In this document: positions 1 through 64,000 of the stretch, piece by piece
How positions within the stretch are numbered: the first letter of the stretch is position 1
How the letters are laid out: each line of letters starts with the position of its first letter
Origin: Klenkia sp. PcliD-1-E
GTDB lineage: Bacteria; Actinomycetota; Actinomycetes; Mycobacteriales; Geodermatophilaceae
Length of the DNA stretch: 64,000 bases
Assembly: GCF_024124375.1 (NCBI RefSeq)
Contig: NZ_JAMXRZ010000001.1
Location: 62,001 to 126,000, forward strand
Direction: 5' to 3'
Translations under genes and position numbers: made by a program
The notes under the pieces: model-generated
Told to the model about the DNA's origin: nothing
Seen by the model: the letters and a program-made list of their open reading frames with translations, nothing else
Database searches by the model: none

Positions 1-35
1 TGCACAAGCAGTTCTGCGACGTGAGGAGGACGACG

Positions 36-1184
36 GTGACCGCCGTGCGAGAGATGGTCGACCCGGTACCCGGGGCCGCTGCGCCCCACCTGCCGGCCCA
101 GCCCGATCTGGTGCAGCTGCTGACGCCGGAGGGCGAGCGGGTCGAGCACCCCGAGTACTCCCTGGAGATCTCCGACGAGGAGCTGCGCTCCCTCTACCGC
201 GACCTGGCGCTGGTCCGCCGGTGGGACGTCGAGGCCACCGCCCTGCAGCGGCAGGGCGAACTGGGCATCTGGGCCTCGCTGCAGGGCCAGGAGGCCGCGC
301 AGATCGGCGCCGGCCGGGCGCTGGGCGCCGACGACATGGCCTTCCCGACCTACCGCGAGCACGGCGTCGCCTGGACCCGCGGCGTCGACCCGCTCGACGT
401 CATCAGCCTGTTCCGCGGCAACGACCTCGGCGGCTGGGACCCGGTGGCCACCGGGTTCAACCTCTACACCGTCGTCATCGGCGCGCAGTGCCTGCACGCC
501 ACCGGCTACGCGATGGGCATCCAGCGCGATGGGCGGGTGGGGGAGGACGGAGCCGCCGCGATCGCCTTCCTCGGCGACGGCGCCACCAGCCAGGGCGAGG
601 TCAACGAGGCGATGATCTGGGCGGCCACCTTCGACGCCCCGGTCGTCTTCTTCTGCCAGAACAACCAGTACGCCATCTCGGTGCCGATCGAGCGGCAGTC
701 CAAGGTGCCGCTGTTCCAGCGCGCGGCCGGCTTCGGCTTCCCCGGCGTCCGGGTCGACGGCAACGACGTCCTGGCCGTCCTGGCGGTGACCCGCGCGGCG
801 CTCGCCCGGGCGCGCGAGGGTTCCGGGCCCACCTTCGTCGAGGCCTTCACCTACCGGATGGGCGCGCACACGACCTCCGACGACCCCACCCGCTACCGGC
901 TGGCCGACGAGCTGGAGGAGTGGAAGCTGCGCGACCCGGTCGCCCGGCTCAAGGCGCACCTGTCCCGGTCCGGCAAGGCCGACGCGGAGTTCTTCGCGGG
1001 CGTCGACGCCGAGGGCGACGAGCTCGCCGCCCGCATCCGGAAGGGCACCCTGGAGATGCCCGACCCGGCCGGCACCGAGATGTTCGACCACGTCTACGCC
1101 GAGCAGACCGAGGAGATCGCCGCGCAGCGCGCCGCGTTCCTCGCCTACCAGGCTGGATTCGACCCGGAGGGCTTCGAGAAGTGA
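36..1184 (+). CDS. pdhA: 2-oxoacid dehydrogenase E1 component, alpha subunit
   Basis: Thiamine-diphosphate-dependent alpha subunit of a pyruvate or branched-chain 2-oxoacid dehydrogenase; with the beta subunit it decarboxylates the 2-oxoacid and passes the acyl group to lipoyl-E2. The ThDP/Mg motif begins at GDGATSQGE and ends about 25 residues later at QNN. The acceptor-type motif YREHGVAW lies near residue 110. A GTG at 21 is in frame, but AGGAGG at 24-29 lies 6 bases before the GTG at 36, so I start there (382 aa). The stop overlaps the beta-subunit start (GTGA). Pyruvate versus branched-chain specificity cannot be read from the sequence; M. tuberculosis BkdA is a similar protein. Confidence 0.93.
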   Translation: MTAVREMVDPVPGAAAPHLPAQPDLVQLLTPEGERVEHPEYSLEISDEELRSLYRDLALVRRWDVEATALQRQGELGIWASLQGQEAAQIGAGRALGADDMAFPTYREHGVAWTRGVDPLDVISLFRGNDLGGWDPVATGFNLYTVVIGAQCLHATGYAMGIQRDGRVGEDGAAAIAFLGDGATSQGEVNEAMIWAATFDAPVVFFCQNNQYAISVPIERQSKVPLFQRAAGFGFPGVRVDGNDVLAVLAVTRAALARAREGSGPTFVEAFTYRMGAHTTSDDPTRYRLADELEEWKLRDPVARLKAHLSRSGKADAEFFAGVDAEGDELAARIRKGTLEMPDPAGTEMFDHVYAEQTEEIAAQRAAFLAYQAGFDPEGFEK

Positions 1185-2155
1185 GCACCCTGACCCTGGG
1201 CAAGGCCCTCAACACCGGGCTGCGCAAGGCCATGGAGGACGACCCGAAGGTCGTGCTCATGGGAGAGGACATCGGCAAGCTCGGCGGGGTCTTCCGGATC
1301 ACCGACGGCCTGCAGAAGGACTTCGGCGAGGCCCGCGTCGTGGACACCCCGCTGGCCGAGGCCGGCATCGTGGGCACCGCGGTCGGCCTGGCCATGCGCG
1401 GCTACAAGCCGGTGGTGGAGATCCAGTTCGACGGGTTCGTCTTCCCCGCCTACAACCAGATCGTCACCCAGGTCGCCAAGATCCACGCCCGCTCCCGCGG
1501 CAAGGTGCCGATGCCGATCACCATCCGCATCCCCTTCGGCGGCGGCATCGGCGCGGTCGAGCACCACAGCGAGAGCCCCGAGGCCTACTTCGCCCACACC
1601 ACCGGCCTGAAGGTCGTCGCGGTGTCCAACCCGGCCGACGCCTACTGGATGCTGCAGCAGGCCATCGCCTGCCCCGACCCGGTGGTGTTCTTCGAGCCCA
1701 AGCGCCGGTACTGGGACAAGGCCGAGGTCGACCTCGAGGCCGCCCCGCCGCCGCTGTTCAGCTCCCGGGTGGTGCGGGCCGGCGACGACGTCACGCTGCT
1801 GGCCTACGGGCCGATGGTGAAGACCGCGCTGCAGGCCGCCGAGGCGGCGCAGGGCGAGGGCCGCTCGCTGGAGGTCGTCGACCTGCGCACGCTCTCCCCG
1901 CTGGACCTGGCACCCGTGGAGGAGTCGGTCCGCCGCACCGGGCGCTGCGTGGTGGTGCACGAGGCGCAGACCACGCTGGGCATGGGCGCCGAGATCGCCG
2001 CCCGGGTCAGCGAGAGCTGCTTCCACTCCCTGGAGGCCCCGGTGCTGCGGGTCGGCGGCTACGACGTCACCTACCCGCCGTCCAAGCTCGAGGAGGAGTA
2101 CCTCCCCGACCTCGACCGGGTGCTCGAGGCCGTCGACCGCTCGCTGGGGTTCTGA
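1181..2155 (+). CDS. pdhB: 2-oxoacid dehydrogenase E1 component, beta subunit
   Basis: Transketolase-like beta subunit (324 aa) that completes the alpha2beta2 E1 active site. The N-terminal pyrimidine-binding half carries MGEDIGKLGGVFR and the signature VDTPLAEAGIVGTAVGLA; the C-terminal transketolase domain carries VVDLRTLSPLD and VVHEAQ. The GTG start overlaps the E1 alpha stop by 4 bases, so translation is probably coupled. The E2 gene begins 2 bases after the stop. The length is normal for the family. The open frame extends far upstream, but that part is antisense-like shadow inside the alpha gene. Confidence 0.94.
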   Translation: MSTLTLGKALNTGLRKAMEDDPKVVLMGEDIGKLGGVFRITDGLQKDFGEARVVDTPLAEAGIVGTAVGLAMRGYKPVVEIQFDGFVFPAYNQIVTQVAKIHARSRGKVPMPITIRIPFGGGIGAVEHHSESPEAYFAHTTGLKVVAVSNPADAYWMLQQAIACPDPVVFFEPKRRYWDKAEVDLEAAPPPLFSSRVVRAGDDVTLLAYGPMVKTALQAAEAAQGEGRSLEVVDLRTLSPLDLAPVEESVRRTGRCVVVHEAQTTLGMGAEIAARVSESCFHSLEAPVLRVGGYDVTYPPSKLEEEYLPDLDRVLEAVDRSLGF

Positions 2156-2156
2156 G

Positions 2157-3689
2157 ATGCCGGACCTGCGCCAGTTCAAGCTCCCCGACGTCGGCGAGGG
2201 CCTCACCGAGGGCGAGATCCTGCAGTGGCTGGTCGCCGTCGGCGACACGGTGACCACCAACCAGCCGCTGTGCGAGGTGGAGACCGCCAAGGCCGCCGTC
2301 GAGCTGCCCAGCCCGTACGCCGGCACGGTGGTCGAGCTGCTGCACGAGCCGGGGACGACGGTCGACGTCGGGGCCCCGATCATCACGATCGACGTCGGCG
2401 GTGACTCCCCGTCGGCCGACGACGCGCCCTCGGACGACGCCCCGGCCGCGGGGTTGATCGGTGGTCCGGCGCCCGGTGGGCGGACGTCGGTGCTGGTCGG
2501 CTACGGCCCGAAGAACACCGAGGCGGTGCGCCGTCCGCGCCGGTCGGGCACCGCGGTCGCCGAGCGGGCCACCGCGCCCGCCGTCGTCCCCGAGGCCGAC
2601 TACGGGTCACCGCCCGACCGGCCGCCGCTGCTGGCCACCGCGCCGGACATGACCAGCAAGCCGGTGCGCCACGGCGGGCTGGAGATCGGCCGGGCCGCCG
2701 AGCAGCACGCCGCCGACACCTCCGCGGACACCACGGCCGCCTCGGGCACCGCGGTGGCCCCCGGCCGGCGTGCGCCGCGCCCGCTGGCCAAGCCGCCGGT
2801 GCGCAAGTACGCCAAGGACTCAGGCGTCGACCTGACCACCGTCACCGGCACCGGCGCCGGCGGGGTCATCACCCGCGCGGACGTCGACGCCGCCCGCTCG
2901 GCCCCGGCGGAGCCGGCCCGCACCCCGGCCGAGCTTGCTGCCGAGGCCGGCACCGTCGTCCGGTTCCCTGCTCCGGAGGCGGGGACCGAGGGCCGCGAGC
3001 AGCGGATCCCGATCAAGGGCGTGCGCAAGCACACCGCCGCGGCGATGGTCTCCAGTGCCTTCACCGCGCCGCACGTCACGGAGTTCCTGACCGTCGACGT
3101 CACCCGGATGATGGCGCTGCGCGGCCGGCTCGCCGCCCGTCCCGAGCTCGCCGGGCTCAAGGTCAGCCCGCTGCTGTTCGTGGCCAAGGCGCTGCTGCTC
3201 GCCGCCCGGAAGCACCCGATGGTGAACAGCTCGTGGGACGAGGCGGCGCAGGAGATCGTGGTCAAGGACTACGTGAACCTGGGCATCGCGGCGGCCACCC
3301 CCCGTGGCCTCGTCGTCCCGAACATCAAGGACGCCAGCCGGCTGTCGCTGGCCGAGCTGGCCGGGGCGCTGGCCGACCTGACCGCCACCGCGCGGGCCGG
3401 GAAGACCTCGCCGGCGGACATGTCCGGCGGCACGATCACGATCACCAACGTGGGCGTGTTCGGCGTGGACACCGGGACCCCGATCCTCAACCCCGGCGAG
3501 TCGGCGATCCTGGCCTTCGGCGCCGTGCGCGAGATGCCGTGGGTGCACAAGGGCAGGATCCGGGTGCGCCAGGTGACGCAGCTGGCGCTGTCCTTCGACC
3601 ACCGGATCATCGACGGCGAGCTCGGGAGCCGGTTCCTCGCCGACGTCGGCGCCGTCCTGCACGACCCCGGCGTCGCCCTGGCGCTGTAG
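2157..3689 (+). CDS. pdhC: 2-oxoacid dehydrogenase E2 (dihydrolipoamide acyltransferase)
   Basis: Core acyltransferase of the complex (510 aa). Residues 1-78 form a lipoyl domain with the lipoylated lysine in ETAKAAVE. A long Ala/Pro-rich linker follows. A peripheral subunit-binding domain lies near residues 200-243 (APRPLAKPPVRKYAKDSGVD and TGAGGVITRADV). The catalytic domain runs from about residue 280 to the end and carries the active-site motif DHRIIDG with His at residue 482. It starts one base after the E1 beta stop, completing a three-gene operon. No E3 gene is present here. A single lipoyl domain is usual for the actinobacterial branched-chain/pyruvate type. Confidence 0.94.
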   Translation: MPDLRQFKLPDVGEGLTEGEILQWLVAVGDTVTTNQPLCEVETAKAAVELPSPYAGTVVELLHEPGTTVDVGAPIITIDVGGDSPSADDAPSDDAPAAGLIGGPAPGGRTSVLVGYGPKNTEAVRRPRRSGTAVAERATAPAVVPEADYGSPPDRPPLLATAPDMTSKPVRHGGLEIGRAAEQHAADTSADTTAASGTAVAPGRRAPRPLAKPPVRKYAKDSGVDLTTVTGTGAGGVITRADVDAARSAPAEPARTPAELAAEAGTVVRFPAPEAGTEGREQRIPIKGVRKHTAAAMVSSAFTAPHVTEFLTVDVTRMMALRGRLAARPELAGLKVSPLLFVAKALLLAARKHPMVNSSWDEAAQEIVVKDYVNLGIAAATPRGLVVPNIKDASRLSLAELAGALADLTATARAGKTSPADMSGGTITITNVGVFGVDTGTPILNPGESAILAFGAVREMPWVHKGRIRVRQVTQLALSFDHRIIDGELGSRFLADVGAVLHDPGVALAL

Positions 3690-3830
3690 CCGCCCGCGAT
3701 CCCGGGGTTCCCGCCCTCCCGCGACCCGTCGAGGGGGCCGGACCCCGGGACACGACGTCGAGTGCGGGGTTCGCGGGGTCCTGGCGCTGTCGACGACCCC
3801 GGGAACCCCGGTCTCGGGGCCCGCGCACGA

Positions 3831-3869
3831 CGAAGGCCCCCTCCCGCAGCACGCGGGAGGGGGCCTTCG
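3831..3869. terminator. Perfect 17-bp hairpin between convergent E2 and ptsH genes
   Basis: The arms 3831-3847 and 3853-3869 are perfect reverse complements with a 5-base loop. The hairpin lies 12 bases after the ptsH stop and about 140 bases after the E2 stop, so it can end the leftward fru operon and back up the rightward operon. There is no clear T run, as is common in high-GC actinobacteria. Confidence 0.8.
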
Positions 3870-3881
3870 GGGTCGTGCTGG

Positions 3882-4142
3882 TTACTCGGCGTCGAGGTCG
3901 CGCTCGACCATGCCGGCGATCTCGTCGAGGACGGCCTCGTCCTCGCTGCTGACCTCCACCTCGGCGCCCTTCTTGGCGCCGAGGGTCATGATCATCAGCG
4001 GCGAGCCGGCGTCGACCGGGTTGCCGCCGGGGGTGGCGAGGGTGACCGGCTTGCCGGACTTGCTCACCGCCTCGGCGATCAGGGCGGCGGGGCGGGCGTG
4101 CAGGCCGACGGCGGAACCGACGGTCACGGTCTTGCTGGGCAT
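3882..4142 (-). CDS. ptsH: Phosphocarrier protein HPr
   Basis: Small phosphotransferase-system carrier (86 aa, normal length) that takes phosphate from enzyme I and gives it to the EIIA domain of the fructose permease. The active site GLHARPA places the phosphorylated His near residue 16. The conserved second region is SPLMIMTLGAKKG; the regulatory Ser46 position of Firmicutes HPr reads SPLMIM here, so HPr-kinase control is not implied. It is the last gene of the leftward deoR-fruK-fruA-ptsH group, 81 bases after fruA. Confidence 0.96.
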   Translation of the reverse strand: MPSKTVTVGSAVGLHARPAALIAEAVSKSGKPVTLATPGGNPVDAGSPLMIMTLGAKKGAEVEVSSEDEAVLDEIAGMVERDLDAE

Positions 4143-4223
4143 CGAGGTGCTCTCCTCTGCGTCGAGTGAGGTGCGGGGCGCGGGCGGGGTGGCCGCCCGC
4201 GCCCCGGGGTCGGGTAGATCCTG

Positions 4224-6332
4224 TCAGCTGGCGGCGGCCACGGCACCCGTGGTGGTCACGGTGCTGCCGGCCATCGCGGCCTCGGTGGCCTCGGCGGGGG
4301 CGACGGGCTTGCGGCCGAAGCTCTTGGCCGCGGTCACCGCGATCGCGCCGACGATGGTCCCGATGATGACCGCGAGGAAGAACAGCAGCGCGTTGCTCAT
4401 CGCGAAGAACACGAAGATGCCGCCGTGGGGGGCCCGCAGCTGGACGCCGAACCCGGCGACCAGGGCACCGGTGGTGGCACCGCCGAGCATCATCGAGGGG
4501 ATGACGCGCAGCGGGTCGGCCGCGGCGAACGGGATGGCGCCCTCGGAGATGAACGAGGCACCCAGCAGCCAGGCGGCCTTGCCGTTGTCCCGCTCGGCCG
4601 CGGTGTACAGCTTGGGCCGGATGACCGTGGACAGCGCCATGGCCAGCGGCGGGACCATGCCCGCGGCCATCACGGTGGCCATGATGACCAGCTGCTGGCG
4701 GCCGCCGTCGCCGGCGATCGCCGCGGTGAGGCCGGTGGTGGCGAAGACGTAGGCCGCCTTGTTGACCGGGCCCCCGAGGTCGAAGCACATCATCAGGCCG
4801 AGGATGATCCCGAGCAGGACCGCCGAGGCGCCGGTGAGGCCGTTGAGGAAGTTGCCCAGCCCGGTGAGCGCCGCAGCGAGCGGACGGCCCAGGAAGAGCA
4901 CCATGATGCCGCTGGAGATGATCGTGGCCAGCAGCGGGATGATCACGACTGGCTGCAGGCCGCGGACACCCGCGGGCAGCTTCCACGAGGCGATCCACTT
5001 GGCCGCGAAGCCGGCGATGATGCCGCCGACCAGGCCACCGAGGAAGCCGGCGCCGACGGTGCCGGAGACCGCGCCCACGACGAAGCCGGGCACGATGCCC
5101 GGGCGGTCGGCGATGGCGTAGGCGATGTAGCCGGCCAGCGCCGGCACCAGGAAGCCGAAGGCCGCCCCGCCGAGCACGAAGCACAGCGCGCCGAGGTAGC
5201 CCAGCAGGCCGTCGTTGAGGCCGGTACCGGCATCGGCGACCGGCAGGTTGAAGAAGCTGTTGTTCAGCGCCCAGTTCAGCGCGTAGCTCTGCCCGGACGC
5301 CGAGGCCGGGTCGGTGAGCACGATCTGGTAGCCGCCGAGCAGGAAGCTCAGCGCGATGAGCAGACCGCCCGCGGCGACGAACGGGATCATGTAGCTGACG
5401 CCGGTGAGCAGCCAGCGGCGGATCTCCGAGCCCACGCCCTGGCCGCCGGAGGTGGGGGCGGCGGCGTCGGCGCCGGAGCCGCCGGGCACCCGGCGCGCGT
5501 TCGGGTCACCCGCGGCCGCGATGGCCTCGCGGATCATGACCTCGGGCTCCTGGATGGCCCGCTTGGTGCCCGACTGCACGACCGGCTTGCCGGCGAACCG
5601 GTCGCGGTCCCGCACGCCCACGTCGACGGCGAAGATGACGGCGGCGGCCTTGCTGATGACCGAGGGGTCCAGCGGGGTGGAGCCCGAGGAGCCCTGGGTC
5701 TCCACGTGCAGGTCGACGCCCATCTCGCGGGCGGCGGCGGCCAGCTTGTCGGCGGCCATGTAGGTGTGCGCGATGCCGGTCGGGCAGGCGCTGATGGCGA
5801 CCAGGGTCGGGCCGTCGCCGGCGGTCGGCGCCGGGGTCGCGGCCGGGGCGGCGGCCGCGGGTGCCGCGGCGGTGGCCGGGGCGGGGGAGACGACGTCCTG
5901 CACCAGGGTGACGACCTCGTCGGCGGTGGAGGCGTTGCGCAGCGAGGCGACGAACTCCGGGCGCACCAGGGCGCGGGCCAGCGAGGACAGCAGGGTCAGG
6001 TGGTCGGCGTCGCCGGCCTCGGGGGCGGCGATGAGGAAGACCAGGTCGGCGGGGCCGTCGGGGGCGCCGAAGTCGGCACCGGGACGCAGCCGGGCGAAGG
6101 CCAGCGAGGCCTCGGTGACGGCCCCGGAGCGGCAGTGCGGGATGGCGATGCCGCCGGGCAGCCCGGTGGCGACCTTGGCCTCACGGTCCATGGCGTCGGA
6201 GTGCAGGCCCTCGGCCGAGGTGGCCCGGCCGCTGCGGGCGACCAGCTCGGCCAGCTGCCGGATGACGGCGGTCTTGTCGGCCCCGGGGCTGACGTCGAGC
6301 GCCACCAGGTCGGTGGTGATGAGTGCGGACAC
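4224..6332 (-). CDS. fruA: Fructose-specific PTS permease EIIABC
   Basis: Membrane permease that imports fructose as fructose 1-phosphate (702 aa). Domains in order: EIIA (residues 1-150, phospho-His66 in IAIPHCRS), an Ala/Pro linker (150-172), EIIB (174-275, phospho-Cys183 in ISACPTGIAHT), and EIIC with about eight or more membrane segments (310-675, from MIPFVAAGGLLIALSFLL). The A-B-C order in one chain is the usual actinobacterial FruA. I start at the GTG at 6332, which follows AGGAG; the open frame continues upstream only as shadow of fruK. It follows fruK by 28 bases. Confidence 0.95.
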   Translation of the reverse strand: MSALITTDLVALDVSPGADKTAVIRQLAELVARSGRATSAEGLHSDAMDREAKVATGLPGGIAIPHCRSGAVTEASLAFARLRPGADFGAPDGPADLVFLIAAPEAGDADHLTLLSSLARALVRPEFVASLRNASTADEVVTLVQDVVSPAPATAAAPAAAAPAATPAPTAGDGPTLVAISACPTGIAHTYMAADKLAAAAREMGVDLHVETQGSSGSTPLDPSVISKAAAVIFAVDVGVRDRDRFAGKPVVQSGTKRAIQEPEVMIREAIAAAGDPNARRVPGGSGADAAAPTSGGQGVGSEIRRWLLTGVSYMIPFVAAGGLLIALSFLLGGYQIVLTDPASASGQSYALNWALNNSFFNLPVADAGTGLNDGLLGYLGALCFVLGGAAFGFLVPALAGYIAYAIADRPGIVPGFVVGAVSGTVGAGFLGGLVGGIIAGFAAKWIASWKLPAGVRGLQPVVIIPLLATIISSGIMVLFLGRPLAAALTGLGNFLNGLTGASAVLLGIILGLMMCFDLGGPVNKAAYVFATTGLTAAIAGDGGRQQLVIMATVMAAGMVPPLAMALSTVIRPKLYTAAERDNGKAAWLLGASFISEGAIPFAAADPLRVIPSMMLGGATTGALVAGFGVQLRAPHGGIFVFFAMSNALLFFLAVIIGTIVGAIAVTAAKSFGRKPVAPAEATEAAMAGSTVTTTGAVAAAS

Positions 6333-6360
6333 GGAGTTGCTCCTGGTCTCGAAGGGGGAC

Positions 6361-7338
6361 TCAGTGGGACAGGGACGGTGCAGAACCGGCGAAGCCGGGG
6401 GTGACCCGGACGGCGGGACCGTCCACCTGGGCCGGGGTGGGGACGGCGGAGCCGGGCAACGATGCCGAGGCCGCGCCGTAGGCGACGGCGGACCGCAGCC
6501 GGTCGGCGGCGGCACCCCCGTCGAGGTCGGCCAGCAGGTAGCCGGCCAGGCTGCAGTCACCGGCGCCGACCGTGCTGCGCACGGTGATGGCCGGCGGGCG
6601 GGCGGAGAACAGCTCCCCGTCCGCGGTCGAGAGGAGGGCGCCGTCGGCCCCCAGGGTGAGCAGCACCTCGCGCACGCCGCGCTCGTGCAGGACGGCGACG
6701 GCGGCGAGGGCGGCGTCGGGGTCGGCGACGACCTCGGCCTCGGTGGTGCCGGCCAGCTGGGCCAGCTCCTCGGTGTTGGGCTTGAGCAGGTCGGGGGCGG
6801 CGTCGTGCCCGGCGTCGAGCAGGGCCAGCAGCGGCGCCTCGGAGGTGTCGACGGCGATGCGGGCACCGGTCGGCCGCACGGCGCGGACGAGGTCGGCGTA
6901 CCAGTCCAGCGGGGTGCCGGGGGGCAGCGAGCCGCACAGCGCGACCCAGCGGGCGCCGGCCGCGTGCTCGGCCACGGCCGCGGCGAGCCCGGCGCGGGTC
7001 GCGTCGTCCAGGGCCGCCCCGGGCTCGTTGAGCTTGGTGGTCGTGCCGTCGGGCTCGGTGAGGGTGTAGTTGGTGCGCACCGGCTGGCCGATCGGCACGG
7101 TGGCCAGCCGCAGGCCCAGCTGCTGCAGGGCGCGGACGATCGGGTCGTCGTCGGCCGCGGGCAGCACGGAGACGACCTCGGCGCCGGCGGCGGCCACCGC
7201 CCGGGAGACGTTGACGCCCTTGCCCCCCGGCTCGGTGCTGCTGGGGGCCAGCCGGGCGACGCTGCCGCGCTCCAGCGGGCCGGGCAGGGACAGCGTGCGG
7301 TCCAGGCTGGGGTTGGCGGTCAGGGTCACGATGCTCAT
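6361..7338 (-). CDS. fruK: 1-phosphofructokinase
   Basis: PfkB-family sugar kinase (325 aa) that phosphorylates fructose 1-phosphate, the product of FruA, to fructose 1,6-bisphosphate in the cytoplasm. The N-terminal substrate loop PGGKGVNVSRA and the C-terminal ATP/anion-hole motif GAGDCSLAGYL with the catalytic Asp are both visible. TANPSLDRTL at the N-terminus is typical of 1-phosphofructokinases. Its start overlaps the deoR stop by 4 bases, so the two are co-transcribed. Confidence 0.95.
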   Translation of the reverse strand: MSIVTLTANPSLDRTLSLPGPLERGSVARLAPSSTEPGGKGVNVSRAVAAAGAEVVSVLPAADDDPIVRALQQLGLRLATVPIGQPVRTNYTLTEPDGTTTKLNEPGAALDDATRAGLAAAVAEHAAGARWVALCGSLPPGTPLDWYADLVRAVRPTGARIAVDTSEAPLLALLDAGHDAAPDLLKPNTEELAQLAGTTEAEVVADPDAALAAVAVLHERGVREVLLTLGADGALLSTADGELFSARPPAITVRSTVGAGDCSLAGYLLADLDGGAAADRLRSAVAYGAASASLPGSAVPTPAQVDGPAVRVTPGFAGSAPSLSH

Positions 7339-8102
7339 GCGGTGAGGACCTCGATCCCGTGCGATTCGATCTCGGAGACGACGTCCGGGTCGGCCTCGTC
7401 GTCGGTGACCAGCACGTCGACGTCGTCGACGGCGGCGAAGCGGACCAGGTGCTCGCGGCCGAGCTTGCTGCTGTCGGCGAGCACGACCACGCGCTGGGCG
7501 GCCTTGACCATGGCGCGCTTGGAGGCGGCCTCGGTCTCGTCGGGGGTGGTGAAGCCGTGCGCGCCGGTGACCCCGTTGGCCCCGAGGAACACCACGTCGG
7601 CCTTGAGGTCGGCGAGCGCCGCGACCGTGGACTCGCCCACCGCGGTCTGGGTGATGCCCCGGACCCGGCCGCCCAGCACGTGCAGGCTGATGCCGGGGGC
7701 GGCCGAGAGGCGGTGCGAGATGGGCACCGAGTTGGTGACCGCCAGCAGCCGGCGCCCGGTCGGCAGCAGCTCGGCGAGCGCGGCGGTGGTGCTGCCGCCG
7801 TCGAGGATCAGGCTGCCGTCGGCGTCGGGGACGTAGGCCAGCGCCGCGGAGGCGATGCGCCGCTTCTGCTCGGTGCGGGTGCTGCGCCGCTCGCCGAGGC
7901 CGGGCTCGAGGACGGTGAGCGCGCCGGTGGGCACGGCCCCGCCGTGCACCCGGCGCAGCATCCCCGAGCGCTCGAGGACGGCGAGGTCGCGGCGGACGGT
8001 CTCGGTGGTGACGCCGAACCGCTCGGCCACCGCGGTCACGGCCACCCGGCCGCGCTGGGCGACCAGGCCCGCGATGGCCTGCTGGCGCTCCTCCGCGTAC
8101 AT
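7335..8102 (-). CDS. DeoR-family regulator of the fructose operon
   Basis: Transcriptional regulator (255 aa) with an N-terminal DeoR winged helix (residues 1-60, start MYAEERQQAI, recognition region GVTTETVRRDLAVLE) and a C-terminal sugar-phosphate sensor domain (LILDGGSTTAALAE, VFLGANGV, KRAMVKAAQ). Being first in the operon with fruK and fruA, it most likely represses them and responds to fructose 1-phosphate; the ligand is inference. The frame is open up to 8129, but MYAEERQ is the typical family start, so I use the ATG at 8102. Actinobacterial FruR proteins share this arrangement. Confidence 0.9.
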   Translation of the reverse strand: MYAEERQQAIAGLVAQRGRVAVTAVAERFGVTTETVRRDLAVLERSGMLRRVHGGAVPTGALTVLEPGLGERRSTRTEQKRRIASAALAYVPDADGSLILDGGSTTAALAELLPTGRRLLAVTNSVPISHRLSAAPGISLHVLGGRVRGITQTAVGESTVAALADLKADVVFLGANGVTGAHGFTTPDETEAASKRAMVKAAQRVVVLADSSKLGREHLVRFAAVDDVDVLVTDDEADPDVVSEIESHGIEVLTA

Positions 8103-8150
8103 CTGCACCCCCGACCTAGTGTTGCGCACGTCACTGATGCACGCCCGGTT

Positions 8151-8206
8151 CTGTTGTTTCTGGTCTGTGTTGGTGTTGTTCTACGTTGGTTACGTTGACA
8201 AGTCAA
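8151..8206. promoter_or_regulatory. Repeat-rich control region between deoR-fru operon and ptsI
   Basis: This divergent intergenic region contains five spaced copies of GTTGKT/GTTGAC (near 8152, 8169, 8175, 8185 and 8194) and ends in the palindrome TTGACAAGTCAA (8195-8206). It is markedly less GC-rich than its surroundings. It is the natural place for the DeoR-type protein to bind and control both directions. No -10 element is assigned with confidence. Confidence 0.5.
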
Positions 8207-8350
8207 GACACCTCGGTGACTGTGGTCACCACGCCCCTGCGACGCCGGTCACCCCGCTGTCGACGGGCGCGGAGCGGGTGGGCACCATGCACCCCACACC
8301 CGTCCGCGCCACCGTCGTCGCGTCGCCTCCAGACCCAGGAAGAGGTCCCG

Positions 8351-10060
8351 ATGTCGACCACCCACCCCGACGTCACCAGCACCGGCGCCGACGGCCCCGT
8401 GGTGCTCACCGGCACCCCGGTCGTGCCCGGGGTGGCGCTCGGCCCGGTGATCCGCCCGCACGGCGCGGTTCAGCTGCCCACCGAGGACGCCGAGCCGGTG
8501 GCCGAGGCCGACCGCGCCGCGGAGAAGGAGCGGTTCACCGCCGCGGCCGAGGTGGTGGCCGGCCGGCTCACCGAGCGGGCCGCGGCCGCCAGCGGGGTCA
8601 GCTCCGCTGTCCTGCAGACCACCGCGGACCTGGCCAAGGACCGCGGCCTGCGCTCCACCGTCGAGCAGCGCATCGACGCCGGCGCCTCCGCGCCGGTGGC
8701 CACCGTGGGCGCCGCGCAGCAGTTCGCCGACCTGTTCGCCAGCCTGGGCGGGCTGATGGCCGAGCGGGTCACCGACGTCAACGACGTCCGCGACCGCATC
8801 GTGGCCGAGCTGACCGGCCAGAGCGAGCCCGGCGTCACCAACCCCGACACCCCGTCGGTGCTGCTCGCCGACGACCTCGCCCCGGCCGACACCGCCGGCC
8901 TGGACCCGGCCCGGGTCATCGCGCTGGCCACCCGGCTGGGCGGGTCCACCAGTCACACCGCGATCATCGCCCGCCAGCTCGGCCTGCCCTGCGTCGTCGC
9001 CGTGGGCGGGCTGGCCGACGTGCCCGAGGGCGCCCTCGTGCTGGTCGACGGCGAGGAGGGCACGGTCACCGTCGACCCGGACCAGGCCGACGCGCAGGCC
9101 CGGGTCGAGGCCGCGCAGGCCGCCGCCGCGGCGCTGGCCGGCTACACCGGGCCCGCGCGCACCTCCGACGGTCACGCCGTGCAGGTGCTGGCCAACGTGC
9201 AGGACGGCGCCGGGGCGCAGGCCGCGGCCGCCGCGCACGCGGAGGGCGTGGGTCTGCTGCGCACCGAGCTCGCGTTCCTCGGGCACAGCGAGGAGCCCTC
9301 GGTCGAGGAGCAGGCGCAGGGGTACCGGGGCGTCTTCGAGGCCTTCCCCGGCGCCAAGGTCGTCGTCCGCACGCTGGACGCCGGGTCGGACAAGCCGCTG
9401 GCCTTCGCCACCCCCGCCGACGAGGCCAACCCGGCGCTGGGCGTGCGCGGGCTGCGCACCACCCGGCTGAACCCGGGCATCCTCACCCGCCAGCTCGACG
9501 CGGTGAAGCAGGCCGCCGAGGCGACCGGTGCCACGCCCTGGGTGATGGCGCCGATGGTGTCGACCGTGGCCGAGGCCGCCGACTTCGCCGCCGCCGTCCG
9601 CGAGCGGGGCATGGTCCCGGGCGTCATGGTCGAGGTGCCCTCGGTGGCCCTGCTGGCCGACCGGTTCCTGCAGCACCTGGACTTCCTGTCCATCGGCACC
9701 AACGACCTGTCCCAGTACACGCTGGCCGCCGACCGGCTCTCCGGTGACCTGGCCGACCTGACCGACCCCTGGCAGCCGGCGCTGCTGCGCATGGTCCAGT
9801 TGACGGCGGAGGCCGGGCAGCGCGTCGGCAAGCCGGTCGGCGTCTGCGGCGAGGCGGCTGCCGACCCGCTGCTGGCCTGCGTGCTCGTGGGGCTCGGCAT
9901 CACCTCGCTGTCCTGCGCGGCGTCCTCGGTGGCCGGGGTCGGCGCCAAGCTCGGCACCGTCACCCTCGACACCTGCCGGCGGGCCGCCGAGGTCGCGCTG
10001 GCCGCCGACGACCCGCAGTCGGCCCGCGCCGCCGTCCGCGAGGTGCTCGACGCCGCCTGA
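8351..10060 (+). CDS. ptsI: Phosphoenolpyruvate-protein phosphotransferase (PTS enzyme I)
   Basis: Cytoplasmic enzyme (569 aa) that takes phosphate from phosphoenolpyruvate and passes it to HPr. Order: N-terminal HPr-binding and phosphohistidine domain, with active His202 in GGSTSHTAIIARQ, then the C-terminal PEP-binding TIM barrel (GVGLLRTELAFL, VRTLDAGSDKPLAF, SIGTNDLSQYTLA, GVCGEAA with the catalytic Cys). I start at the ATG at 8351, after GAAGAGG; the frame is open upstream but has no homology there. It is transcribed away from the fru operon and supplies the general PTS step for it. Confidence 0.95.
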   Translation: MSTTHPDVTSTGADGPVVLTGTPVVPGVALGPVIRPHGAVQLPTEDAEPVAEADRAAEKERFTAAAEVVAGRLTERAAAASGVSSAVLQTTADLAKDRGLRSTVEQRIDAGASAPVATVGAAQQFADLFASLGGLMAERVTDVNDVRDRIVAELTGQSEPGVTNPDTPSVLLADDLAPADTAGLDPARVIALATRLGGSTSHTAIIARQLGLPCVVAVGGLADVPEGALVLVDGEEGTVTVDPDQADAQARVEAAQAAAAALAGYTGPARTSDGHAVQVLANVQDGAGAQAAAAAHAEGVGLLRTELAFLGHSEEPSVEEQAQGYRGVFEAFPGAKVVVRTLDAGSDKPLAFATPADEANPALGVRGLRTTRLNPGILTRQLDAVKQAAEATGATPWVMAPMVSTVAEAADFAAAVRERGMVPGVMVEVPSVALLADRFLQHLDFLSIGTNDLSQYTLAADRLSGDLADLTDPWQPALLRMVQLTAEAGQRVGKPVGVCGEAAADPLLACVLVGLGITSLSCAASSVAGVGAKLGTVTLDTCRRAAEVALAADDPQSARAAVREVLDAA

Positions 10061-10077
10061 AGAAGGACCCCTGCGCT

Positions 10078-10115
10078 GCGGGCCCCCGGTGACCACCTGG
10101 TCGCCGGGGGCCCGC
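10078..10115 (+). terminator. Hairpin terminator after ptsI
   Basis: The 12-bp arms at 10078-10089 and 10104-10115 are perfect reverse complements with a 14-base loop. The hairpin begins 17 bases after the ptsI stop and is followed by GGCTTTGTG. Confidence 0.75.
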
Positions 10116-10136
10116 GGCTTTGTGGCGTGCACCACT

Positions 10137-10200
10137 TTCGTAGATCAACTGCTGCTTTCGGGTGAACATCCGTAGATCAGTGGACGACATCACCTACGAA
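10137..10200. promoter_or_regulatory. Repeated CGTAGATCA motif upstream of the small gene at 10278
   Basis: CGTAGATCA occurs at 10139-10147 and 10171-10179, exactly 32 bases apart (about three helical turns). A related inverted copy, CACCTACGAA, lies at 10191-10200. The stretch is locally AT-rich and sits upstream of the 51-residue gene. It may be an operator or promoter; the binding protein is unknown. Confidence 0.4.
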
Positions 10201-10277
10201 TCGCGGGAACAATCGGCGATGCGCCTGCTTTACTACAGGTGCACACCCCGAACGAGCAACGGAAGAAGGACAGCACC

Positions 10278-10433
10278 ATGAGCAGCGTGACCAGCACCTG
10301 GCGTCAGCGTCGGGAGGCGTCGCGGACCCGTCGGGCTCTGGACAAGGCGCTCGCCCGCTCCAGCAGCCCCGCGATGCGCGACGACCTGCTGACCCTGGCC
10401 AACAGCAGCCAGTTCTCCAGCGTCCTGCGCTGA
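10278..10433 (+). CDS. Small basic protein of unknown function
   Basis: A 51-residue protein with an Arg-rich helix-forming N-terminal half (WRQRREASRTRRALDKAL) and a conserved-looking tail (SPAMRDDLLTLANSSQ). A purine-rich ribosome site (GGAAGAAGGA) lies just upstream of the ATG. Short Arg-rich proteins ending in a similar AMRDELL-type motif are common in actinobacteria and have no known role; that resemblance is from memory. It has its own intergenic region upstream and a hairpin directly after the stop, so it looks like a single-gene transcript. Confidence 0.75.
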   Translation: MSSVTSTWRQRREASRTRRALDKALARSSSPAMRDDLLTLANSSQFSSVLR

Positions 10434-10448
10434 CGCAGCACGCCACGC

Positions 10449-10481
10449 ACGAGCCCGACTCCCTCGCGGAGCCGGGCTCGT
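10449..10481. terminator. Hairpin between the small gene and the convergent phosphatase gene
   Basis: The 14-bp arms at 10449-10462 and 10468-10481 match except at one position, with a 5-base loop. The hairpin lies between the two convergent stops (10433 and 10488) and can serve both. Confidence 0.75.
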
Positions 10482-10487
10482 CCCGTC

Positions 10488-11309
10488 TCAGGGCCGGGTG
10501 AGCCTCTCCCGCAGCGCGGCCTGCTCGTCGGGGCCGAAGCCGTGCGCCCCCAGCCAGCCCAGCGGGCCGCCGTGTCGCTCGTCGAGCAGGTCCAGCACCC
10601 GTTCCATCGTCTCCGCCCGCGGCGTGTGGCTGGCGACGTCGCGGCGGGTCATGTCCTCGGCGTAGGTGTGCCGGGCAGCCAGCTTGGCCACCACGTCCTC
10701 GATCCGCTCCGCGGTGAGCGCGTAGTCGGCCACCACGGCCTCGCGCCGCACCCCGGCGACCGACAGCGCCAGCGCGACGACCACGCCCGTGCGGTCCTTG
10801 CCGGCCGCGCAGTGCACGACCGAGGCACCCGGCGCAGCGGTGATCGCCCGCAGCGCGCCGACCACGTTGTCCGCCCCGTCGGACAGGTAGCCCAGGTAGG
10901 CCTTGACCGAGGGCGTCTCGCCCTCGTCGCCGGGGGCGGCGGTGCGCGGGAGCAGCGTCTCCACCCAGTCCGCCGGCGGCTCGACCTCGTCGGCGTCGGC
11001 CCCGTCGGCGAAGACGTCGGTGTACTCGCCCACCTCGGGGATGAGCGTGAAGTGCCGGTGGGTCACCTCGGGGACGTCGCGGAGCGGGCCGCGACCCTCC
11101 ATCCGGACCTCGGCGCTGGTGCGCAGGTCCACCACGTCGGTCAGGCCCAGCTCGCCGAGGCGGGCGACGTCACCGGCGTCCAGCTCCTGCAGGTCGTCGC
11201 TGCGCAGGACGCGCCCCGGCACCGTCGTCCCGCCCCCGGACAGCGGCAGGCCACCCAGGTCGCGGGTGTTCGTGGTGCCGGTCAGGTCCAGCCAGCGGGA
11301 GTCGGGCAC
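10488..11309 (-). CDS. Tyrosine/serine protein phosphatase (Y_phosphatase3-like)
   Basis: Soluble phosphatase (273 aa) of the dual-specificity or phosphoinositide-phosphatase-like class. The P-loop VHCAAGKDRTG holds the nucleophile Cys167 and Arg173, the CX5R signature. The N-terminal motif TNTRDLGG followed by RSDDL is typical of this family, whose mycobacterial member is PtpB. The GTG at 11309 starts just before PDSRWLDLTG; the frame is open further upstream but runs under the next gene's leader. Its substrate, protein tyrosine or a phospholipid, is not decidable from sequence. Confidence 0.88.
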   Translation of the reverse strand: MPDSRWLDLTGTTNTRDLGGLPLSGGGTTVPGRVLRSDDLQELDAGDVARLGELGLTDVVDLRTSAEVRMEGRGPLRDVPEVTHRHFTLIPEVGEYTDVFADGADADEVEPPADWVETLLPRTAAPGDEGETPSVKAYLGYLSDGADNVVGALRAITAAPGASVVHCAAGKDRTGVVVALALSVAGVRREAVVADYALTAERIEDVVAKLAARHTYAEDMTRRDVASHTPRAETMERVLDLLDERHGGPLGWLGAHGFGPDEQAALRERLTRP

Positions 11310-11457
11310 CCGGCGACCGTAGCCGGTGCACCCCTGACGAACCTCACGGGTGACCCGTGCAGGGGGGCCGTGAGGTCGTGAGGGATGGCACCCGCGCCGG
11401 GCCGGGGCGGCGGGCAACGTCAGGGGTGACCGAGGACCAGCCCCCAGGAGGACGACG

Positions 11458-12411
11458 ATGCCACCCGCCACCGCCGCACCGCCCACCACGACCACCGCCG
11501 CCGTCGAGGTCACCGACCTGTGCCGCAGCTACGGCGACTTCGAGGCCGTCCGCGGCATCTCCTTCGAGGTCCGCCGCGGCGAGGTGCTGGCCCTGCTCGG
11601 CGTCAACGGCGCCGGGAAGACCTCCGCCCTGGAGGTGCTCGAGGGCCTGGCCCCGGCCGGCGGCGGCACCGTGCGGGTCCTCGGCATGGACCCCGTCCGC
11701 GACCGCACCCGGGTGCGCCGCGAGCTCGGCGTGCTGCTGCAGACCAGCGGGCTGCCCGGCGACCTCACCGTCGCCGAGACGCTGCGCGCCTGGGCCGGCA
11801 CCTTGTCCGACCCCCGCCCGGTCGAGGAGGCGCTGGCGCAGGTCTCGCTGACCGGCCGGGCCGACGTCCGGGTGCGGTCCCTGTCCGGCGGCGAGCGGCG
11901 CCGGCTGGACCTGGCCATGGCCCTGCTCGGCCGGCCGGGCGTCGTCGTGCTCGACGAGCCCACCACCGGCCTGGACCCGGAATCCCGCCGCCAGGTGTGG
12001 GAGCTGGTGCGGGGTCTGGTCGCCGACGGCGCCGCCGTCCTGCTGACCACCCACCACCTGGAGGAGGCCGAGGAGCTGGCCGACCGGGTCGCCGTCATGC
12101 GGGCCGGTCAGGTCGTGCTCTCGGGCACCCAGGCCGAGATCGCCGAGACCCAGCCGGCCACGATCCGCTTCGCCCTCGACGACGGCGACCCCCGACCGCC
12201 GGTGCCCGCCGAGGTGCAGGTCGTCGAGGACGGCCGCCGCACCGAGTGGCGCACGCGTGCGCTGCAGCCGGTGCTCGCGCAGCTGCTGGCCTGGGCCGCC
12301 GAGCACGGCGTCGTGCTGCGCACCCTCGCTGCCCGGGCCGGCTCGCTGGAGCAGGCCTTCCTCGCCGTCGCCGACGGCACCCACCCGAGCCTGACGGAGG
12401 AGAACCGATGA
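11458..12411 (+). CDS. ABC-2 type exporter, ATP-binding subunit
   Basis: ATPase (317 aa) with Walker A GVNGAGKT, signature LSGGERRRLDLAMAL, Walker B VVVLDEPTTGLD and a switch His in TTHHLEEAEELAD. A C-terminal extension after about residue 225 resembles the DUF4162 domain found in drug and lipid exporters. A strong ribosome site, AGGAGG, lies 5 bases before the ATG at 11458. It overlaps the permease by 4 bases (ATGA). The substrate is unknown; the linked two-component genes suggest an inducible envelope-stress or antibiotic exporter. Confidence 0.92.
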   Translation: MPPATAAPPTTTTAAVEVTDLCRSYGDFEAVRGISFEVRRGEVLALLGVNGAGKTSALEVLEGLAPAGGGTVRVLGMDPVRDRTRVRRELGVLLQTSGLPGDLTVAETLRAWAGTLSDPRPVEEALAQVSLTGRADVRVRSLSGGERRRLDLAMALLGRPGVVVLDEPTTGLDPESRRQVWELVRGLVADGAAVLLTTHHLEEAEELADRVAVMRAGQVVLSGTQAEIAETQPATIRFALDDGDPRPPVPAEVQVVEDGRRTEWRTRALQPVLAQLLAWAAEHGVVLRTLAARAGSLEQAFLAVADGTHPSLTEENR

Positions 12412-13217
12412 CCACCGCGACCCTGTCCCGCCCCACCGGCCCCTCCCGGGTCACCCGGGTGTGGTCCCTCGCCTCGGCCGAGACACGACTGTTCCTGCGC
12501 AACCGGACGGCGCTGGTCAACTCCGTCGTCGTCCCGGTGCTGTTCGTGCTGGCGGTGCCCGCCCTCGGCATCGGCGGCGGCGACCTGCCCTTCGGCCCGC
12601 GGCTGATGGTCATCGCCGTCGGCATCAGCCTGGTGATGCTGACCTACTACAACCTGGTCACCACCTACGTCGCCCGCCGCGAGGAGCTGGTGCTGCAGCG
12701 GATGCGCACCGGCGAGCTGACCGGCACCGAGGTGCAGATCGCGACCGCGGTCCCGACGGTGCTGGTCACCCTCGGCCAGATCGCGATCATCGCCGTCGGC
12801 GTGGTCGCCATCGGTGAGTGGTCGGCCCCGGCGGACGTGCTCCTGCCGCTGGTCGCGCTGGTCGGGGGCGTCGTGCTGATGGTGCTGCTGGCCGCCGCCA
12901 CCACCGGGTTCACCCGCACCGCGGAGTCCGCGCAGATCACCGGCCTGCCGTTCATCATCCTGTCCACCGGCCTGTCCGGGCTGTTCTACCCGCTGTCGGC
13001 GCTGCCCGAGACCCTCGGCGAGGTCGCCCGGTTCCTGCCGCTGAGCCCCGTCGTCGAGCTGCTGCAGCTAGGGCTGGCCGGCCGGACCTGGCAGGGCGAC
13101 GCCGTCGACGGGTCGGTCTGGGCCGCGGCCGGGGTGCCGCTGGCGGTGCTGGCCGGCTGGCTGGTGCTGGGCACGCTGGCAGCCCGCCGGGGCTTCGCCT
13201 GGGCGCCCCGCCGGTGA
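12408..13217 (+). CDS. ABC-2 type exporter, permease subunit
   Basis: Integral membrane protein (269 aa) with six hydrophobic segments: about residues 35-53, 62-82, 115-140, 143-165, 175-197 (IILSTGLSGLFYPLSALP) and 235-258. It partners the overlapping ATPase upstream. The ATG at 12408 lies inside the ATPase stop (ATGA) and is preceded by GGAGGAGAA. The following histidine kinase starts inside its stop codon, so four genes form one translationally coupled operon. Confidence 0.9.
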   Translation: MTTATLSRPTGPSRVTRVWSLASAETRLFLRNRTALVNSVVVPVLFVLAVPALGIGGGDLPFGPRLMVIAVGISLVMLTYYNLVTTYVARREELVLQRMRTGELTGTEVQIATAVPTVLVTLGQIAIIAVGVVAIGEWSAPADVLLPLVALVGGVVLMVLLAAATTGFTRTAESAQITGLPFIILSTGLSGLFYPLSALPETLGEVARFLPLSPVVELLQLGLAGRTWQGDAVDGSVWAAAGVPLAVLAGWLVLGTLAARRGFAWAPRR

Positions 13218-14443
13218 CGGTTCGCCCCACCCGGACCCGGCACGGCAGCATGGCTGCCGTGCCGGGTCTGTCGCGCTGGTGGAGCAGCCGCTCCGACACA
13301 GACCGCATCGAGCTCTACACCCGCTGGTCGTTCTACGTCGCGCTGGCGGGCCTGCCGTTCGTGGTCGTCACGGTGGTCGCCTCCGAGCACCGCTCGCGGG
13401 GCGTGGGCTGGGACGTGGCCCTGGCCGCCGTGACCCTGTGCACCACGGCGGCCTGCGTCGTGCTCACCCGGGCCGGCTTCCGGCGGGGTGCCGTGCCGCA
13501 CGGTCCGCTGGCCGTCGCCGTCGGGGCCGGGGCAGCCACCGTCGCGGTCGGGCTGTTCCTCACCGACGGCAGGGACGCGTCGGGGGCCCCCTACCCGGCC
13601 GGTCCCTGGCTGGTCGGCGCCGTCGGGGCGGCGGTGCTGGTCGCGCTCTCGGTCACCACCCCCTACCGGCCGCTGTCCTGGCTGTCGCTGGCCGTCGGGG
13701 TGGTCGCCGGCGGGCTGGCGGCGCTCCGGCCCGGGGTACCCGTGGTCGGGTCGGTGGTGGTCGGGCTGTCCATCGCCGTGGCCGTCGGCTTCTTCCTGGG
13801 CGCCTTCCGGTTCAGCGTGTGGCTGCTCGACGTGGTGCGGGAGCAGGACCGGACCCGCGGCGTGCAGGCCCAGCTCGCCGTCGCCGAGGAACGGCTGCGC
13901 TTCGCCCGCGACCTGCACGACGTCATGGGCCGCAACCTGTCGGCGATCGCGGTGAAGAGCCAGCTGGCCGAGCAGCTGGTCCGCCGCGGACGGCCCGAGG
14001 CCGCCGAGGAGGTCGCCGCGATCGGGGCGCTGGCCGGGTCCTCGCTGGCCGAGGTGCGCGAGGTGGTGCGCGGCTACCGGGCCGTCGACCTGCGGTCGGA
14101 GCTGGCCGGTGCGCGCTCGGTGCTGCGTGCGGCCGGCATCGACTGCACGGTGACCGGTGAGGACGTGGAGCTGGCGGAGGGGGCGCAGGTGGTGCTCGGC
14201 TGGGTGGTGCGCGAGGCGGTGACCAACGTGCTGCGGCACGGGTCGGGGGGCCCGTGCACGATCGCGGTCGCCGCCGGCGGCGGGGAGGTCTCGCTGACCG
14301 TCACCAACACCGCGACCGGGGACGCCGGCGCGTGGGGCTCGGGGTTGACCGGGCTGTCCGAGCGGCTCGCCGAGGCCGGGGGCCGGCTGTCGGCCGGACG
14401 GCGGGACGGCGGGTTCGTGCTGGTGGCGGAGGTGCCGGCGTGA
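13214..14443 (+). CDS. Sensor histidine kinase (HisKA_3 type)
   Basis: Membrane sensor kinase (409 aa from the GTG at 13214). Six or so hydrophobic segments span residues 40-200. A short coiled region (RTRGVQAQLAVAEERLRFA) leads to the phosphorylated His235 in RDLHDVMGRNLSAIAV, then an ATP-binding domain (WVVREAVTNVLRHG, GSGLTGLSERL). It resembles DesK-type kinases. The GTG overlaps the permease stop (GTGA), which is the reason for this start; the ATG at 13250 is an alternative that would shorten it by 12 residues. It pairs with the next gene and probably controls the exporter. Confidence 0.88.
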   Translation: MTVRPTRTRHGSMAAVPGLSRWWSSRSDTDRIELYTRWSFYVALAGLPFVVVTVVASEHRSRGVGWDVALAAVTLCTTAACVVLTRAGFRRGAVPHGPLAVAVGAGAATVAVGLFLTDGRDASGAPYPAGPWLVGAVGAAVLVALSVTTPYRPLSWLSLAVGVVAGGLAALRPGVPVVGSVVVGLSIAVAVGFFLGAFRFSVWLLDVVREQDRTRGVQAQLAVAEERLRFARDLHDVMGRNLSAIAVKSQLAEQLVRRGRPEAAEEVAAIGALAGSSLAEVREVVRGYRAVDLRSELAGARSVLRAAGIDCTVTGEDVELAEGAQVVLGWVVREAVTNVLRHGSGGPCTIAVAAGGGEVSLTVTNTATGDAGAWGSGLTGLSERLAEAGGRLSAGRRDGGFVLVAEVPA

Positions 14444-15045
14444 TCCGGTTGCTGCTGGCCGACGACGAGAACCTGATCCGGACGGCGCTGGCCACCCTGC
14501 TGGGCCTGGAGGACGACCTCGAGGTGGTCGCCCAGGCGGCCTCCGGGTCGGAAGCGGTGGCGATGGCCCGGGCGCACCGGCCGGACGTGGCGGTGCTGGA
14601 CCTGCAGATGCCCGACCGCGACGGCATCTCCGTGGCCGGCGACCTGGCCGAGGCGCTGCCCGGCTGCGGGGTGGTGATCGTGACCGGCCACGGCCGGGCC
14701 GGTCACCTGAAGCGTGCGCTGAGCGCGGGCGTGCGCGGGTTCCTGCCCAAGACGGTGCACGCCACGGTGCTGGCCGACGTCGTCCGCACCGTGCACGGCG
14801 GGGGCCGCTACGTGGACCCCGAACTGGCCGCCGAGGCGATCAGCGCCGGGGACTCCCCGCTGACCCCTCGCGAGGCCGACGTCCTGGAGCTGGCCGCCGG
14901 GGGTGCGCCGGTCGAGGAGATCGCCGGCCGGGCGCACCTGTCGGTGGGCACGGTGCGCAACCACCTGTCCTCGGCCGCCGGCAAGCTGGGCGCCCCCAAC
15001 CGGCACGCCGCGGTGGACGCCGCCCGCCGGCACGGCTGGATCTGA
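14440..15045 (+). CDS. LuxR/NarL-family response regulator
   Basis: Two-domain regulator (201 aa). The receiver domain occupies residues 1-118, with acidic pocket DDE, phospho-acceptor Asp54 (VLDLQMPD), the T at VIVTGHG and Lys in FLPKTV. The C-terminal LuxR helix-turn-helix covers about 137-198 (LTPREADVLELAAGG, VGTVRNHLSSAAGKLG). The GTG start overlaps the kinase stop. The gene closes the exporter and two-component operon and most likely activates that operon's promoter. Confidence 0.93.
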   Translation: MIRLLLADDENLIRTALATLLGLEDDLEVVAQAASGSEAVAMARAHRPDVAVLDLQMPDRDGISVAGDLAEALPGCGVVIVTGHGRAGHLKRALSAGVRGFLPKTVHATVLADVVRTVHGGGRYVDPELAAEAISAGDSPLTPREADVLELAAGGAPVEEIAGRAHLSVGTVRNHLSSAAGKLGAPNRHAAVDAARRHGWI

Positions 15046-15061
15046 GGCACCCCGGAATTCC

Positions 15062-15129
15062 GCGCCGTCGATCGACGCCCAGCGACCACTCGGGGCGCCG
15101 AATGATCGGCCAGCGTCGATCGACGGCGC
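15062..15129. repeat. Perfect 17-bp inverted repeat with internal palindromes
   Basis: The arms 15062-15078 and 15113-15129 are exact reverse complements separated by 34 bases. Each arm also contains the self-palindrome GTCGATCGAC. It lies between the convergent response regulator and the small acidic gene and could be a terminator for both; the internal palindromes are unusual for one. Confidence 0.7.
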
Positions 15130-15143
15130 CAGGGGGCGGCGGT

Positions 15144-15308
15144 CTAGGAGCTCTCCGGGTCGGCGACGTCGCCCTCGCGCTGGGCCTCGGCGTCCGTGGT
15201 CAGCGCGGTGTCCTCGGCGCCGGTGTCGGTCCGGTCGTCACCCGGCCGGCCGTCGACCAGGTTCGCGTCGCTGGGGGAGTCGGCCGGGTCGGTGATGGGG
15301 TCGGTCAT
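15144..15308 (-). CDS. Small acidic protein of unknown function
   Basis: A 54-residue acidic, probably disordered protein beginning MTDPITDPADSPSDANL and ending DVADPESS. A good ribosome site (AGGAG) lies about 9 bases before the ATG at 15308. It has no membrane segment or cysteine. It resembles the second small acidic protein at 26101-26268 in length, acidity and MT-start style. Its role is unknown. Confidence 0.6.
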   Translation of the reverse strand: MTDPITDPADSPSDANLVDGRPGDDRTDTGAEDTALTTDAEAQREGDVADPESS

Positions 15309-15335
15309 GGGCACGCTCCTGCCCTCCGCCCGCCG

Positions 15336-15404
15336 TGATCATGCAGGACGGCACCGTCGACACGCCGCCCCACGGCGTGTCCACGGTGCGGTTCTGCATG
15401 ATCA
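15336..15404. terminator. Long interrupted hairpin after the FadE5-like gene
   Basis: The outer arms TGATCATGCAG (15336-15346) and CTGCATGATCA (15394-15404) are perfect complements. The inner arms near 15351-15367 and 15372-15388 (GCACCGT and CACGCCG against CGGCGTG and ACGGTGC) extend the fold. It follows the leftward acyl-CoA dehydrogenase stop by 12 bases and precedes the small acidic gene. It may be a terminator or a dispersed intergenic repeat. Confidence 0.65.
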
Positions 15405-15416
15405 ACAGGGGGGGCG

Positions 15417-17261
15417 TCAGAAGGCGGCTTCGTCGACGTCCATCAGCGAGTTGTCGGTGGCCTCCACGATGGCGCGCTCGGCGGTGAGCTTCGGCAGCAC
15501 CTGGGTGCAGAAGAAGCGGGTCGCGGCGAGCTTGCCCTCGTAGAAGTGCCGGTCCCGCTCGCCGACCTCGCCGGCCAGCGCGGCCAGCGCCACCTCCGAC
15601 TGCCGGACCAGCAGCCACGCGGTGACCAGGTCACCGGCGGCCATGAGGAGCCGGGAGGTGTTCTGCCCGACCAGGTAGGCGTTGCGCATGTCCTGCGCGG
15701 CCTGGCCGAGGTGGCCGAACATCGTGGTCAGCATGCCCTGGACGTCGTCCAGCGCGGTGGCCAGCAGGGCCCGCTCCTCCTTCAGCCGCCCGTTGCCGGC
15801 CTCGGCGTCCAGGGTCTGCTGGATCTGCGACGCCAGCCAGCCGATGGCCTGCCCGCCGTCCTTGACGATCTTGCGGAAGAAGAAGTCCTGGCCCTGGATC
15901 GCGGTGGTGCCCTCGTAGAGGGTGTCGATCTTGGCGTCGCGGACGTACTGCTCGATCGGGTAGTCCTGCAGGAAGCCCGACCCGCCCAGGGTCTGCAGCG
16001 ACTCCGCGGCCAGCAGCGCCGACGCCCGCTCCGAGCCGTAGCCCTTCACGATCGGCAGCAGCAGGTCGTTGACCTTCGCGGCCAGCTGCGCCCGCTCCGA
16101 GTCGGCGGTGCCGGCGGCCTCGGCCTCCATCACCTCGTCCCGGAAGGTGGCGGTGTAGAGGTACAGCGCCCGCATGCCCTCCACGTGCGCCTTCTGCAGC
16201 ATCAGCGAGCGCCGGACGTCGGGGTGGTGGGTGATGGTGACCCGCGGCGCGTCCTTCGCGGTCGCCGTCATGTCCGCGCCCTGCACGCGGGACCGCGCGT
16301 AGTCCAGCGCCACCCGGTAGCCGGCCGACAGCGTGCCGATGGCCTTGGTCCCGACGAACATCCGGGCGTGCTCGATGATCCGGAACATCTGGGCGATGCC
16401 CTCGTGCACCTCGCCGACCAGGGTCCCGACGGCGGGCACCGGGCCCTCGCCGAAGGTGAGCTCGCAGGTGGTCGAGACCTTCAGGCCCATCTTCTTCTCG
16501 ACGCCGGTGACGTAGGCGCCGTTGCGCTCGCCGAGCTCCCCGGTCCCGAGGTCGACGTGGAACTTGGGGACGACGAACAGCGACAGCCCCTTGGTGCCGG
16601 GGCCGTGGCCCTCGGGCCGGGCCAGCACCAGGTGCACGATGTTGTCGGCCATGTCGTGCTCGGCGGAGGTGATGAACCGCTTCACGCCGTGGATGTGCCA
16701 GGTGCCGTCGTCCTGAGGGACCGCGCGGGTGCGGCCGGCGCCGACGTCGGAGCCGGCGTCGGGCTCGGTGAGCACCATGGTGGCGCCCCAGCCCTTGTCG
16801 ATCATCAGCTCGGCGAGCCGCTGCTGGTCGGGGGTGCCCAGCTCGTGCAGCACGGTGGCGAAGCTGGGGCCCGAGCCGTACATGAACACGGCCGGGTTGG
16901 CGCCCAGGATCATCTCGTAGGCGGCCCAGCGCATGCTCGGGGGAGCGCCGAACCCGCCGAGCTCCTCGGGCAGGTCCAGCCGGAACCACTCGCCGTCGGT
17001 GATCGCCTTGATCGACTTCTTGAACGACTCCGGCATGGTGACCGTGTGGGTGGCCGGGTCGAAGACCGGCGGGTTGCGGTCGGCGTCGACGAAGCTCTCG
17101 GCCAGTGGGCCCTCCGCCAGCCGGCGGACCTCGTCGAGCACGCCGCGGGCGGTCCCGGCGTCCATCTGCGCGAACGGGCCGGACCCGAAGCGGTCCTTGG
17201 TGGACTGGAACTCGAAGAGGTTGAACTCCAGGTCCCGCAGGTCGGCGGTGTAGTGCCCCAT
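15417..17261 (-). CDS. FadE5-like acyl-CoA dehydrogenase
   Basis: FAD-dependent enzyme (614 aa) for the first step of beta-oxidation of medium/long acyl-CoAs. The N-terminus [17 protein letters not shown] matches the short leader domain of the mycobacterial FadE5 group, which is likewise about 611 residues, against about 380 for ordinary family members. FAD and substrate motifs [13 protein letters not shown] and [10 protein letters not shown] are present, and [17 protein letters not shown] holds the likely catalytic Glu. An extra helical C-terminal domain follows. The ribosome site GGGAG precedes the ATG. Two palindromes upstream suggest repression by a TetR-type protein. Confidence 0.92.
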
Positions 17262-17298
17262 GGTCGTGCTCCCGCTGCTGGTCGTCGCGGGCGGGCAG

Positions 17299-17338
17299 GT
17301 TACCCGCCGGTAACGAAGACCCTATTACTGACGAGTAA
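17299..17338. promoter_or_regulatory. Twin palindromic operators upstream of the FadE5-like gene
   Basis: GTTACC-N4-GGTAAC (17299-17314) and TTACT-N4-AGTAA (17325-17338) share the half-site TTAC with a 4-base core. Their centres are 25 bases apart. They lie 38-77 bases upstream of the dehydrogenase start. The form fits TetR-family operators; a TetR gene lies about 400 bases to the right. Confidence 0.65.
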
Positions 17339-17367
17339 CAAGCAGCAACGCGCCTCGCCCCGAGGGG

Positions 17368-17655
17368 TCAGCGGTCCCGGCGACGGGCCCGGATCGACAG
17401 CAGGGCCACGATCAGCGCCCCCAGGACGGCGGCCGCCAGCAGTGCGACGACCAGCGGCAGGTCGACCACGCCGAAGACCAGCGAGACCCGCACGGTCTGG
17501 GTGTTGAACAGCACGAACAGGACCAGGATGACCGTGACGACGACGAGCAGGACGCTGGACAGCGTGCGGCTGACGCTGCCCCCGCGTCGCTTCGTGCTCG
17601 GCGGGGGAGCGGTGCGCGGGGGAGTCGGGTCACCGGCGGCCGGGGAGGTGGTCAT
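17368..17655 (-). CDS. LapA-domain small membrane protein
   Basis: A 95-residue protein with a Pro-rich cytoplasmic N-terminus (residues 1-28), two membrane helices (about 31-52, LLVVVTVILVLFVLFNTQ, and 63-86) and a positively charged tail (RARRRDR). The NTQTVRVSLVFG segment between the helices is typical of LapA-type (DUF1049) proteins. In Gram-negatives LapA acts in envelope assembly; no role is known in actinobacteria. It is probably a separate unit from the dehydrogenase to its left. Confidence 0.8.
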   Translation of the reverse strand: MTTSPAAGDPTPPRTAPPPSTKRRGGSVSRTLSSVLLVVVTVILVLFVLFNTQTVRVSLVFGVVDLPLVVALLAAAVLGALIVALLSIRARRRDR

Positions 17656-17697
17656 CCCGGAACGGTAGGGCGCAACCGGTCTGCTCGCAGGTCGGGC

Positions 17698-18390
17698 TCA
17701 GCCCGCGGCGACGGCGGCGTCGACCAGCCGCTCGGCGAGCCGGCGGCCGTGGCTGGCCGGGCCGTCGGGGCCGAGCAGCCCGCCGGAGAGCTGCATGCCG
17801 TCGATGATCAGGTGCAGCTGGGCGGCCAGGTCGTCGCCGTGCCCGGGCACGAGCTCCTCGGCGAGGTGGACCAGGCGCATGTGCAGCTCGTACTTGTAGT
17901 CGGCGGCGGCGGAGCGGGCCGGGTGCTGCGGGTCGTCGTACTCGCTGCTGACGTTGGTGAACGGGCAGCCACGGAAGCCGGTCCGGGTGACGTCGCGCTC
18001 CACCACGTCGACGATGGTCAGCAGCGCGCCGCGGGGGTCGTCCGCGAACCGGCCCAGCTCGGCGTCGATGAACCCGAGCAGCGTGGCGGCCTTGCGGGAC
18101 AGGTAGGCGCCGACCAGGTCGTCCTTGCTCTTGAACAGCCGGTAGACGGTCATCTTGCCCAGACCGGTCTCGCGCACCAGCTCGTCCATGCCGACGCTGC
18201 GCGAGCTGCGGCCGGAGAACAGGCGCTCGGCGGTGTCCAGCACGATGGCCTGCCGCTCGGCGCGGCTGCGGCGGACGGGGATCGGGGCGCCGAGCGGGTC
18301 ACCGGCCTCGAGGGCGTCGGTGGCGTCGGCGTAGGAGATGGCGGCGGTCACGCCAGCGATGGTGCACGCCGTCGTGACGGAGCGGTTCAC
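17698..18390 (-). CDS. TetR-family transcriptional regulator
   Basis: Regulator of 230 residues. The DNA-binding helix-turn-helix lies near residues 43-90 (AERLFSG, MDELVRETGLGKMTVYRLF, SKDDLVGAYL), followed by an all-helical ligand domain. GCPFTNVSSEY is characteristic of a TetR subgroup related to AcrR/YcdC. A GTG at residue 14 is an alternative start, because the first 13 residues look non-conserved. Regulation of the neighbouring FadE5-like gene through the TTAC-type palindromes is inferred from proximity only. Confidence 0.87.
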   Translation of the reverse strand: MNRSVTTACTIAGVTAAISYADATDALEAGDPLGAPIPVRRSRAERQAIVLDTAERLFSGRSSRSVGMDELVRETGLGKMTVYRLFKSKDDLVGAYLSRKAATLLGFIDAELGRFADDPRGALLTIVDVVERDVTRTGFRGCPFTNVSSEYDDPQHPARSAAADYKYELHMRLVHLAEELVPGHGDDLAAQLHLIIDGMQLSGGLLGPDGPASHGRRLAERLVDAAVAAG

Positions 18391-18514
18391 GGCACGCCGG
18401 TGTGTCGGGGTCGCAACTCAGCGTGAAACGTACTGGTGAGCCGCCCGTGAGCGAGGTGGCGACTGGGACCGTTGTGACTGCGCGGTCACGGTCGCGCAGG
18501 ATCTGCCGAGGCCC

Positions 18515-18640
18515 TCAGGCCCGGCGTACCCGGCGGGGGTTGGCCAGCAACCGGACCACCGGGGCGGCGGGGGGCTCCTGGGTGTCGGGGTGCTGGTCGG
18601 GTGCGGTGCTGCCGCTGCGCTGCGGCTCGTGGTCCGTCAT
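18515..18640 (-). CDS. Possible small protein
   Basis: Open frame of 41 residues (MTDHEPQRSG... ending LLANPRRVRRA) with GC-rich third positions. Pro-rich in the middle and basic at the end. No good ribosome site is visible, so translation is uncertain. It lies in the gap between the zinc permease and the TetR gene. Confidence 0.35.
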   Translation of the reverse strand: MTDHEPQRSGSTAPDQHPDTQEPPAAPVVRLLANPRRVRRA

Positions 18641-18706
18641 CAGCCGAATATGCACCCGGTCGCTGCCTGCTGACCAGTCGTGGTGCTGGGAACTTGCCAG
18701 GAGGGG

Positions 18707-19594
18707 TCAGCGGGCGCGCTCGGGCACCGCGGGGACGGCGGTGTGGCCGCCCACCGGCGGTGCGGCCGGCCGGGCGGACCGGGGCTCGCGGGTGGCGAGG
18801 AGGGTCACGCCCCAGACGAGCACCGCGACGGCGACGACGAAGAAGCTCGGCGGCAGGTCGATCATCGCCGACAGCACCAGGCCCACCCAGACCGAGGCCA
18901 GCGCGAAGGCCACCGACAGCGCTGCGACGCCAGCGGGCCGGGCGGTCAGCCGCAGCGCCGCCGCGGCCGGGGTGACGACGAGGGCGAACAGCAGGAGGGT
19001 GCCCACCACCTGCACCGCCATGGTGATGGTCAGCGCCAGCAGGACGACGAAGGCCACCCCCAGCGCCCGCACCGGCACACCCCGGGCCTCGGCGACGGCG
19101 GGGTCTACCGAGGCGAACACCAGCGGCCGGCCGATGACCGCGAGGGCGGCGACCACCAGCAGGGTGAAGCCGCCGAAGGTCCACAGCTGGTCGCGGCTGA
19201 TCGCCAGCAGGTTGCCGAACAGCACGTTGGTCGTGGTCGAGGCGTTGGCGGTGGCCAGGGAGGCGAACAGCACGCCCAGGCCGGTGGCGAAGGCGAGGAT
19301 GGTGCCGGTGGCGACCTCGCGCTCGGCCACGCGCTTGCCGAACAGGCCGATGAGCAGCCCGCCGCCGACGCAGAACACCGCCAGGCCCAGGGTGACCGGG
19401 GCGCCGACCAGGATGGCCCCGGTCGCGCCGGGGAACCCGATGTGGGCCAGCGCGTGCGCGGCGAAGGCGTTCTGCCGGGTGATGACGAAGTAGCCCATCA
19501 GGCCCGCGGTCAGCGCGACCAGGCTGCCGCCGACGAGGGCGTGCTGCATGAAGGTGGTCTGGAGGATCTGGAGCCAGTTCTCCTGGAAGCGCAC
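18707..19594 (-). CDS. znuB: Zinc/manganese ABC transporter permease (ZnuB-like)
   Basis: Membrane subunit (295 aa) of an ABC-3 family metal importer with seven to eight hydrophobic segments. The family pattern ITRQNAFAAHALAHIGFPGATGAILVG is present at the second segment, and the last segment ends before an unconserved tail (from about residue 270). It follows the ATPase by 12 bases in a leftward znuA-znuC-znuB operon. Zinc rather than manganese is suggested by the His-rich binding protein and the Zur-like site. Confidence 0.92.
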   Translation of the reverse strand: MRFQENWLQILQTTFMQHALVGGSLVALTAGLMGYFVITRQNAFAAHALAHIGFPGATGAILVGAPVTLGLAVFCVGGGLLIGLFGKRVAEREVATGTILAFATGLGVLFASLATANASTTTNVLFGNLLAISRDQLWTFGGFTLLVVAALAVIGRPLVFASVDPAVAEARGVPVRALGVAFVVLLALTITMAVQVVGTLLLFALVVTPAAAALRLTARPAGVAALSVAFALASVWVGLVLSAMIDLPPSFFVVAVAVLVWGVTLLATREPRSARPAAPPVGGHTAVPAVPERAR

Positions 19595-19606
19595 GGGAGG
19601 GCTCCT

Positions 19607-20392
19607 TCAGCCGCTGCGGGTGAACAGGTCGCCCTGTGCGGTGCGGACGACGCGCACGCGGGTGCCGTAGAGGTGGGTGAGCAGGTCCTCGGTGACGACC
19701 TCGCCGATGACGTCGTGGTGCGGGTGCCCGTCGAGCAGGTACACGGCGTCGGTGAGCACCGGCAGCAGCGGGTTGAGGTCGTGCGCGACGACCATGATGG
19801 TGACCGCGCGCTCGCGGCGGAGCTCGCCGAGCAGGGTGACGATCTCCTGGGAGTTGCGCAGGTCGAGGTTGGCCAGCGGCTCGTCGAGCAGCAGCAGGTC
19901 GGCGTCGTCGACGATGGCCTGCGCGATGGCGACCCGTTGCTGCTGGCCGCCGGACAGCTCGCTCATCCGCCGGTCGGCGTAGCCGGCCGCGCCGACCCGG
20001 CGCAGCGCGTCGTCCACCCGCGCGCGCTCGTCGGGCGTGCTGCGGTGCAGGCCGAACCGGGTGCCGGTCAGACCCAGGGCGACCAGGTCGCGGGCGCGGA
20101 CGGCCTGGCCGAGCGCGGCGGTGTAGTTCTGCGGCACGTAGCCGATCCGCCGGTTGCCGCGCCGCGGCGGGGCGCCGAGCACCTCGACCCGGCCGGTGGC
20201 GGCCGGCAGCAGGCCCAGGGCCAGCTGGAAGAGGGTGGTCTTGCCCGCGCCGTTGGGGCCGATGACGCCGACGACGGCGCCGGCCGGGACGGCGAGGTCG
20301 CCCTCGTCCCAGACCACCCGGCCACCGCGGACGACGGAGACCCCGTCCAGCACGAGGGCCGGCGGGGTCTCCGAGTCAGAGCCTGGTGTCAC
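19607..20392 (-). CDS. znuC: Zinc/manganese ABC transporter ATPase (ZnuC-like)
   Basis: ATP-binding subunit (261 aa) with Walker A GPNGAGKTT, Q-loop GYVPQ, signature LSGGQQQRVAIAQA, Walker B LLLLDEP and the switch His in VAHDLN. The GTG at 20392 overlaps the stop of the binding-protein gene (GTGA), which fixes the start; the longer frame upstream is shadow. It energises uptake by the permease encoded next. Confidence 0.93.
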   Translation of the reverse strand: MTPGSDSETPPALVLDGVSVVRGGRVVWDEGDLAVPAGAVVGVIGPNGAGKTTLFQLALGLLPAATGRVEVLGAPPRRGNRRIGYVPQNYTAALGQAVRARDLVALGLTGTRFGLHRSTPDERARVDDALRRVGAAGYADRRMSELSGGQQQRVAIAQAIVDDADLLLLDEPLANLDLRNSQEIVTLLGELRRERAVTIMVVAHDLNPLLPVLTDAVYLLDGHPHHDVIGEVVTEDLLTHLYGTRVRVVRTAQGDLFTRSG

Positions 20393-21378
20393 TGCCCCCC
20401 ACCGAGTGCGTCCGCGAGCTGCTGCAGCTGGCCCAGCTGCCACGCCACGAAGGAATCATCCCCGTCGGGCACCGATTCCGTGACGTCGACCACCGGGACC
20501 CCGGTGGACTCGGCGGCGGCGCGCAGCTGCTCGGGCACGCTGCCCTCGGTCTGGGTGTTGTAGACCAGCACGTCGATGCTGCCGTCGGCCAGCGCGGACT
20601 CGAAGGCGGCGACGTCGGAGGGCGACGGGTCGCTCTCGTTGCTGGCGGCGTCCCGGTAGCCCTCGGGGGTGGCGTCGGTGAGTCCGACCGCGGCCGCGGT
20701 GTAGTCGAAGACGGTCTCGGTGGCCGCGTACGTCTTGCCCGCGGCGAGGCCCTGCAGGGTGGTCAGCTCCTGGTCGTAGGGCTCCAGTGCGGTGGTGAAG
20801 GCGTCGGCCTGCTGGGTGAAGTAGTCGGCGGCCTCGGGCGAGAGCTGCTGGAGCTCGGCCGTGATGGCCTGCGCGGTCTGCTGCACGTACTCGGGGGAGT
20901 ACCAGAGGTGCGGGTTGACCGACCCGCGGCCGTGGTCGTCGCCCTCCTCGTCGGAGTGCCCCTCCTCCTCGTCGGAGTGGCTGCCCTCGACGCCCACGAC
21001 CTCGGCGGCGTCGACCACGGCCGGGGCGGGGTCGAGGTTCGCCACCGCGTCGGAGGCCCAGTGGTCGTAGTCGGCACCGTTGACCACGACCAGGTCGGCG
21101 TCCTCGAAGGAGGCGATGTCGCCGGTGGTCGGCTCGTAGTCGTGCGGGTCGAGGGCGGTGGAGTTGATGACCGTGGTGACGTTCGCGCAGTCACCGGCCA
21201 GCTGCTGGACGACGTCGCCCCACTGGCTGACCGAGACCACGACGTCGAGGACGTCGCCGGGGCAGTTGGCGGAGTTCGCCTCGCTGGTGGCGGTCTGGTT
21301 GGCCTGCCCGCCCCCGCAGGCGGCCAGGCCGAGGGCGGAGACGGCCAGTGCGGCCAGGACGATCGGACGGCGGGGCAC
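20389..21378 (-). CDS. znuA: Zinc-binding lipoprotein of the ABC importer (ZnuA-like)
   Basis: Extracellular metal-binding lipoprotein (329 aa). Signal peptide residues 1-20 and lipobox LAAC with Cys21. The TroA-type fold carries metal His in DPHDYEPT and NPHLWYSP. The acidic His-rich loop between them (SHSDEEEGHSDEE, DDHGRG) is the feature that separates zinc-binding ZnuA proteins from manganese ones. I start at the GTG at 21378, after CAGGAG; the frame extends upstream without a signal peptide. It is first in the operon, with a Zur-like site just upstream. Confidence 0.93.
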   Translation of the reverse strand: MPRRPIVLAALAVSALGLAACGGGQANQTATSEANSANCPGDVLDVVVSVSQWGDVVQQLAGDCANVTTVINSTALDPHDYEPTTGDIASFEDADLVVVNGADYDHWASDAVANLDPAPAVVDAAEVVGVEGSHSDEEEGHSDEEGDDHGRGSVNPHLWYSPEYVQQTAQAITAELQQLSPEAADYFTQQADAFTTALEPYDQELTTLQGLAAGKTYAATETVFDYTAAAVGLTDATPEGYRDAASNESDPSPSDVAAFESALADGSIDVLVYNTQTEGSVPEQLRAAAESTGVPVVDVTESVPDGDDSFVAWQLGQLQQLADALGGGQ

Positions 21379-21394
21379 AGCACGCTCCTGCTTG

Positions 21395-21411
21395 TTGACA
21401 ATGATTCCCGG
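21395..21411. promoter_or_regulatory. Zur-box-like site upstream of the zinc importer
   Basis: TTGACAATGATTCCCGG contains the AATGATT core of Fur/Zur sites and matches the usual actinobacterial 7-1-7 Zur pattern (TGAAAATGATTTTCA) over most of the left half and core. It starts 17 bases upstream of the binding-protein start codon. The Zur gene itself is not in this window. Confidence 0.6.
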
Positions 21412-21453
21412 AACCAATGTCACCACACCGGTGCGGCCGCCGTCCACCCGGGG

Positions 21454-22464
21454 TCAGGCCAGCGCGCGCACCACCGGGTCGAGCACCTCGAGCGGCACCC
21501 CGGTGCCGGGGTAGACGCTGAACCGGTCGACCAGGCCGTCGTAGCGCTCCAGCAGCGCCGGGCCGACCGCGTCGGGCTCGGCGACGACGGCGAAGGTGCC
21601 CAGCACCTCGTCGTCCACCAGCCGGGCCATGGCCTGCCAGCGGCCGGCGTCCCGGGTGGTGGACAGCGCGTGCAGCTCGTCTCCCAGGGCGCCCCAGCCG
21701 TGCAGCTCCAGCACCGGGCGGTAGGCCGGCGTCGACCCGTAGAAGGCGATCTGCGCCCGGACGGCGTCCGCGGCCCGGGCCCGCTCGGCGTCGTCCCGGC
21801 CGGTGACGACGAAGCCCGGCAGGCTCACCTGCACCGCCGACCGGTCGCGGCCGGCGGCGTCCAGCCCCTCCTGCAGCGCCGGCAGGGTGCGCTCGCGCAG
21901 GTAGCGGGCGGTGGTGAAGGAGTGCGCGAGCAGGCCGTCGGCGGCCTCCCCGGCCAACCGGGTCATCAGCGGCCCGACCGCGGCCAGGTGCACCGGCGGT
22001 GGGCCCCACGCGTGCACCGCCGGGGTGAACATCGGCGTCATCAGGGTGTGCCGGTAGTGCTCGCCGCGGAACCGCAGCGGGGCGCCGTCGGTCCAGCTGG
22101 CCCAGATCGCGCGCAGCGCGCCCAGGTACTCCCGCATCCGGGCCGCCGGGGCCGACCAGGGCATGGAGAACCGGCGCTCGACGTGCGCCTGGATCTGGGT
22201 GCCCAGGCCGAGGATGAACCGGCCGCGGCTGTAGCGCTGCAGGTCGTAGGCGGTGTAGGCCAGGGTCATCGGCGAGCGGGCGAAGGCCACCGCGATCGCC
22301 GACCCGACCGACACCCGTGAGGTGCCCAGCGCGGCGGCGTGCAGCACCAGGAACGGGTCCTGGGCGACCTCGGAGGCCCACACGCCGGCGTAGCCGCGCT
22401 CCTCCAGGTCGCGCGCGGTCGTCGCCGCGTCGTCGGCGCTGGTCAGCGAGGCGTCGAGCAGCAT
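21454..22464 (-). CDS. LLM-class F420-dependent oxidoreductase
   Basis: TIM-barrel flavin/F420-type oxidoreductase (336 aa) of the luciferase-like superfamily. Motifs include GYAGVWASEVAQDPF, AIAVAFARSPM, DLQRYSRGRFILGLGTQ and VHLAAVGP. It resembles the TIGR03617-type F420-dependent group. The ATG at 22464 overlaps the acyl-CoA synthetase stop (TGATG). The substrate is unknown; the neighbours suggest oxidation or reduction of an acyl or ketone intermediate. Confidence 0.87.
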   Translation of the reverse strand: MLLDASLTSADDAATTARDLEERGYAGVWASEVAQDPFLVLHAAALGTSRVSVGSAIAVAFARSPMTLAYTAYDLQRYSRGRFILGLGTQIQAHVERRFSMPWSAPAARMREYLGALRAIWASWTDGAPLRFRGEHYRHTLMTPMFTPAVHAWGPPPVHLAAVGPLMTRLAGEAADGLLAHSFTTARYLRERTLPALQEGLDAAGRDRSAVQVSLPGFVVTGRDDAERARAADAVRAQIAFYGSTPAYRPVLELHGWGALGDELHALSTTRDAGRWQAMARLVDDEVLGTFAVVAEPDAVGPALLERYDGLVDRFSVYPGTGVPLEVLDPVVRALA

Positions 22465-23993
22465 CAGCGGTACATCTCGGTGAGCCGCCGCTTGACCAGC
22501 TTGCCGGCCGCGCTGCGCGGCAGCTCGGCCTGGAACTCGATCCGCCGCGGCACCTTGTAGCCGGCCAGCCGCTCCCGCGCGAACCCGATGAGGTCGGCGG
22601 CGAGGTCGGACGAGGGCTCGATGCCCTCGACCGGCTGCACCACGCCGAGCACGGCCTCGCCGAGGTCCTCGTCGGGCACCCCGATGACGGCGACGTCGGC
22701 GACGGCGGGGTGCATGACCAGGACGTCCTCGGCCTCCTGCGGGTACACGTTCACCCCGCCAGAGATGATCATGAAGGCCTTGCGGTCGGTGAGGTAGAGG
22801 TAGCCCTCGTCGTCCACCCGGCCGACGTCGCCGATCGCTGACCAGGTCGGGTGGTCGGGGTGCCGCGCGGCCGCCGTCTTCTCCGGGTCGCCGTGGTAGC
22901 TGAAGGGCATCGCGTCCCGCTCCACCCAGACCGTGCCGATCTCGCCGGGTGGGAGCTCGCGGCCCTCCTCGTCGCAGATGTGCAGCACGCCCAGGACCGC
23001 CCTGCCGACGCTGCCGGGGTGGGCCAGCCAGTCCTCCGCGCTGATGATCGTGACGCCGTTGCCCTCGGTGGAGGAGTAGTACTCCTGCAGGATCGGCCCC
23101 CACCACGCGATCATCTGCTGCTTGACCTCGACCGGGCAGGGCGCGGCGGCGTGGATGGCGACCCGCTGGCTGGACACGTCGTACCGCTCGCGGACCTCGG
23201 CGGGCAGCTTGAGCATCCGCACGAACATCGTCGGCACCCACTGGCTGTGCGTGATGCCGTACCGCTCGATGTGCGCCAGCGCGGTCTCCGCGTCGAACCG
23301 CGCAGCCATGACGACGGTGCCGCCCGAGCGGTGCTGCATGCCGCCGAAGCGCAGCGGTGCCGCGTGGTAGAGCGGTGCGGCGGAGTAGTAGACGGTGTCG
23401 GGGTCGAAGCCGTAGAGCGGGCCGAACACCGCGGTGAACACGTCGCCGGGCTCGTCGATCAGGTGGGTGGGCAGCGTGGGCAGCACGCCCTTGGGCCGGC
23501 CGGTGGTGCCCGAGCTGTAGAGCATGTCGGTGCCGGCCGGCTCGACCGCCGGCCGCTCCGGCGAGGCCGCGGCCAGCGCCGCCTCGTAGTCCTCGTAGCC
23601 CTCGACCTCGCCGCCCCAGGCCAGCGCCAGGCGCAGGTCGGGGCAGCGCCGCCGCACCTCGCGGGCCAGGGCGGCCGCTCCCGAGGAGACCACCAGCACC
23701 TGCGCGCCGCAGTCGGTGACGACGTAGGCCGCCTCGTCGGCGGTCAGGTGGTTGTTCACCCCGGTGACGTAGAGCCCCGAGCGCAGCGCCGCCCAGTAGA
23801 CCTCGAAGACCTCCGGGGTGTTGTCGGCGATGAACGCGACGTGGTCGCCGACCCCGAGCCCCTGCTGCCGCAGCACGTCGGCCAGCCGGGTCGACCGCTC
23901 GTCGAGCTGGGCGTAGGTCAGCACCCGGCCGGTCTCGGCGACGACGACGGCCGGCTTGTCCGGGGTGCGGTCGGCGTGGGTGCCCGGGTACAC
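22464..23993 (-). CDS. Acyl-CoA synthetase (FadD-like AMP-forming ligase)
   Basis: Adenylate-forming ligase (509 aa) that activates a carboxylic acid to acyl-CoA. The P-loop-type motif YSSGTTGRPKGV lies near residue 170, the YYSSTEG A5 motif near 310, the hinge region DVGRVDDEGYLYLTDR near 395, and the catalytic C-terminal Lys in AAGKLVKRR. It begins at a GTG. It heads a leftward pair with the LLM oxidoreductase, divergent from the dehydrogenase operon at 24170, so these four genes probably serve one catabolic route. The acid substrate is not known. Confidence 0.9.
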   Translation of the reverse strand: MYPGTHADRTPDKPAVVVAETGRVLTYAQLDERSTRLADVLRQQGLGVGDHVAFIADNTPEVFEVYWAALRSGLYVTGVNNHLTADEAAYVVTDCGAQVLVVSSGAAALAREVRRRCPDLRLALAWGGEVEGYEDYEAALAAASPERPAVEPAGTDMLYSSGTTGRPKGVLPTLPTHLIDEPGDVFTAVFGPLYGFDPDTVYYSAAPLYHAAPLRFGGMQHRSGGTVVMAARFDAETALAHIERYGITHSQWVPTMFVRMLKLPAEVRERYDVSSQRVAIHAAAPCPVEVKQQMIAWWGPILQEYYSSTEGNGVTIISAEDWLAHPGSVGRAVLGVLHICDEEGRELPPGEIGTVWVERDAMPFSYHGDPEKTAAARHPDHPTWSAIGDVGRVDDEGYLYLTDRKAFMIISGGVNVYPQEAEDVLVMHPAVADVAVIGVPDEDLGEAVLGVVQPVEGIEPSSDLAADLIGFARERLAGYKVPRRIEFQAELPRSAAGKLVKRRLTEMYR

Positions 23994-24063
23994 GGCTGCT
24001 CCGTCTCGTCGGGGGTCGTGCGCAGGGGTGCTCGCCGGGATCCTGCGGTGCGACCCGGCGCAC

Positions 24064-24148
24064 AGTCAACCCTGACTGCCCGTCCTCCGGCCCTTGACGG
24101 CGCCGTCCCTGGACCGCAGGCTGGCCCGGGAAGCGGTCAGGGCTGACT
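24064..24148. promoter_or_regulatory. Two GTCA-N4-TGAC palindromes in the divergent acyl-CoA promoter region
   Basis: AGTCAACCCTGACT (24064-24077) and GGTCAGGGCTGACT (24135-24148) share GTCA-N4-TGAC and the flank CTGACTGCCCG. Their centres are 71 bases apart, about seven turns. They sit between the divergent synthetase and TIGR03084 operons and look like paired operators for one regulator. Confidence 0.6.
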
Positions 24149-24169
24149 GCCCGCCGAGGAGGAGGTCGC

Positions 24170-24940
24170 GTGGCACTGCTGGACGGCCTGCTGGCCGACC
24201 TGGACGCCGAGGGTGCCGCCCTCGACGCCGTGGTCGCAGGCCTCGACGACCCTGGCTGGGCCACCCCCACCCCGGCCGCGGGCTGGACCGTCGCGCACCA
24301 GGTCGCGCACCTGGCCTGGACCGACGAGGTGGCCCTGCTCGCCGCCACCGACCCCGACCCGCAGCTGCCGGACCTGTCCGTGGACGCTGCCGCGGCCGAG
24401 GGGGCAGCGGTGCCCCCGGCCGAGCTGCTCGCCCGCTGGCGGGCGTCCCGCCGCTCGCTGGCGGAGGCCCTGCGCGCCGTCCCGGCCGGGGCGAAGCTGC
24501 CCTGGTACGGCCCGCCCATGGGTGCGGCGTCGATGGCCACCGCCCGGCTGATGGAGACCTGGGCGCACGGCGTCGACGTCACCGACGCCCTCGGCCTGCC
24601 GGTGTCGGCCACCGACCGGCTGCGCGCGGTCGCCCACCTCGGCGTCGTCACCCGCGGGTTCGCGTTCGGCCAGCACGGCCTGCCCGCCCCCGCCGACGAC
24701 GTCCGGGTGGAGCTGACCGCGCCCTCGGGCGAGGGCGAGGGCGAGGGGTGGACCTGGGGTGACGCGGCCGCGACCGACCGGGTCGCCGGCCCGGCGCTGG
24801 ACTTCTGCCTGCGGGTCACCCAGCGCCGACCCCGCACGGCGCTCGCGCTCACCGCCACCGGGCCCGTCGCCGACCGCTGGCTGGACGTCGCGCAGGCCTT
24901 CGCCGGCCGCCCGGGCGCGGGGAGCGGGAGGACCGCGTGA
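24170..24940 (+). CDS. TIGR03084-family metal-binding protein (DinB/maleylpyruvate isomerase-like)
   Basis: Protein of 256 residues with the four-helix DinB/MDMPI fold. The likely metal-binding histidines are in GWTVAHQVAHLAW (near residues 43-48) and WAHGVDV (near residue 127). The GTG at 24170 follows GAGGAGGAGG. In mycothiol-using actinobacteria members of this superfamily act as mycothiol-dependent transferases or isomerases, but the TIGR03084 group itself is uncharacterised. It overlaps the next acyl-CoA dehydrogenase by 4 bases. Confidence 0.82.
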   Translation: MALLDGLLADLDAEGAALDAVVAGLDDPGWATPTPAAGWTVAHQVAHLAWTDEVALLAATDPDPQLPDLSVDAAAAEGAAVPPAELLARWRASRRSLAEALRAVPAGAKLPWYGPPMGAASMATARLMETWAHGVDVTDALGLPVSATDRLRAVAHLGVVTRGFAFGQHGLPAPADDVRVELTAPSGEGEGEGWTWGDAAATDRVAGPALDFCLRVTQRRPRTALALTATGPVADRWLDVAQAFAGRPGAGSGRTA

Positions 24941-26094
24941 CCCTGGACTTCGACGAGGGCGACGAGCTGCGCGACCTGCGCGCCGCGGTCGCCGACCTGG
25001 CCGGCCGGTACGGCCACCGCTGGTTCCTGGAGCAGGCCCGCACCGGCGGCACCGTGCAGGCGCTGTGGGCCGAGGCCGGGAAGGCCGGGTTGCTGGGCGT
25101 CAACCTGCCCGAGGAGCACGGCGGCGGGGGCGGCGGGATGGTCGAGCTCGCGGTGGTGCTCGAGGAGCTGGGCGCAGCCGGCTGCCCGCTGCTGATGATG
25201 GTGGTCAGCCCGGCCATCTGCGGCACGGTCATCGCCCGCTACGGCACCGCCGAGCAGCGCGACCGGTGGCTGCCCGGCATCGCCGACGGCTCGCTGACCA
25301 TGGCCTTCGCCATCACCGAGCCCGACGCGGGCTCCAACAGCCACGAGATCACCACCACCGCCCGCCGCGACGGCGAGGAGTGGGTGCTGTCGGGCCAGAA
25401 GATCTGGATCAGCGGGGTGGACGTCGCCGGCGCCGTCCTCGTGGTGGCCAGGCTCGCCGACGCCGTCAAGGGGACCCTGCGGCCCGCGCTGTTCGTCGTC
25501 CCCACCGACGCCCCGGGCCTGTCGCGGACGCAGATCCCGATGGAGCTGGTCAGCCCGGACAACCAGTTCCAGCTGTTCCTCGACGACGTCCGGCTGCCCG
25601 CCGACGCCCTCGTCGGCTCACCCGACGCCGGCATCGCGCAGCTGTTCGCCGGGCTGAACCCCGAGCGGGTCATGGGCGCGGCGTACTCGCTGGGCACCGC
25701 CCGGCTGGCGCTGGACCGGGCCGCGGCCTACGCCCGCGACCGCCGGGTGTGGGGCACCCCGATCGGCGCGCACCAGGGCGTCTCGCACCCGCTCGCCGCA
25801 GCCCGGGTCGAGGTCGAGCTGGCCCGGCTGATGATGCTCAAGGCGGCCTGGCTCATCGACTCCGGCCAGGACGCCGGGACGGCGGCCAACAGCGCGAAGT
25901 ACGCCGCCGCGGAGGCCGTGGTGCACGCCGTGGACGCCGCGGTGCAGACCCACGGCGGGTCCGGGCTGTCGCAGGACAACGGCATCGGGGCGCTGGTCAC
26001 GGCGTCCCGGTTCTCCCGGATCGCGCCGGTCAGCCGCGAGATGGTGCTGAACTTCGTCGCCCAGCACGACCTGCAGCTGCCGCGCTCCTACTGA
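24937..26094 (+). CDS. Acyl-CoA dehydrogenase
   Basis: FAD-dependent dehydrogenase (385 aa, normal length). FAD/substrate motifs FAITEPDAGSNSHEI and QKIWISGVD lie in the middle domain, and HGGSGLSQDNGI in the C-terminal helical domain. The GTG start lies in the upstream stop (GTGA). Together with the divergent synthetase and LLM oxidoreductase it suggests degradation of a specific acyl chain, such as a branched, steroid-side-chain or terpenoid acid. The substrate is inference only. Confidence 0.92.
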   Translation: MTLDFDEGDELRDLRAAVADLAGRYGHRWFLEQARTGGTVQALWAEAGKAGLLGVNLPEEHGGGGGGMVELAVVLEELGAAGCPLLMMVVSPAICGTVIARYGTAEQRDRWLPGIADGSLTMAFAITEPDAGSNSHEITTTARRDGEEWVLSGQKIWISGVDVAGAVLVVARLADAVKGTLRPALFVVPTDAPGLSRTQIPMELVSPDNQFQLFLDDVRLPADALVGSPDAGIAQLFAGLNPERVMGAAYSLGTARLALDRAAAYARDRRVWGTPIGAHQGVSHPLAAARVEVELARLMMLKAAWLIDSGQDAGTAANSAKYAAAEAVVHAVDAAVQTHGGSGLSQDNGIGALVTASRFSRIAPVSREMVLNFVAQHDLQLPRSY

Positions 26095-26100
26095 GGCCCC

Positions 26101-26268
26101 TCAGGCCCCGGTGACCCGGTTCTGCGGGTCGAGCCCGGTCTCGGCGTCGGCCTCGTCGGCGCCCTCGGCGGGGTCGTCGGGGTGCGGGGTGCGGCCGCCG
26201 TCGTCGGTGGTGGCGGGGTCGGCGCCCTCGGCGGGGTCCTCGGGGTGGATCGGTGTGGTCTCGGTCAT
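26101..26268 (-). CDS. Small acidic repeat protein
   Basis: A 55-residue acidic protein with an internal duplication: HPEDPAEGADPAT near residue 8 and HPDDPAEGADEAD near residue 29, mirrored by a nearly identical DNA repeat at about 26160-26183 and 26223-26246. The ATG at 26268 is preceded by a purine-rich site; an in-frame ATG 9 codons earlier is less likely. No membrane segment or cysteine. Unknown function; similar in style to the protein at 15144-15308. Confidence 0.6.
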   Translation of the reverse strand: MTETTPIHPEDPAEGADPATTDDGGRTPHPDDPAEGADEADAETGLDPQNRVTGA

Positions 26269-26336
26269 GCCCCTCGGCCTGCCCGATCGGTGCACGCCCC
26301 AACCGTCGTCGGCCCGGCCGGGGCTAGCGTGCGGGC

Positions 26337-27284
26337 GTGGACCGGGACGACCTCGCCGCCCGCTACCGGCGGTTCGCCGACGTGGAGGCGGCCGTCGCCT
26401 CCCCGCAGTACGCCGCGCTGGCCCGTGCGGTCGCCGAGGACCCGCTGGTGCTCGACCTCCTGCTCGACCTGCCGCGGATCAAGCGCCAGCCCAACCTGCT
26501 GCTCGCCGTGCTGCGGCTGCTGGGCGGGGTCCCGGCCGACGGCGCGCAGCTGCACGACCGGGTCGCCGCCGACGGCGACCGCATCCGCGCGGAGATCCTG
26601 ACCCGCGCCACCCAGACCAACGAGCCGGCCCGCGCCGCGTCCCTGCTGCCCGCCCTGGCCAGGGTGGAGGGCCCGCTGGCGCTGGTGGAGGTCGGCTGCT
26701 CGGCCGGCCTGCTGCTCCAGCTGGACCGCTACGGCTACCGGTACGCGACGGCGGCGGGTGAGCACCGGGTCGGCCGCCAGGACGGGCTGCTGGTCGACTG
26801 CACGGTGGACGGCGAGCTGGCCCTGCCGGCGGACGTCCCGCAGGTGGTGCACCGGGTGGGCATCGACCGGAACCCGCTGGACCCCGCCGACCCCGACACG
26901 GTCGCCTGGCTGCGGGCGCTGGTCTGGCCGGGGCCGCAGCACGACGCCCGGCTGGCCCGACTGGACCCGGCCCTGGCGCTGGCCGCGGCGCACCCGCACG
27001 AGCGGGTCACCGGCGACCTGGTCGAGGAACTGCCCGGGGTCCTGGCGGGGCTGCCGGACGGCGCGACCCCGGTGGTGCTGGCCTCGATGACGCTGGTCTA
27101 CCTCGACGACGACGCCCGCGCCGGGTTCGCCGAGGCCACTGCGGGGGTGCACGTGCTGGCCGCCGAGGCACCCGGGGTGGTGGTCGACGTCCGGCCGGAC
27201 CCCCACGACCGGGTCGTCGTCTCCCTCGACGGCGAGCCGCTGCACCTGGCGGCCCCCCACGGCGGGGCGATCACCCCGCTCTGA
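26337..27284 (+). CDS. DUF2332 family protein
   Basis: Protein of 315 residues. Conserved family features are RYRRFADVEA at the N-terminus, a helical first half (LPRIKRQPNLLLAVLR), the motif TQTNEPARAASLLP, and a glycine-rich segment LVEVGCSAGLLL that resembles a SAM-binding motif I. The family is widespread in actinobacteria and is predicted to be methyltransferase-like, but no activity is established. It starts at a GTG and is transcribed alone, convergent with the ribokinase gene. Confidence 0.85.
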   Translation: MDRDDLAARYRRFADVEAAVASPQYAALARAVAEDPLVLDLLLDLPRIKRQPNLLLAVLRLLGGVPADGAQLHDRVAADGDRIRAEILTRATQTNEPARAASLLPALARVEGPLALVEVGCSAGLLLQLDRYGYRYATAAGEHRVGRQDGLLVDCTVDGELALPADVPQVVHRVGIDRNPLDPADPDTVAWLRALVWPGPQHDARLARLDPALALAAAHPHERVTGDLVEELPGVLAGLPDGATPVVLASMTLVYLDDDARAGFAEATAGVHVLAAEAPGVVVDVRPDPHDRVVVSLDGEPLHLAAPHGGAITPL

Positions 27285-27287
27285 GCG

Positions 27288-27342
27288 CGTCCTCCTGCAC
27301 CGGGGTCCGTCCTCCTGCACCAGATCCGGCGAGGGAGGACGG
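27288..27342. terminator. Direct repeat and hairpin between convergent genes
   Basis: CGTCCTCCTGCACC occurs twice (27288-27301 and 27308-27321). The second copy forms a 9-bp perfect stem, CCGTCCTCC (27307-27315) with GGAGGACGG (27334-27342). The element sits between the convergent DUF2332 and ribokinase stops, so a bidirectional terminator is likely. Confidence 0.6.
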
Positions 27343-27349
27343 AGTTCGA

Positions 27350-28288
27350 TCAACTCCCCTGATCGACGCGGGAGGCGGGGGGCAGGTCGGGCAGGGCGGC
27401 GCGCACGGCGGCGTCGTCGGGCAGGCCGCCGCGGGCACCCGGACCGGTGGTGGACAGCGCGGCGGCCACCGCGGCGTACCGCACCGCCTCGGCCAGCGAC
27501 GCGCCCCGGTCCAGCGCGGTGCACAGCGCACCGTTGAAGCAGTCGCCCGCCCCGGTGGTGTCCACCGGCGTCACCGGCAGCGGCGGTTGGTGCAGGGCCG
27601 CACCCCCGGCGGGGACGACCAGCACCCCGTTGCCGCCCAGGGTGACCACCACCGACCGCGCGGCCAGCCCCCGGGCGAGCCCGGCGACCCCGGCCAGGTC
27701 GTCGGCGGCGGCACCGGCCAGGTCGGCGAGCTCGTGCTCGTTGGGCACCAGGACGTCGACCTCGGCCAGCAGGTCGGCCGGCAGCGGCTGGGCGGGGGCG
27801 GGGTTGAGGACGACGGTGCCGGTGCACGCGCGGGCGGCGGCCAGCACCGTGGGCAGCGGCGTCTCCAGCTGCAGCAGCAGCACGCCGGCGTCGGCCACGG
27901 CGGGCACCTCGACGTCCGCGGCGGACACCGCGCCGTTGGCGCCGGGCACCACCACGATCAGGTTCTCCCCGCCCTCGGCCTCCACCGGGATCGTGGCGCT
28001 CCCGGTCGGGACGCCGGGGGTGGTGTGCACCAGCGCGGTGTCCACGCCGGCGTCGCGCAGGGCGGCCAGCTGGCGGGCGCCGGCGTCGTCGTCCCCGACC
28101 CTGCCGACCATCGCGACGGCACGGCCGGTGCCGTCACCCAGCCGGCCCGCGGCGGCGGCCTGGTTGGCGCCCTTGCCGCCGGGCAGCAGCTCCACCGCCG
28201 ACCCGATCACCGTCTCGCCGCGGCCGGGCAGGCGCCCGACGGTCACCACGAGGTCCTCGTTCAGGCTGCCCACGACCACGACGCTCAC
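27350..28288 (-). CDS. rbsK: Ribokinase (PfkB family sugar kinase)
   Basis: Kinase of 312 residues that phosphorylates ribose or a similar pentose. N-terminal substrate motif GSLNEDLVVTV and PGGKGANQAAAAGRLG; C-terminal ATP motif DTTGAGDCFNGAL with the catalytic Asp; the Asn in VPNEHELADL is typical of ribokinases. The GTG at 28288 starts directly before SVVVVGSLNEDL. No ribose transporter is adjacent, so the substrate is assigned by family only. Confidence 0.87.
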   Translation of the reverse strand: MSVVVVGSLNEDLVVTVGRLPGRGETVIGSAVELLPGGKGANQAAAAGRLGDGTGRAVAMVGRVGDDDAGARQLAALRDAGVDTALVHTTPGVPTGSATIPVEAEGGENLIVVVPGANGAVSAADVEVPAVADAGVLLLQLETPLPTVLAAARACTGTVVLNPAPAQPLPADLLAEVDVLVPNEHELADLAGAAADDLAGVAGLARGLAARSVVVTLGGNGVLVVPAGGAALHQPPLPVTPVDTTGAGDCFNGALCTALDRGASLAEAVRYAAVAAALSTTGPGARGGLPDDAAVRAALPDLPPASRVDQGS

Positions 28289-28346
28289 CCGCGGGAGCCT
28301 AGGGCGCCGCCGTTTCGGGCCCCCGGCCCGGCGGTAGGACGCCGAC

Positions 28347-28688
28347 GTGGCCGACGACGACAAGCAGACCCGGGACGAGTTCCACGACGCGGTGAACATG
28401 ACCGCCAAGGAGCTGGAGGAGTTCCTCGAGACCGACGAGTCGAAGGAGGTCGGGCAGAAGTCCGGCGGGTCGGGGGAGTCCACCGGCCACGCCTCGGGAC
28501 GGCGGATCGTGGACCTGCTCGGGACGAAGGTCGCCGACCTGACCGACGACGACCACCAGCACATGCAGAAGGTGACCAGCTACGTGAAGCGGCACCTGGC
28601 GCAGGGCCCGCCGAAGGAGGACGTCGAGCACTCCCACTGGCGCTACTCGCTGATGAACTGGGGCCACGACCCGCTCAAGGACGGCTAG
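28347..28688 (+). CDS. DUF3140 family protein
   Basis: A 113-residue charged protein with family features FHDAVNMTAKELEEFLETDESKEVG, the Gly/Ser-rich stretch QKSGGSGESTGHASGR, and the C-terminal block HMQKVTSYVKRHLAQGP with HWRYSLMNWGHDP. It is often annotated as DNA-binding or hypothetical; no role is proven. It begins at a GTG and is followed after 10 bases by the methyltransferase gene. Confidence 0.85.
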   Translation: MADDDKQTRDEFHDAVNMTAKELEEFLETDESKEVGQKSGGSGESTGHASGRRIVDLLGTKVADLTDDDHQHMQKVTSYVKRHLAQGPPKEDVEHSHWRYSLMNWGHDPLKDG

Positions 28689-28698
28689 CGTCCCCGGC

Positions 28699-29394
28699 GT
28701 GCAGCGCAACGACCCCGCCCAGTACGACGAGCTCGCCGACCAGTGGTGGCAGCCCTCGGGCGGGTTCGCGATGCTGCACTGGCTGGCCGCCTCGCGCGCC
28801 GAGCACATCCCGCCCGCCGCGTCGCCGGACGCGGTGCTGGTGGACCTGGCCTGCGGCGGTGGGCTCATGGCCCCCCACGTGCAGCGGCTGGGGTACCGGC
28901 ACGTCGGCGTCGACCTGGGTGCGGCCGGCCTGCGGCTGGCCCGCGACCACGGGGTCGCCGCCGTCCGGGGGTCGGTGCTCGCGGTCCCGCTGGCCGACGG
29001 GTGCGCCGACGTCGTGGTGTGCGGCGAGGTGCTCGAGCACGTCGCCGACGACGTCGCGGTGCTGGGCGAGTGCGCCCGGCTGCTCAAGCCTGGCGGGGCG
29101 CTGGTGGTCGACGCGATCGCGGACTCCCGGCTGGCCGGCCCGGTCGCGGTGACGCTGGCCGAGAAGATCCCGGGCGGTCCGCCGCCGGGCATCCACGACC
29201 CCGCTCTCTTCGTCGACCGTCGTCGGCTGCTCGCCGCCGCCGACCGGCTGAGTCTGGACCTGCGGCTGGTCGGGCTGCGGCCCTCGGTCCGCGACGTGGT
29301 GGCCTGGAAGCGGGGACGGCGGGACGGCGTGCGCATGCGGCCGATGCGGTGGAGCGGCATCCTGTTCGCCGGCTACGGCCGGAAACGGCCGTAG
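28699..29394 (+). CDS. Class I SAM-dependent methyltransferase (UbiG-like)
   Basis: Methyltransferase of 231 residues. SAM motif I VLVDLACGGGL lies near residue 50, the acidic motif II HVGVDLG follows, then VVVCGEVLEHV and LLKPGGALVV (motif III). It resembles ubiquinone 3-O-methyltransferases. Its direct upstream position to a type III polyketide synthase, 43 bases apart on the same strand, suggests it methylates the phenolic or quinone product of that enzyme; this is inferred from similar actinobacterial loci. Confidence 0.87.
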   Translation: MQRNDPAQYDELADQWWQPSGGFAMLHWLAASRAEHIPPAASPDAVLVDLACGGGLMAPHVQRLGYRHVGVDLGAAGLRLARDHGVAAVRGSVLAVPLADGCADVVVCGEVLEHVADDVAVLGECARLLKPGGALVVDAIADSRLAGPVAVTLAEKIPGGPPPGIHDPALFVDRRRLLAAADRLSLDLRLVGLRPSVRDVVAWKRGRRDGVRMRPMRWSGILFAGYGRKRP

Positions 29395-29437
29395 CCCGTA
29401 CCGTCGGAGAAGTGACGCTTCCCCAGGGCCGCACCCG

Positions 29438-30466
29438 ATGACCGCCGCCGTCGTCACCGGTTCCGGTCGGGCGCTGCCGGCGACCTACACGCAGGAGGAC
29501 GTCTGGGAGGGCTTTTTCGCCCAGCACTACGCCGGGCTGCGCTCGGCGAAGCGGGTGTTCTCCGCATCGGGGGTCACTACCCGGCACGCGGTCGTGAACC
29601 CGGTGCACGAGGACATCTCGCAGTGGGGCACCGGCGCCCGGATGGCCCGCTACGTCGACGAGGCCATGCCGCTGGGCAAGCAGGCGGTCGCCGCGGCCCT
29701 GGACTCCGCGGGCCTGGCACCGGGGGACGTCGGCCTGTTCTCCGTCGTCACCTGCACCGGGTACGCCACCCCGGGCCTGGACATCCGGCTGGCCAGCGAC
29801 CTGGGCATGCCCGCCGGCGTGCAGCGGCTGCTGGTCGGCCACATGGGCTGCTACGCCGCGCTGCCCGGCCTCGGCGCCGTCGGTGACTACGTGGTCGCCC
29901 GGTCCCGGCCGGCGGTGATGCTGTGCGTGGAGCTGACCAGCCTGCACGTGCAGCCCGCCCGGCACGACCTCTCGCAGGTCGTGGCGCACGCGCTGTTCAG
30001 CGACGCGGCCTCCGCCGTGGTCCTGGAGCCCGGTGCCCGCCGCGGCCTGCGGGTCGCGGCCACCGTGGCCCGCACCGACTCCTCCACCGCCGACCACATG
30101 ACCTGGGACGTCACGGACCTGGGCTTCAAGATGGGCCTGTCGCCGCGGGTGCCCGACGTGCTGTCCCGGCACGTCGGCGACGTCGTGCAGGAGCTGCTGG
30201 ACACCGCGGGCCTGCAGGTCGGCGATGTGGCCGGCTGGGCGGTGCACCCCGGTGGCCCGCGGATCCTGGACGTCGTCCGCGACCAGCTCGGGCTGGCCGA
30301 GGAGCAGCTGGCGCCCTCGCGGCGGGTGCTGGCCCAGCACGGCAACTGCTCGTCGGCGACGGTCCTGCTGGTGCTCGACGAGCTCGGCGACGTCGACGGA
30401 CCGGTCGTGGCGATGGCTTTCGGGCCGGGCCTGACGCTCTACGCCACCCTGCTGCTGCCGGCCTGA
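29438..30466 (+). CDS. Type III polyketide synthase (chalcone/stilbene synthase family)
   Basis: Homodimeric ketosynthase (342 aa, normal length) that extends an acyl-CoA starter with malonyl-CoA and cyclises the chain to an alkylresorcinol, alkylpyrone or similar product. The catalytic triad is complete: Cys138 in GHMGCYA, His270 in AVHPGGPRIL and Asn303 in QHGNCSSAT. The C-terminal GFGPG-type loop reads AFGPGLTLY. The ATG at 29438 follows the methyltransferase. No FAD hydroxylase is adjacent, so the tailoring is probably limited to methylation. Confidence 0.92.
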   Translation: MTAAVVTGSGRALPATYTQEDVWEGFFAQHYAGLRSAKRVFSASGVTTRHAVVNPVHEDISQWGTGARMARYVDEAMPLGKQAVAAALDSAGLAPGDVGLFSVVTCTGYATPGLDIRLASDLGMPAGVQRLLVGHMGCYAALPGLGAVGDYVVARSRPAVMLCVELTSLHVQPARHDLSQVVAHALFSDAASAVVLEPGARRGLRVAATVARTDSSTADHMTWDVTDLGFKMGLSPRVPDVLSRHVGDVVQELLDTAGLQVGDVAGWAVHPGGPRILDVVRDQLGLAEEQLAPSRRVLAQHGNCSSATVLLVLDELGDVDGPVVAMAFGPGLTLYATLLLPA

Positions 30467-30498
30467 GCACCGGGGACCGGGCGGGGGCAGGGCCCGGT

Positions 30499-30525
30499 AG
30501 CTGAACGGTGGTGTTCCGGTCAGCT
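30499..30525 (+). terminator. Hairpin after the type III PKS gene
   Basis: The arms AGCTGAACGG and CCGGTCAGCT pair at nine of ten positions around a 7-base loop, 32 bases after the PKS stop. No T run follows. The remaining sequence to 30641 shows no gene. Confidence 0.45.
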
Positions 30526-30641
30526 GTGCCGATCCTGGCGGGTTCCCGTGCGGCGGGCCAGCCGCCGTGCGGCCGGTGGGACCGGTGGTGCACGACCTGG
30601 TCCCGAGCCGCGGCGGGTCGGCACGCAGCGCGACGGGCGAC

Positions 30642-31169
30642 TCACCAGAGGCTGCCGCGCCGCCAGTCGCAGACCAGCACCCCGGTGGCGTCGACCGGCT
30701 CGACCGGCAGCACGTAGACCCACGAGTCGTCGCCGTCCACCACGCCGTCGGGGGTGAGGCAGCGCAACGGACCGGTCCAGCGGGTCCAGCCGCGCGCGTC
30801 GTAGAGGGCGGCGCCGTCCTCGCTGGCGGCCAGTGCGCCCAGCTCGAAGCCGCCCCGGACCAGCCGTTCGACCTCGGCCATCACCGCGCCCGCGATGCCC
30901 TGCCTCCGGGCGTGCGCGGCGACCGCGACCGCCTCGACGTACCCGGTGCGCAGCGTGCGGTCCCCGGCGAGCAGCTGGCGGCCGACGACGGCGGCGTGCC
31001 CGACCAGCTCGCCGTCGCGACGGGCCAGCACGTGCACCCCACCCAGGGCGTGGCCCCAGTCCTCGTCGGAGAAGTGCTCGTCGCCGGCGAAGGCGTCGTC
31101 CAGCAGTGCCCGCAGCTCCCGCCGTCCCGCCGGGGTCAGGTCGGCGGTCGGCAGGGTGCGCAGCTCCAC
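30642..31169 (-). CDS. GNAT acetyltransferase of the aminoglycoside 2'-N-acetyltransferase family
   Basis: GNAT enzyme of 175 residues. It follows the mycobacterial AAC(2')-I proteins (about 181 aa) along its whole length: the DWGHALGGVHVLA, GYVEAVAVAAHARRQGIAGAVM (acetyl-CoA loop), RGGFELGALAASEDGAALYDARGW and VLVCDWRRGSLW blocks all correspond. Family enzymes transfer acetyl from acetyl-CoA to the 2'-amino group of aminoglycosides; intrinsic mycobacterial copies often give little resistance and may have another physiological substrate. The GTG start lies 5 bases after the FMN reductase stop, so the two are an operon. Confidence 0.87.
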   Translation of the reverse strand: MELRTLPTADLTPAGRRELRALLDDAFAGDEHFSDEDWGHALGGVHVLARRDGELVGHAAVVGRQLLAGDRTLRTGYVEAVAVAAHARRQGIAGAVMAEVERLVRGGFELGALAASEDGAALYDARGWTRWTGPLRCLTPDGVVDGDDSWVYVLPVEPVDATGVLVCDWRRGSLW

Positions 31170-31174
31170 ACCGG

Positions 31175-31744
31175 TCAGTCTCGCGGGCCCCGCAGCTTGG
31201 CGGTCAACCGGGCGATCTCGTCGAGCATCGCGGTGGCCCCGGCCTCCAGCTCCGCGTTGCCGGTGAACACGCCGTCGTCGTCGATGAACTGCTGGAAGAA
31301 CGGGATCGTGGCCGCCTCGACGACGGGGACCATGCGCAGCGCGCCCAGCACCGGCTTGAGCGCGGCCGCGGACCGGGTGCCCGCCGAGACGCCGCCGTAG
31401 GAGACCAGGCCGGCGGCCTTGTCGGCCCACTCGTGGAAGAGGAAGTCGATGGCGTTCTTCAGCCCACCGGGCATCGAGTGGTTGTACTCGGGGAACACGA
31501 AGACGAACGCGTCGGCGCGGGACACGGTCGCCGACCACGCCCTGGTGTGGTCCTTCGTGTACTGGCCCAGCCGCGGGTGGTTCGGCTCGTCGAGGACCGG
31601 GAGTCCCGCGTCGGCCAGGTCGACCAGCTCGACGTCGAAGCCGCCGTGCGCCTCCGCCTGCGCAGCCACCCAGCGGGCGACGGCGATGCCCTTGCGGCCG
31701 GGGCGGGTGCTGCCGGCGATGACCTGCAGGACGGGACGGGGCAC
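31175..31744 (-). CDS. NADPH-dependent FMN reductase family protein
   Basis: Flavodoxin-like quinone or flavin reductase of 189 residues. The phosphate loop GSTRPGRKGIAVARWV and the flavin motif PEYNHSMPGGLKNAIDFL are diagnostic; VSYGGVSAGTRS binds the flavin ring. The ribosome site GAGGAG lies 7 bases before the GTG at 31744. It is likely to reduce quinones or free flavin with NAD(P)H. It is transcribed with the AAC(2')-like gene. Confidence 0.9.
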   Translation of the reverse strand: MPRPVLQVIAGSTRPGRKGIAVARWVAAQAEAHGGFDVELVDLADAGLPVLDEPNHPRLGQYTKDHTRAWSATVSRADAFVFVFPEYNHSMPGGLKNAIDFLFHEWADKAAGLVSYGGVSAGTRSAAALKPVLGALRMVPVVEAATIPFFQQFIDDDGVFTGNAELEAGATAMLDEIARLTAKLRGPRD

Positions 31745-31793
31745 GACGGGGCTCCTCGGGCTCGGTGGTTGAGCCTTCAAACTACTCCGCAGG

Positions 31794-32105
31794 TCACCGT
31801 GCCACGGTGAGCAGGGCCCCGTGGTCGCACCGGGCCCGGTCCAGGACGGGGTGCCGGGCCAGCGCCGGCAGCCCGCGCTGCCGCAGCGCCTCGTTCACCG
31901 CGACCACCAGGGCCAGCTCGTCGGACCCCCGCCAGTCGCGGTCGCCGTCCAGCCTGCGGCGGACCTCGGCCAGGGGCTCGCCACCGCCGACCTCCAGGTA
32001 CAGCAGCCAGACCTGCCGCACCGTCCAGCCGCTGGCCCGCCAGGCGTCCAGGAGGTCGTCGTCCGTGCTGGGCAGGTCCGCCGTCCCCCCGGTCCGCGTG
32101 CTCAC
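31794..32105 (-). CDS. Hypothetical protein
   Basis: A 103-residue soluble protein beginning STRTGGTADLPSTDDDLLD. Features: a Trp-rich helix (WRASGWTVRQVWLLYLEVGG) and a charged second half (RRRLDGDRDWRGSDELALVVAVNEALRQRG). A nearly ideal ribosome site (AGGAGGGG) precedes the GTG at 32105, which strongly supports translation. I do not recognise the family. It lies divergent to the LysR gene and might be its target. Confidence 0.7.
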   Translation of the reverse strand: MSTRTGGTADLPSTDDDLLDAWRASGWTVRQVWLLYLEVGGGEPLAEVRRRLDGDRDWRGSDELALVVAVNEALRQRGLPALARHPVLDRARCDHGALLTVAR

Positions 32106-32228
32106 CGACGTCCCCCTCCTGTGGCGGGTGAGGACCCGCCGTCCCCGGTCCGGTGAACCTACGCAGGGCGGGGGTGCGGACGCAGCCGTCCGGGACGGCC
32201 CGCGGCATCGCGTCTCCCGGGCGGGCGG

Positions 32229-32245
32229 CATCGCGCCGGGCGATG
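32229..32245. promoter_or_regulatory. CATCGC-N5-GCGATG palindrome in the LysR gene upstream region
   Basis: CATCGC (32229-32234) and GCGATG (32240-32245) form a perfect palindrome. A further CATCGCG lies at 32206-32212 and GCGATG at 32291-32296. LysR regulators often bind such sites in the divergent region between themselves and a target gene. Confidence 0.5.
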
Positions 32246-32329
32246 AATGCATGGCGCGCAACCGTTCCGATTCGGCCCCGGGTCGGATGTGCGATGCTCG
32301 TCACGCCGGTGCGGATCTCCGGAGGTGGC

Positions 32330-33253
32330 GTGGACCTGCCCAGCCTGGACCTCAACCTGGTCGTCGTCCTGCAGGCCCTGCTCGAGGAGCGCAACGTCAC
32401 CCGCGCGGGCAGGCGCGTGGGCCTCAGCCAGTCCGGCGCCAGCACCGCGCTGGCGCGGCTGCGCCGGCACTTCGACGACCCGGTGCTGGTGCGGGCCGAG
32501 GGCGGCTACCAGCTGACCCCGTTGGCGGTGGCCCTGCAGGCCCAGCTGGGCCCGCTGCTGCAGCAGCTGACCGACGTGGTGAACGCCCAGCCGCGCTTCG
32601 ACCCCGCGACCACCCGGCGCCGGTTCGCGATCGGCTGCTCGGACTCGGTGCTCGCGGTGCTCGGACCGCGGATCTCGGCCGCGGTCGAGCGGCAGGCACC
32701 CGGGGTGGTCCTGGACTTCCGTGCCCTCGACGGCCGGCTGCTCACCGACCCGGACGCGGTGCTGCAGGACGTCGACCTGCTGATCAGCTCGCGGGGCACG
32801 GTGGCCCTGCCGGGGGTGCCCAACGCCGACCTCTACCAGGACCGATGGGTCTGCCTGGCCTGGCGCGGCAACACCGACGTGCCCGAGCAGCTGGGCCTGG
32901 ACGACGTCCGGCGGGCGGGCTGGGTCATCCCGTTCCACGACGTCGTCCCGGCCACCCCGGCCGACACCGCGCTCAGCGGGCTGTCGATCGAGCGACGCTG
33001 TGCGGTGCGGTGCGAGTCCTTCGCGTCGCTGCCCCGGCTGCTGGTGGGGACAGGCCACCTCGCCCTGGTCCCGCAGCGGCTGGTGCCCCGCCCGGCGGAG
33101 GGGGACCTGCGGGAGCTGCGGATGCCGGTGGCGCTGCCGCCGATCACCCAGGCGGCCTGGTGGTACGCCGGCCGGCGCCTGGACCCCGGCCACCAGTGGC
33201 TGGTCGCCACCCTGCGCGCCGAGGCGACCGGGGTGGACCCGTTGCCAGGTTGA
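32330..33253 (+). CDS. LysR-family transcriptional regulator
   Basis: Regulator of 307 residues with an N-terminal winged helix (residues 3-62: LNLVVVLQALLEERNVTRAGRRVGLSQSGASTALARLRRHFDDPVLVR) and a C-terminal substrate-binding-protein-like ligand domain. The N-terminal style LDLNLL...LLEERNVTRAG and a dimer interface near residue 90 fit the NodD/NahR-like branch. GGAGG lies just upstream of the GTG at 32330; the longer frame to 32153 has no support. The effector is unknown. Confidence 0.88.
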   Translation: MDLPSLDLNLVVVLQALLEERNVTRAGRRVGLSQSGASTALARLRRHFDDPVLVRAEGGYQLTPLAVALQAQLGPLLQQLTDVVNAQPRFDPATTRRRFAIGCSDSVLAVLGPRISAAVERQAPGVVLDFRALDGRLLTDPDAVLQDVDLLISSRGTVALPGVPNADLYQDRWVCLAWRGNTDVPEQLGLDDVRRAGWVIPFHDVVPATPADTALSGLSIERRCAVRCESFASLPRLLVGTGHLALVPQRLVPRPAEGDLRELRMPVALPPITQAAWWYAGRRLDPGHQWLVATLRAEATGVDPLPG

Positions 33254-33286
33254 CCGTCAGGGCGGACCCGGACGACGTCCCCGGGG

Positions 33287-33736
33287 TCAGCCCGCCGGAC
33301 CGCTGGGCATGAGCGCCCAGACGGTCTTGCAGTCCTCGCGGGTGGTCCAGCCGCAGGACAGCGAGACGTGCGAGACCATGCCCAGGCCCATCCCGCCCTG
33401 GGCCGGGTCGCGCGTGGCCTCGGGTCGCGGCGGGTTCTCGGTGTCGCGGTCGGAGACCAGGACGAGCAACCCGTCCCGGGCTGCGCGGACCTCGACCTCG
33501 ACGGGCGGTCGCCCGTGCCGCAGCCCGTTGGACATCAGCTCGTCGAGGGCGAGCACGCACTGCTCGATGCGGTCCTCGTCCAGGTCGGGCAACCCCGATG
33601 TCTCGACCGGGTCGGTGATCCGGGCCCGGAACTGCCGCCGGACGTGGGTCAGCTCCTCGAGGTCGGTCGGCATCCACGACCAGCAGGCCTCCGAGGGCGG
33701 CGGGTCCCTGCGGGTCCATGCATGCCCAGCCGACAT
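33287..33736 (-). CDS. Anti-sigma-factor-type ATPase (HATPase_c_2)
   Basis: Serine-kinase/anti-sigma-like protein of 149 residues. The GHKL ATP-binding fold shows the N box LALDELMSNGLRHG and the G box GGMGLGMVSHV, with no phospho-His domain, as in RsbW/SpoIIAB-like proteins. It is likely to bind and inhibit a sigma factor or phosphorylate a STAS antagonist such as the one at 39501. Starts at the ATG at 33736 after GGCAGGA. A repeated motif lies just upstream. Confidence 0.82.
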   Translation of the reverse strand: MSAGHAWTRRDPPPSEACWSWMPTDLEELTHVRRQFRARITDPVETSGLPDLDEDRIEQCVLALDELMSNGLRHGRPPVEVEVRAARDGLLVLVSDRDTENPPRPEATRDPAQGGMGLGMVSHVSLSCGWTTREDCKTVWALMPSGPAG

Positions 33737-33801
33737 CGTCCTGCCCCTCGTCGCGCCGCACCCCGACAGCGCAGACACCTGCCACTGCCCGGCGCGCTGC
33801 A

Positions 33802-33833
33802 CCTGAAACGGGACCTAGGTCCTGAATCGGGAC
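33802..33833. promoter_or_regulatory. Direct repeats around a GGACCTAGGTCC palindrome
   Basis: CCTGAAACGGGAC (33802-33814) and CCTGAATCGGGAC (33821-33833) are 19 bases apart, and between and across them lies the perfect palindrome GGACCTAGGTCC (33811-33822). The site is in the divergent region between the anti-sigma-type ATPase gene and the gene at 33913. A similar core recurs at 37861-37886. Confidence 0.6.
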
Positions 33834-33912
33834 GACCGGGTTGACCCGGGTGGGCCCGGGTCGGTGGACTGAGCCATAGCGATACAGGACCGTCCATTCC
33901 CCAGGGGGGCTC

Positions 33913-34434
33913 GTGGTCACCACCTCCGGCGCGGCACGTCCATCCCGGGTACGGACCCAGGGACGCCTGTTGCGCCCCGACGAGCGAGCGGTCGTGGAGC
34001 GGATGGCCGAGGTGTTCCCGGGTGGGCGGAGCCTGGTCGCGGACCTGCACCTCGCGCGAGTGCGCGAGGCGGTCAGCTGGGTGGGCGAGTGCTGTGCCCG
34101 ATCCGTGGTCCTGGTCGAGCACTGGGGACGGCGGGCCGGGGCAGTGGCCTTGCCGGTCCGGGGCCTGCTCCTGGACGACCGAGGTCTGGTGAACGGTGAC
34201 GTCGCGGTCCTCGTCCACGGCGACGCACTGGTCGGTCTCGTCGTCAGGGGTCGGCCTGCCCGCCTCGTCCCCGCACTGCTCGACCCGGCCAGGTTGACGG
34301 TGGTCCCCGAGCCGCGGCGTCCTGCCCACCTCGGCGCGGCGTCGTCCTCGCGTGCCGGTCTGGTGCACAGCCCTGCGGTGGCGTCATCCCGCCTCCCGGG
34401 CCTCGCTGGGGGGGCGTCATCTGCGTCGGCCTGA
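33913..34434 (+). CDS. Hypothetical protein
   Basis: A 173-residue open frame with consistently G/C third positions. It starts at a GTG after GGGGGG. The central part (residues 20-130) is ordered-looking, alternating helices and short hydrophobic strands (RAVVERMAEVFPGG, SWVGECCARSVVLVEHWG, GDVAVLVHGDALVGLVV). The tail from about 135 is Ala/Ser-rich and low in complexity. No family recognised. Possibly a partner of the divergent ATPase gene. Confidence 0.55.
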   Translation: MVTTSGAARPSRVRTQGRLLRPDERAVVERMAEVFPGGRSLVADLHLARVREAVSWVGECCARSVVLVEHWGRRAGAVALPVRGLLLDDRGLVNGDVAVLVHGDALVGLVVRGRPARLVPALLDPARLTVVPEPRRPAHLGAASSSRAGLVHSPAVASSRLPGLAGGASSASA

Positions 34435-34474
34435 GCAGGGCCGCGCCGACGGTCGACACGGGGCGCGCCGCACC

Positions 34475-35149
34475 TCACCCGTAGGTCGGGGTCTGCGGCC
34501 AGCCCTGCGGGCTGTCCTCCCAGTCCTGCTGCCGCCCGTACACCGTGCGGTCCATGATGTGGGCGGTGGGCAGGATGGCTTCGGTGCCCCGCGCCCTGGT
34601 CGTGTAGGTCAGGTAGGGCCTGCCGTCGTGCAGCAGGTAGTAGGAGTAGCCGGGGTGCAGGACCTCGGAGCCGTCCTCGGCGAGCTGGGTCCACCCCCAG
34701 TCGTGGTGGTAGGTGGTGTCGGCGGAGGACACCCAGCGGTGGTCCCAGCCCTGCCGGGCCCGCCACGCCTCGAGCTTCTCGATCGGGGCCTGGGAGACCA
34801 TGGCGAAGGCGATGCCCTCGTCGGCCACGCGCTGCATGTTCGCGGGCAGGTTGTCCACCGCCCAGGTGCAGCTGGGGCAGCCCTCGTCCCAGTCGGGCCC
34901 GTACATGACGTTCTGGACCAGGAGCAGGTACCTGTCCCCGAACAGCTCGGTGAGCCGCACCGGGCCGTCGGGTCCGGTGAAGGTGTAGTCCTCGACCTCG
35001 ACCATGGGCAGCCGTCGGCGGCTGGCCGAGACCCGGTCGCCGTGCCGGGTGAGCTCCTTCTCGGCTGCGACCTGGACGGCGAGGGCCGCGTCGAACGTGC
35101 TGCGGTCGACCACCGCAGGGGTGGCGGCGGGCGGGTCCAGCTCGGTCAT
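34475..35149 (-). CDS. DUF899 family thioredoxin-like protein
   Basis: Protein of 224 residues in the thioredoxin-like superfamily. Typical DUF899 blocks are visible: RRRLPMVEV, LTELFGDRYLLLVQNVMYGPDWDEGCPSC, and later SSADTTYHHDWGW and YYLLHDGRPYLTY. The CPSC pair sits at the CxxC position of thioredoxins (near residue 93). Its substrate is unknown; it may take part in redox or oxidative-stress processes. Transcribed alone with its own upstream gap. Confidence 0.86.
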   Translation of the reverse strand: MTELDPPAATPAVVDRSTFDAALAVQVAAEKELTRHGDRVSASRRRLPMVEVEDYTFTGPDGPVRLTELFGDRYLLLVQNVMYGPDWDEGCPSCTWAVDNLPANMQRVADEGIAFAMVSQAPIEKLEAWRARQGWDHRWVSSADTTYHHDWGWTQLAEDGSEVLHPGYSYYLLHDGRPYLTYTTRARGTEAILPTAHIMDRTVYGRQQDWEDSPQGWPQTPTYG

Positions 35150-35263
35150 GGCGGGTCTCCTGTCCGGACGGCGACGGGTCGGGGATCGGCGCCCCCGCGG
35201 ACGAGGGCGCTGGAGTGAGGACCTGCTCCCTGCTCGGGACTCATCGGTGACGTCGCCGACCGG

Positions 35264-35989
35264 TCAGCGTTTCAGGACCTCGTGGTGCAGCATGTCCCAC
35301 GCGCTGACCCGCAGGCCCGGGGTCGTGACGGCGGCGACCGCGCGCAGGTGGCGGTCGTCGTCGAGGTGGTCCAGCAGCATGGCCGCGAGGTCGTCGCGGG
35401 ACATGACGGGGCCGTCGATGCGGGTGTCGGCGACGGCGTAGCCGGTGCCGGGGGAGTTGGTGAGCCCCGGTGGGCGGACGATGGTCCAGTCCAGGTCGCT
35501 GGCCGACACGGTTGCCTCCATCTGCTCCATGTCGTCGTAGACGGTGCGTCCGACGTGGTCGCGCATCACCGAGCGGGACAGTCGTGCCAGGGCTCCGCGC
35601 GGCTGGTGGCCGGTGTCGACCCCGCCGGAGGTGACGACGAGCAGGCGCCGCCGGTGGTGACGGGTCATGGACTCCACCAGCAGCCGGGCGCTGGTGGAGT
35701 AGACCTGCACCGGCTGCCGGGTGAAGGCGGCGCCGATGGTGCAGATGACGGCATCGGTGGCCGCGACCGCCGTGTCGACGGTGTCGGGGTCGGTGGCGTC
35801 CCCCGCGACGACGCGCAGCCGTTCGTGCCGGATCGGGAACGCCTCCGGGTGCCTGGTCAGCGCGGCCACCTCGTGCCCGCGGTCCAGGGCCTGCTGCACG
35901 ACCCGGCGGCCGGTCGGGCCGTTGGCCCCCAGCACCAGCAGCCGGGGGTGCCTCGGCCCACCCGGGGGGACGGCGGGGTCGCCGGTCAC
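35264..35989 (-). CDS. NAD(P)H-binding NmrA/SDR-like protein
   Basis: Atypical short-chain dehydrogenase (241 aa). The Rossmann motif LGANGPTGRRVVQQ lies near residue 20, followed by ALTRHPEAF, DAVICTIGAAF and VVTSGGVD; the WTIVRPPGLTN block matches NmrA/BVR-B-like reductases. The usual YxxxK catalytic pair is not obvious, so it may be a redox sensor rather than an enzyme. The GTG start overlaps the stop of the flavin-domain gene upstream, forming a MarR-controlled pair. Confidence 0.85.
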   Translation of the reverse strand: MTGDPAVPPGGPRHPRLLVLGANGPTGRRVVQQALDRGHEVAALTRHPEAFPIRHERLRVVAGDATDPDTVDTAVAATDAVICTIGAAFTRQPVQVYSTSARLLVESMTRHHRRRLLVVTSGGVDTGHQPRGALARLSRSVMRDHVGRTVYDDMEQMEATVSASDLDWTIVRPPGLTNSPGTGYAVADTRIDGPVMSRDDLAAMLLDHLDDDRHLRAVAAVTTPGLRVSAWDMLHHEVLKR

Positions 35990-36477
35990 AGGTCGACGGT
36001 GTCGTTGTCGATCGGGTCGCGGCGCGGGGTCCGGGTGACGGCGGCGCGCAGCGTCTGCAGGGCGTAGGACACCGTGCTGGTGGGGCCCTCCCAGTACTCG
36101 GCGCTGTCGGCCTGGATGCGGATGAGGGTCAGCCCGGGGGTGTCCAGGCCCTGCGGGAACCAGGCCTGCAGCACCTTCGTGTAGAGCTGCTCGGCCTTGG
36201 CGCGGTCGTGGACGACCTGCGCGGTGCCGGCGATGGAGGTCCAGGTGTGGTGGCCGTCGTCGGAGAAGGACACGTTCACCGACGGGGTGGCGCGCAGCTG
36301 GCGCACCTTGGCCGAGTCCTCGTGGGCGAAGAACCACAGGTCGCCGTCGAACTCGGCTTCCTGCAGGGCCATCGGCCGGCTGACGTGCGTGCCGTCGGCG
36401 GTCATGGTGGTCAGCATCGCCACCTTCGCCTTCGTGACGAGGTCGGCGATGTGCTGCTGGTTCTCGGTGCTGGTCAT
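35986..36477 (-). CDS. Pyridoxamine 5'-phosphate oxidase-family protein (general stress type)
   Basis: Split-beta-barrel flavin-binding-like protein of 163 residues. Family features: KAKVAMLTTMTADG, SRPMALQEAEFDGDLWFFAHEDSAKVRQL and NVSFSDDGHHTWTSIAG. It is closest in form to the general-stress protein 26 group, which binds FMN or related flavins but does not make pyridoxal phosphate. A perfect 20-bp palindrome lies 21 bases upstream of its ATG, so it is probably repressed by the divergent MarR protein. Confidence 0.87.
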   Translation of the reverse strand: MTSTENQQHIADLVTKAKVAMLTTMTADGTHVSRPMALQEAEFDGDLWFFAHEDSAKVRQLRATPSVNVSFSDDGHHTWTSIAGTAQVVHDRAKAEQLYTKVLQAWFPQGLDTPGLTLIRIQADSAEYWEGPTSTVSYALQTLRAAVTRTPRRDPIDNDTVDL

Positions 36478-36497
36478 GGGTGCTCCCCTTCCGAGCG

Positions 36498-36517
36498 ACT
36501 TACAGATATCTGTAAGT
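36498..36517. promoter_or_regulatory. Perfect 20-bp palindrome, likely MarR operator
   Basis: ACTTACAGATATCTGTAAGT is a perfect palindrome in the 97-bp gap between the leftward flavin-protein operon and the rightward MarR gene. It is strongly AT-rich against the surrounding sequence. Its length and symmetry fit a MarR dimer. It could control both directions. Confidence 0.8.
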
Positions 36518-36574
36518 TACTCGCGGTCCTGGATCCGGCAACCTGGTCAGCCGACGAGGTCGAGGAGGTGCCGC

Positions 36575-37069
36575 GTGCAGGCGACAGGGGATGCAGACCC
36601 GGAACTGGACGAGGTGCTGGCCTGGAACCTGGTCCAGGTGGCCCGGTTCGTCGGGTACCGGATGACGCTGGACCTGGCCGGGCACGGCATCAACCCGATC
36701 CAGTTCGGGGTGCTGGCGTTCCTGTCGGTCAGCCCCGAGATGACCACCTCGCAGATCGCCCGCGCGGTGCTCGTGCGGCCGCAGAGCATGACCCCGCTGC
36801 TGGACGGCCTCGAGCAGCGCGGACTGGTGCGCCGCACCGGGACCCGGGCCCGCGGCCGGCGCAACCCGGTCCAGATCACCGACGCCGGCAGGGGCCTGCT
36901 GCGCGACGCCCGCCCGGTCGCCCGCGCCACCGGCGAGCTGCAGGACGCCGGCCTCGGCGCCGAGGAGAGCCGGCAGCTCAACCAGCTGCTGCTCAAGGTC
37001 GTGCACGCCACGCGTGATCTGCCGCGACCGGACGCGAGCCTCTACCCCGCCGACCCGGACGGGTTCTGA
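36575..37069 (+). CDS. MarR-family transcriptional regulator
   Basis: Winged-helix regulator of 164 residues. The DNA-binding region covers about residues 40-105: INPIQFGVLAFLSV, TTSQIARAVLVRPQSMTPLLDGLEQRGLVRR and the wing GRRNPVQITDAGRGLL. A strong ribosome site (GAGGAGG) lies 7 bases before the GTG at 36575. It is divergent from the flavin-protein/NmrA operon, with a perfect palindrome between them, so autoregulation and repression of that operon are likely. The signal, perhaps a phenolic or an oxidant, is unknown. Confidence 0.9.
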   Translation: MQATGDADPELDEVLAWNLVQVARFVGYRMTLDLAGHGINPIQFGVLAFLSVSPEMTTSQIARAVLVRPQSMTPLLDGLEQRGLVRRTGTRARGRRNPVQITDAGRGLLRDARPVARATGELQDAGLGAEESRQLNQLLLKVVHATRDLPRPDASLYPADPDGF

Positions 37070-37090
37070 CCCGGCACCACGCCGGACCCG

Positions 37091-37822
37091 TCAGCCGCGT
37101 CCACCGGCTGCGAACAGCTCGTCGGCCAGCGGGTCGTCGACCGCCTCGATGCCGATCACGTGGCCGAGGCCGTTGCGCGGTCCGCCGAGCTCGGTGGTGG
37201 AGACGCAGATCCCGGTGGCCCGGTCGAGGAGGACGAGGTGGGCGTCGGCGTAGGCGGTGGGTGCGATGCCCTCGAGACGGTCGGCGACGGCGGAGGGCAG
37301 CAGGGGGCAGCAGGCGCAGCGGGGTTCGTAGGCCGGAGCGGGGACGACCGTCGCCGCCCAGCCCGGGCGCCCGCGGTGGTCGACGGCGTGCACGTCGGTG
37401 ATGGTCGTGCCGGCGGGGCCGCGCTCGGGGTCGCCGTCCGCCAGTTCGACGGGGTCCAGGCAGGCGATCCAGTGGTAGTCGCGGTAGAAGGGCGCGTCGG
37501 TGTCGAAGCGGTCGACCACCGACCGGTCGGCGACCAGGCCGTCGTCCCGGCGACGGGGTGCCGGCAGCGTCGTGGTGGGCCGTGCGGGTTCTCCGCCGCC
37601 GGCGGTGAGCACGACGGCCGAGCCCGGTGGCAGGACGCCGGCCTGCAGGAGCCGCCCGTCCAGCGTCTCCACCCGCAATGAACCAGGACGGCGCACCCAG
37701 GCCCGCACGGGCTCGGCGTCCCAGCCGCGCCGCGCGGTGTAGGTCAGCTGGACGGTGCTCCACAGCCACGGCGACGACCGCGCCAGCGCCCGGAAGTCCA
37801 CCGCCGACAGCTCATCGCCCAT
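37091..37822 (-). CDS. Hypothetical protein
   Basis: A 243-residue soluble protein. Visible features: an N-terminal helix FRALARSSPWLWSTVQLTY, a strand-rich first half (VRAWVRRPGSLRVETLDGRLL), an aromatic segment FYRDYHWIACLDPVEL, and a cysteine cluster RCACCPLL near residue 172. The rest resembles a fold for a small ligand or for DNA-linked enzymes, but I do not recognise a family. It starts at an ATG; a 26-bp palindrome lies in the region shared with the divergent GGDEF gene. Confidence 0.7.
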   Translation of the reverse strand: MGDELSAVDFRALARSSPWLWSTVQLTYTARRGWDAEPVRAWVRRPGSLRVETLDGRLLQAGVLPPGSAVVLTAGGGEPARPTTTLPAPRRRDDGLVADRSVVDRFDTDAPFYRDYHWIACLDPVELADGDPERGPAGTTITDVHAVDHRGRPGWAATVVPAPAYEPRCACCPLLPSAVADRLEGIAPTAYADAHLVLLDRATGICVSTTELGGPRNGLGHVIGIEAVDDPLADELFAAGGRG

Positions 37823-37860
37823 CCCGACCCCCCGACTTCCCGTCTGCGCCGCACCGTAGT

Positions 37861-37886
37861 CAGGTCGGGACCTTGGTCCCGACCTG
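37861..37886. promoter_or_regulatory. Perfect 12-bp-arm palindrome between hypothetical and GGDEF genes
   Basis: CAGGTCGGGACC, a TT centre, and GGTCCCGACCTG form a perfect palindrome. Its core CGGGACCTTGGTCC differs by one base from CGGGACCTAGGTCC at 33809-33822. It lies between divergent genes, which argues for an operator rather than a terminator. Confidence 0.7.
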
Positions 37887-37965
37887 GACGGGTCGGGTGA
37901 CCCGTCGGGGTGGACCCGGCATTCGTCCGCTCCAGCTGTCCTCCGCCGTGGACGTCACCCCCACC

Positions 37966-39399
37966 ATGACCGAGGTGATGGAGTACCGGCCGTCGACGTC
38001 GACCGGCGGACGCGGCCACCTGAGGGACGGTTTCCCGTCCCTCCCCGACGGCGACCAGCTGTCGGCCGTCCTCCGGCTGGTGTCCGCGGTGAGCGGTCGG
38101 GACCGGGTCGCGGTCGTGCTGGCCGACCGGTCTGCCCTCCACTACCTCGGCACGGACGGGGGATGGGCCACGGTGGGCTGGGACGGTGCGCTCTGCGAGG
38201 CGACGGTGCTGTGCGGGAGCGTGGTGTCGGTCGCCGATGCGTCCCTGGATGCCCGGTTCGCCGGCAGCCCCTGGGTCGACGGCCGGCGCGGGACGGTGCG
38301 GGCCTACACCGGGGTGCCCCTGGTCTGCGGTGACCAGGTCGTGGGGAGCTTGTGCAGCACCAGCGGGATCCCTGGAGCCCTGCGCGACGACCAGGTCGCG
38401 GCGTTGGGGGACCTCGCCACGCTGGTGGTCGCCGTGCTGGACCGGTGGTGGGCGGCCGAGGAGCTGGCGACGGCGCACGCCGAACTGGTGCGGGCCCATG
38501 CCGACGCGGCCCGCGAGCGTGCCTTCACCCATGCCCTGCTGGAGGCCCTGCCGGTGGGCGTCGTGGCGGGCGATGCCGACCAGCGGGTGCAGCTGTTCAA
38601 CCGGGTGAGCAGGCAGTGGCACGGCCAGGACACCGACCCCGGGGTGCTCCCCGAACAGCTGTCGGTGGCCTACGACCTGTTCGAGGCGGACGGGGTGACC
38701 CCGCTGGCCGAGGACCGCATCCCGCTGCTGCGGGCCTACCGCGAAGGTCGCGTCGACCATGCCGAGATCGTCATCCGACCCCACGGCCACGCCGCCCGGA
38801 CGGTGGCCTGCTCGGCCACGCAGGTGCGGGACGACGACGGCGAACTGCTCGGCGCGGTGGTCGCGATGGCCGACATCACGCCGCACCGGGACCTCGAGCG
38901 CCAGTTGCGCAGCGCCGCACTGCACGACACCTTGACCGGTCTGCCGAACCGGCGGCTCCTGCAGGACCGCCTGGAGCACGCCCTGCACTCATCGGGCCGG
39001 GACCGCTCCTGGGTGGCGGTGCTCTACGTCGACCTGGACGGCTTCAAGGCCGTGAACGACCAGCACGGCCACGCGGTCGGGGACGAGGTCCTGGTGCTGG
39101 CTGCGCACCGGTTGACCGCATCGGTCCGCACGGGGGACACGGTGGCCCGGATGGGCGGGGACGAGTTCGTCGTCCTCTGCCCCGGCATCGTGCACACCGA
39201 GGAGGTCCAGACCTTGTCCCGGCGCCTGGCGACGGTCTTCTGCGAACCGCTGGTGACCTCGGCCGGGCCGCACCGGCTGAGCCTGAGCGTCGGGCACGCA
39301 CTGGGCCAGGCCGACGCCGACCCCACGCGCCTGGTCGACGCCGCCGACCGGGCGATGTACCGGACGAAGAAGGCTCGGCGCGCAGCTCGAGTTCGTTGA
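37966..39399 (+). CDS. GAF-PAS-GGDEF diguanylate cyclase
   Basis: Signalling protein of 477 residues. Order: GAF domain (about 20-160, VLCGSVVSVADAS, GTVRAYTGVPLV), a short coiled helix, a PAS domain (about 185-300, LLEALPVGVVAGDADQRV), then a GGDEF domain (about 315-475). The active site is intact: HDTLTGLPNRRLL, VDLDGFKAVND and RMGGDEF. An RTGD product-inhibition site sits five residues before GGDEF, so it should make cyclic di-GMP with feedback control. No ribosome site decides between the ATGs at 37966 and 37978. Confidence 0.88.
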   Translation: MTEVMEYRPSTSTGGRGHLRDGFPSLPDGDQLSAVLRLVSAVSGRDRVAVVLADRSALHYLGTDGGWATVGWDGALCEATVLCGSVVSVADASLDARFAGSPWVDGRRGTVRAYTGVPLVCGDQVVGSLCSTSGIPGALRDDQVAALGDLATLVVAVLDRWWAAEELATAHAELVRAHADAARERAFTHALLEALPVGVVAGDADQRVQLFNRVSRQWHGQDTDPGVLPEQLSVAYDLFEADGVTPLAEDRIPLLRAYREGRVDHAEIVIRPHGHAARTVACSATQVRDDDGELLGAVVAMADITPHRDLERQLRSAALHDTLTGLPNRRLLQDRLEHALHSSGRDRSWVAVLYVDLDGFKAVNDQHGHAVGDEVLVLAAHRLTASVRTGDTVARMGGDEFVVLCPGIVHTEEVQTLSRRLATVFCEPLVTSAGPHRLSLSVGHALGQADADPTRLVDAADRAMYRTKKARRAARVR

Positions 39400-39500
39400 G
39401 CCGGCGCACCCGCAATCAGGACCTGAGGCCCTGGGCGCGGGGCCGGCCGGCGCGTTGCATGGGCCCAGCACCGTCAGGTGCGCCGCAACAGGGAGGGTCC

Positions 39501-39935
39501 ATGGGTCTGTCAGCAGGTGCGGCATCGGCGGACGGTCTCCTGGGCGGCACCGGTCGTGCTGACCCGCTCCCTCAGCACGGACGGATCCGTCACGGGGGCA
39601 ACAACTCGGCGACGGTGGACACGCTCGACGGGTCCGTCGTCCTCCGGGACGGTGTGCTGTGCCTGCACGGTGAGGTCGACACCCAGCTCGTCCAGCTCTT
39701 CCAGCGCTGCCGGCCCCGGTTCGACGACGTCCGCTTCGTCGACGCCACCGGGGTCACCTTCATCGGGTGTGCCGGGTTGAGGCTGCTGGCCGCGGTCAGC
39801 CCTGCGGCCCCTGTCCGCCTCGCGGCCAGCCCCCTGGTGCTGAGGCTCGTGCACGCCGTCGGCATGCACGGCTCCTTCGAGCTCGAGCCCGCGGACCCCG
39901 CGAGCCGGCCCGCTCGGCTCGCGGCCGCCGGCTGA
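39501..39935 (+). CDS. STAS-domain protein (anti-sigma factor antagonist-like)
   Basis: Protein of 144 residues with a poorly conserved first 45 residues, then a STAS domain: VVLRDGVLCLHGEVDTQLV, the region FVDATGVTFIGCAGLRLLAAVSP and a last helix ending ELEP. In SpoIIAA/RsbV the phosphorylated residue lies in D-S-S-G; here the position reads D-A-T-G, so Thr could be the acceptor. GGGAGGG precedes the ATG. It may partner the ATPase at 33287-33736 in a partner-switch. Confidence 0.75.
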   Translation: MGLSAGAASADGLLGGTGRADPLPQHGRIRHGGNNSATVDTLDGSVVLRDGVLCLHGEVDTQLVQLFQRCRPRFDDVRFVDATGVTFIGCAGLRLLAAVSPAAPVRLAASPLVLRLVHAVGMHGSFELEPADPASRPARLAAAG

Positions 39936-39954
39936 CGACGACGGACAGCCGGAC

Positions 39955-40269
39955 ATGCCGAACTTCCGCCTCGTCGCCGACCACGGGGAGCCCGCCCAGC
40001 ACTTCGGTGCCGCCGATGCAGATGCAGCCGAGTCGCACGCCCGCGAGCTGTCCACCGCGTACCCGACGGCGAAGAGGACCGGGTACCGGCTGGAGCAGGA
40101 GACCGACGGGCAGTGGCACCTCGTCCGTGTCTGGCTACCGCGCCGCGTCGCCTACTACCCCGGAGGGGCGGACACCATGGTCCCGCCCGGTGTGGAACCC
40201 GCCGGACCGCTGGCCGAAGGCCACCGCCAGCGGTCCGCTCCTGGTGGCTCGCCCGGTCCCTGTTCCTAG
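39955..40269 (+). CDS. Hypothetical protein
   Basis: A 104-residue open frame, ATG at 39955, 19 bases after the STAS gene. The first 65 residues (FRLVADHGEPAQHFGAADAD and TGYRLEQETDGQWHLVRVW) look like a small alpha/beta domain; the last 35 residues are Pro/Gly-rich and may be shadow. No family recognised. It is the last chromosomal gene before the tRNA fragment. Confidence 0.5.
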   Translation: MPNFRLVADHGEPAQHFGAADADAAESHARELSTAYPTAKRTGYRLEQETDGQWHLVRVWLPRRVAYYPGGADTMVPPGVEPAGPLAEGHRQRSAPGGSPGPCS

Positions 40270-40314
40270 GCCGGCTCCGGGCGTGGGCCCCGCCCACGAT
40301 CGGCGGGCTCTGCG

Positions 40315-40359
40315 TGGAGCGGGTGACGAGAATCGAACTCGCACTGTCAGCTTGGGAAG
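40315..40359 (-). repeat. Attachment-site fragment: 3' half of tRNA-Gly(CCC)
   Basis: Read on the minus strand, the sequence gives the anticodon loop TTCCCAA, the 3' anticodon strand GCTGA, a T arm GCGAG-TTCGATT-CTCGT, the acceptor strand CACCCGC, T and CCA. The 5' half is missing: the bases before the anticodon loop do not pair with GCTGA and there is no D arm. It is therefore a duplicated 3' fragment, as left by a tyrosine integrase. The core is about 45 bases. Confidence 0.8.
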
Positions 40360-40375
40360 GACCAGTGCGGCGCAC

Positions 40376-40404
40376 AAAAGCCCAGCTCAGAGGGCCTGTT
40401 TTTG
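40376..40404 (-). terminator. Hairpin with T run after the integrase gene
   Basis: On the minus strand GCCC (complement of 40392-40395) and GGGC (complement of 40380-40383) form a short stem with an 8-base loop, followed by TTTT. It lies about 30 bases after the integrase stop. A T run on the plus strand (40399-40403) suggests it can work in both directions. Confidence 0.55.
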
Positions 40405-40435
40405 CTTGTCACCCCGCGCGTGACCTAAGAATGAC

Positions 40436-41596
40436 CTAGCGCCTGGGCCCGGGACGGTTCGTCGGCCTGCTTCGGCGAGTGGTTGGAGGCGGGGGCGGCG
40501 GTGGCTTGATCCGGGCCTCGAGGGCGCGAGCGATCTCGGCGTCGCGGTCGTCGTTGGCGTGCTGGTAGATCAGCGCGGCGTCCGGGCTGGCATGGCCGAG
40601 CCGGCGCATCAGCTCCTTCGTGCTCGCCCCGGCCGCGGCGGCGAGGGTGGCGCCGGTGTGCCGCAGCTCGTGCAGCCGGACCGGTCCGAGCCCGACGGCG
40701 TCGGCGGCGCGGCGGAAGGTCTTGCCGAAGTTGGCCACGCTGAGGAACCCGCCGCTGCGGGTGCCGAACACGAGCGCGTCCGGGGTGTCCGGCACGTAGC
40801 GGTCCATGTGCTTGAGCAGAGCGATGCGGACGCTGGTCGGCAGGGCGACGGTGCGGTGCCCGGCCTCGGTCTTGGGCTCACCGACGACCCAGCGGCCGTC
40901 GTAGTAGCGCACGGCCCGTTCGATCCGTAGCCGTTCCCCTCCGTCCAGGACGTCAGACCGGCGCAGGGCGGCTGCTTCGCCGAACCGGAGCCCGGCGAAG
41001 GTGAGGACCAGGACGAGCGCGCTGTACCGGTCGGTGCGGGTGGACCGGCCGAGGTGGTCGGCGACGGCGGTGGCCTCGGCGGCGGTCAGCGCGCGGGACG
41101 GGCGTGCTGCCTTGGGGGTGGACGCGCCGCGCAGCTTGCACGGGTTGGCCGGGATGGCGTCGTCGGCGACGGCGACACCCAGGACGGCGCGCAGGAGGCG
41201 GTAGCTCTGGGCGAGCACGGCCGGCCCCGTGGTGGCGGCCGCGGTGGTGTGCCAGCTGCGCACCATCGCCGGGGTGACATCACCGACCTCGACGCCTGTC
41301 CAGCGGTCGGCGAGGTGCAACCGCCACAGGTTGGCGTAGAGCACCCGGGTCGAGTCGCGCAGGTCCTGACGCTTCAGATAGTCGGCGGCAAACTCATCGA
41401 CCGTGCGGCGAGCGCCTTCGGGTGCCCGCCACATGCGGCGGACGGCGTCGGTCTGCTGGGTGGCCAGCCAGACCCGGGCGTCGGCTTTGGTGGGGAACGT
41501 GGCCGACCGGCGCTTGCCGTCCGGCCCGGTGCAGCGGGCACGCCACTTGCCCGACTCCATCTTGTCGATGGCGCCGAAAGACGCGCGGGAGGCCAT
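40436..41596 (-). CDS. int: Tyrosine-type site-specific integrase
   Basis: Integrase of 386 residues, normal for actinobacterial element integrases. N-terminal SAM-like arm-binding and core-binding domains (residues 1-160; KMESGKWRARCTGPDGKRR is an AP2-like DNA-binding start). The catalytic domain has all residues: Arg204 (AGLRFGEAA), Lys242 (EPKTEAGHRT), His309 and Arg312 (HELRHTG), His335 (LGHAS), and nucleophile Tyr344 (IYQHAN). The Pro-rich tail is unusual but harmless. Lying beside the tRNA fragment, it should recombine this tRNA-Gly site. Confidence 0.95.
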   Translation of the reverse strand: MASRASFGAIDKMESGKWRARCTGPDGKRRSATFPTKADARVWLATQQTDAVRRMWRAPEGARRTVDEFAADYLKRQDLRDSTRVLYANLWRLHLADRWTGVEVGDVTPAMVRSWHTTAAATTGPAVLAQSYRLLRAVLGVAVADDAIPANPCKLRGASTPKAARPSRALTAAEATAVADHLGRSTRTDRYSALVLVLTFAGLRFGEAAALRRSDVLDGGERLRIERAVRYYDGRWVVGEPKTEAGHRTVALPTSVRIALLKHMDRYVPDTPDALVFGTRSGGFLSVANFGKTFRRAADAVGLGPVRLHELRHTGATLAAAAGASTKELMRRLGHASPDAALIYQHANDDRDAEIARALEARIKPPPPPPPTTRRSRPTNRPGPRR

Positions 41597-41608
41597 CGCG
41601 GCCGGCCA

Positions 41609-41833
41609 TCAGACCGCGGTGGAGGACGGGCCCGTCGAGCGCACGGTCCCGGCATCCAGGTAGGTGTCGAGGTCGGACTGCCAGAAGCGCAGCGAGCGGC
41701 CGGCCTTGGTGTGGGTCAGCCGGCGCTCGGCGACCAGTCGGTACACCAGCCGGCGGCCGCAGCGCAGGTAGGCGGCGGCGCTGTCGATGTCGTGCAAATG
41801 GTCAGTGGTCCGGTTGTTCGAGGTGCTGGTCAC
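41609..41833 (-). CDS. xis: Excisionase-like helix-turn-helix protein
   Basis: A 74-residue protein with a MerR/excisionase-type helix-turn-helix: DIDSAAAYLRCGRRLVYRLVAERRL followed by the wing THTKAGRSLRFWQSDLDTYLDAG. Similar small proteins next to integrases act as directionality factors or plasmid-copy regulators. It precedes the integrase by 12 bases on the same strand, so they are probably co-transcribed. Confidence 0.85.
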   Translation of the reverse strand: MTSTSNNRTTDHLHDIDSAAAYLRCGRRLVYRLVAERRLTHTKAGRSLRFWQSDLDTYLDAGTVRSTGPSSTAV

Positions 41834-41926
41834 GGTTGTCTCCCTGCGCTCGTCGACGCCCGGCTGTCACGCACGGGAATCGGTGGCTCGTCCGGTTCAT
41901 CAGGCGTCAGCAGCAGACAGTGCCTG

Positions 41927-44900
41927 TCACCACAGGAGCGCCGAGCGGGTTGCCATCGCTGGCCGACGTTCCTGGGCCGGGGGGTGCGTAGATGACTCGA
42001 CGACCCCAGCACCGGTCCGAACGGTCGGGTCAACGCTGCATGCGATCCCGGCAGGGTGGTGCCTGTCGCTGGCGGTGAACGTCTCGGCAAGGGCGATGTC
42101 GGGCGCGACTCCGGTCCGTGCGACTACGTGGGTGAGCAGGGCCGGCCATCGGTGCACGGGCAGGGCCGCGATGACCTCGGCGGACCGCCGCACCGCCGCG
42201 ACCTGCCCTTCGACGGTGGCCAGCCGGTCCTGCAGCTCGTCGATGCGGCGGTCGACGACCACGTCGGCCAGGGGGGTCGGTGACCGCAACGCTCGGAGGA
42301 GTGCGTCTGCCCCAGCGACCTGCAGGAACGAGGCTGGGTCGTCGCCGTCGGGCAGTGCAAGCGAGCCGGCGTCCTTGGCGCCGATGGTCCAATAGATCCG
42401 CTCGGCCGACAGTCGCCCAGCCGCGTCGGAGTCCATCGCCACGATCAACCCCGCCTGCTTGCTGCCGGTTGCGGCCTGCAGGAGGTCAGCCTGCACGTCG
42501 GTGAAGGCGGTTCCGAGTGGGGCGATGCCGACGTATTGGTGCGCGCCGGCGAGGGTGACGGCGAGGGCGTCGATGGGTCCTTCGACCAGGACGGGGGTCG
42601 TGCCTGTCGTCAGGTGGGCGCGTGCTTCGTGCAGTCCGAAGAGGTGGTGCCCCTTGGTGAAGGCGACGGTGGCGGGGGTGTTCAGGTACTTCGGCGCAGC
42701 CGGATGCGGGTGCCGGTCCCGGTCGGGGTTGCGTCGCCCGATCCAGCCGACGATGCCGTCGTCGTCCTGGATGGCGAACATGACCCGGTCGCGGAAGCGG
42801 TCGATGAGCCGGCCCGACGTTGATCGGGTCGCGAGCCCGGCGGCGACCAGCTCCTCGTCGGTGGCGCCTGTGTCGCGGAGATGCTCGACCAGGGTCGTCC
42901 AACCGTTTGGGGCGTAGCCGACCGCATGTTCGGTCGTGCCGAGCGGATCTGTTCCCAGTCGTGTGACGAGGTAGTTCTGCGCCCAGGAGTCCGCGTAGGC
43001 GCTGTCGTAGAAGTCGGCTGCGAAGTCGTTTAACTCGAGAACTCGACCGCGCAGAGTTCTCTCAACGGTGCGATTTCGGGCAGGGGGCGGTGTGGGGTTG
43101 TTGATGGGCGTTTCGATGGCGTCGAGCGGCTGGCCGGTTGGTTCGGTGGCGTGGACGGGGAGGTGGTCGACGAGGCGCCACCACAGCGCGGCCGCGGGCT
43201 GCTCGTCGGGCAGTGGGCGGACGGTCAGCGCTGCCAGGAGCGATCGGCCGTTGGGGTCGCTGATCCGGGCGGTGGTGAGCTTGTCCAGGAGTACGGGCCA
43301 GTAGGGGTCGTCGATGACGTCGGGAGCGGCGCCGCGAAGTGCTGCGGCCCATCGGACCGCGTCGGTGGTGCTGGCGCCCACGCAGCGGCGCACACGATCG
43401 TCGAGGTGTTGCTGGTGGGCGGCGTCGGCGGCTGTCGTGCTCGGCCCGCCGGTCGGTCGTGGGTCGGAGGGTTCGGTGCTGGTGGCCGCTCGCCAGACCG
43501 CGAGGTCGCGTAAGAGCGCGGGGTCTCCTGACAGGGGCCGGGCCCACATGGGTGCTGATGTCGGGGTCCAGCTGGTGGCGCGGTCGGCGACGGCCTGGGC
43601 GTGGTCCCGCACTCTGTTGGCGCGACGGGTCAGGTAGCTGCCCCAGACCGGATCCTCGCCGAGCACCTGCGGGGTCGCTGGGAGCCAGGGCAGTGGCGGG
43701 GGTGGCCCGTCGGGGCCGGGTGGGCCGATGCGCCAGTCGAGGACTGCGGCGGCATCGCGCGCGGTGTCCAGACCGCGCGGGTCGTCGGTGGCTTCCTGCA
43801 GGATCTGTGCGGGGTCGTAGCCGGCCGCGGCATGCAGCGCCAGGTCTGCCCGCAGCGCGGGGTAGGCCGGTGCGTCGGTCAGGCCCGCGACGGTGGTCTC
43901 GGCCGCACGGTCGATGGCAGCCATGCCGTCCGAGCCGACCTGCTCCTCTGCGGCGGTGGCTAGAGCGTGGAGGTAGCGGCCAACCTCGGCCGCCAGCTGG
44001 CGCGCGGGGTCGTCCTGGTCGGCGGCGATGCTGGTGGCCGATCTCGGTGTGTCGTCGCGGGTGAGGATGCGCTGCAGGACCTCGATGGCGGTGGGGGGCA
44101 GGACGCCGTCGCGGGTGATGGCGGTGTGGGGGTCGCCGTCGCCGGTCACGGTGACGTAGGCGTGGTTGCTGTGCCGTCCGCGGGTGAGTGCGACGTAGAG
44201 CTGCTGCCGGGATTCGGTGCCGGTGACGACGGTGTAGCTGGTGTCGGCGGTGACGCCTTGGGCGCTGTGGACGGTGGTGGCGTAGCCGAGGGTGACGTGG
44301 TCACGGATGTAGTCGGCGGGGAGGGTGACCAGGGCGGCGGTGGCGGTGTGGACGACGTCGACCGCGCCAGATGGTCGGACGGCGGTGATGGTCCAGCGGT
44401 CGCCGTTGGTGACCCATCCGGTGGTCCCGTTGGGCAGGGTGCGGTCGTTGCGGCGGCTGATGACGACGTCGCCGGCCGAGGCGGCCGTCCCGTCGGCGAG
44501 TGCGACCTCCCGGCGGGCGGGGCCTTCGCGGGCGAGGCGGTCGGTCCGGGCGCGCAAGTTGAGCTGGGTGACCAGGTCGCGGGTGGGGGCGAGCATCAGG
44601 GGATCGCGTCCGGCGGCCCGGTCGGCAGACCAGGCGGTGTAGGTCTGGTCGAGGCAGGAGGACAAGTCACCGACCTGCAGGCGGCCTCGGTCGGCGTAGT
44701 ACGCGAGGGCCGCCGGGTCGCCATCCCGGAGGGCAAGGGAGGTCGCGCCCTCGACGGTGTTGGGTACGCCGGTGTCGGGGTGGGTGAACCGGACGACCTC
44801 GTCGAGGCGGGCCGCGCCGTGGGAGCGGGCGAGGTCGGCGAGCAGGCCGCCGGCGCCGACCGGGCCCAGCTGTTGGTCGTCGCCGATGAGCCGAACCGAC

Positions 44901-46993
44901 CCACCCGCGGCGAGGACGGTGGTGACGACGCAGGCGAGGTCCTGGGTGGTGGCGGCCCCGGCTTCATCGATCACGACCAGGGAGGTGGGGCCGACGGTGG
45001 TGAGCCAATCGGGTACGTCGACGCCGGTCTGGGTGGCATGCACGAACTTGGCGACGGTGTCGGTGCTGTCGCCGAGCTGCTCCCGCAGCACCGAGCTGGC
45101 CGCGGCGGAGGGGGCCAGGCCGATAACGGTGCCGCTACCGGCTCGCCAGGCGGCGGCGAGGGTGCGCAGGGCGAAGGTCTTACCCGTGCCCGCCGGCGCA
45201 ACCGCCACCTGCAGTCGCGCCCCGGAGCAGGCCAGGGCGCGGACGAAAGTTGCCTGGCCGGAGTTCAGCGGCCGCCCAGACTCCTCGGCAGAACGCAGGG
45301 CGTCATCGACCGCCTCACTCGGGGTGACGTGGCCGTCGAAGCGTGCGGCTGCGTCCAGGACCGCCCGTTCTGCGTCTAGCACCTCATCGGAGGTGTAGTG
45401 CGCGGACCCGACGACCTCGTACATCGAGGCGCCGTCGACCCGTCGCAGCACAGCGGGTTCGCCGTCCTCGGCCAGGGGGGTGAGCCGGCGGGAAGTGGGG
45501 GGTGACAGAGCGCGGGTGACGATGTCCTCGACCACCCGGTCGAGGTCGCAGGTGCGCACGCCGGCGTGGCGGGCGCGGCGTTCGGCCTCGGCACGCAGGT
45601 GGGTCTCCTGCCAGGTGGCGCGGGTGGTGCCGACGCGGGCGACGGCGGCGGCCGCCATCGTGTCAAGCCAGGCAGGGGTGACGTCTGGTCCCGGCGGCCG
45701 GCGACCGGGGTGCAGGGCACGGTTGATAAAGCGGTCGAGCTGCTGCTCACCGCCGAGCGCGGCGAGGGCTTCGGCTCGCCATGCCGCGCGTTGCTCGGCG
45801 TGGGTGCGGGGTTCGTGCTTGGCCTGGCGGGTCTCCAGGTTGGCCTGCTGGGCCAGCTGGATCGCCTCCCGAGTGGTGGGCGGTCGGCCGTGGTCGGCCT
45901 GGAAGGTCGTGGCCAGCGCCGCGCGGCGGGTGTCGATGGCGGCACGGCGGGAGGACCACAGGCGGGGCAGGGGCCCGTCGATGCCGACGATCTCCCGCAC
46001 CGCCCGTTTGCCGGTTTCGCTGCCGGGACGTTCGGCGAACCGGACACCGAGGCGTTCGACGAGGAAGACCTCGATGCGGGTGTTGTACCGCTCGGACGCG
46101 GCGACGACGTTGGCGTACAGAGGACGTCCGTCCAGGGCCAGCCAGCGCCCGTCCACGGTCTGGACCTTGTTGCTGATGGCGACGTGGGTGTGCAGGTCGG
46201 GATCGCCGGCCCGGGAGTCCCGATGGGTGAACGCTGCGGCCAGCAGGCCGTGGACGTCGATCTGGGCGACGCCGTGGCGGCCGGTACGGCTGAAGGTGGC
46301 ATGGTCCTCGAGCCAGCCCAGGACGTCGGCGACGGCGTCGGCGTGGGCCCGCTCGATCACCTCCGCGACCTCTCGCGGCGCGATGGCCCACAGCGTCGAC
46401 ACGCTCTTGACGGGGCTGAACGTGAGGTCGTAGCCGGCCACGGCGGTGGTCTGCTGCCGGGAGATCCGCGCGAGGTGCCCGGACAGCTCGCGGGGGTTAA
46501 GCGGGTCGCGGCCGAACTGCTCACGGAACATGCCTACGGCGATCTCGGTCCGAATGCGGGCGCGATCCTCGGCGGGTACCCCGGTCGTCCCGGCTTCGCC
46601 GTGGGCAGCGTTGAACTCCCGGTAGGCGATGGCGCTGCGGCGACGGAATTCCCCGACCGCCGCGAACACCGGGTATGGCGCCCCCAGCCGCGATGCCCGG
46701 TCGACCGCTGCGGCGACGGCTCCCGCGGCGGCCGCGTCCTGCTCCACCTGCACACGGTTGGGGTGACGTCCCTCGCCGAACAGCGCCAGCATCTGCGCCT
46801 CGGCGACATCGGGCCCGATGACGTCCCCGGTCAGGCCGTCGAGCCCGCGCCCCATCCACCGGCCCGGTGATTCTCCCCGCGCCATGTAGTAAGCCGACAG
46901 CCCGCCGGGGGCAGGCGCGGTGGTGTCCTGCGCGGCTACCTGACGGCTGAGATAGGTGTAGCCGTCCCCGGCGGTCAGCTTGTGCACCGTCAT
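41927..46993 (-). CDS. MobF-type relaxase fused to helicase and DnaG-like primase core
   Basis: A 1,688-residue multidomain transfer protein. N-terminal TrwC/TraA-type relaxase (1-300): Tyr in GDGYTYLSRQ, YYMARGESPGRW, and the metal-binding HUH triad in AAFTHRDSRAGDPDLHTHV (His257, His268, His270). A RecD-like helicase follows (550-960) with Walker A APAGTGKTFAL near 601, VVIDEAGAATTQDL and a C-terminal TVHSAQG/ALTRGRHSNH motif. The C-terminal third (1380-1600) is a DnaG-type core: FRDRVMFAIQDDDGIVGWIGR, the TOPRIM Glu in LVEGPIDAL and AMDSDAAG. No DnaG zinc finger is seen. The ATG at 46993 is my start; a GTG one codon earlier is possible. Confidence 0.9.
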   Translation of the reverse strand: MTVHKLTAGDGYTYLSRQVAAQDTTAPAPGGLSAYYMARGESPGRWMGRGLDGLTGDVIGPDVAEAQMLALFGEGRHPNRVQVEQDAAAAGAVAAAVDRASRLGAPYPVFAAVGEFRRRSAIAYREFNAAHGEAGTTGVPAEDRARIRTEIAVGMFREQFGRDPLNPRELSGHLARISRQQTTAVAGYDLTFSPVKSVSTLWAIAPREVAEVIERAHADAVADVLGWLEDHATFSRTGRHGVAQIDVHGLLAAAFTHRDSRAGDPDLHTHVAISNKVQTVDGRWLALDGRPLYANVVAASERYNTRIEVFLVERLGVRFAERPGSETGKRAVREIVGIDGPLPRLWSSRRAAIDTRRAALATTFQADHGRPPTTREAIQLAQQANLETRQAKHEPRTHAEQRAAWRAEALAALGGEQQLDRFINRALHPGRRPPGPDVTPAWLDTMAAAAVARVGTTRATWQETHLRAEAERRARHAGVRTCDLDRVVEDIVTRALSPPTSRRLTPLAEDGEPAVLRRVDGASMYEVVGSAHYTSDEVLDAERAVLDAAARFDGHVTPSEAVDDALRSAEESGRPLNSGQATFVRALACSGARLQVAVAPAGTGKTFALRTLAAAWRAGSGTVIGLAPSAAASSVLREQLGDSTDTVAKFVHATQTGVDVPDWLTTVGPTSLVVIDEAGAATTQDLACVVTTVLAAGGSVRLIGDDQQLGPVGAGGLLADLARSHGAARLDEVVRFTHPDTGVPNTVEGATSLALRDGDPAALAYYADRGRLQVGDLSSCLDQTYTAWSADRAAGRDPLMLAPTRDLVTQLNLRARTDRLAREGPARREVALADGTAASAGDVVISRRNDRTLPNGTTGWVTNGDRWTITAVRPSGAVDVVHTATAALVTLPADYIRDHVTLGYATTVHSAQGVTADTSYTVVTGTESRQQLYVALTRGRHSNHAYVTVTGDGDPHTAITRDGVLPPTAIEVLQRILTRDDTPRSATSIAADQDDPARQLAAEVGRYLHALATAAEEQVGSDGMAAIDRAAETTVAGLTDAPAYPALRADLALHAAAGYDPAQILQEATDDPRGLDTARDAAAVLDWRIGPPGPDGPPPPLPWLPATPQVLGEDPVWGSYLTRRANRVRDHAQAVADRATSWTPTSAPMWARPLSGDPALLRDLAVWRAATSTEPSDPRPTGGPSTTAADAAHQQHLDDRVRRCVGASTTDAVRWAAALRGAAPDVIDDPYWPVLLDKLTTARISDPNGRSLLAALTVRPLPDEQPAAALWWRLVDHLPVHATEPTGQPLDAIETPINNPTPPPARNRTVERTLRGRVLELNDFAADFYDSAYADSWAQNYLVTRLGTDPLGTTEHAVGYAPNGWTTLVEHLRDTGATDEELVAAGLATRSTSGRLIDRFRDRVMFAIQDDDGIVGWIGRRNPDRDRHPHPAAPKYLNTPATVAFTKGHHLFGLHEARAHLTTGTTPVLVEGPIDALAVTLAGAHQYVGIAPLGTAFTDVQADLLQAATGSKQAGLIVAMDSDAAGRLSAERIYWTIGAKDAGSLALPDGDDPASFLQVAGADALLRALRSPTPLADVVVDRRIDELQDRLATVEGQVAAVRRSAEVIAALPVHRWPALLTHVVARTGVAPDIALAETFTASDRHHPAGIACSVDPTVRTGAGVVESSTHPPAQERRPAMATRSALLW

Positions 46994-47118
46994 CACACGG
47001 AAGCCAGGGAACTCCGGGCACGTCGCGCTGTCACCCGGGGAGCAAGAGGTGTGTCGGCGATGGTTCGGGGTGTTGGCAGGTCCGCCGGCGGCCCGGACCG
47101 GGGCGAAGCGGCGGGTCG

Positions 47119-47209
47119 TTGTCCACAGGCCGGCACGGCGCCGGGGCGGATCCACAGATTGAGAGAGAAAGCCCTGCTCAGAGGCGGGTCGGCAAGATAA
47201 TTGATCTTG
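47119..47209. promoter_or_regulatory. DnaA-box-like repeats and CAAGAT palindrome between relaxase and ParB genes
   Basis: TTGTCCACA (47119-47127) matches the actinobacterial DnaA box, and TCCACAG recurs at 47151-47157. Between them is a GC-rich stem CGGCGCCG. Downstream, CAAGAT-N5-ATCTTG (47193-47209) is a perfect palindrome overlapping a GATAAT -10-like hexamer before the ParB gene. The 251-bp gap between divergent transfer and partition genes is a natural place for an origin of transfer or of replication. Confidence 0.5.
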
Positions 47210-47244
47210 TCCGATCACGCCGCCGGTTCACTGAGGAGCCCGCC

Positions 47245-48432
47245 ATGACCACCACTGCCACGGCCAACCCGACCGCGACGCCGTCCACCCGCGAGCTGGT
47301 CGAGGTCGACCCGGCCACTTTGCTCGTCGATCTGAACGTCCGCCATGACACCCGCCTGGACGCCGACTTCTGCGCCAGCATCGCCGAGCACGGCGTCCTG
47401 GTCCCCGTCGTCGCCGTCCGCACCGCCGACGGGGCACTGCGGGTCCGGTACGGCCACCGCCGCACCCTGGCCGCCGTCCAGACCGGCCGGCACACCGTGC
47501 CGGTCGTCATCGCCGCCGACGAGGCAACCGACGACGCGGCGACGGTGGAGCGGCTGGTCACGCAGTGGGCGGAGAACGAGCACCGCACCGGGCTGACCAC
47601 GGCCGAGCGCGCCGACGTCATCGGTCAGCTGTCGGCTTTCGGTGTCACCCCCACCCAGATCGCTCGCCGCACCCGCGCCACCAAGACCGAGGTCACCGCA
47701 GCCCTGGCCGTGCACGGGTCCGAGCTGGCCCGTGCCGCCTCGTCCCGATACGAGTTCCTGGACCTCAATCAGGCCGCCGTCGTGGCCGAGTTCGACACCG
47801 ACCCCGAAGCGGTCAAGGCCCTGGTCGTGGGCGCCCGGGAGGGCCGGTTCGACCACGTCGCGCAGCGGCTGCGCAACGACCGCCGCGACGCCGCCGCCCG
47901 CGCCCAGGTCGCCGACGGGCTGCGGGAGCAGGGGGTGCGGGTCATCGACAAGCCCGCCGGGGACGACCCGGCCCGGGACCTGCACCGCCTGGCCGACGCC
48001 GACGGCACCCGGCTGACCGCCGCCACCCATCAGGGCTGCGAGGGCCATGCGGCCTACGTCGGGCAGGAGCACGGGTGGCGGTTCGTCGACGCCGACGGCC
48101 AGCCCCTCCCCGACACCGGCCAGGACGACGACACCGACGACCAGGACGATGACGAGGACCTGGCCGACGAGGAAGACGACCTCGACACCGGGGGAGGGGC
48201 CCGTCGGGAGTGGGTCAGCTGGGCCGCGCCCCGCTGGGTGTGCACCGACCCCGCAGCGCACGGCCACCTCGACGCCTGGGCCAACCACGGCGGCAGCGGT
48301 AGCGGCCGCGTTCCGGCGGCCGAGCTGAGCGACGACGAGCGGGACGCCGCCCGCGCCGCCCGCCGTGACGTCATCGACTCCAACAAGACCTTCCACGTTC
48401 GCATTGGGCAAGCCTCGAGCTCGCCGAGGTAG
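47245..48432 (+). pseudogene. ParB-like partition protein, N-terminal fragment
   Basis: ParB N-terminal nuclease-like domain (residues 15-110: VEVDPATLLVDLNVRHD, SIAEHGVLVPVVAV, RYGHRRTLAAV, WAENEHRTGLTTAERADVI) and a KorB/ParB helix-turn-helix (TPTQIARRTRATKTEVTAAL). An acidic low-complexity stretch follows (residues 290-315). GAGGAG lies 7 bases before the ATG. True similarity ends at VIDSNK (base 48387); the last 15 codons come from inserted DNA. The missing C-terminal part continues in frame at 50983. The fragment might still be translated as a 395-residue protein. Confidence 0.82.
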
Positions 48433-48493
48433 AACGGTCTTGTCGAACTTGGCCCGTGCTGACAGAAGCGCCCTGCACCGCAACGATGACCCG

Positions 48494-49342
48494 ATGAGCA
48501 TGGAAGGGCTGCACGCAGTGCCCACTCCCACCGTCGGGGGCTGGATCGAGGAGCGGCTGCGCGGCTTCGGCAGCACCGTCGCGAGCAACGTCCCGACCGG
48601 GTTCGGGGCCTACGCCCGCGTTCTGCACTCCGTCGACCTCCATGCACCTCCCGCGGCTTCTGGCAACGACGCGGAGGATCAGGGCGCGACCGTGACGTGG
48701 GCCCAGGTGTGCGAACGGACCGGTCGCACTCCGCACGCCCTGATGCAGTGGCGCTCCATCACCTCTCCGAATCCTGAGCGAGATCTGTCGCTGTCCTCCG
48801 AGGGGCTGTGGGACGAGGTGACAGTGCAGGAGGGGACGCTGCAGCCAGCGCCGCTGGCCCGGCTACTGGATGTCTTGGCCCCCTTCACCGGGGATCAGGA
48901 GTGCTATCACGCGCTGTGGGAGGGCTACGGCTGGCTCCATGGGTCGAGCTCCCTGATGGTGTTCACCCAGGCCGACAGCCGCGACGGTTCCCCATCGCTT
49001 CCACCCCGGCGGGCTGAGGTGCCGCGGCAGCTGCAGCAGGCGCTGGCCGCGCCGCGCCTGTCGCTGCCCGGGCGGAACTACTTGCTCTTCGCCGGGCCGC
49101 TGCGCGGGGCACTGGCCATGGGCCATCAGGTCACCGACGACTGGGTCATCCCGCAGTCGCCGAACCTACTGTGGCCAGCGGACCGCTCCTGGTGTGTATC
49201 CAGCGAGATCGACTTCGACTCCACATTGGTCGGCGGCTCCGCCGAGCTCATCGAGGTCGTGCTGGCCGCACCCGGGCTGGAGGCGTGGGCGGTGGGCGAG
49301 GACGACGACCTGAGCTTGTTCGCCGACACGCTCAACAGGTAA
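48494..49342 (+). CDS. Conserved hypothetical protein inside the insertion
   Basis: A 282-residue protein. The pattern GGWIEERL, GFGAYARVLHSVDL, TWAQVCERTGRTPHALMQW, a central CYHALWEGYGW, RNYLLFAGPL, and SPNLLWPADRSWCVSSEIDFDSTLVGGS matches a common actinobacterial hypothetical family that I recognise by pattern but cannot name. The start at ATG 48494 avoids the leader shared with ParB; no good ribosome site is visible. Its last codons overlap the transposase stop by 11 bases tail to tail, so the IS may have replaced its extreme C-terminus. Confidence 0.72.
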   Translation: MSMEGLHAVPTPTVGGWIEERLRGFGSTVASNVPTGFGAYARVLHSVDLHAPPAASGNDAEDQGATVTWAQVCERTGRTPHALMQWRSITSPNPERDLSLSSEGLWDEVTVQEGTLQPAPLARLLDVLAPFTGDQECYHALWEGYGWLHGSSSLMVFTQADSRDGSPSLPPRRAEVPRQLQQALAAPRLSLPGRNYLLFAGPLRGALAMGHQVTDDWVIPQSPNLLWPADRSWCVSSEIDFDSTLVGGSAELIEVVLAAPGLEAWAVGEDDDLSLFADTLNR

Positions 49343-50690
49343 GCCTCGTTCGGGCTGGGGGCGTCGGAGGCGCGGGTTGTGGCGGCGGTTGTGCTGGGAA
49401 TGCCGCCTTCTCGTCGAACAGGGTCTTGGCCTGTAGGCAGTGGTGGAGCATGCCGAGGAACCGGTTGTAGAGGTTGCGCTGGGCAGCACTGTGTCGGTCG
49501 CCGATGGCTCTCCTGCGGTCATAGTGCGACCGCGCTCCTGGTGAGGTGCGCAGGGAGGACAGGGTCCAGGTGTAGCCGGCGTCGGCCAGGCGGTTGTTCT
49601 TGATGCGTCGTCGGCTGACGTAGGAGCTGCGGCCGCTGGCTCGGGTAATCGGTGCGCTTCCGGCGTAGGCCTTGAGCGCCCGGGCGTCGGCGAAGCGGGT
49701 GCGGTCGTCACCGATCTCGCCGAGGATGCGTGCACCGGAGATCTCGGCCAGACCGGGGAAGCTGGTGAGGATCGCAGCGTCCGGGTGCCGGTTGAAGGCC
49801 TTTGTGAGTGCGTCGGCCAGGTCATTGCATCCGGCCGTCGCGGCGGCCAGCTGCCCCAGGATCACCACGCACTGCTTACCCATCGCCTCCTCAACAGGTG
49901 CCGGTTGGCGCAGCTGAGGAGCCCTGAGCAGGCTGTGTAGGCGTTCGACTTCGTGCTCGATGCGGCGTTGTCTGCCCCCGCGGCGAAGAGCGGCCCGCAG
50001 CTGTGCCCTTGTGAGCTGCGCGGCGAGGGTCGGGGTTGGTGCGATAGCCAGGACGGCTTGTGCGTCGGCACCACTCAGTCCGCCGGCCACCTTGTCGTAG
50101 GCGCGCACGAAGGCCGGGAAGTACTGCAGCAGGTGGGCGCGCAGCTTGTTCTGCACCTGCAGCCGGTCCCACACCGCGTCTTGTTGTGCCCGGGCGAGCA
50201 CCCGGATGGCCTGGACCAGGACGGAGTCATCAGCAAGGGGCCGGTGCTCGTGGGCGTCGGTGCGCAGGATGTTGGCCAGGGTGCGCGCGTCGAAGGCGTC
50301 GGACTTGCGGCCGGCCACCGAGCTGCGTTCGCGGTAGCGGGCCACTGCCATGGGGTTGATCGCGTAGACCGGTCTGCCGGCCATCCGCAGGTTGGCCACG
50401 ACCAGACCGCGGCTGGTCTCGATCGCGACCGGGATCGGTGCACTGGTGGGATCTTGATGTTCGGCGAGCAGGTTCAGCAGGGTGGCGAACCCGGCCGCGT
50501 CGTCATCGATGCGGTGGCTGACCAGCAGGGTGCCGCGGTGATCGACGATCGCGATGTCGTGGTGGTCGTCGGCCCAGTCGATGCCGCAGAACGAGGTCGG
50601 CTCTGCGGCGCCGTCTGGCTGGGCAGGTTGGAGTTGCTTGGATGTCGTCGGCGAGTCCTGGTAGTCGATCAACGGCACGTTCCTCTCCAC
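49332..50690 (-). CDS. IS110-family transposase
   Basis: DEDD-type recombinase of 452 residues. N-terminal RuvC-like domain with Asp in CGIDWADDHHD, Glu in AIETSRGL and the two Asp in GRKSDAFDARTLA; C-terminal Tnp_20 domain with FPGLAEISGARILGEIGD, the serine region AYAGSAPITRASGRS and NRLADAGYTWTLSSL. IS110 recombinases are guided by a bridge RNA from the element's own non-coding end. A GTG 4 codons later (50678) is an alternative start. Length is usual (about 400-460), so the gene looks intact. Confidence 0.92.
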   Translation of the reverse strand: MERNVPLIDYQDSPTTSKQLQPAQPDGAAEPTSFCGIDWADDHHDIAIVDHRGTLLVSHRIDDDAAGFATLLNLLAEHQDPTSAPIPVAIETSRGLVVANLRMAGRPVYAINPMAVARYRERSSVAGRKSDAFDARTLANILRTDAHEHRPLADDSVLVQAIRVLARAQQDAVWDRLQVQNKLRAHLLQYFPAFVRAYDKVAGGLSGADAQAVLAIAPTPTLAAQLTRAQLRAALRRGGRQRRIEHEVERLHSLLRAPQLRQPAPVEEAMGKQCVVILGQLAAATAGCNDLADALTKAFNRHPDAAILTSFPGLAEISGARILGEIGDDRTRFADARALKAYAGSAPITRASGRSSYVSRRRIKNNRLADAGYTWTLSSLRTSPGARSHYDRRRAIGDRHSAAQRNLYNRFLGMLHHCLQAKTLFDEKAAFPAQPPPQPAPPTPPARTRLTC

Positions 50691-50982
50691 GGATGCTGCG
50701 GGTTGATGGGTGCTGGTTGATGCCGCGGGGGACCACGCGCGCGCCCTAATGGCGAGGGCTCTGGGCCCGACCTTCCACTAGCCGTTCGTGGCCCAGCTAC
50801 CTGCACCTGTCGCTGTCACAGTCGAAGAGCTCGGGCTCAGGCGATGAGGGCGGTGTCGAGATGCAGAGGGCTCAACCACGAACGTTGTAGCGCAGCGCCG
50901 GCGCACACACCGGTCTTGTTGGAGGTCTGGTCGACTCGTGCGTGGACAAGGTGTCGCGGCGCCAGCGCTGCAGACCCATTAG
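50691..50982 (-). ncRNA. Non-coding end of the IS110 element, candidate bridge RNA region
   Basis: A 292-base stretch upstream of the transposase with no supported gene. In IS110-group elements the bridge RNA comes from this position. Secondary-structure potential is visible, for example the stem GCCCT/AGGGC at 50743-50759. At 50912-50924 it contains the reverse complement of the 13 bases CTCCAACAAGACC that span the ParB insertion junction (48378-48390). The assignment is by family analogy; the RNA ends cannot be placed. Confidence 0.4.
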
Positions 50983-51408
50983 GCCTGGGGGAGCGCCGAG
51001 ACCGTGCGCCGGGACTGGCTGCGTGCCCTGGCCACCCGCAAGACCGCCCCCAAGGGCACCGCCACCTTCGTCGCCGCCGCGCTCGCCGTCGACGCCGACC
51101 TGCTCGCCGACGTCGGCGGCAACCGCGTCGCCGCCGCCCTGCTCGACGTCGCCCCCGGCAGCTACGGTCGGTCCACCGCGCTGGCCGAGCTCGTGGCGAA
51201 GGCCAGCGACGCGCGGGCGCTGCTGCTGACCCTGGTGCTGGTGCTGGCCGCCTACGAGGCCCGCACCGACCGCAACGACTGGCGCCAGCTACGCCCCTCC
51301 ACTGGCCGGAACCTGACCCACCTGCAGGCCCTGGGCTACACGCTGGCCGACGTCGAGCGCCGCGCCTGCGGTCTGAACCCCCTGCCCACCACCGAGCAGA
51401 TCGACTGA
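50983..51408 (+). pseudogene. ParB-like partition protein, C-terminal fragment
   Basis: Begins in mid-protein with AWGSAETVRRDWLRALATRKTAPKG, which continues directly from VIDSNK at the end of the fragment at 47245-48432. The remainder is helical (FVAAALAVDADLLADVGG, YGRSTALAELV, TGRNLTHLQALGYTLADVERRACG), typical of the C-terminal region of actinobacterial-element ParB proteins. Without the insertion the two pieces make a protein of about 522 residues. An internal GTG at 51004 could give a 134-residue product, but no ribosome site supports it. Confidence 0.8.
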
Positions 51409-51694
51409 GCCCGCCGGGTGGGCCGCAGCCAGCGGCCCACCCGGACCCCGGCCCGCACCACACCGGCCAGGCAGCTCGGGCGCCGGCGGGGGTCGCGCAC
51501 ACCCGGCGCTGACGCGTCGAGACCGTCCGCTGACGCGTCCGGACGTGCCTCCGGCCCGACGCGCTCCTATCGCAAGCCACCCCCGGGTGCGCTGCGCGCA
51601 CCCGCCCCACCGGGTCAGCACCACCACCGGCACCGACCAGCCGTGGGGACACTGGACCCCGCCGCCCACCAGCAGGAAGGACCAGCGGACCGTC

Positions 51695-52192
51695 GTGCTC
51701 TTCCAACCCCGCGCCCGCGACCTCGACCCCGACGAGCTTCAGATCGCGCTGCTGCGCGCCGCCGTCGGTGACTACGGCACCGAAGCCGCCATCCTGCTGC
51801 TCACCAACGCCGGCCACTGGCTGCCCGAGCTCGCCGCCGCCGACCTCATCACCGTCGACTACGACGACGATCCCACCGGACCGCCCACCGGCCAGGCCGC
51901 CGGCATTGGCTGGGCCGCTATTACCTGGACCGACCTCGACCCAGCCATCCGCGACGGCCGCATCGTTGGCTCCGCCGGACAGCTACGGCTGCTGCGCGCC
52001 GCCGCCTCCCTCGCCGAAGGCCTTCCCGTCGCCCTGGGAGACCTCGCCGCCGGCCTGGACCGGGACAACCTGCGCTTGCTGCTGGCCGCCATCGCCCACG
52101 CGGGCGGCAGCCATGAGCACCGCGCCACCAGCCCCGACGGCCACCTCGGCGAACCGTTGCCGCCGCTGTTGACCTGGCCTGCCCGGGACTGA
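51695..52192 (+). CDS. Hypothetical protein of the mobile element
   Basis: A 165-residue acidic protein. The first 60 residues resemble a winged-helix-like domain (DELQIALLRAAVGDYGTEAAILLLTNAGHWL); a strand-rich middle (DLITVDYDDD, IGWAAITWTDLDPAI) and a helical end (QLRLLRAAASLAEG, RDNLRLLLAAIAHAGG) follow. Similar proteins sit beside ParB genes in actinobacterial elements, by memory only. The start at the GTG at 51695 is chosen by domain onset; AGGAAGGA lies 13 bases upstream, a little far. The 286-bp gap before it holds a GCTGACGCGTC direct repeat and no gene. Confidence 0.6.
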   Translation: MLFQPRARDLDPDELQIALLRAAVGDYGTEAAILLLTNAGHWLPELAAADLITVDYDDDPTGPPTGQAAGIGWAAITWTDLDPAIRDGRIVGSAGQLRLLRAAASLAEGLPVALGDLAAGLDRDNLRLLLAAIAHAGGSHEHRATSPDGHLGEPLPPLLTWPARD

Positions 52193-52371
52193 CCCGCCGC
52201 GGCCGCAGTCCCCGCCCAAGCTCGCCAGCATCCCCGCGCAGGTGCCAACTCCGGCCATCAACTGCCGGACCGGCTCGCGGTTCTACCTCGTCACCGTGTC
52301 CTGCGAGGCTGCGCAGCGTCGGCAGACCTGACGAGCAAGCTCGCCCAGAATGAGGCGGCTGGAGCTACCGG

Positions 52372-52971
52372 TCACTCTTCAGCTAGTAGAACTTGCAGAG
52401 CTCGTCGGAGATCGGCTTCGGGCACGACGGCCACGTAGGTGGCTGCTACCCGGTTCTGCCTGTCGATGAGGATCGTGGTGGGGACGACATTGGCGGGAAA
52501 GTCGCGAAACGCCAGAGCGACCTCTCCGCTGGGGTCGAACAGCGACGGATAGGTAATACCAAAGTCGTCGTAGAAGGCCTGGGCCAGTTGCCGTTGGTCC
52601 TTGACCGCAACCCCGAGGAAGGAGGCGCCCTGGTCGCCGAGGTCGGCGAAGACCCGCTGGAATTCGGGTGTCTCCACCCGGCAGGGCGCACACCACGAGC
52701 CCCAGAAGTTGAGTACCAGCACCGTGTCCTGGTAGTCGGCCGGGCCGAACGCGGTTTGGTCGAGCAGCTCGCCGCTGACTTCCGGTGCGTCAGCGCGGCG
52801 GTCGAGGGGGATGAGCTCGCCCACGGGGGTGGACTCGTTGAAGCTGAACTCGCCGTCGGATGCCTGGTCCTCGTCCGTGGTCGACGAGGAGCACGCGGCC
52901 ACGGCTGCGGTACCCAGGGCCAGGGTGGCCGCCAGGACTGTGCGACGGGTCCAGCGATGGGGTCCGGTCAT
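52372..52971 (-). CDS. TlpA/ResA-like thioredoxin lipoprotein
   Basis: Membrane-anchored thiol-disulfide protein (199 aa). Signal with RR pair (HRWTRRTVLAATLALG) and lipobox VAAC at about residue 26. The thioredoxin fold carries the active site WCAPC (FWGSWCAPCRVETPEF) and cis-Pro region NVVPTTILIDRQN. Such proteins receive electrons from CcdA and reduce apocytochrome c. Two ATGs are possible; 52971 follows GGAG and gives the better signal, 53001 adds ten residues. Last gene of the dsbA-VKOR-ccdA-tlpA leftward operon. Confidence 0.88.
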   Translation of the reverse strand: MTGPHRWTRRTVLAATLALGTAAVAACSSSTTDEDQASDGEFSFNESTPVGELIPLDRRADAPEVSGELLDQTAFGPADYQDTVLVLNFWGSWCAPCRVETPEFQRVFADLGDQGASFLGVAVKDQRQLAQAFYDDFGITYPSLFDPSGEVALAFRDFPANVVPTTILIDRQNRVAATYVAVVPEADLRRALQVLLAEE

Positions 52972-53045
52972 AGCACCCACTCCGCGGGTAGGTCGTTCCA
53001 TGATGGCTGCCTTTCATCTGGCGCACGCGCCAGGCGGATCGGGGG

Positions 53046-53853
53046 TCAGACGAATGAGGTGCCGTAGCCGGCGGCAACCACCCAGCCGCGGAACCACTGC
53101 ATGAGGTCGGTCCAGAGCCCGGTCGCGAGCAGGATGCCGACCAGAATGAGCAGGACACCTCCGGTCCGCGTCACGGTGCGGGCATGCTGCCGCAACCACG
53201 TCGTGCTCCGTACGGCCCAGCCGGCCCCGAGGGCCACCAGCAGGAACGGGACGCCCAGCCCGATGCAGTAGGCCAGGGCCAGGAGGGCTCCCCGGGTTGC
53301 GGTGGCCTCGGTGTAGGAGAGAGCGAGGACCGCGGACAGCGTGGGCCCGATGCAGGGTGTCCAGCCGAGGCCGAACACGATGCCGAGCAGCGGCGCCCCG
53401 GCCAGTCCGGCGGACGGGCGCCAGCCGAGCCGACCGGTGCGCTGGAGGGGGGGGCAACCAGCCCAGGAAGGCCAACCCGAGGACGATCGTCACCACCCCC
53501 ATGACGCGGGTGATGGTGTCGGCGTGCACCAGCAGCATGCGACCAAGACCGCCGAAGGCTGCGCCCACCAGGATGAACACGAGGGTGAACCCGCCGACGA
53601 ACAGGGTCGCCCCGGCCAGCAGTCGACGACGGGACGTCTGCACGGGTGCCGTGCTGACTGCGGCACCGTCCGGCGCGGCCCCGGACGTGCGTTGTGAGAA
53701 ACCGCCGGCCAACCCGGTGATGAAGGAGAGGTAACCGGGGACGAGCGGTAAGACGCAGGGGGACGCGAAGCCGATCAGACCGGCCAGCGCGGCGATGGCT
53801 GCGGCGAGAAGGAACGGGCCGGTGGACACCAGGTCGCCGAATGCCTCACCCAT
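53046..53853 (-). pseudogene. ccdA: CcdA-type thiol-disulfide transporter, frame broken in a C8 run
   Basis: Six-helix protein that passes electrons from cytoplasmic thioredoxin to TlpA. The first Cys is in GFASPCVLPLVPGYLSF and the second in [15 protein letters not shown]. The frame from 53853 is open to about 53450, then the CcdA sequence continues one frame over. The switch falls on eight consecutive C of the minus strand (G8 at 53447-53454). Removing one C restores [18 protein letters not shown] and a 268-residue protein of normal length. Either it is a real frameshift, a slippage-controlled switch, or an assembly error. Confidence 0.85.
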
Positions 53854-53874
53854 GGATGCGGTGCACCGGCGTGT

Positions 53875-54534
53875 TCAGCCGAGCTGGGTGCGCCAGAACA
53901 CCCAGAACCGCTGCAGGACCAGGGCGGCGATGACCAAGTACCACACCACGACCAGCACCGGTGCGCGCCCGACGACGGTGGTCACCAGTCGGCGCCCACC
54001 CGGTGGGACGCGGTGGGCGACTGCCCGCAGGTTGCGGGTCGTGACGGCCACGAAGAGCGGGATCACCACCACCCAGACGACCAGGCAATACGGACACAGT
54101 GCCCCGATCCGGTACAGGCTGGAGAAGATCAACCAGTGCACGAACCCGATGGCGAAAACCACGCCGATCTGGAGTCCGGCCCAGTACCACCCGGGCAACT
54201 GCGCACCTGACAGGAGCACGACCCCGGTCACCGTCACCACGGTGAACCCGACTACGCCGATCAACGGGTTGGGGAACCCGAACACCGACGCCTGGGCGCT
54301 GGTCATCACCGATCCGCAGCTGACCACTGGATTGAGGTCGCAGCTGAGCGCGGTGGTGGGCTCGACGAGCAACCGGACGCGTTCCACGATCAGCGTGAAC
54401 GCCGCCCACAGGCCCACAGCCCCGCCGATGGCGAGCCCCAGTCCGAGCCGGTCGACCCGGCGACGCCGGGCAGTCGGGTGATCGAAGACGCTTGCGCCGA
54501 GCGGCTCATGCATCGTGGAAGGGGGCGTGCTCAC
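53875..54534 (-). CDS. Vitamin K epoxide reductase (VKOR) family protein
   Basis: Quinone-linked membrane protein of 219 residues that re-oxidises DsbA-like proteins, taking the place of DsbB. Loop cysteines are in LSCDLNPVVSCGSVM, with the conserved Ser, and the quinone-site pair is CPYC in GALCPYCLVVW. About five hydrophobic segments; a sixth near the C-terminus (LVVVWYLVIAALVLQRFW) is typical of actinobacterial VKORs. The GTG start overlaps the DsbA-like gene's stop (GTGA). The DsbA-VKOR pairing strongly supports an oxidative folding role. Confidence 0.93.
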   Translation of the reverse strand: MSTPPSTMHEPLGASVFDHPTARRRRVDRLGLGLAIGGAVGLWAAFTLIVERVRLLVEPTTALSCDLNPVVSCGSVMTSAQASVFGFPNPLIGVVGFTVVTVTGVVLLSGAQLPGWYWAGLQIGVVFAIGFVHWLIFSSLYRIGALCPYCLVVWVVVIPLFVAVTTRNLRAVAHRVPPGGRRLVTTVVGRAPVLVVVWYLVIAALVLQRFWVFWRTQLG

Positions 54535-55253
54535 TGCTGGTCGGCCAGCGCGGCGTCCAGGGCGTCGGCCAGGTCCTGATAGCTCTGCGGGTCCTGCCTG
54601 ATCCCGTCGATGAAGAAGGTGGGCGTGCCCTGGACCCCCAGGGCGATGCCGTCGGCACGGTCGCTGAGCACTCGCTCCAGGGTGGCGGGATCGGCGACGG
54701 CGGCGTCGTAGGCCGCCATGTCCAGGCCCAGGTCCTGGGCGTAGCCGCGGAACCGATCAGCCTCTGACGTCTGCCCCTCGCCCCACTCGGCCTGGGTCTC
54801 GTACATCCGGTTGTACATCTGCTCGAGGTTGTCCTGCTGCGCGGCAGCTTCGACGGCCACCGCGGCGTTCTCGGCATTGAAGTGGCCCGTGCCGGGGAAG
54901 TACCGGACGACGAAGCTGACGCGACCGGCGTAGTCCTCGCGCAGCTGCTCGACGAAGGGGTAGGCCGCTCCGCACGCCTCGCACTCGAAGTCCAGGAATT
55001 CTACGAAGGTGACGGCGCCCTCGTCGCCGGCCTGCAGTACGCGGCTGTCGGCACGGACGACCTCGGCGCTGCCGGCGCTAGTGGCGTCCTCCCCCCGGGC
55101 GCTGAGGGCCACGGCAACGCCCACGACGACGGCGAACACCACCACCACGACTGCGATGACCGTCCAGTTGGACCAGACCGGCCCCTTCGACGCCGTGGAA
55201 CTCACCACTCGACGCGCGGAGGACTGGGCGGCGGTGGGCTTGTTGGTGGGCAC
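54531..55253 (-). CDS. DsbA-like thioredoxin-fold disulfide oxidoreductase
   Basis: Membrane-anchored protein of 240 residues. One N-terminal membrane helix (about 30-50, WTVIAVVVVVFAVVVGVAV), then a thioredoxin_4/DsbA domain: FVEFLDFECEACGAAYPF with the CEAC active site near residue 93, FRGYAQDLGLDM in the helical insert, and the cis-Pro loop GVQGTPTFFIDG. Exported proteins are its substrates and VKOR re-oxidises it. It starts at a GTG and heads the leftward redox operon, divergent from the ArsR gene. Confidence 0.92.
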   Translation of the reverse strand: MPTNKPTAAQSSARRVVSSTASKGPVWSNWTVIAVVVVVFAVVVGVAVALSARGEDATSAGSAEVVRADSRVLQAGDEGAVTFVEFLDFECEACGAAYPFVEQLREDYAGRVSFVVRYFPGTGHFNAENAAVAVEAAAQQDNLEQMYNRMYETQAEWGEGQTSEADRFRGYAQDLGLDMAAYDAAVADPATLERVLSDRADGIALGVQGTPTFFIDGIRQDPQSYQDLADALDAALADQQ

Positions 55254-55320
55254 GGTTCCTCCGAGCGCAGGGAACGGGAGGTCCTATCGAGGATAGGACA
55301 CCGCCACCTAACGTGACAAC

Positions 55321-55353
55321 CTACGTTGGTACGTCGTAGCGTTTGAGATTCAA
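55321..55353. promoter_or_regulatory. Inverted repeats upstream of the ArsR-metal ATPase operon
   Basis: CTACG...CGTAG (55321-55339) and TTGA-GAT-TCAA (55343-55353) lie 26-58 bases before the ArsR start in the 125-bp gap shared with the divergent dsbA operon. Imperfect palindromes like these are usual ArsR-family operators. If the sensor binds here it could link the redox operon to metals. Confidence 0.5.
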
Positions 55354-55378
55354 CTGCCGATCCACCCAAGGAGATCTG

Positions 55379-55741
55379 GTGCCCGTCGAATCCTGCGACC
55401 TGCTGTGCGTGGACCTCCCGCACGCGGAGGAGGTCCGAGCGGGGCTGCCCGGCATGGACGACCTCGAGCTCCCCGCTGCACGGGCCAAAGCCCTGTCCGA
55501 CCCCCGCCGGCTGCGCGTCGCGCTGGCCTTGCAGGCGGGAGACGAGATGTGCGTCTGCGACCTCGCATGGGTGTGCGAGGACAGTCGCAACCTGGTGTCC
55601 CACCACGTCCGCGTGCTGCGGTCGACGGGCCTGGCCCGATCACGGCGCGAGGGAAAGCTGGTCATGTACGAGCTCACTGCCATGGGTCAGCTACTGCTCG
55701 ATGCCGTGACCGATGGGCGCCCCGCCGCCGTGGAGGCCTGA
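55379..55741 (+). CDS. ArsR-family metal-sensing repressor (CadC/CmtR type)
   Basis: Winged-helix metal sensor of 120 residues. The DNA-binding region covers about residues 35-95 (ARAKALSDPRRLRVALAL, CEDSRNLVSHHVRVLRSTGL). Metal ligands of the CadC/alpha-3N type are likely: the motif EMCVCDLAW and the N-terminal cysteines in ESCDLLCVDLPH. It probably releases DNA when Cd, Pb or Zn binds. AAGGAG precedes the GTG at 55379. It lies one base before the metal ATPase gene. Confidence 0.92.
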   Translation: MPVESCDLLCVDLPHAEEVRAGLPGMDDLELPAARAKALSDPRRLRVALALQAGDEMCVCDLAWVCEDSRNLVSHHVRVLRSTGLARSRREGKLVMYELTAMGQLLLDAVTDGRPAAVEA

Positions 55742-55742
55742 C

Positions 55743-57953
55743 GTGTCCGATCTGTGCTGCGGATCCGGTGCCGATCCGACCTCACCCCGTCGTGCTGTCA
55801 CCGTGACTCCCGCTGTGCCGATGATCTCCGCCGGGGGTGCCTGCGGTGACGGTTGCTCCTGCTGCGGCCCCGATCCGGCTGCCCCGCCCGGACCGCAGGT
55901 GTCGACCGCTCCGGCTGGAGGAGACGGGTGCGGCGATCCCACCTGCAATGCTCCTGCCTCGACTGCCGAGGAACCACGTTCGCTGTGGCGGTCCAGTTCC
56001 GCCCGTCTGGCACTGCTGGCCGGGGTGCTCTGGTTGGCCAGCGAGGGCTCGGATCGATTCACGTCCCTGCCCACTCCAGCAGTCGTCGTGCTGGCGCTCG
56101 GCGCGGTGGCTGCCGGGGGGGCCACCTTCGTCCCCGGGACGCTGCGTGCGCTGCGCCGCGGAAAGGTCGGCGTCGGCACCCTAATGACCATTGCGGTCAT
56201 CGGGGCGATCGCGCTGGGTGCCCACAGCGAGGCCGGCATGCTGGCGTTCCTGTTCTCCCTCGCCGAGGCGCTGGAGGACGACGCGGTCGCGCGGACACGC
56301 CGCGGGCTGCGGGCCCTGTTGGAGCTGGTGCCCCCCAGGGCGACGGTGCTGCGGCCAGGCCCGGGCGGTGACCGTCAGGAGGTCGTGGTCGACCCCGCCG
56401 AGCTGCAGGCCGGGGACCTGCTCGTCGTCAAACCCGGGGAGCGGCTGGCCACCGACGGGGTCATCGAGTCCGGACGCTCATCGCTGGACACCTCGGCAGT
56501 GACGGGCGAGTCCGTGCCCATCGAGGTCGGGCCCGGTGAGGAAGTCTTCGCTGCCTCAGTCAACGGCACCGGTGTGCTCACCGTCACCGTCACCGCAGCT
56601 GTCCGGGACAACTCCCTGGCCCGGATCGTGCACGTCGTCGAGGAAGCACAGGAGCGCAAGGGATCTGCCCAACGGCTGGCCCAGCGCATCGCACAGCCGT
56701 TGGTGCCGGCGATCCTGGTCATCGCCGGCCTGATGGCAGTGGTGGGGTCGCTGCTGGGTGACCCGGCCGTGTGGATCGAGCGGGCCCTCGTGGTGCTGGT
56801 GGCTGCCTCGCCGTGCGCCTTCGCCATCTCCGTGCCGGTCACGGTGGTCGCTGCCGTGGGGGCCGCGACCCGGCAGGGGGTGCTGGTCAAGGGAGGGGCG
56901 GCCCTGGAGACCCTCGGCGCGGTCGACGTCGTAGCCCTGGACAAGACGGGCACCCTGACCCGCAACCAGCCCGCGGTCGTCGCGACCCTCCTCGCCGGCG
57001 ACACCGACAACGCCGACGTCCTGCGCATCGCGACGGCGTTGGAGGCGCGCAGCGAGCACCCCCTGGCTGCTGCCGTCCTGCGCAGCTTCACCGAACGCAA
57101 CCCCGGCAGCCCGGTCCCGACCGCACGCGACGTACAGGCGGTCGTAGGCAAGGGACTCGAGGGACTGGTCGACGGACAGCCTTACCGACTGGGCAAGCCT
57201 GGATTCGTCGAGGTCGGGGACCTCGCAGACGAAGTCGCCGCCCACCAGGATGCAGGGGCGACCGTCGTCCTGGTCGAGGGCGAAGGCGGCTTGATCGGTG
57301 GTCTCGCCATCCGCGACGAGTTGCGCCCCGAGGCGGCCGAGGCCGTCGCGGCGCTGGCCGCCATGGGCATAGACACGGCCATGCTGACCGGTGACAACGC
57401 CCGGACCGCGACCCACCTGGCCGCACGCGCCGGTATCAGCGAGGTGCACGCAGAACTCCGCCCCGAGGACAAGGCCGGCCTGGTCGAGCGGCTGGCTGCA
57501 CCGGCCGGCGGGCGTCGTCGCCGGCGCCGGGTGGCGATGGTCGGGGACGGCATCAACGACGCCCCGGCCCTGGCAACGGCCGACGTCGGCATCGCGATGG
57601 GCGCCATGGGCACCGACGTGGCCATCGAGACCGCCGACGTGGCGCTGATGGGGGAGGACCTGCGCGCTCTGCCACGATCCCTGGCCCATGCGCGACGGTC
57701 TCGGGCCATCATGCTGCAGAGCCTGGCCCTGTCCTCGGCCATCCTGCTCATCCTCATCCCGCTAGCCGCGTTCGGCGTGCTCGGTCTCGCCGCGGTCATC
57801 GTGACCCACGAGGTCGCCGAGGTCGTCGTGATCGCCAACGGAGCGCGTGCGGGGCGCGTGCGCCGCCGCCCTGCGACAGCGGGTCGGCGAACCGGCGGCG
57901 GCGTCCCGACCGGGGAGCTGGAGCAGCGGGACGGGATCGCCATCCTCCACTGA
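55743..57953 (+). CDS. Heavy-metal-translocating P1B-type ATPase
   Basis: Metal efflux pump of 736 residues. Cys-rich N-terminus (residues 1-75: LCCGSG, GACGDGCSCCGPD, GDGCGDPTC) instead of a standard HMA domain. Actuator TGES (LDTSAVTGESVP), phosphorylation site DKTGTLT, nucleotide-binding HP motif (SEHPLAAAV), and MVGDGINDAPAL hinge are all present. The membrane metal site is SPC (VAASPCAFAIS) rather than CPC, and the last segment reads THEVAEVVVIANG. Cd/Zn/Pb/Co are candidates; SPC favours the cobalt-type group. It follows the ArsR gene by one base. Confidence 0.93.
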   Translation: MSDLCCGSGADPTSPRRAVTVTPAVPMISAGGACGDGCSCCGPDPAAPPGPQVSTAPAGGDGCGDPTCNAPASTAEEPRSLWRSSSARLALLAGVLWLASEGSDRFTSLPTPAVVVLALGAVAAGGATFVPGTLRALRRGKVGVGTLMTIAVIGAIALGAHSEAGMLAFLFSLAEALEDDAVARTRRGLRALLELVPPRATVLRPGPGGDRQEVVVDPAELQAGDLLVVKPGERLATDGVIESGRSSLDTSAVTGESVPIEVGPGEEVFAASVNGTGVLTVTVTAAVRDNSLARIVHVVEEAQERKGSAQRLAQRIAQPLVPAILVIAGLMAVVGSLLGDPAVWIERALVVLVAASPCAFAISVPVTVVAAVGAATRQGVLVKGGAALETLGAVDVVALDKTGTLTRNQPAVVATLLAGDTDNADVLRIATALEARSEHPLAAAVLRSFTERNPGSPVPTARDVQAVVGKGLEGLVDGQPYRLGKPGFVEVGDLADEVAAHQDAGATVVLVEGEGGLIGGLAIRDELRPEAAEAVAALAAMGIDTAMLTGDNARTATHLAARAGISEVHAELRPEDKAGLVERLAAPAGGRRRRRRVAMVGDGINDAPALATADVGIAMGAMGTDVAIETADVALMGEDLRALPRSLAHARRSRAIMLQSLALSSAILLILIPLAAFGVLGLAAVIVTHEVAEVVVIANGARAGRVRRRPATAGRRTGGGVPTGELEQRDGIAILH

Positions 57954-57972
57954 CCGCAGCTCCCCTCAAATC

Positions 57973-57993
57973 GCTACTATGACTTGTAGTAGC
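57973..57993. promoter_or_regulatory. GCTACTA-N7-TAGTAGC inverted repeat upstream of resB
   Basis: The 7-bp arms 57973-57979 and 57987-57993 are perfect, and the sequence TACTACAAGTCATAGTA on the minus strand resembles BlaI/CopY-type operators. It lies 71-91 bases before the ResB start. No BlaI-like gene is in this window. Confidence 0.5.
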
Positions 57994-58063
57994 AATGCTG
58001 CGTCGACGGAGGCGGCTGATCCCGCGCACTGCTCCGGGGCTGTAACGAAGGAGACCGGTCGGC

Positions 58064-59674
58064 TTGTCCACCACCACACCGCCCGCCCCCACGACCCAGC
58101 GCGAGGGGGCCGGTGCTGGGGCCGGGCGCTCGCTGGGTGCACGTCTGGGTCGTCGGCCACTGCGGTGGTGGCGGCAACTGACGGCGATGCGCACAGCGCT
58201 GATCCTGCTGTTCCTGCTCGCCACGGCTGCCGTCCCCGGCTCGCTGCTGCCGCAGCGCAGCCTCTCGGCGTCGCAGGTGTCGCAGTACTTCCGCGACCAC
58301 CCCACCCTCGCCCCAATCCTCGATGACCTCTACCTGTTCGACGTGTTCGCCTCGCCGTGGTTCGCGGCCGTCTACCTCCTGCTGTTCATCTCCCTCATCG
58401 GATGCGTGCTGCCGCGGGCGCGCGAGCACCTGCGCAGCGCGGTCGCGGCACCACCCCCCGCGCCGCGGTACCTGCATCGGCTCCCCGAAACCGCGAGCCT
58501 GCGCTCCCCGCTGAGCGAGCAGGAGGCGGTGGCGGCCGCCGGTGCTGTTCTGCGGAACCGCCGGTACCGCGTCGTCCTCCGGGATGGCCCGCACGGGAAA
58601 CAACTGTCCGCGGAGAAGGGGCACCTCAAGGAAACCGGCAACGTCGTCTTCCATCTCGCGCTGCTCGCGCTGCTGGTCAGCCTCGCAGTGGGGAAGTTGT
58701 GGGGGTACGAGGGTTCGATCCTCGTGACGGAAGGGCGGGGGTTCTGCAACTCGCTGCAGCAGTACGACAACTATCGCTCCGGGCCTCTGGTCGACACCGG
58801 GTCCATGACCCCGCTGTGCGCCAACCTGGAGGATTTCCGCGTCACCTACGAACCCAACGGGACCCCAGCCCGGTTCAACGCAGACCTGCTGTGGGGCGAG
58901 CCCGGGGCGGTCACCACGCCCACAACGATCGGGGTGAACAGCCCGCTGCGGACCGACGGCGCCCGGGTGTACGTCACCGGGCACGGCTTCTCGCCCACCT
59001 TCACCGTCGCCCGGCCGGACGGCACCACCCTCACCGACATCTCTGCGCCCTTCCTGCCCAGCGACACCGCCACGATGGCCAGCCAGGGTGCCCTCAAGCT
59101 GCCCGACCTGGGCGCCGGACCGGACGGCCAGCTCGCCGTGGAGGGCTTCTTCGCCCCCACCGGCAACGCGCAAGGCGGCGTACTCACCTCCGTCGACCCA
59201 CGCCCGCTAGATCCCGAGGTCGCCCTGGTGATCTACCGCGGCTACCTCGGCCTGGACTCCGGGGATCCCCAGTCGGTGTACAGCGTGGACCAGGCCCGCA
59301 TCGACCGCGGGCAGCTCGTTCAGGTGGGGTCCGGCAACCTGGAGGTCGGGGAATCGATCACCCTGGACGACGGCACCTCCATCACCTTAACCGGCTACCA
59401 GCGGTTCGCCGCGCTGCAGGTCTCCCACGACCCCGGGCAGGTCTACGTGTTGGCGTCCGCCGTCGCCATGCTGGGCGGCCTTCTGCTGATGCTCCTGGTG
59501 AGCCGCACCCGCGTCTTCGCCCGCGCCTCTACCGAACCCGACGGCGCAACGGAGGTGACCATGGGCTCGCTCCGGCGGGGCTCAGGGGAGGGCGGCTCCG
59601 CCTTCGCGGATCTCGTGGCCCAGGTCGGCGAAGCCGTGCGCGGCATTCCCGCTCGGCAGGACCGCCCCGGGTGA
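58064..59674 (+). CDS. resB: ResB-type cytochrome c maturation protein
   Basis: Membrane partner of CcsB/CcsA in system II haem delivery (536 aa). About four membrane segments: near residues 42-60 (TALILLFLLATAAVPGSLLPQ), 97-115 (AAVYLLLFISLIGCVLPRA), 193-215 (NVVFHLALLALLVSLAVG) and 463-485. Between the last two is a large extracytoplasmic domain (215-460). HLKETGNVVFHLALL carries the conserved His. I use the TTG at 58064 because AAGGAG lies 9 bases upstream and the N-terminus fits the family. It sits 110 bases after the metal ATPase gene. Confidence 0.9.
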   Translation: MSTTTPPAPTTQREGAGAGAGRSLGARLGRRPLRWWRQLTAMRTALILLFLLATAAVPGSLLPQRSLSASQVSQYFRDHPTLAPILDDLYLFDVFASPWFAAVYLLLFISLIGCVLPRAREHLRSAVAAPPPAPRYLHRLPETASLRSPLSEQEAVAAAGAVLRNRRYRVVLRDGPHGKQLSAEKGHLKETGNVVFHLALLALLVSLAVGKLWGYEGSILVTEGRGFCNSLQQYDNYRSGPLVDTGSMTPLCANLEDFRVTYEPNGTPARFNADLLWGEPGAVTTPTTIGVNSPLRTDGARVYVTGHGFSPTFTVARPDGTTLTDISAPFLPSDTATMASQGALKLPDLGAGPDGQLAVEGFFAPTGNAQGGVLTSVDPRPLDPEVALVIYRGYLGLDSGDPQSVYSVDQARIDRGQLVQVGSGNLEVGESITLDDGTSITLTGYQRFAALQVSHDPGQVYVLASAVAMLGGLLLMLLVSRTRVFARASTEPDGATEVTMGSLRRGSGEGGSAFADLVAQVGEAVRGIPARQDRPG

Positions 59675-59719
59675 TGGGCAGCGCGAGTCCGCGCCGGCCG
59701 GTGCGGCCAGCCTCAGCCC

Positions 59720-60661
59720 TCAGACGTGCTTGACCGCGGCAGACTCTTCTTCGCTGATCTGCCGGGTCTCCAACTGGAAGGTTGAGTGCTGCACCGACAC
59801 CGCGAAGTGGGTCGCGACGCAGGTGCGGATGTCCTGCAGGACCTCCGCGGCGTGCCCGTCGGTGAAGCACTCGTCATCCAGCACGATGTGCGCGCTCAGG
59901 GTGGGCAGCCCGGTGGCCACGGTGGAGGCATGCAGGTCGTGCACCCCGATGACGTGGTCGCGGCCCAGCAGGTGGGTCCGGACGTCGTCGAGGTCGAGTC
60001 CCGGCGGGGTGAACTCCATCAGCACACTGGCCGTCTCGCGCAGCAGGGTCACCGCACGGGGGACGATCAGGGCGGCGATGAGCAGCCCGGCCAGCGCATC
60101 GGCGCGCAGGAACCCGGTGGTGGCGATGACAATCGCAGCGACGATGACCCCGACGGAGCCCAGCGCGTCGTTGAGGACCTCGAGGAAGGCAGCCCGCATG
60201 TTGAAGTTCGAACCGCGGCTGGAGGCCAGCACGGCGATCGCGAGGATATTGGCGACCAGGCCGATGATGCCGAAGACCAGCAGTTCCCCGCCGGGCACGT
60301 CGGGTGGGGAGAACAGCCGCCGGACACCCTCCACAGCGGTGTAGGCGCCGACGACCAGCAACAACGCAGCCTGACCCAGGGCCGCGATGACCTCGATGCG
60401 GCGGAACCCCCATGTGCGTCGGGAGGTGGCCGGACGTCGGACGAGTGTGGCGGCGATCAGGGCCACGAGGAGCCCCGATGCGTCGGTGATGGCGTGGGCG
60501 GTGTCGGTCAGCAGCGCCAAGCTGCCGGTGTAGATCGCCCCCACGGCCTGCGCCACGACGATCAGGGCGGTGATGCCGAAGGCGATCCACAGCCTGCTGC
60601 GGTGGTCCTCAGCTGAGCCGTCCGCTGTCGCGGCTGGGCCGTGGTCATGTCCTGCGCCCAT
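59720..60661 (-). CDS. CDF-family cation efflux protein (CzcD/ZitB-like)
   Basis: Six-helix proton-driven metal exporter of 313 residues. His-rich start (GHDHGP), metal sites in segment II (ALLTDTAHAITDA) and segment V (LEVLNDALGSVGVI), and a C-terminal cytoplasmic domain (GVHDLHASTVATGLPTLSAHIVLDDE, HSTFQLE). The segment II ligand order HxxxD fits zinc/cadmium transporters. It is transcribed alone toward resB with a palindromic site upstream; it complements the P1B ATPase. Confidence 0.93.
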   Translation of the reverse strand: MGAGHDHGPAATADGSAEDHRSRLWIAFGITALIVVAQAVGAIYTGSLALLTDTAHAITDASGLLVALIAATLVRRPATSRRTWGFRRIEVIAALGQAALLLVVGAYTAVEGVRRLFSPPDVPGGELLVFGIIGLVANILAIAVLASSRGSNFNMRAAFLEVLNDALGSVGVIVAAIVIATTGFLRADALAGLLIAALIVPRAVTLLRETASVLMEFTPPGLDLDDVRTHLLGRDHVIGVHDLHASTVATGLPTLSAHIVLDDECFTDGHAAEVLQDIRTCVATHFAVSVQHSTFQLETRQISEEESAAVKHV

Positions 60662-60731
60662 CGTGATGCTCCATCGGTGTGTGGGGGGCGGTCGAGCTCA
60701 GGCCCGGTGCCGGTTGCGCCCACGGTAGCGT

Positions 60732-60753
60732 CATATGCACTGTCTTGCATGTG
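60732..60753. promoter_or_regulatory. CATATGCA-N6-TGCATGTG operator-like site upstream of the CDF gene
   Basis: The arms CATATGCA (60732-60739) and TGCATGTG (60746-60753) pair at seven of eight bases. The site starts 70 bases upstream of the CDF start codon. It resembles ArsR/SmtB-type sites, but the binding protein is unknown. Confidence 0.55.
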
Positions 60754-60861
60754 GTAGGCGGAGCGCAGAACGGTGACAGCCGACGAGGGTGCCGGCTGAT
60801 GTCTGCGCCCTCTCGGTCACCGCCTGATCCGGAGGTCACCGGTCCGGGTAGTCCGGGCTCC

Positions 60862-61317
60862 TTACCACGTCGACTGGTCCGGCGGCCTGGTCGCACGGAC
60901 CACCGAGGCCCGGGCTGCTGGAGGCTGCTGGACCGAGGTTTCGAGCTCGTGCACCGCGATCAACCGGAGCGGCACGGCCCCGTCCTCGGCTGTGGTCGGG
61001 CCTCCCGGATCGTCCGGGCTCAGGGCGGTCCCGGCCGGTGCACGTCGCCGCCGCAGTGCGGCCCGTAGCCCCGCAATCGCCCCGACTGCTGCAGCGACGA
61101 TCACCCCGAGGGCCACAGATGCCACGACCGTGGCGATCGGCGGCCCCGAAACCACTGCCGACGCTGCCTGCTGCCCGGCCTCGCTCTGCCCTCGGTCGCC
61201 GGGGTGGGTGTGTCGCGCTACCGCGACCAGCAGCACCACTGCACCGGCCGCGAGCACGCCCCAGCCGGCCAACGAGAGCACCGACGGGCGCCGCCGGTGC
61301 TCGAGCTGGCGCGTCAC
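60862..61317 (-). CDS. Hypothetical small membrane protein
   Basis: A 151-residue protein with two predicted membrane helices (about 14-36, LSLAGWGVLAAGAVVLLVAV, and 62-86, IATVVASVALGVIVAAAVGAIAG), a basic loop after the second (LRAALRRRRAP) and a disordered C-terminus. The GTG start overlaps the CcsB stop by four bases, so it belongs to the lnt-ccsB operon. No family recognised; perhaps an accessory of the cytochrome system. Confidence 0.7.
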   Translation of the reverse strand: MTRQLEHRRRPSVLSLAGWGVLAAGAVVLLVAVARHTHPGDRGQSEAGQQAASAVVSGPPIATVVASVALGVIVAAAVGAIAGLRAALRRRRAPAGTALSPDDPGGPTTAEDGAVPLRLIAVHELETSVQQPPAARASVVRATRPPDQSTW

Positions 61318-62297
61318 ACGCCGCCGTAGGAGTGCAGCCCGGTGGACACCAGGTTGACGAACAGCAGGTTGAACACCAGGGATGCGAAACCCACCAGGTT
61401 GATCCATGACGCCGGTGCCCCCCGCCAGCCGGCGGTGCTGCGCGCGTGCAGGTAGGCGGCGTAGGCGACCCAGGAGATGAACGCCCAGGTCTCTTTCGGA
61501 TCCCAGCCCCAGAACCGCCCCCAGGCGCTCTCGGCCCAGATCGCACCCGCGATGACTGCGAACGTCCACACCGGGAAGGCGAACACCGCCGTGCGGTGCG
61601 CCAGCCGGTCCAGCGTCTGCGCGGAGGGCAGGTGGTCCAGCAGCGCACCCCTTCCGGAACCGGCCGGACGCCGCTCGCGGCGTCGCTGCACCAGGTACAG
61701 AGAGCTGGCCACCGCACTGACCAGGAACACCCCGAAGGAGATGATGGCCGCCGAGACGTGCACCACCAGCCAGTCCGAGCGCAGGGCGGCCACCAGGGGG
61801 CCGGCCTCGGCGTAGAGGAACAGACCGATCAGAACCAGGCCCACCATCGCCGGTCCGACCACGAACACCCCGATGTGGCGCACCGCCGGTACCCGCCAGG
61901 CGGCCACCAGGTAGGCCACCATGCCGATCAGCACCGCAGCCGAGCCGAACTCGTACATGTTGCCCCACGGCACGCGGCCGGTTCCCCAGCCACGTACGGC
62001 CAGCATCCCGATCTGCAGCACGGCCCCAGCAGCAGTCAGCCCCAGTGCCAGGCCGCTCCACGACCAGCGCTTCGCCCCTCTGTCCGGCGCCGGTGCAGGG
62101 CAATGATCGCCCGGGGCGAGATTGCCGGGTAGGGGGTCGCCACCGGCGCGCGCTCCCACGGGGACAGCGACGGATGGGCTCCCCACCCGTCGCCCGAAAG
62201 CCAGCTCCGCGGCGAAGGCCAGGGCGGCCAGCGCGTAGGCCGCCACCGCGGCGGTGAACAACTGGTCGGACAGTGCAGCCAGGTCGGATGGGGTCAC
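61314..62297 (-). CDS. ccsB: Cytochrome c biogenesis protein CcsB (CcsA/CcsB family)
   Basis: Haem-handling membrane protein of 327 residues, partner of ResB. The tryptophan-rich WWD-type motif is WGRFWGWDPKETWAFISWVAYA (near residue 255). Conserved His in SDWLVVHVSAAIISF, in AYLHARS and in the last loop (STGLHSYGG). About eight membrane segments. It starts at a GTG overlapping the Lnt stop and its stop overlaps the next gene, so the three are coupled. ResB is on the other strand 1.6 kb away, an unusual split of the usual resB-ccsB pair. Confidence 0.93.
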   Translation of the reverse strand: MTPSDLAALSDQLFTAAVAAYALAALAFAAELAFGRRVGSPSVAVPVGARAGGDPLPGNLAPGDHCPAPAPDRGAKRWSWSGLALGLTAAGAVLQIGMLAVRGWGTGRVPWGNMYEFGSAAVLIGMVAYLVAAWRVPAVRHIGVFVVGPAMVGLVLIGLFLYAEAGPLVAALRSDWLVVHVSAAIISFGVFLVSAVASSLYLVQRRRERRPAGSGRGALLDHLPSAQTLDRLAHRTAVFAFPVWTFAVIAGAIWAESAWGRFWGWDPKETWAFISWVAYAAYLHARSTAGWRGAPASWINLVGFASLVFNLLFVNLVSTGLHSYGGV

Positions 62298-63973
62298 AGG
62301 TCATCTCCTCGGAACGGGATGGGGAAGCGGGACAGTGCACGATCGTTCGAGGCTCGCGGGGTCGAGGCCTGGGAACTGGCGGTGGCGGGATCCACGACGC
62401 GGGTGTCAGCGGCGAGACCGGTGGTGCGGCGTCGTCCCCACGTCCACAGCAGCGCCGCGACCGCCAGCCCGCTCATCGCCGCCTCGGGCGCAGACCCCAG
62501 GCGGGCAGCCACGGTGGTTCCTTCGCCGAGGGTCACCGCGCCGGTGAACACCCACTGGGTGAACAGGTCCGAGCGGGCTCGAACCGAACCGTCGGACTCA
62601 ATGACGGCTGACAGGCCGCTGGTGGCCACGACCACCACCGGGCGATCGAACTCGATCGCCCGCAGTCGGCTCATCGCCAGTTGCTGCGGGCTCTCATCGG
62701 TGTAGCCGAAGGTCGCGTTGTTGGTCTGCACGACCAGCAGCTGTGCGCCCTCGGCCACGACATCGGCGACCAGTCCGTCGTAGGCGACCTCGAAACAGAT
62801 GACGTCACCCACAGCCACCCCGCCCATATCGAGCAGTCCCGGAGTCTCACCGGCGCGGAAATCGCGGCGCAGCAGATCGACCTTGTCGCTGAACAGCCGG
62901 AAGAACGAACGCGCCGGCATGTACTCCCCAAACGGGACGGGGTGCCGCTTGGCGTACTGATCACCAGGCCCGGTGACGGGGTCCCACACGATGCCGGCGT
63001 TGGTGAGGAAGCCCCCGGGTCCGTCGAGCACGGCACCGATCAGGATGGGCACCCCGATCGCGCGCGCGGCCCGGTCGATCTGCTCGGCCGCGTCGGGGTT
63101 GATCAGCGGATCAATGTCGGAGCTGTTCTCCGGCCACAACACCAGCTGCGGCGCGGGCCGCCGGCCGGCGGCCACCTCCGCGGCGAGATCCACGGTCGCC
63201 TGCACATGGTTGTCCAGTACCGCGCGCCGCTGCGCGTTGAAGTCCAATCCCGCTCGGGGGACACCGCCTTGCACGACGGCGATGTCGACCCGCGCTGGGA
63301 CCTGGGTGGAGCCCCCGGGCGGGGTATCGCCGGTCGGCCCGAGCGGTATGACCGCCAGCCACGGCGCGATCGCAAGCGCCAAGGCCGGGATTCTCCTGCG
63401 GTATCGCCCGTCGGGCCGACCAGGCGCAGCATCTCGGCGTAGCACTGTCACCACCACGTTGGCCAGCCCGCAACCGCTCAGTGCGACGGCGAAGCTGACC
63501 AGGGGCACCCCGCCGACGGCGGCAAGCTGGGCCAGGGGGGAGTCGGCCTGGGCAAAGCCCAGCCGCCCCCACGGCAGCCCACCGAAGGGCCACCGGGACC
63601 GGGCGCCCTCGGCAGCCACCCACAGCAGGGCCGACCACAGCGGTGCCGCGGGCAGCCGGCTGACCGCCGCGACACCCGCGCCCAGGGCGGCATAGAACAG
63701 CGCCTGGGCCACCGACAACGCCACCCAAGGAAGCGAACCAACGAACACGCCCGACCAACTCAGCAGCGGGAGCATGAACGCAGCCCCAAGGACGCCGCCG
63801 ACCACGGCACCCCGCCGGGCGCGCTGGCCGTAGGCGGCTAGCTGCAGCAGCGCCGGGCCGGCCACCGCCAGCGGCCACAGGTCCCAGGCGGGGAACGCCA
63901 ACCACAGCAGCAGCCCGCCGGCGGCGGCCAGTAGGAGGGAAGCGAGGAGGGGGGTGCCGCGCGGTGTCTTCAC
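62294..63973 (-). CDS. lnt: Apolipoprotein N-acyltransferase
   Basis: Membrane enzyme that adds the third acyl chain to lipoproteins (559 aa from the GTG at 63973). The N-terminal third has six or more membrane segments (LLLAAAGGLLLWLAFPAW onward). The C-terminal nitrilase-like domain (about 245-500) has the catalytic triad regions: Glu in LVLWPENSSDIDP, Lys in YAKRHPVPFGEYMP and Cys in VGDVICFEVAYDG. The start is uncertain because the open frame runs on to the window edge at 64000, so it may be truncated. It heads the lnt-ccsB operon. Confidence 0.9.
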   Translation of the reverse strand: MKTPRGTPLLASLLLAAAGGLLLWLAFPAWDLWPLAVAGPALLQLAAYGQRARRGAVVGGVLGAAFMLPLLSWSGVFVGSLPWVALSVAQALFYAALGAGVAAVSRLPAAPLWSALLWVAAEGARSRWPFGGLPWGRLGFAQADSPLAQLAAVGGVPLVSFAVALSGCGLANVVVTVLRRDAAPGRPDGRYRRRIPALALAIAPWLAVIPLGPTGDTPPGGSTQVPARVDIAVVQGGVPRAGLDFNAQRRAVLDNHVQATVDLAAEVAAGRRPAPQLVLWPENSSDIDPLINPDAAEQIDRAARAIGVPILIGAVLDGPGGFLTNAGIVWDPVTGPGDQYAKRHPVPFGEYMPARSFFRLFSDKVDLLRRDFRAGETPGLLDMGGVAVGDVICFEVAYDGLVADVVAEGAQLLVVQTNNATFGYTDESPQQLAMSRLRAIEFDRPVVVVATSGLSAVIESDGSVRARSDLFTQWVFTGAVTLGEGTTVAARLGSAPEAAMSGLAVAALLWTWGRRRTTGLAADTRVVDPATASSQASTPRASNDRALSRFPIPFRGDDL

Positions 63974-64000
63974 CGCCGCCGGACGCTGGGCGGGGACCGC

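Follow-up and report, generated by a model that had tools for sequence, protein, structure and literature searches.

Insertion of mobile DNA into the ends of tRNA genes is a well-known route of bacterial gene gain. Among the described systems that come closest to the locus studied here are the IMEs that occupy tRNA 3' ends: these have a tyrosine recombinase, a core duplication that restores the tRNA and a relaxase of their own, and no known canonical IME encodes a relaxase of the MobF or MobH type (2017 review, PMC5704250). Actinobacteria also host AICEs such as pSAM2, which have a tyrosine integrase and use an FtsK/SpoIIIE-type translocase together with a RepSA, RepAM or Prim-Pol replication protein, and T4SS-type ICEs, in which an integrase accompanies a TrwC/MobF relaxase (PMC3218068). 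A further point of comparison is a set of copper/respiration genes on plasmids of Rhodococcus fascians D188 and Mycobacterium gallinarum (pJCM6399): ccdA, tlpA, VKOR, DsbA-like, ccsB, resB and lnt, along with CDF, M23, BlaI, M56, ctaD, copC and CtaG.

The window (the whole stretch of 64,000 nucleotides that was analysed) is part of contig C111 of a soil-type actinobacterium of the genus Klenkia, and it holds one end of an element that probably continues on a separate contig of the same assembly, C205. This element has all three of the IME features listed above, its relaxase being recognised by a TrwC match (E 4.2e-84), and no coupling protein, VirB4 or T4SS was seen among the Pfam-scanned genes in the sequenced parts of C111 and C205 (the scan covered the genes on the two sides of the contig gap between C205 and C111, except a few that were short or had clear homologues). 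It differs from IMEs in that the relaxase is MobF, and in its large size, which is at least 77 kb if it is one element. With AICEs it shares an actinobacterial host and a tyrosine integrase, but it has a TrwC relaxase, and neither the translocase nor the replication protein of that class was found among the same scanned genes. It also has the integrase and TrwC/MobF relaxase of T4SS-type ICEs; however, the VirD4-type coupling protein and VirB4 that mark that class were not found in that gene set either, and the only TraG-type match is on another contig, C207. The plasmid genes listed above all recur in the Klenkia cargo. What sets this cargo apart is its integration at a tRNA, where a phage-type integrase accompanies it, and its linkage to nuoA and nuoH-N; NuoH-like genes also occur on plasmids.

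A shared 45-base core on two contigs

The following features define the end of the element within the window:
40315-40359, minus strand: attR-type core, the 3' half of a tRNA-Gly(CCC) gene (anticodon loop to CCA), 45/45 identical to the intact gene at C205:1295-1368
40360-40440, no strand assigned: right att arm, in which TGACCTA occurs twice (at 40421 and 40432); this arm is kept in other Klenkia elements
40436-41596, minus strand: tyrosine integrase, 386 aa (Pfam Phage_integrase PF00589, E 1.3e-15), with 91-96% identical orthologues in four relatives
41609-41833, minus strand: HTH_17 protein, 74 aa (PF12728, E 6.4e-9), directly upstream of the integrase and likely an excisionase

On the minus strand the fragment reads CTTCCCAAGCTGACAGTGCGAGTTCGATTCTCGTCACCCGCTCCA and corresponds to nucleotides 30-74 of the C205 gene, which ARAGORN calls as a complete tRNA-Gly(CCC); identity at every position rules out a chance or random tRNA-like match, and a search of the 4.5 Mb genome with the core returned an E value of 5.5e-16. 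The bases 5' of the fragment, ...CGCACTGGTC, are non-tRNA sequence, i.e., the 5' half of the tRNA is absent. The integrase reading frame is intact, contains HELRHTG and the tyrosine in ALIYQH, and stops 76 bases from the fragment. Thus, both the truncated tRNA and the complete integrase that a sequence-only reading of the window had recognised are borne out.

That reading also expected an intact tRNA-Gly(CCC) to close the element far to the right. ARAGORN finds no complete tRNA in the whole window, and none closes the element in the 47.9 kb that separate the fragment from the right end of C111. In the whole assembly, the intact gene occurs once, on C205, and the fragment once, in the window; the intact copy lies with element DNA past its 3' end, so that the two cores are direct repeats in the correct orientation, one completing a tRNA and the other a 3' fragment. 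The predicted gene and its orientation therefore hold, but not its place on the window's contig, and for this reason the far end can be reached only across a contig break.

Past the intact tRNA, C205 continues with CACAAAACCGCAGGTCAGAGGC and then with four TGACCTA/TAGGTCA sites; together with the two beside the fragment, the att arms hold 6 of the 16 such sites on the two contigs (179 kb). Similar arms recur in K. brasiliensis (G001), K. taihuensis (G002), K. soli (G004) and Modestobacter sp. Leaf380 (G005), the four relatives in which the integrase has its close orthologues, and in which the HTH_17 gene beside it is 82-96% conserved. The clustered sites resemble integrase arm sites, and we predict from their sequence that the integrase binds them.

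Empty sites in relatives and strain-specific DNA outside the fragment

To the left of the fragment, two features delimit the chromosome:
31175-31744, minus strand: NADPH-dependent FMN reductase (Pfam), the conserved chromosomal edge, which lies 100-150 bp past tRNA-Gly(CCC) in the empty sites of G006 and G007
31800-40314, no strand assigned: strain-specific DNA of ~8.5 kb (LysR, HATPase, DUF899, NAD(P)-binding, PNPOx-like, MarR, GGDEF)

Relatives that lack the element supply the pre-insertion arrangement. In G006 and G007, a methyltransferase, tRNA-Gly(CCC), the FMN reductase and further C111 genes follow one another uninterrupted, collinear with C111 for tens of kb; G016, which belongs to another genus, has an empty site too and retains the methyltransferase as well as most of the C111 order that follows. 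The same methyltransferase precedes the tRNA on C205, and C205:14-1391 is collinear with K. brasiliensis and K. taihuensis through the tRNA. The empty sites thus join exactly the two chromosomal flanks that had been predicted, that is, the C205 flank with its tRNA and the window's left chromosome, and it follows that C205 and C111 represent opposite chromosomal sides of a single occupied site. GC content is 0.70-0.71 in the element arms vs 0.75 in the chromosome.

The sequence-only reading had set the chromosome to the left of the fragment and the element to its right. The sides are right, but ~8.5 kb of strain-specific DNA comes between fragment and conserved chromosome, and 40315 is consequently the edge of the integrase unit and not of the whole island: the accessory island starts near 31.8 kb, and the fragment bounds the unit last moved by the integrase. 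The zone from 31.8 to 40.3 kb contains no second tRNA fragment and has no syntenic match in eight relatives from the genus, in which matches are limited to single genes located elsewhere. We also considered an outer att concealed close to the chromosomal edge and rejected it, since the best match in the zone (23/45) is at background level. In none of the occupied genomes does the fragment adjoin conserved chromosome; the extra DNA outside it differs in each relative (~2.8 kb in K. taihuensis, 3.9 kb in K. soli, 2.9 kb in Modestobacter sp. Leaf380 and roughly 26 kb in K. brasiliensis). An older tandem insertion whose outer att has been lost would be a fair explanation for the 8.5 kb zone.

A MobF fusion protein and the means of transfer

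To the right of the HTH_17 gene, the window contains:
41927-46993, minus strand: MobF relaxase-helicase-DnaG-type primase/Toprim fusion, 1688 aa (Pfam)
47245-48432, plus strand: weak ParB_N-like protein (PF02195, E 3.7e-5, just under the cut-off)
49332-50678, minus strand: IS110-family transposase (PF01548, E 1.9e-37)
52372-64000, no strand assigned: start of the copper/respiration cargo (Pfam: TlpA, frameshifted CcdA, VKOR, DsbA, ArsR, P-type ATPase, ResB, CDF, CcsB, Lnt)

Besides TrwC, the MobF protein has AAA_30 (E 4.8e-52), DNAG_N (E 4.6e-25) and Toprim_2 (E 1.1e-9) domains. Relatives that are 41-47% identical over ~90% of its length are found on actinobacterial plasmids, and the same fusion occurs on plasmids of Pimelobacter, Nocardioides and Paenarthrobacter; a literature search for MobF with Toprim found no papers. 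Because a relaxase is present and no coupling protein or T4SS is seen, we read the integrase unit as a mobilizable element.

A possible partner lies on C207 (88 kb), which holds the genome's only TraG-D_C match, that of a T4CP, beside TrbL/VirB6 and a second MobF relaxase that is 66% identical to the one in the window; C207 also encodes a T2SSF protein, and no tyrosine integrase of the window's type was found on it. C207 is likely a second integrated element, of conjugative type, and the most economical reading is that its system could mobilize the element described here. C207 also contains, at 12922-12966 (L011 9922-9966), an exact 3' half of tRNA-Gly(UCC) type, followed by an arm like the left arm of the CCC element. 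This match was rejected as the element's other end: it is a tRNA-Gly(UCC) 3' half with flanks of its own, and C184 carries the intact tRNA-Gly(UCC).

A copper and respiration cargo

From 64000 to the end of C111 the cargo continues with M23, cupredoxin, M48, BlaI, COX1, CopC, CtaG/CopD, P450, MotA-type, CsoR/CopZ and nuoH-N genes (Pfam). Cytochrome c maturation is represented by ResB, CcsB, CcdA and TlpA; the remaining cargo of C111 and C205 includes COX1, CtaG, CopC/CopD, P-type ATPases, CsoR, CopZ and a multicopper oxidase, as well as lipoprotein enzymes, M23 peptidases and complex-I-like membrane subunits. That a package of the same kind occurs on Rhodococcus and mycobacterial plasmids points to capture of this cargo from a plasmid pool. 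Literature searches found no paper on copper genomic islands in Geodermatophilaceae and none on ctaD/ResB copper plasmids.

Three further observations concern this DNA. A ccdA-like gene at 52961-53900 of the window is split by a frameshift that leaves its N-terminal and C-terminal parts in different frames. Many cargo genes are present in duplicate, C111:114372-138762 vs C205:4619-29695, in largely inverted order. C205:2392-3188, ~1 kb inside the element's left end, encodes a HigA/HigB-like toxin-antitoxin pair (Gp49 and HTH_37) that possibly serves maintenance of the element.

Probable joining of C205 and C111, and competing explanations

The two contigs contribute 47.9 kb (C111) and 29.6 kb (C205), at least 77.5 kb in all, well above the 23 kb that had been proposed as a minimum from the window. 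Their ends do not overlap directly. Both break off within a gene that we call X, which follows nuoA on C205 and whose tail adjoins nuoH on C111, and the orientations are compatible; in G007 and G014, nuoA-X-nuoH-J-K-L-M-N form one cluster, with X of ~390 aa, and alignment of gene X indicates that roughly 100 aa are missing between C205 and C111. A single accessory nuoH is present in the genome. At the C205 end, gene X appears to be interrupted by an XRE-like piece, which we set aside: its last 127 bases are identical to an internal stretch of C183, and the interruption is most likely a k-mer assembly artefact. We infer that C205 and C111 are likely two parts of one ~78 kb element; the join is no more than likely, because another contig, C78, offers a second nuoA-X start.

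Taken as a whole, the locus is very probably the outcome of integrase-driven insertion at tRNA-Gly(CCC), with C205 and C111 likely forming a single, apparently mobilizable element of ~78 kb. The tyrosine integrase would have inserted the element into the sole tRNA-Gly(CCC) gene of the chromosome, within its 3' half, and duplicated the 45-bp core, such that the tRNA is made whole again by the C205 copy (attL), while the copy at 40315 marks the other end as attR. The integrase and the small HTH protein could excise the element as a circle, which the MobF relaxase may allow to be mobilized by the conjugation machinery of another element, e.g., that on C207; the cargo would contribute functions in copper handling and cytochrome c maturation, together with one more oxidase subunit and a membrane module resembling complex I. 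The identity of the cores, the single intact tRNA, the matching arm sites, the empty and filled sites in relatives and both flanks all support the insertion. Counting against it, no single contig spans both ends, and one simple integration does not account for the ~8.5 kb outside the fragment.

Alternatively, the island may be composite. At least two elements would then have accumulated side by side at this tRNA, with the C205 and C111 parts being separate and related, and the outer 8.5 kb the residue of an older element without its outer att. The different extra DNA outside the fragment in each occupied relative fits such accretion, as do the cargo genes shared by C205 and C111 (49-91% identity; COX1 91%, MotA-type 91%, Lnt 76%, ResB 73%); yet no internal att core was found on either of these contigs, both end inside one nuo cluster, and the genome holds no second integrase of close type (other matches, ≤38%). 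We regard a composite island as a realistic possibility, on the less probable side. It is improbable that the right end of C111 instead joins C78, a rearrangement between duplicated copper/nuo clusters having split the att ends. C78 lies beside the opu operon, a core chromosomal locus of Klenkia, in a neighbourhood with the same kind of cargo, and it too ends in nuoA and the start of gene X, 76-82% like those of C205; but this join requires a chromosomal rearrangement where the C205-C111 join requires none, and in K. taihuensis a single contig carries opu and the tRNA-Gly site, separated by ~620 kb. Still less credible is a decayed relic, with a non-functional integrase and unrelated flanking cargo: although the cores at similar sites in K. 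brasiliensis (29/45) and K. taihuensis (38/45) have decayed, and the ccdA gene of the cargo is frameshifted, here the core is perfect, neither the integrase nor the HTH gene is disrupted, and both genes are conserved, as are the arms.

One integrase module with different loads

Insertion by an integrase at a tRNA gene, the preferred explanation, is an ordinary and well-understood type of event, and it had been deduced correctly from the window's letters alone; the relatives now back that reading. Added interest comes from the reuse of one integrase chassis and one tRNA for different loads, and from a MobF gene on an apparently mobilizable element. In Klenkia, one tRNA-Gly(CCC) locus appears as a docking site in repeated use by one integrase/HTH module with conserved arms. 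The elements of the four named relatives share integrase, HTH gene, arms and tRNA with that of the window. Three are complete from intact tRNA to fragment (8.9 kb in K. taihuensis, 10.5 kb in K. soli, 15.0 kb in Modestobacter sp. Leaf380); in K. brasiliensis, the integrase and left arm are present and the core is decayed. The three units with both att ends differ from the Klenkia island in size (9-15 kb vs at least 77 kb) and in cargo, which is mostly of defence type as opposed to copper/respiratory with a relaxase, and they hold no MobF homologue. Tentatively, and with some doubt, we propose that the element is a ~78 kb IME that pairs a MobF relaxase-helicase-primase with a copper/respiration package, on an integrase chassis that swaps defence cargo in sister species; if so, it would combine MobF with an IME, a combination unknown among canonical IMEs according to the 2017 review. 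With attB and the attP arms defined, and with relatives whose site is empty, direct tests of excision, integration and trans-mobilization are possible.

The cargo of the sister elements (L079, L077, L083, L085) is mostly of defence type, and includes a type II R-M set (cytosine methylase, Vsr and an ATPase-type restriction enzyme), DUF4062 with an ImmA/IrrE-type protein, and a NACHT protein of 2244 aa that matches Avs weakly; K. brasiliensis has the PADLOC candidate PDC-M68 (PDC-M68B). Members of a wider integrase clade (64-73% identity; L154-L176) lie, in several genomes from different genera of the family, beside 3' halves of either tRNA-Gly(CCC) or tRNA-Gly(UCC), a distribution in which target switching between isoacceptors is possible.

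What the first reader, a model, noticed from the sequence alone, without database searches (positions are those of the whole stretch)
47245..51408. ParB-like gene split exactly in two by a 2.6-kb insertion
The N-terminal piece ends at VIDSNK and the C-terminal piece starts AWGSAETVRRDWLRALATRK in the same frame; joining bases 48387 and 50983 gives a normal full-length protein of about 522 residues. The element may thus have lost partition or regulation, or use the truncated protein.
Basis: seen in the sequence. Interest (0 to 1): 0.65.

Follow-up and report, generated by a model that had tools for sequence, protein, structure and literature searches.

The report
RNA-guided IS110 element splitting ParB-like gene
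A ParB-like gene of a transferable DNA element is cut in two by a jumping gene that appears to carry its own guide RNA for that spot, and a distant relative has jumped into the same spot of a quite different plasmid, which suggests an RNA-guided parasite of mobile DNA.

Summary
In detail: a 522-codon ParB-like frame is interrupted between codons 381 (K) and 382 (A) by 2,595 bp; six relatives have it unbroken. The insert is one IS110-family element: transposase (49332-50690, -), a noncoding left end with bridge-RNA features, and a convergent passenger gene of unknown function (48494-49342, +). The junctions share a 2-bp core. The left end carries the complement of the right target (10 of 10 nt), a copy of the element's right tip beyond the passenger (10 nt) and the complement of its left tip (7 nt), so the passenger lies inside the mobile unit. 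The left-target guide fits this site poorly (5/9). The closest relative found (72% transposase, Curtobacterium plasmid pTCL) sits at the same NK|AW codons of a ParB-like protein 35-40% identical, with the same donor guide but other cargo. So a bridge-RNA-programmed lineage seems aimed at a conserved codon motif of ParB-like genes in MobF elements; Streptomyces relatives often hit transposase genes. 'Loss of partition' is unproven: no ParA was found near this gene in the window or six relatives. New variant of a known kind; mechanism inferred from sequence.

The parts
47245..48387 (+). N-terminal piece (381 aa) of the ParB-like protein; its ORF runs on to a stop at 48430-48432 with 14 element-encoded residues
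   Evidence: ParB_N E 3.7e-05 (below Pfam cut-off), NCBIfam parB_part E 5e-13 (below cut-off), PHROG 6218 ParB-like E 1e-45
48386..48387 (.). core dinucleotide AG (CT on transposase strand), right-end junction
   Evidence: sequence
48388..50980 (.). IS110-family element (2,593 bp plus one 2-bp core)
   Evidence: empty sites in six relatives; donor guides match both tips
48388..48396 (-). right tip (left donor half-site) GTGGAAGGT on the transposase strand
48494..49342 (+). passenger gene, 282 aa, actinobacterial family of unknown function, convergent with the transposase
   Evidence: no Pfam, NCBIfam, PADLOC, PHROG or PDB match
49332..50690 (-). IS110-family transposase/recombinase, 452 aa
   Evidence: Pfam DEDD_Tnp_IS110 E 1.9e-37 and Transposase_20 E 4e-14; NCBIfam IS110 RNA-guided transposase, 172 bits over cut-off 140
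50691..50980 (-). noncoding left end with predicted bridge RNA
   Evidence: guides, conserved covarying fold of its 3' part
50940..50946 (-). left target guide TCCACGC, placed by anatomy of relatives; with flanking bases 5 of 9 against this target
50915..50924 (-). right target guide CTCCAACAAG, complement of core plus 8 nt of the right target
50769..50778 (-). left donor guide GTGGAAGGTC, copy of the right tip plus C of the core
50746..50752 (-). right donor guide CCATTAG, complement of core plus left tip
50981..50982 (.). core dinucleotide AG, left-end junction
   Evidence: sequence
50983..51408 (+). C-terminal piece (141 aa) of the ParB-like protein
41927..47218 (-). MobF/TrwC relaxase with helicase and primase domains, divergent from the ParB-like gene 26 bp away; context
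40436..41596 (-). phage-type integrase of the host element; context

Best explanation
The split is one insertion of an IS110-family element carrying a passenger gene. Shown from sequence: precise insertion at a 2-bp core without further duplication, a transposase of the IS110 family, a noncoding left end whose guides match the target's right half and both element tips, and the same site used by the nearest relative in an unrelated plasmid. Inferred: the left end is transcribed as a bridge RNA; the transposase uses it to bring the circular element and the ParB-like gene's conserved NK|AW codons together and recombines them at CT; because these codons are conserved across the ParB-like family of actinobacterial MobF plasmids and integrative elements, one guide serves many host elements. 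The broken gene yields a 395-aa protein that keeps the ParB N-terminal and DNA-binding part and loses the last 141 residues. Excision by the same route should restore the gene exactly (inference from the family; not tested).
For: Empty sites in six relatives. Transposase family. Right target guide 10/10, left donor guide 10/10, right donor guide 7/7: present in 4, 0 and 21 of 5000 dinucleotide shuffles of the left end, all three together in 0 of 5000. The left donor guide matches the tip beyond the passenger, so the passenger is inside. pTCL: same codon boundary, core CT, donor block the same but for one base between the guides, left target guide 8/9, right target guide 5 nt plus core, different cargo; its ParB-like pieces are 40% (240 aa) and 35% (141 aa) identical to the window's, and relatives of both are empty, so two independent insertions. 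Target codons NKAW in 15 of 17 other family members compared. Bridge-RNA fold in 18 elements: 16 of 38 pairs with changes on both sides, 0 of 500 shuffles as high, 2-8 pairs when slid. Across 32 left ends, own left target matched at >=8/9 in 16 of 32 versus 19 of 814 mismatched pairs.
Against: The window's left target guide matches its own target at only 5 of 9; a blind scan of its left end does no better than chance (6/9 elsewhere). It fits other ParB-like genes better (8/9 in Pseudonocardia alni and Microbacterium plasmids). The right-guide test across relatives is weak (mean 6.5 versus 5.8 of 9; 11 of 32 with a located right end). Only two ParB-site copies are known: the window's, the only exact junction match in 112 family and 394 class genomes, and pTCL. 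No RNA or recombination was observed. Sequence match to the solved IS621 recombinase is weak (E 3e-4).
Confidence: 0.87

Rival explanations
1. An ordinary IS110-family insertion that landed in this gene without site programming; the match with pTCL is coincidence or shared history.
For: The left target guide fits poorly here, 5/9; a single copy in the genome.
Against: Exact same codon boundary in a ParB-like protein 35-40% identical, with empty-site relatives of each; 10-nt right-target guide found in 4 of 5000 shuffles.
Confidence: 0.06
2. Two nested events: a plain IS110 element and, separately, the passenger DNA, so that the passenger is not part of the mobile unit.
For: None of 94 other transposase loci carries the passenger nearby; nine cargo-free relatives measure 1,619-1,714 bp.
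Against: The left donor guide matches the tip beyond the passenger; pTCL has the same tip with other cargo.
Confidence: 0.06
3. The insertion is kept because it is a reversible switch of the ParB-like gene, or because the 395-aa truncated form is useful (compatible with the best explanation, added function).
For: IS110 elements are described as excising scarlessly (PMC11208160, passages); both known insertions leave the N-terminal part open with a short tail and stop.
Against: No excised copy or expression seen here; most relatives are simply empty.
Confidence: 0.12
4. Assembly artefact joining an IS to the gene.
For: The assembly is fragmented, 262 contigs.
Against: Guides and core fit both junctions; pTCL, a closed plasmid record, shows the same kind of junctions.
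Confidence: 0.02

Closest known systems
IS621 / bridge-RNA IS110 elements (PMC11208160, passages read)
   Same: DEDD recombinase, upstream noncoding RNA with target loop before donor loop, CT core, no other duplication
   Different: Actinobacterial lineage; larger element with passenger gene; target is a conserved coding motif of a ParB-like gene rather than REP sequences; weak sequence similarity to the solved IS621 recombinase
IS117-like elements of Streptomyces (annotation; mini-circle history recalled, a cited title seen)
   Same: 59% transposase identity to an annotated IS117-family protein
   Different: IS117's own ends and cargo were not compared here; relative to the Streptomyces relatives fetched, the donor guide changed from the ATCGGATG type to GTGGAAGGT, with other target and cargo
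IS1111/IS110 elements aimed at other mobile elements: IS4321/IS5075 at Tn21 ends, IS1111-attC at integron cassettes (titles seen in reference lists)
   Same: Family-level habit of targeting mobile DNA
   Different: Those target element ends or recombination sites; here a coding motif
Helper-embedded satellites in prophage late genes (PMC10111431, abstract and outline)
   Same: A mobile element lodged at a conserved point inside a gene of a larger mobile element
   Different: Integrase-based satellites, unrelated machinery

Membership tests
IS110 family | Recombinase with DEDD RuvC-like domain (PF01548) and Transposase_20 domain (PF02371) | tested here: met
IS110 family | Insertion at a short core, no longer target duplication | tested here: met
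   AG/CT core only; empty sites in relatives
IS110 family | Catalytic residues in place | tested here: inconclusive
   Motifs present but catalytic positions are recalled; only a weak alignment to IS621
Bridge-RNA IS110 group | Structured noncoding RNA upstream of the recombinase gene | tested here: met
   Covarying fold in 18 elements; transcription not tested
Bridge-RNA IS110 group | Donor guides match the two element tips | tested here: met
Bridge-RNA IS110 group | Target guides match both halves of the target | tested here: inconclusive
   Right half 10/10, left half 5/9 in the window; pTCL left 8/9, right 5 nt plus core
Bridge-RNA IS110 group | Circular intermediate and RNA-guided recombination | not testable with these tools
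   needs DNA and RNA from the strain
ParABS partition system | ParB-type N-terminal and DNA-binding region | tested here: inconclusive
   Matches ParB models, below the Pfam and NCBIfam cut-offs, clear match to PHROG ParB-like families
ParABS partition system | ParA gene next to parB | tested here: not met
   No match in the window or the stretches searched in six relatives; present in Prescottella
ParABS partition system | parS sites | not tested
   -

The most novel reading that the evidence does not exclude
A clade of actinobacterial IS110 elements is a family of RNA-guided hyperparasites: their bridge RNAs are tuned to short, slowly changing codon motifs in genes of other mobile elements (DAGK|K of DDE transposases, IS110 transposases, and here NK|AW of ParB-like genes in MobF conjugative elements). 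One sublineage re-aimed its guide at the conjugative-element gene, changed its donor guide and tip together, picked up exchangeable cargo, and rides from host to host; because excision restores the gene, it may act as a reversible switch on it.
Probability: 0.35. Interest if true: 0.72.

Novelty: new variant of a known kind. Interest (0 to 1): 0.52.

Why it matters
It gives a natural case in which a bridge RNA seems aimed at conserved codons of a transfer-linked gene, with a second independent insertion as evidence of targeting. It makes testable how guide RNAs track protein-level conservation, how donor guide and element tip change together, and how RNA-guided elements of this family acquire cargo, all relevant to programmable recombinases.

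Tried and rejected
First candidate for the left target guide (CCAGACCT, 7/8) was rejected because in relatives the guide lies before a small hairpin. A first automatic search for right ends gave many spurious hits; only the 11 of 32 that pass the stricter rule are used. Passenger: no match in Pfam, NCBIfam, PADLOC, PHROGs or a PDB profile search (two of 21 members gave TRI9 at E 0.067, taken as chance); single-sequence fold useless, pLDDT 32. Rfam: only a sub-threshold Ms_AS-4 hit antisense to the transposase. Viral contigs hold no relative of transposase or passenger and no donor block; four exact matches to the right-junction pattern there and the one-mismatch matches in five other family genomes hold neither transposase nor ParB and were dropped. 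No paper describing IS110 targeting of parB was found in searches (listings only; open-licence library). Rows dropped: the M. gilvum homologue (L185), because my motif filter found no frame; three of 35 left ends without a donor block; of the 80 public loci and the window and pTCL only those 35 with a CTAATGG-like left end were used.

Full report
Observation. The ParB-like frame 47245-48387 continues at 50983-51408; together they encode 522 residues. Six relatives, four of the same genus (G076, G077, G082, G083) and two of the same family (G020, G062), carry it in one piece at 61-77% identity, and all read SNKAW(G/A)SA at the break.

What the insert is. The transposase at 49332-50690 (-) has both IS110 domains and passes the NCBIfam cut-off for the IS110 RNA-guided transposase. 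Both junctions show AG (CT on the transposase strand) and the empty site has it once; bases on either side differ, so the core is exactly two bases and the element is 48388-50980. Between the transposase and the right tip lies a 282-aa gene on the other strand (48494-49342).

Guides. In the left end (50980 to 50691, transposase strand) I found CTCCAACAAG, the complement of core plus 8 nt of the right target; GTGGAAGGTC, equal to the element's right tip plus C of the core; and CCATTAG, the complement of core plus left tip. They occur in 4, 0 and 21 of 5000 dinucleotide shuffles, all three in none. Target part first, donor part second, is the order described for IS621 bridge RNA (PMC11208160, passages read). 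The left donor guide matches the tip beyond the passenger gene, so the passenger belongs to the unit.

The second insertion. The closest transposase in 72,556 plasmid records is on Curtobacterium sp. TC1 plasmid pTCL (72%). Its element (3,360 bp; cores at L161 3673-3674 and 7033-7034) also sits in a ParB-like gene, between the same N-K and A-W codons. The two ParB-like proteins are 40% (240 aa) and 35% (141 aa) identical in the matched parts. Homologues in other Curtobacterium plasmids and in the window's genus are uninterrupted, so two separate insertions are the simplest account. The donor block is the same apart from one base between the guides, while the cargo differs: three small ORFs without significant family matches. 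The two noncoding left ends share a predicted fold in which 9 of 72 pairs changed on both sides.

The site. In 15 of 17 other family members compared the motif is NKAW, and CCACGCCTTGTTG (transposase strand) is exact in 11 of 17 (one fetched homologue, L185, was dropped by my filter). pTCL's left target guide matches 8 of 9, its right guide five bases plus core. The window's right guide matches all 8 plus core, but its left guide only 5 of 9; it would fit the Pseudonocardia alni or Microbacterium gene at 8 of 9. So the window's guide was probably set on another host element, or the left half tolerates mismatches; this is the weakest point of the case.

The wider clade. Eighty public relatives (46-64%) were fetched; 35 left ends, window and pTCL included, start with CTAATGG or a near form. 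For the 32 of these with a donor block, the own left target is matched at 8 or 9 of 9 in 16 of 32, against 19 of 814 mismatched pairings; the 32 fall in 14 target groups, so they are not all independent. Right ends could be placed in 11 of 32; the nine other than window and pTCL measure 1,619-1,714 bp and have little room for cargo. The right-guide test on these 11 is weak (mean 6.5 versus 5.8 of 9). The 3' part of the RNA folds alike in 18 of the 32: 96% of cells paired, 16 of 38 pairs with changes on both sides, 0 of 500 shuffles as high, 2-8 pairs when slid. The window and pTCL differ in donor guide and tip together from the Streptomyces type.

What the clade hits. I tested left-flank frames of 19 of the 30 other elements with Pfam: 13 of 19 hit transposases (9 DDE_Tnp_1, 3 IS110 DEDD, 1 DUF4096), one an AAA_22 ATPase, one a zinc-binding dehydrogenase, four nothing. 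Four joined sites read DAGK|KIxGRKR. So the clade often lies in conserved parts of genes of other mobile elements; the parB sublineage applies this to a conjugative-element gene. This is a partial survey: 11 of 30 were not tested, and transposase genes are themselves abundant in these genomes.

Host element and consequences. The gene lies 26 bp from a divergent MobF/TrwC relaxase-primase, with an integrase beyond it; an integrated transferable element is likely (inference; its ends were not mapped, and no tRNA was found between 30000 and 64000). The relaxase is near the gene in four of six relatives, as a fragment in L195, and was not found in L193; no ParA match was found in any of the six or in the window. 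Apart from a distant (31%) match that I take for the chromosomal ParB, no intact second copy of this gene was found in the genome. The likely effect is loss of the last 141 residues; whether this affects partition, transfer or regulation is open.

Passenger. Relatives (29-49%) are found in 100 of 112 family genomes and 35 plasmid records, none with known function. None of the 94 other transposase loci carries it nearby (flanks of 1.5 to 3.5 kb where the contig allows). It is therefore probably captured cargo of this copy or its recent line.

Verdict. A new variant of a known kind: a cargo-bearing IS110 element of bridge-RNA type, aimed at a conserved motif of ParB-like genes. The mechanism is inferred from sequence; there are no RNA or recombination data.

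Noticed in passing
L068, L070, L072, L137 (Streptomyces loci): IS110 relatives sit at the same DAGK|KIxGRKR codons of DDE_Tnp_1 transposases, hinting at a general habit of targeting mobile-element genes.
   Followed up: partly
L069, L075, L121: IS110 relatives inserted in the coding sequence of other IS110 transposases after EAHP codons.
   Followed up: partly
window 49680-49761 (+): Sub-threshold Rfam match to the Ms_AS-4 sRNA, antisense to the IS110 transposase.
   Followed up: no
window 48494-49342: The passenger belongs to an unnamed actinobacterial protein family present in 100 of 112 genomes of the family and on mycobacterial and rhodococcal plasmids.
   Followed up: partly
L181 (Pseudonocardia plasmid pBCI1-1): ParB-like gene annotated as two overlapping CDS, probably a frameshift near the same region.
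   Followed up: no
window 53000-62300: Redox and metal genes downstream: DsbA-like, ArsR-type regulator, P-type ATPase, cation efflux, ResB and cytochrome c assembly.
   Followed up: no
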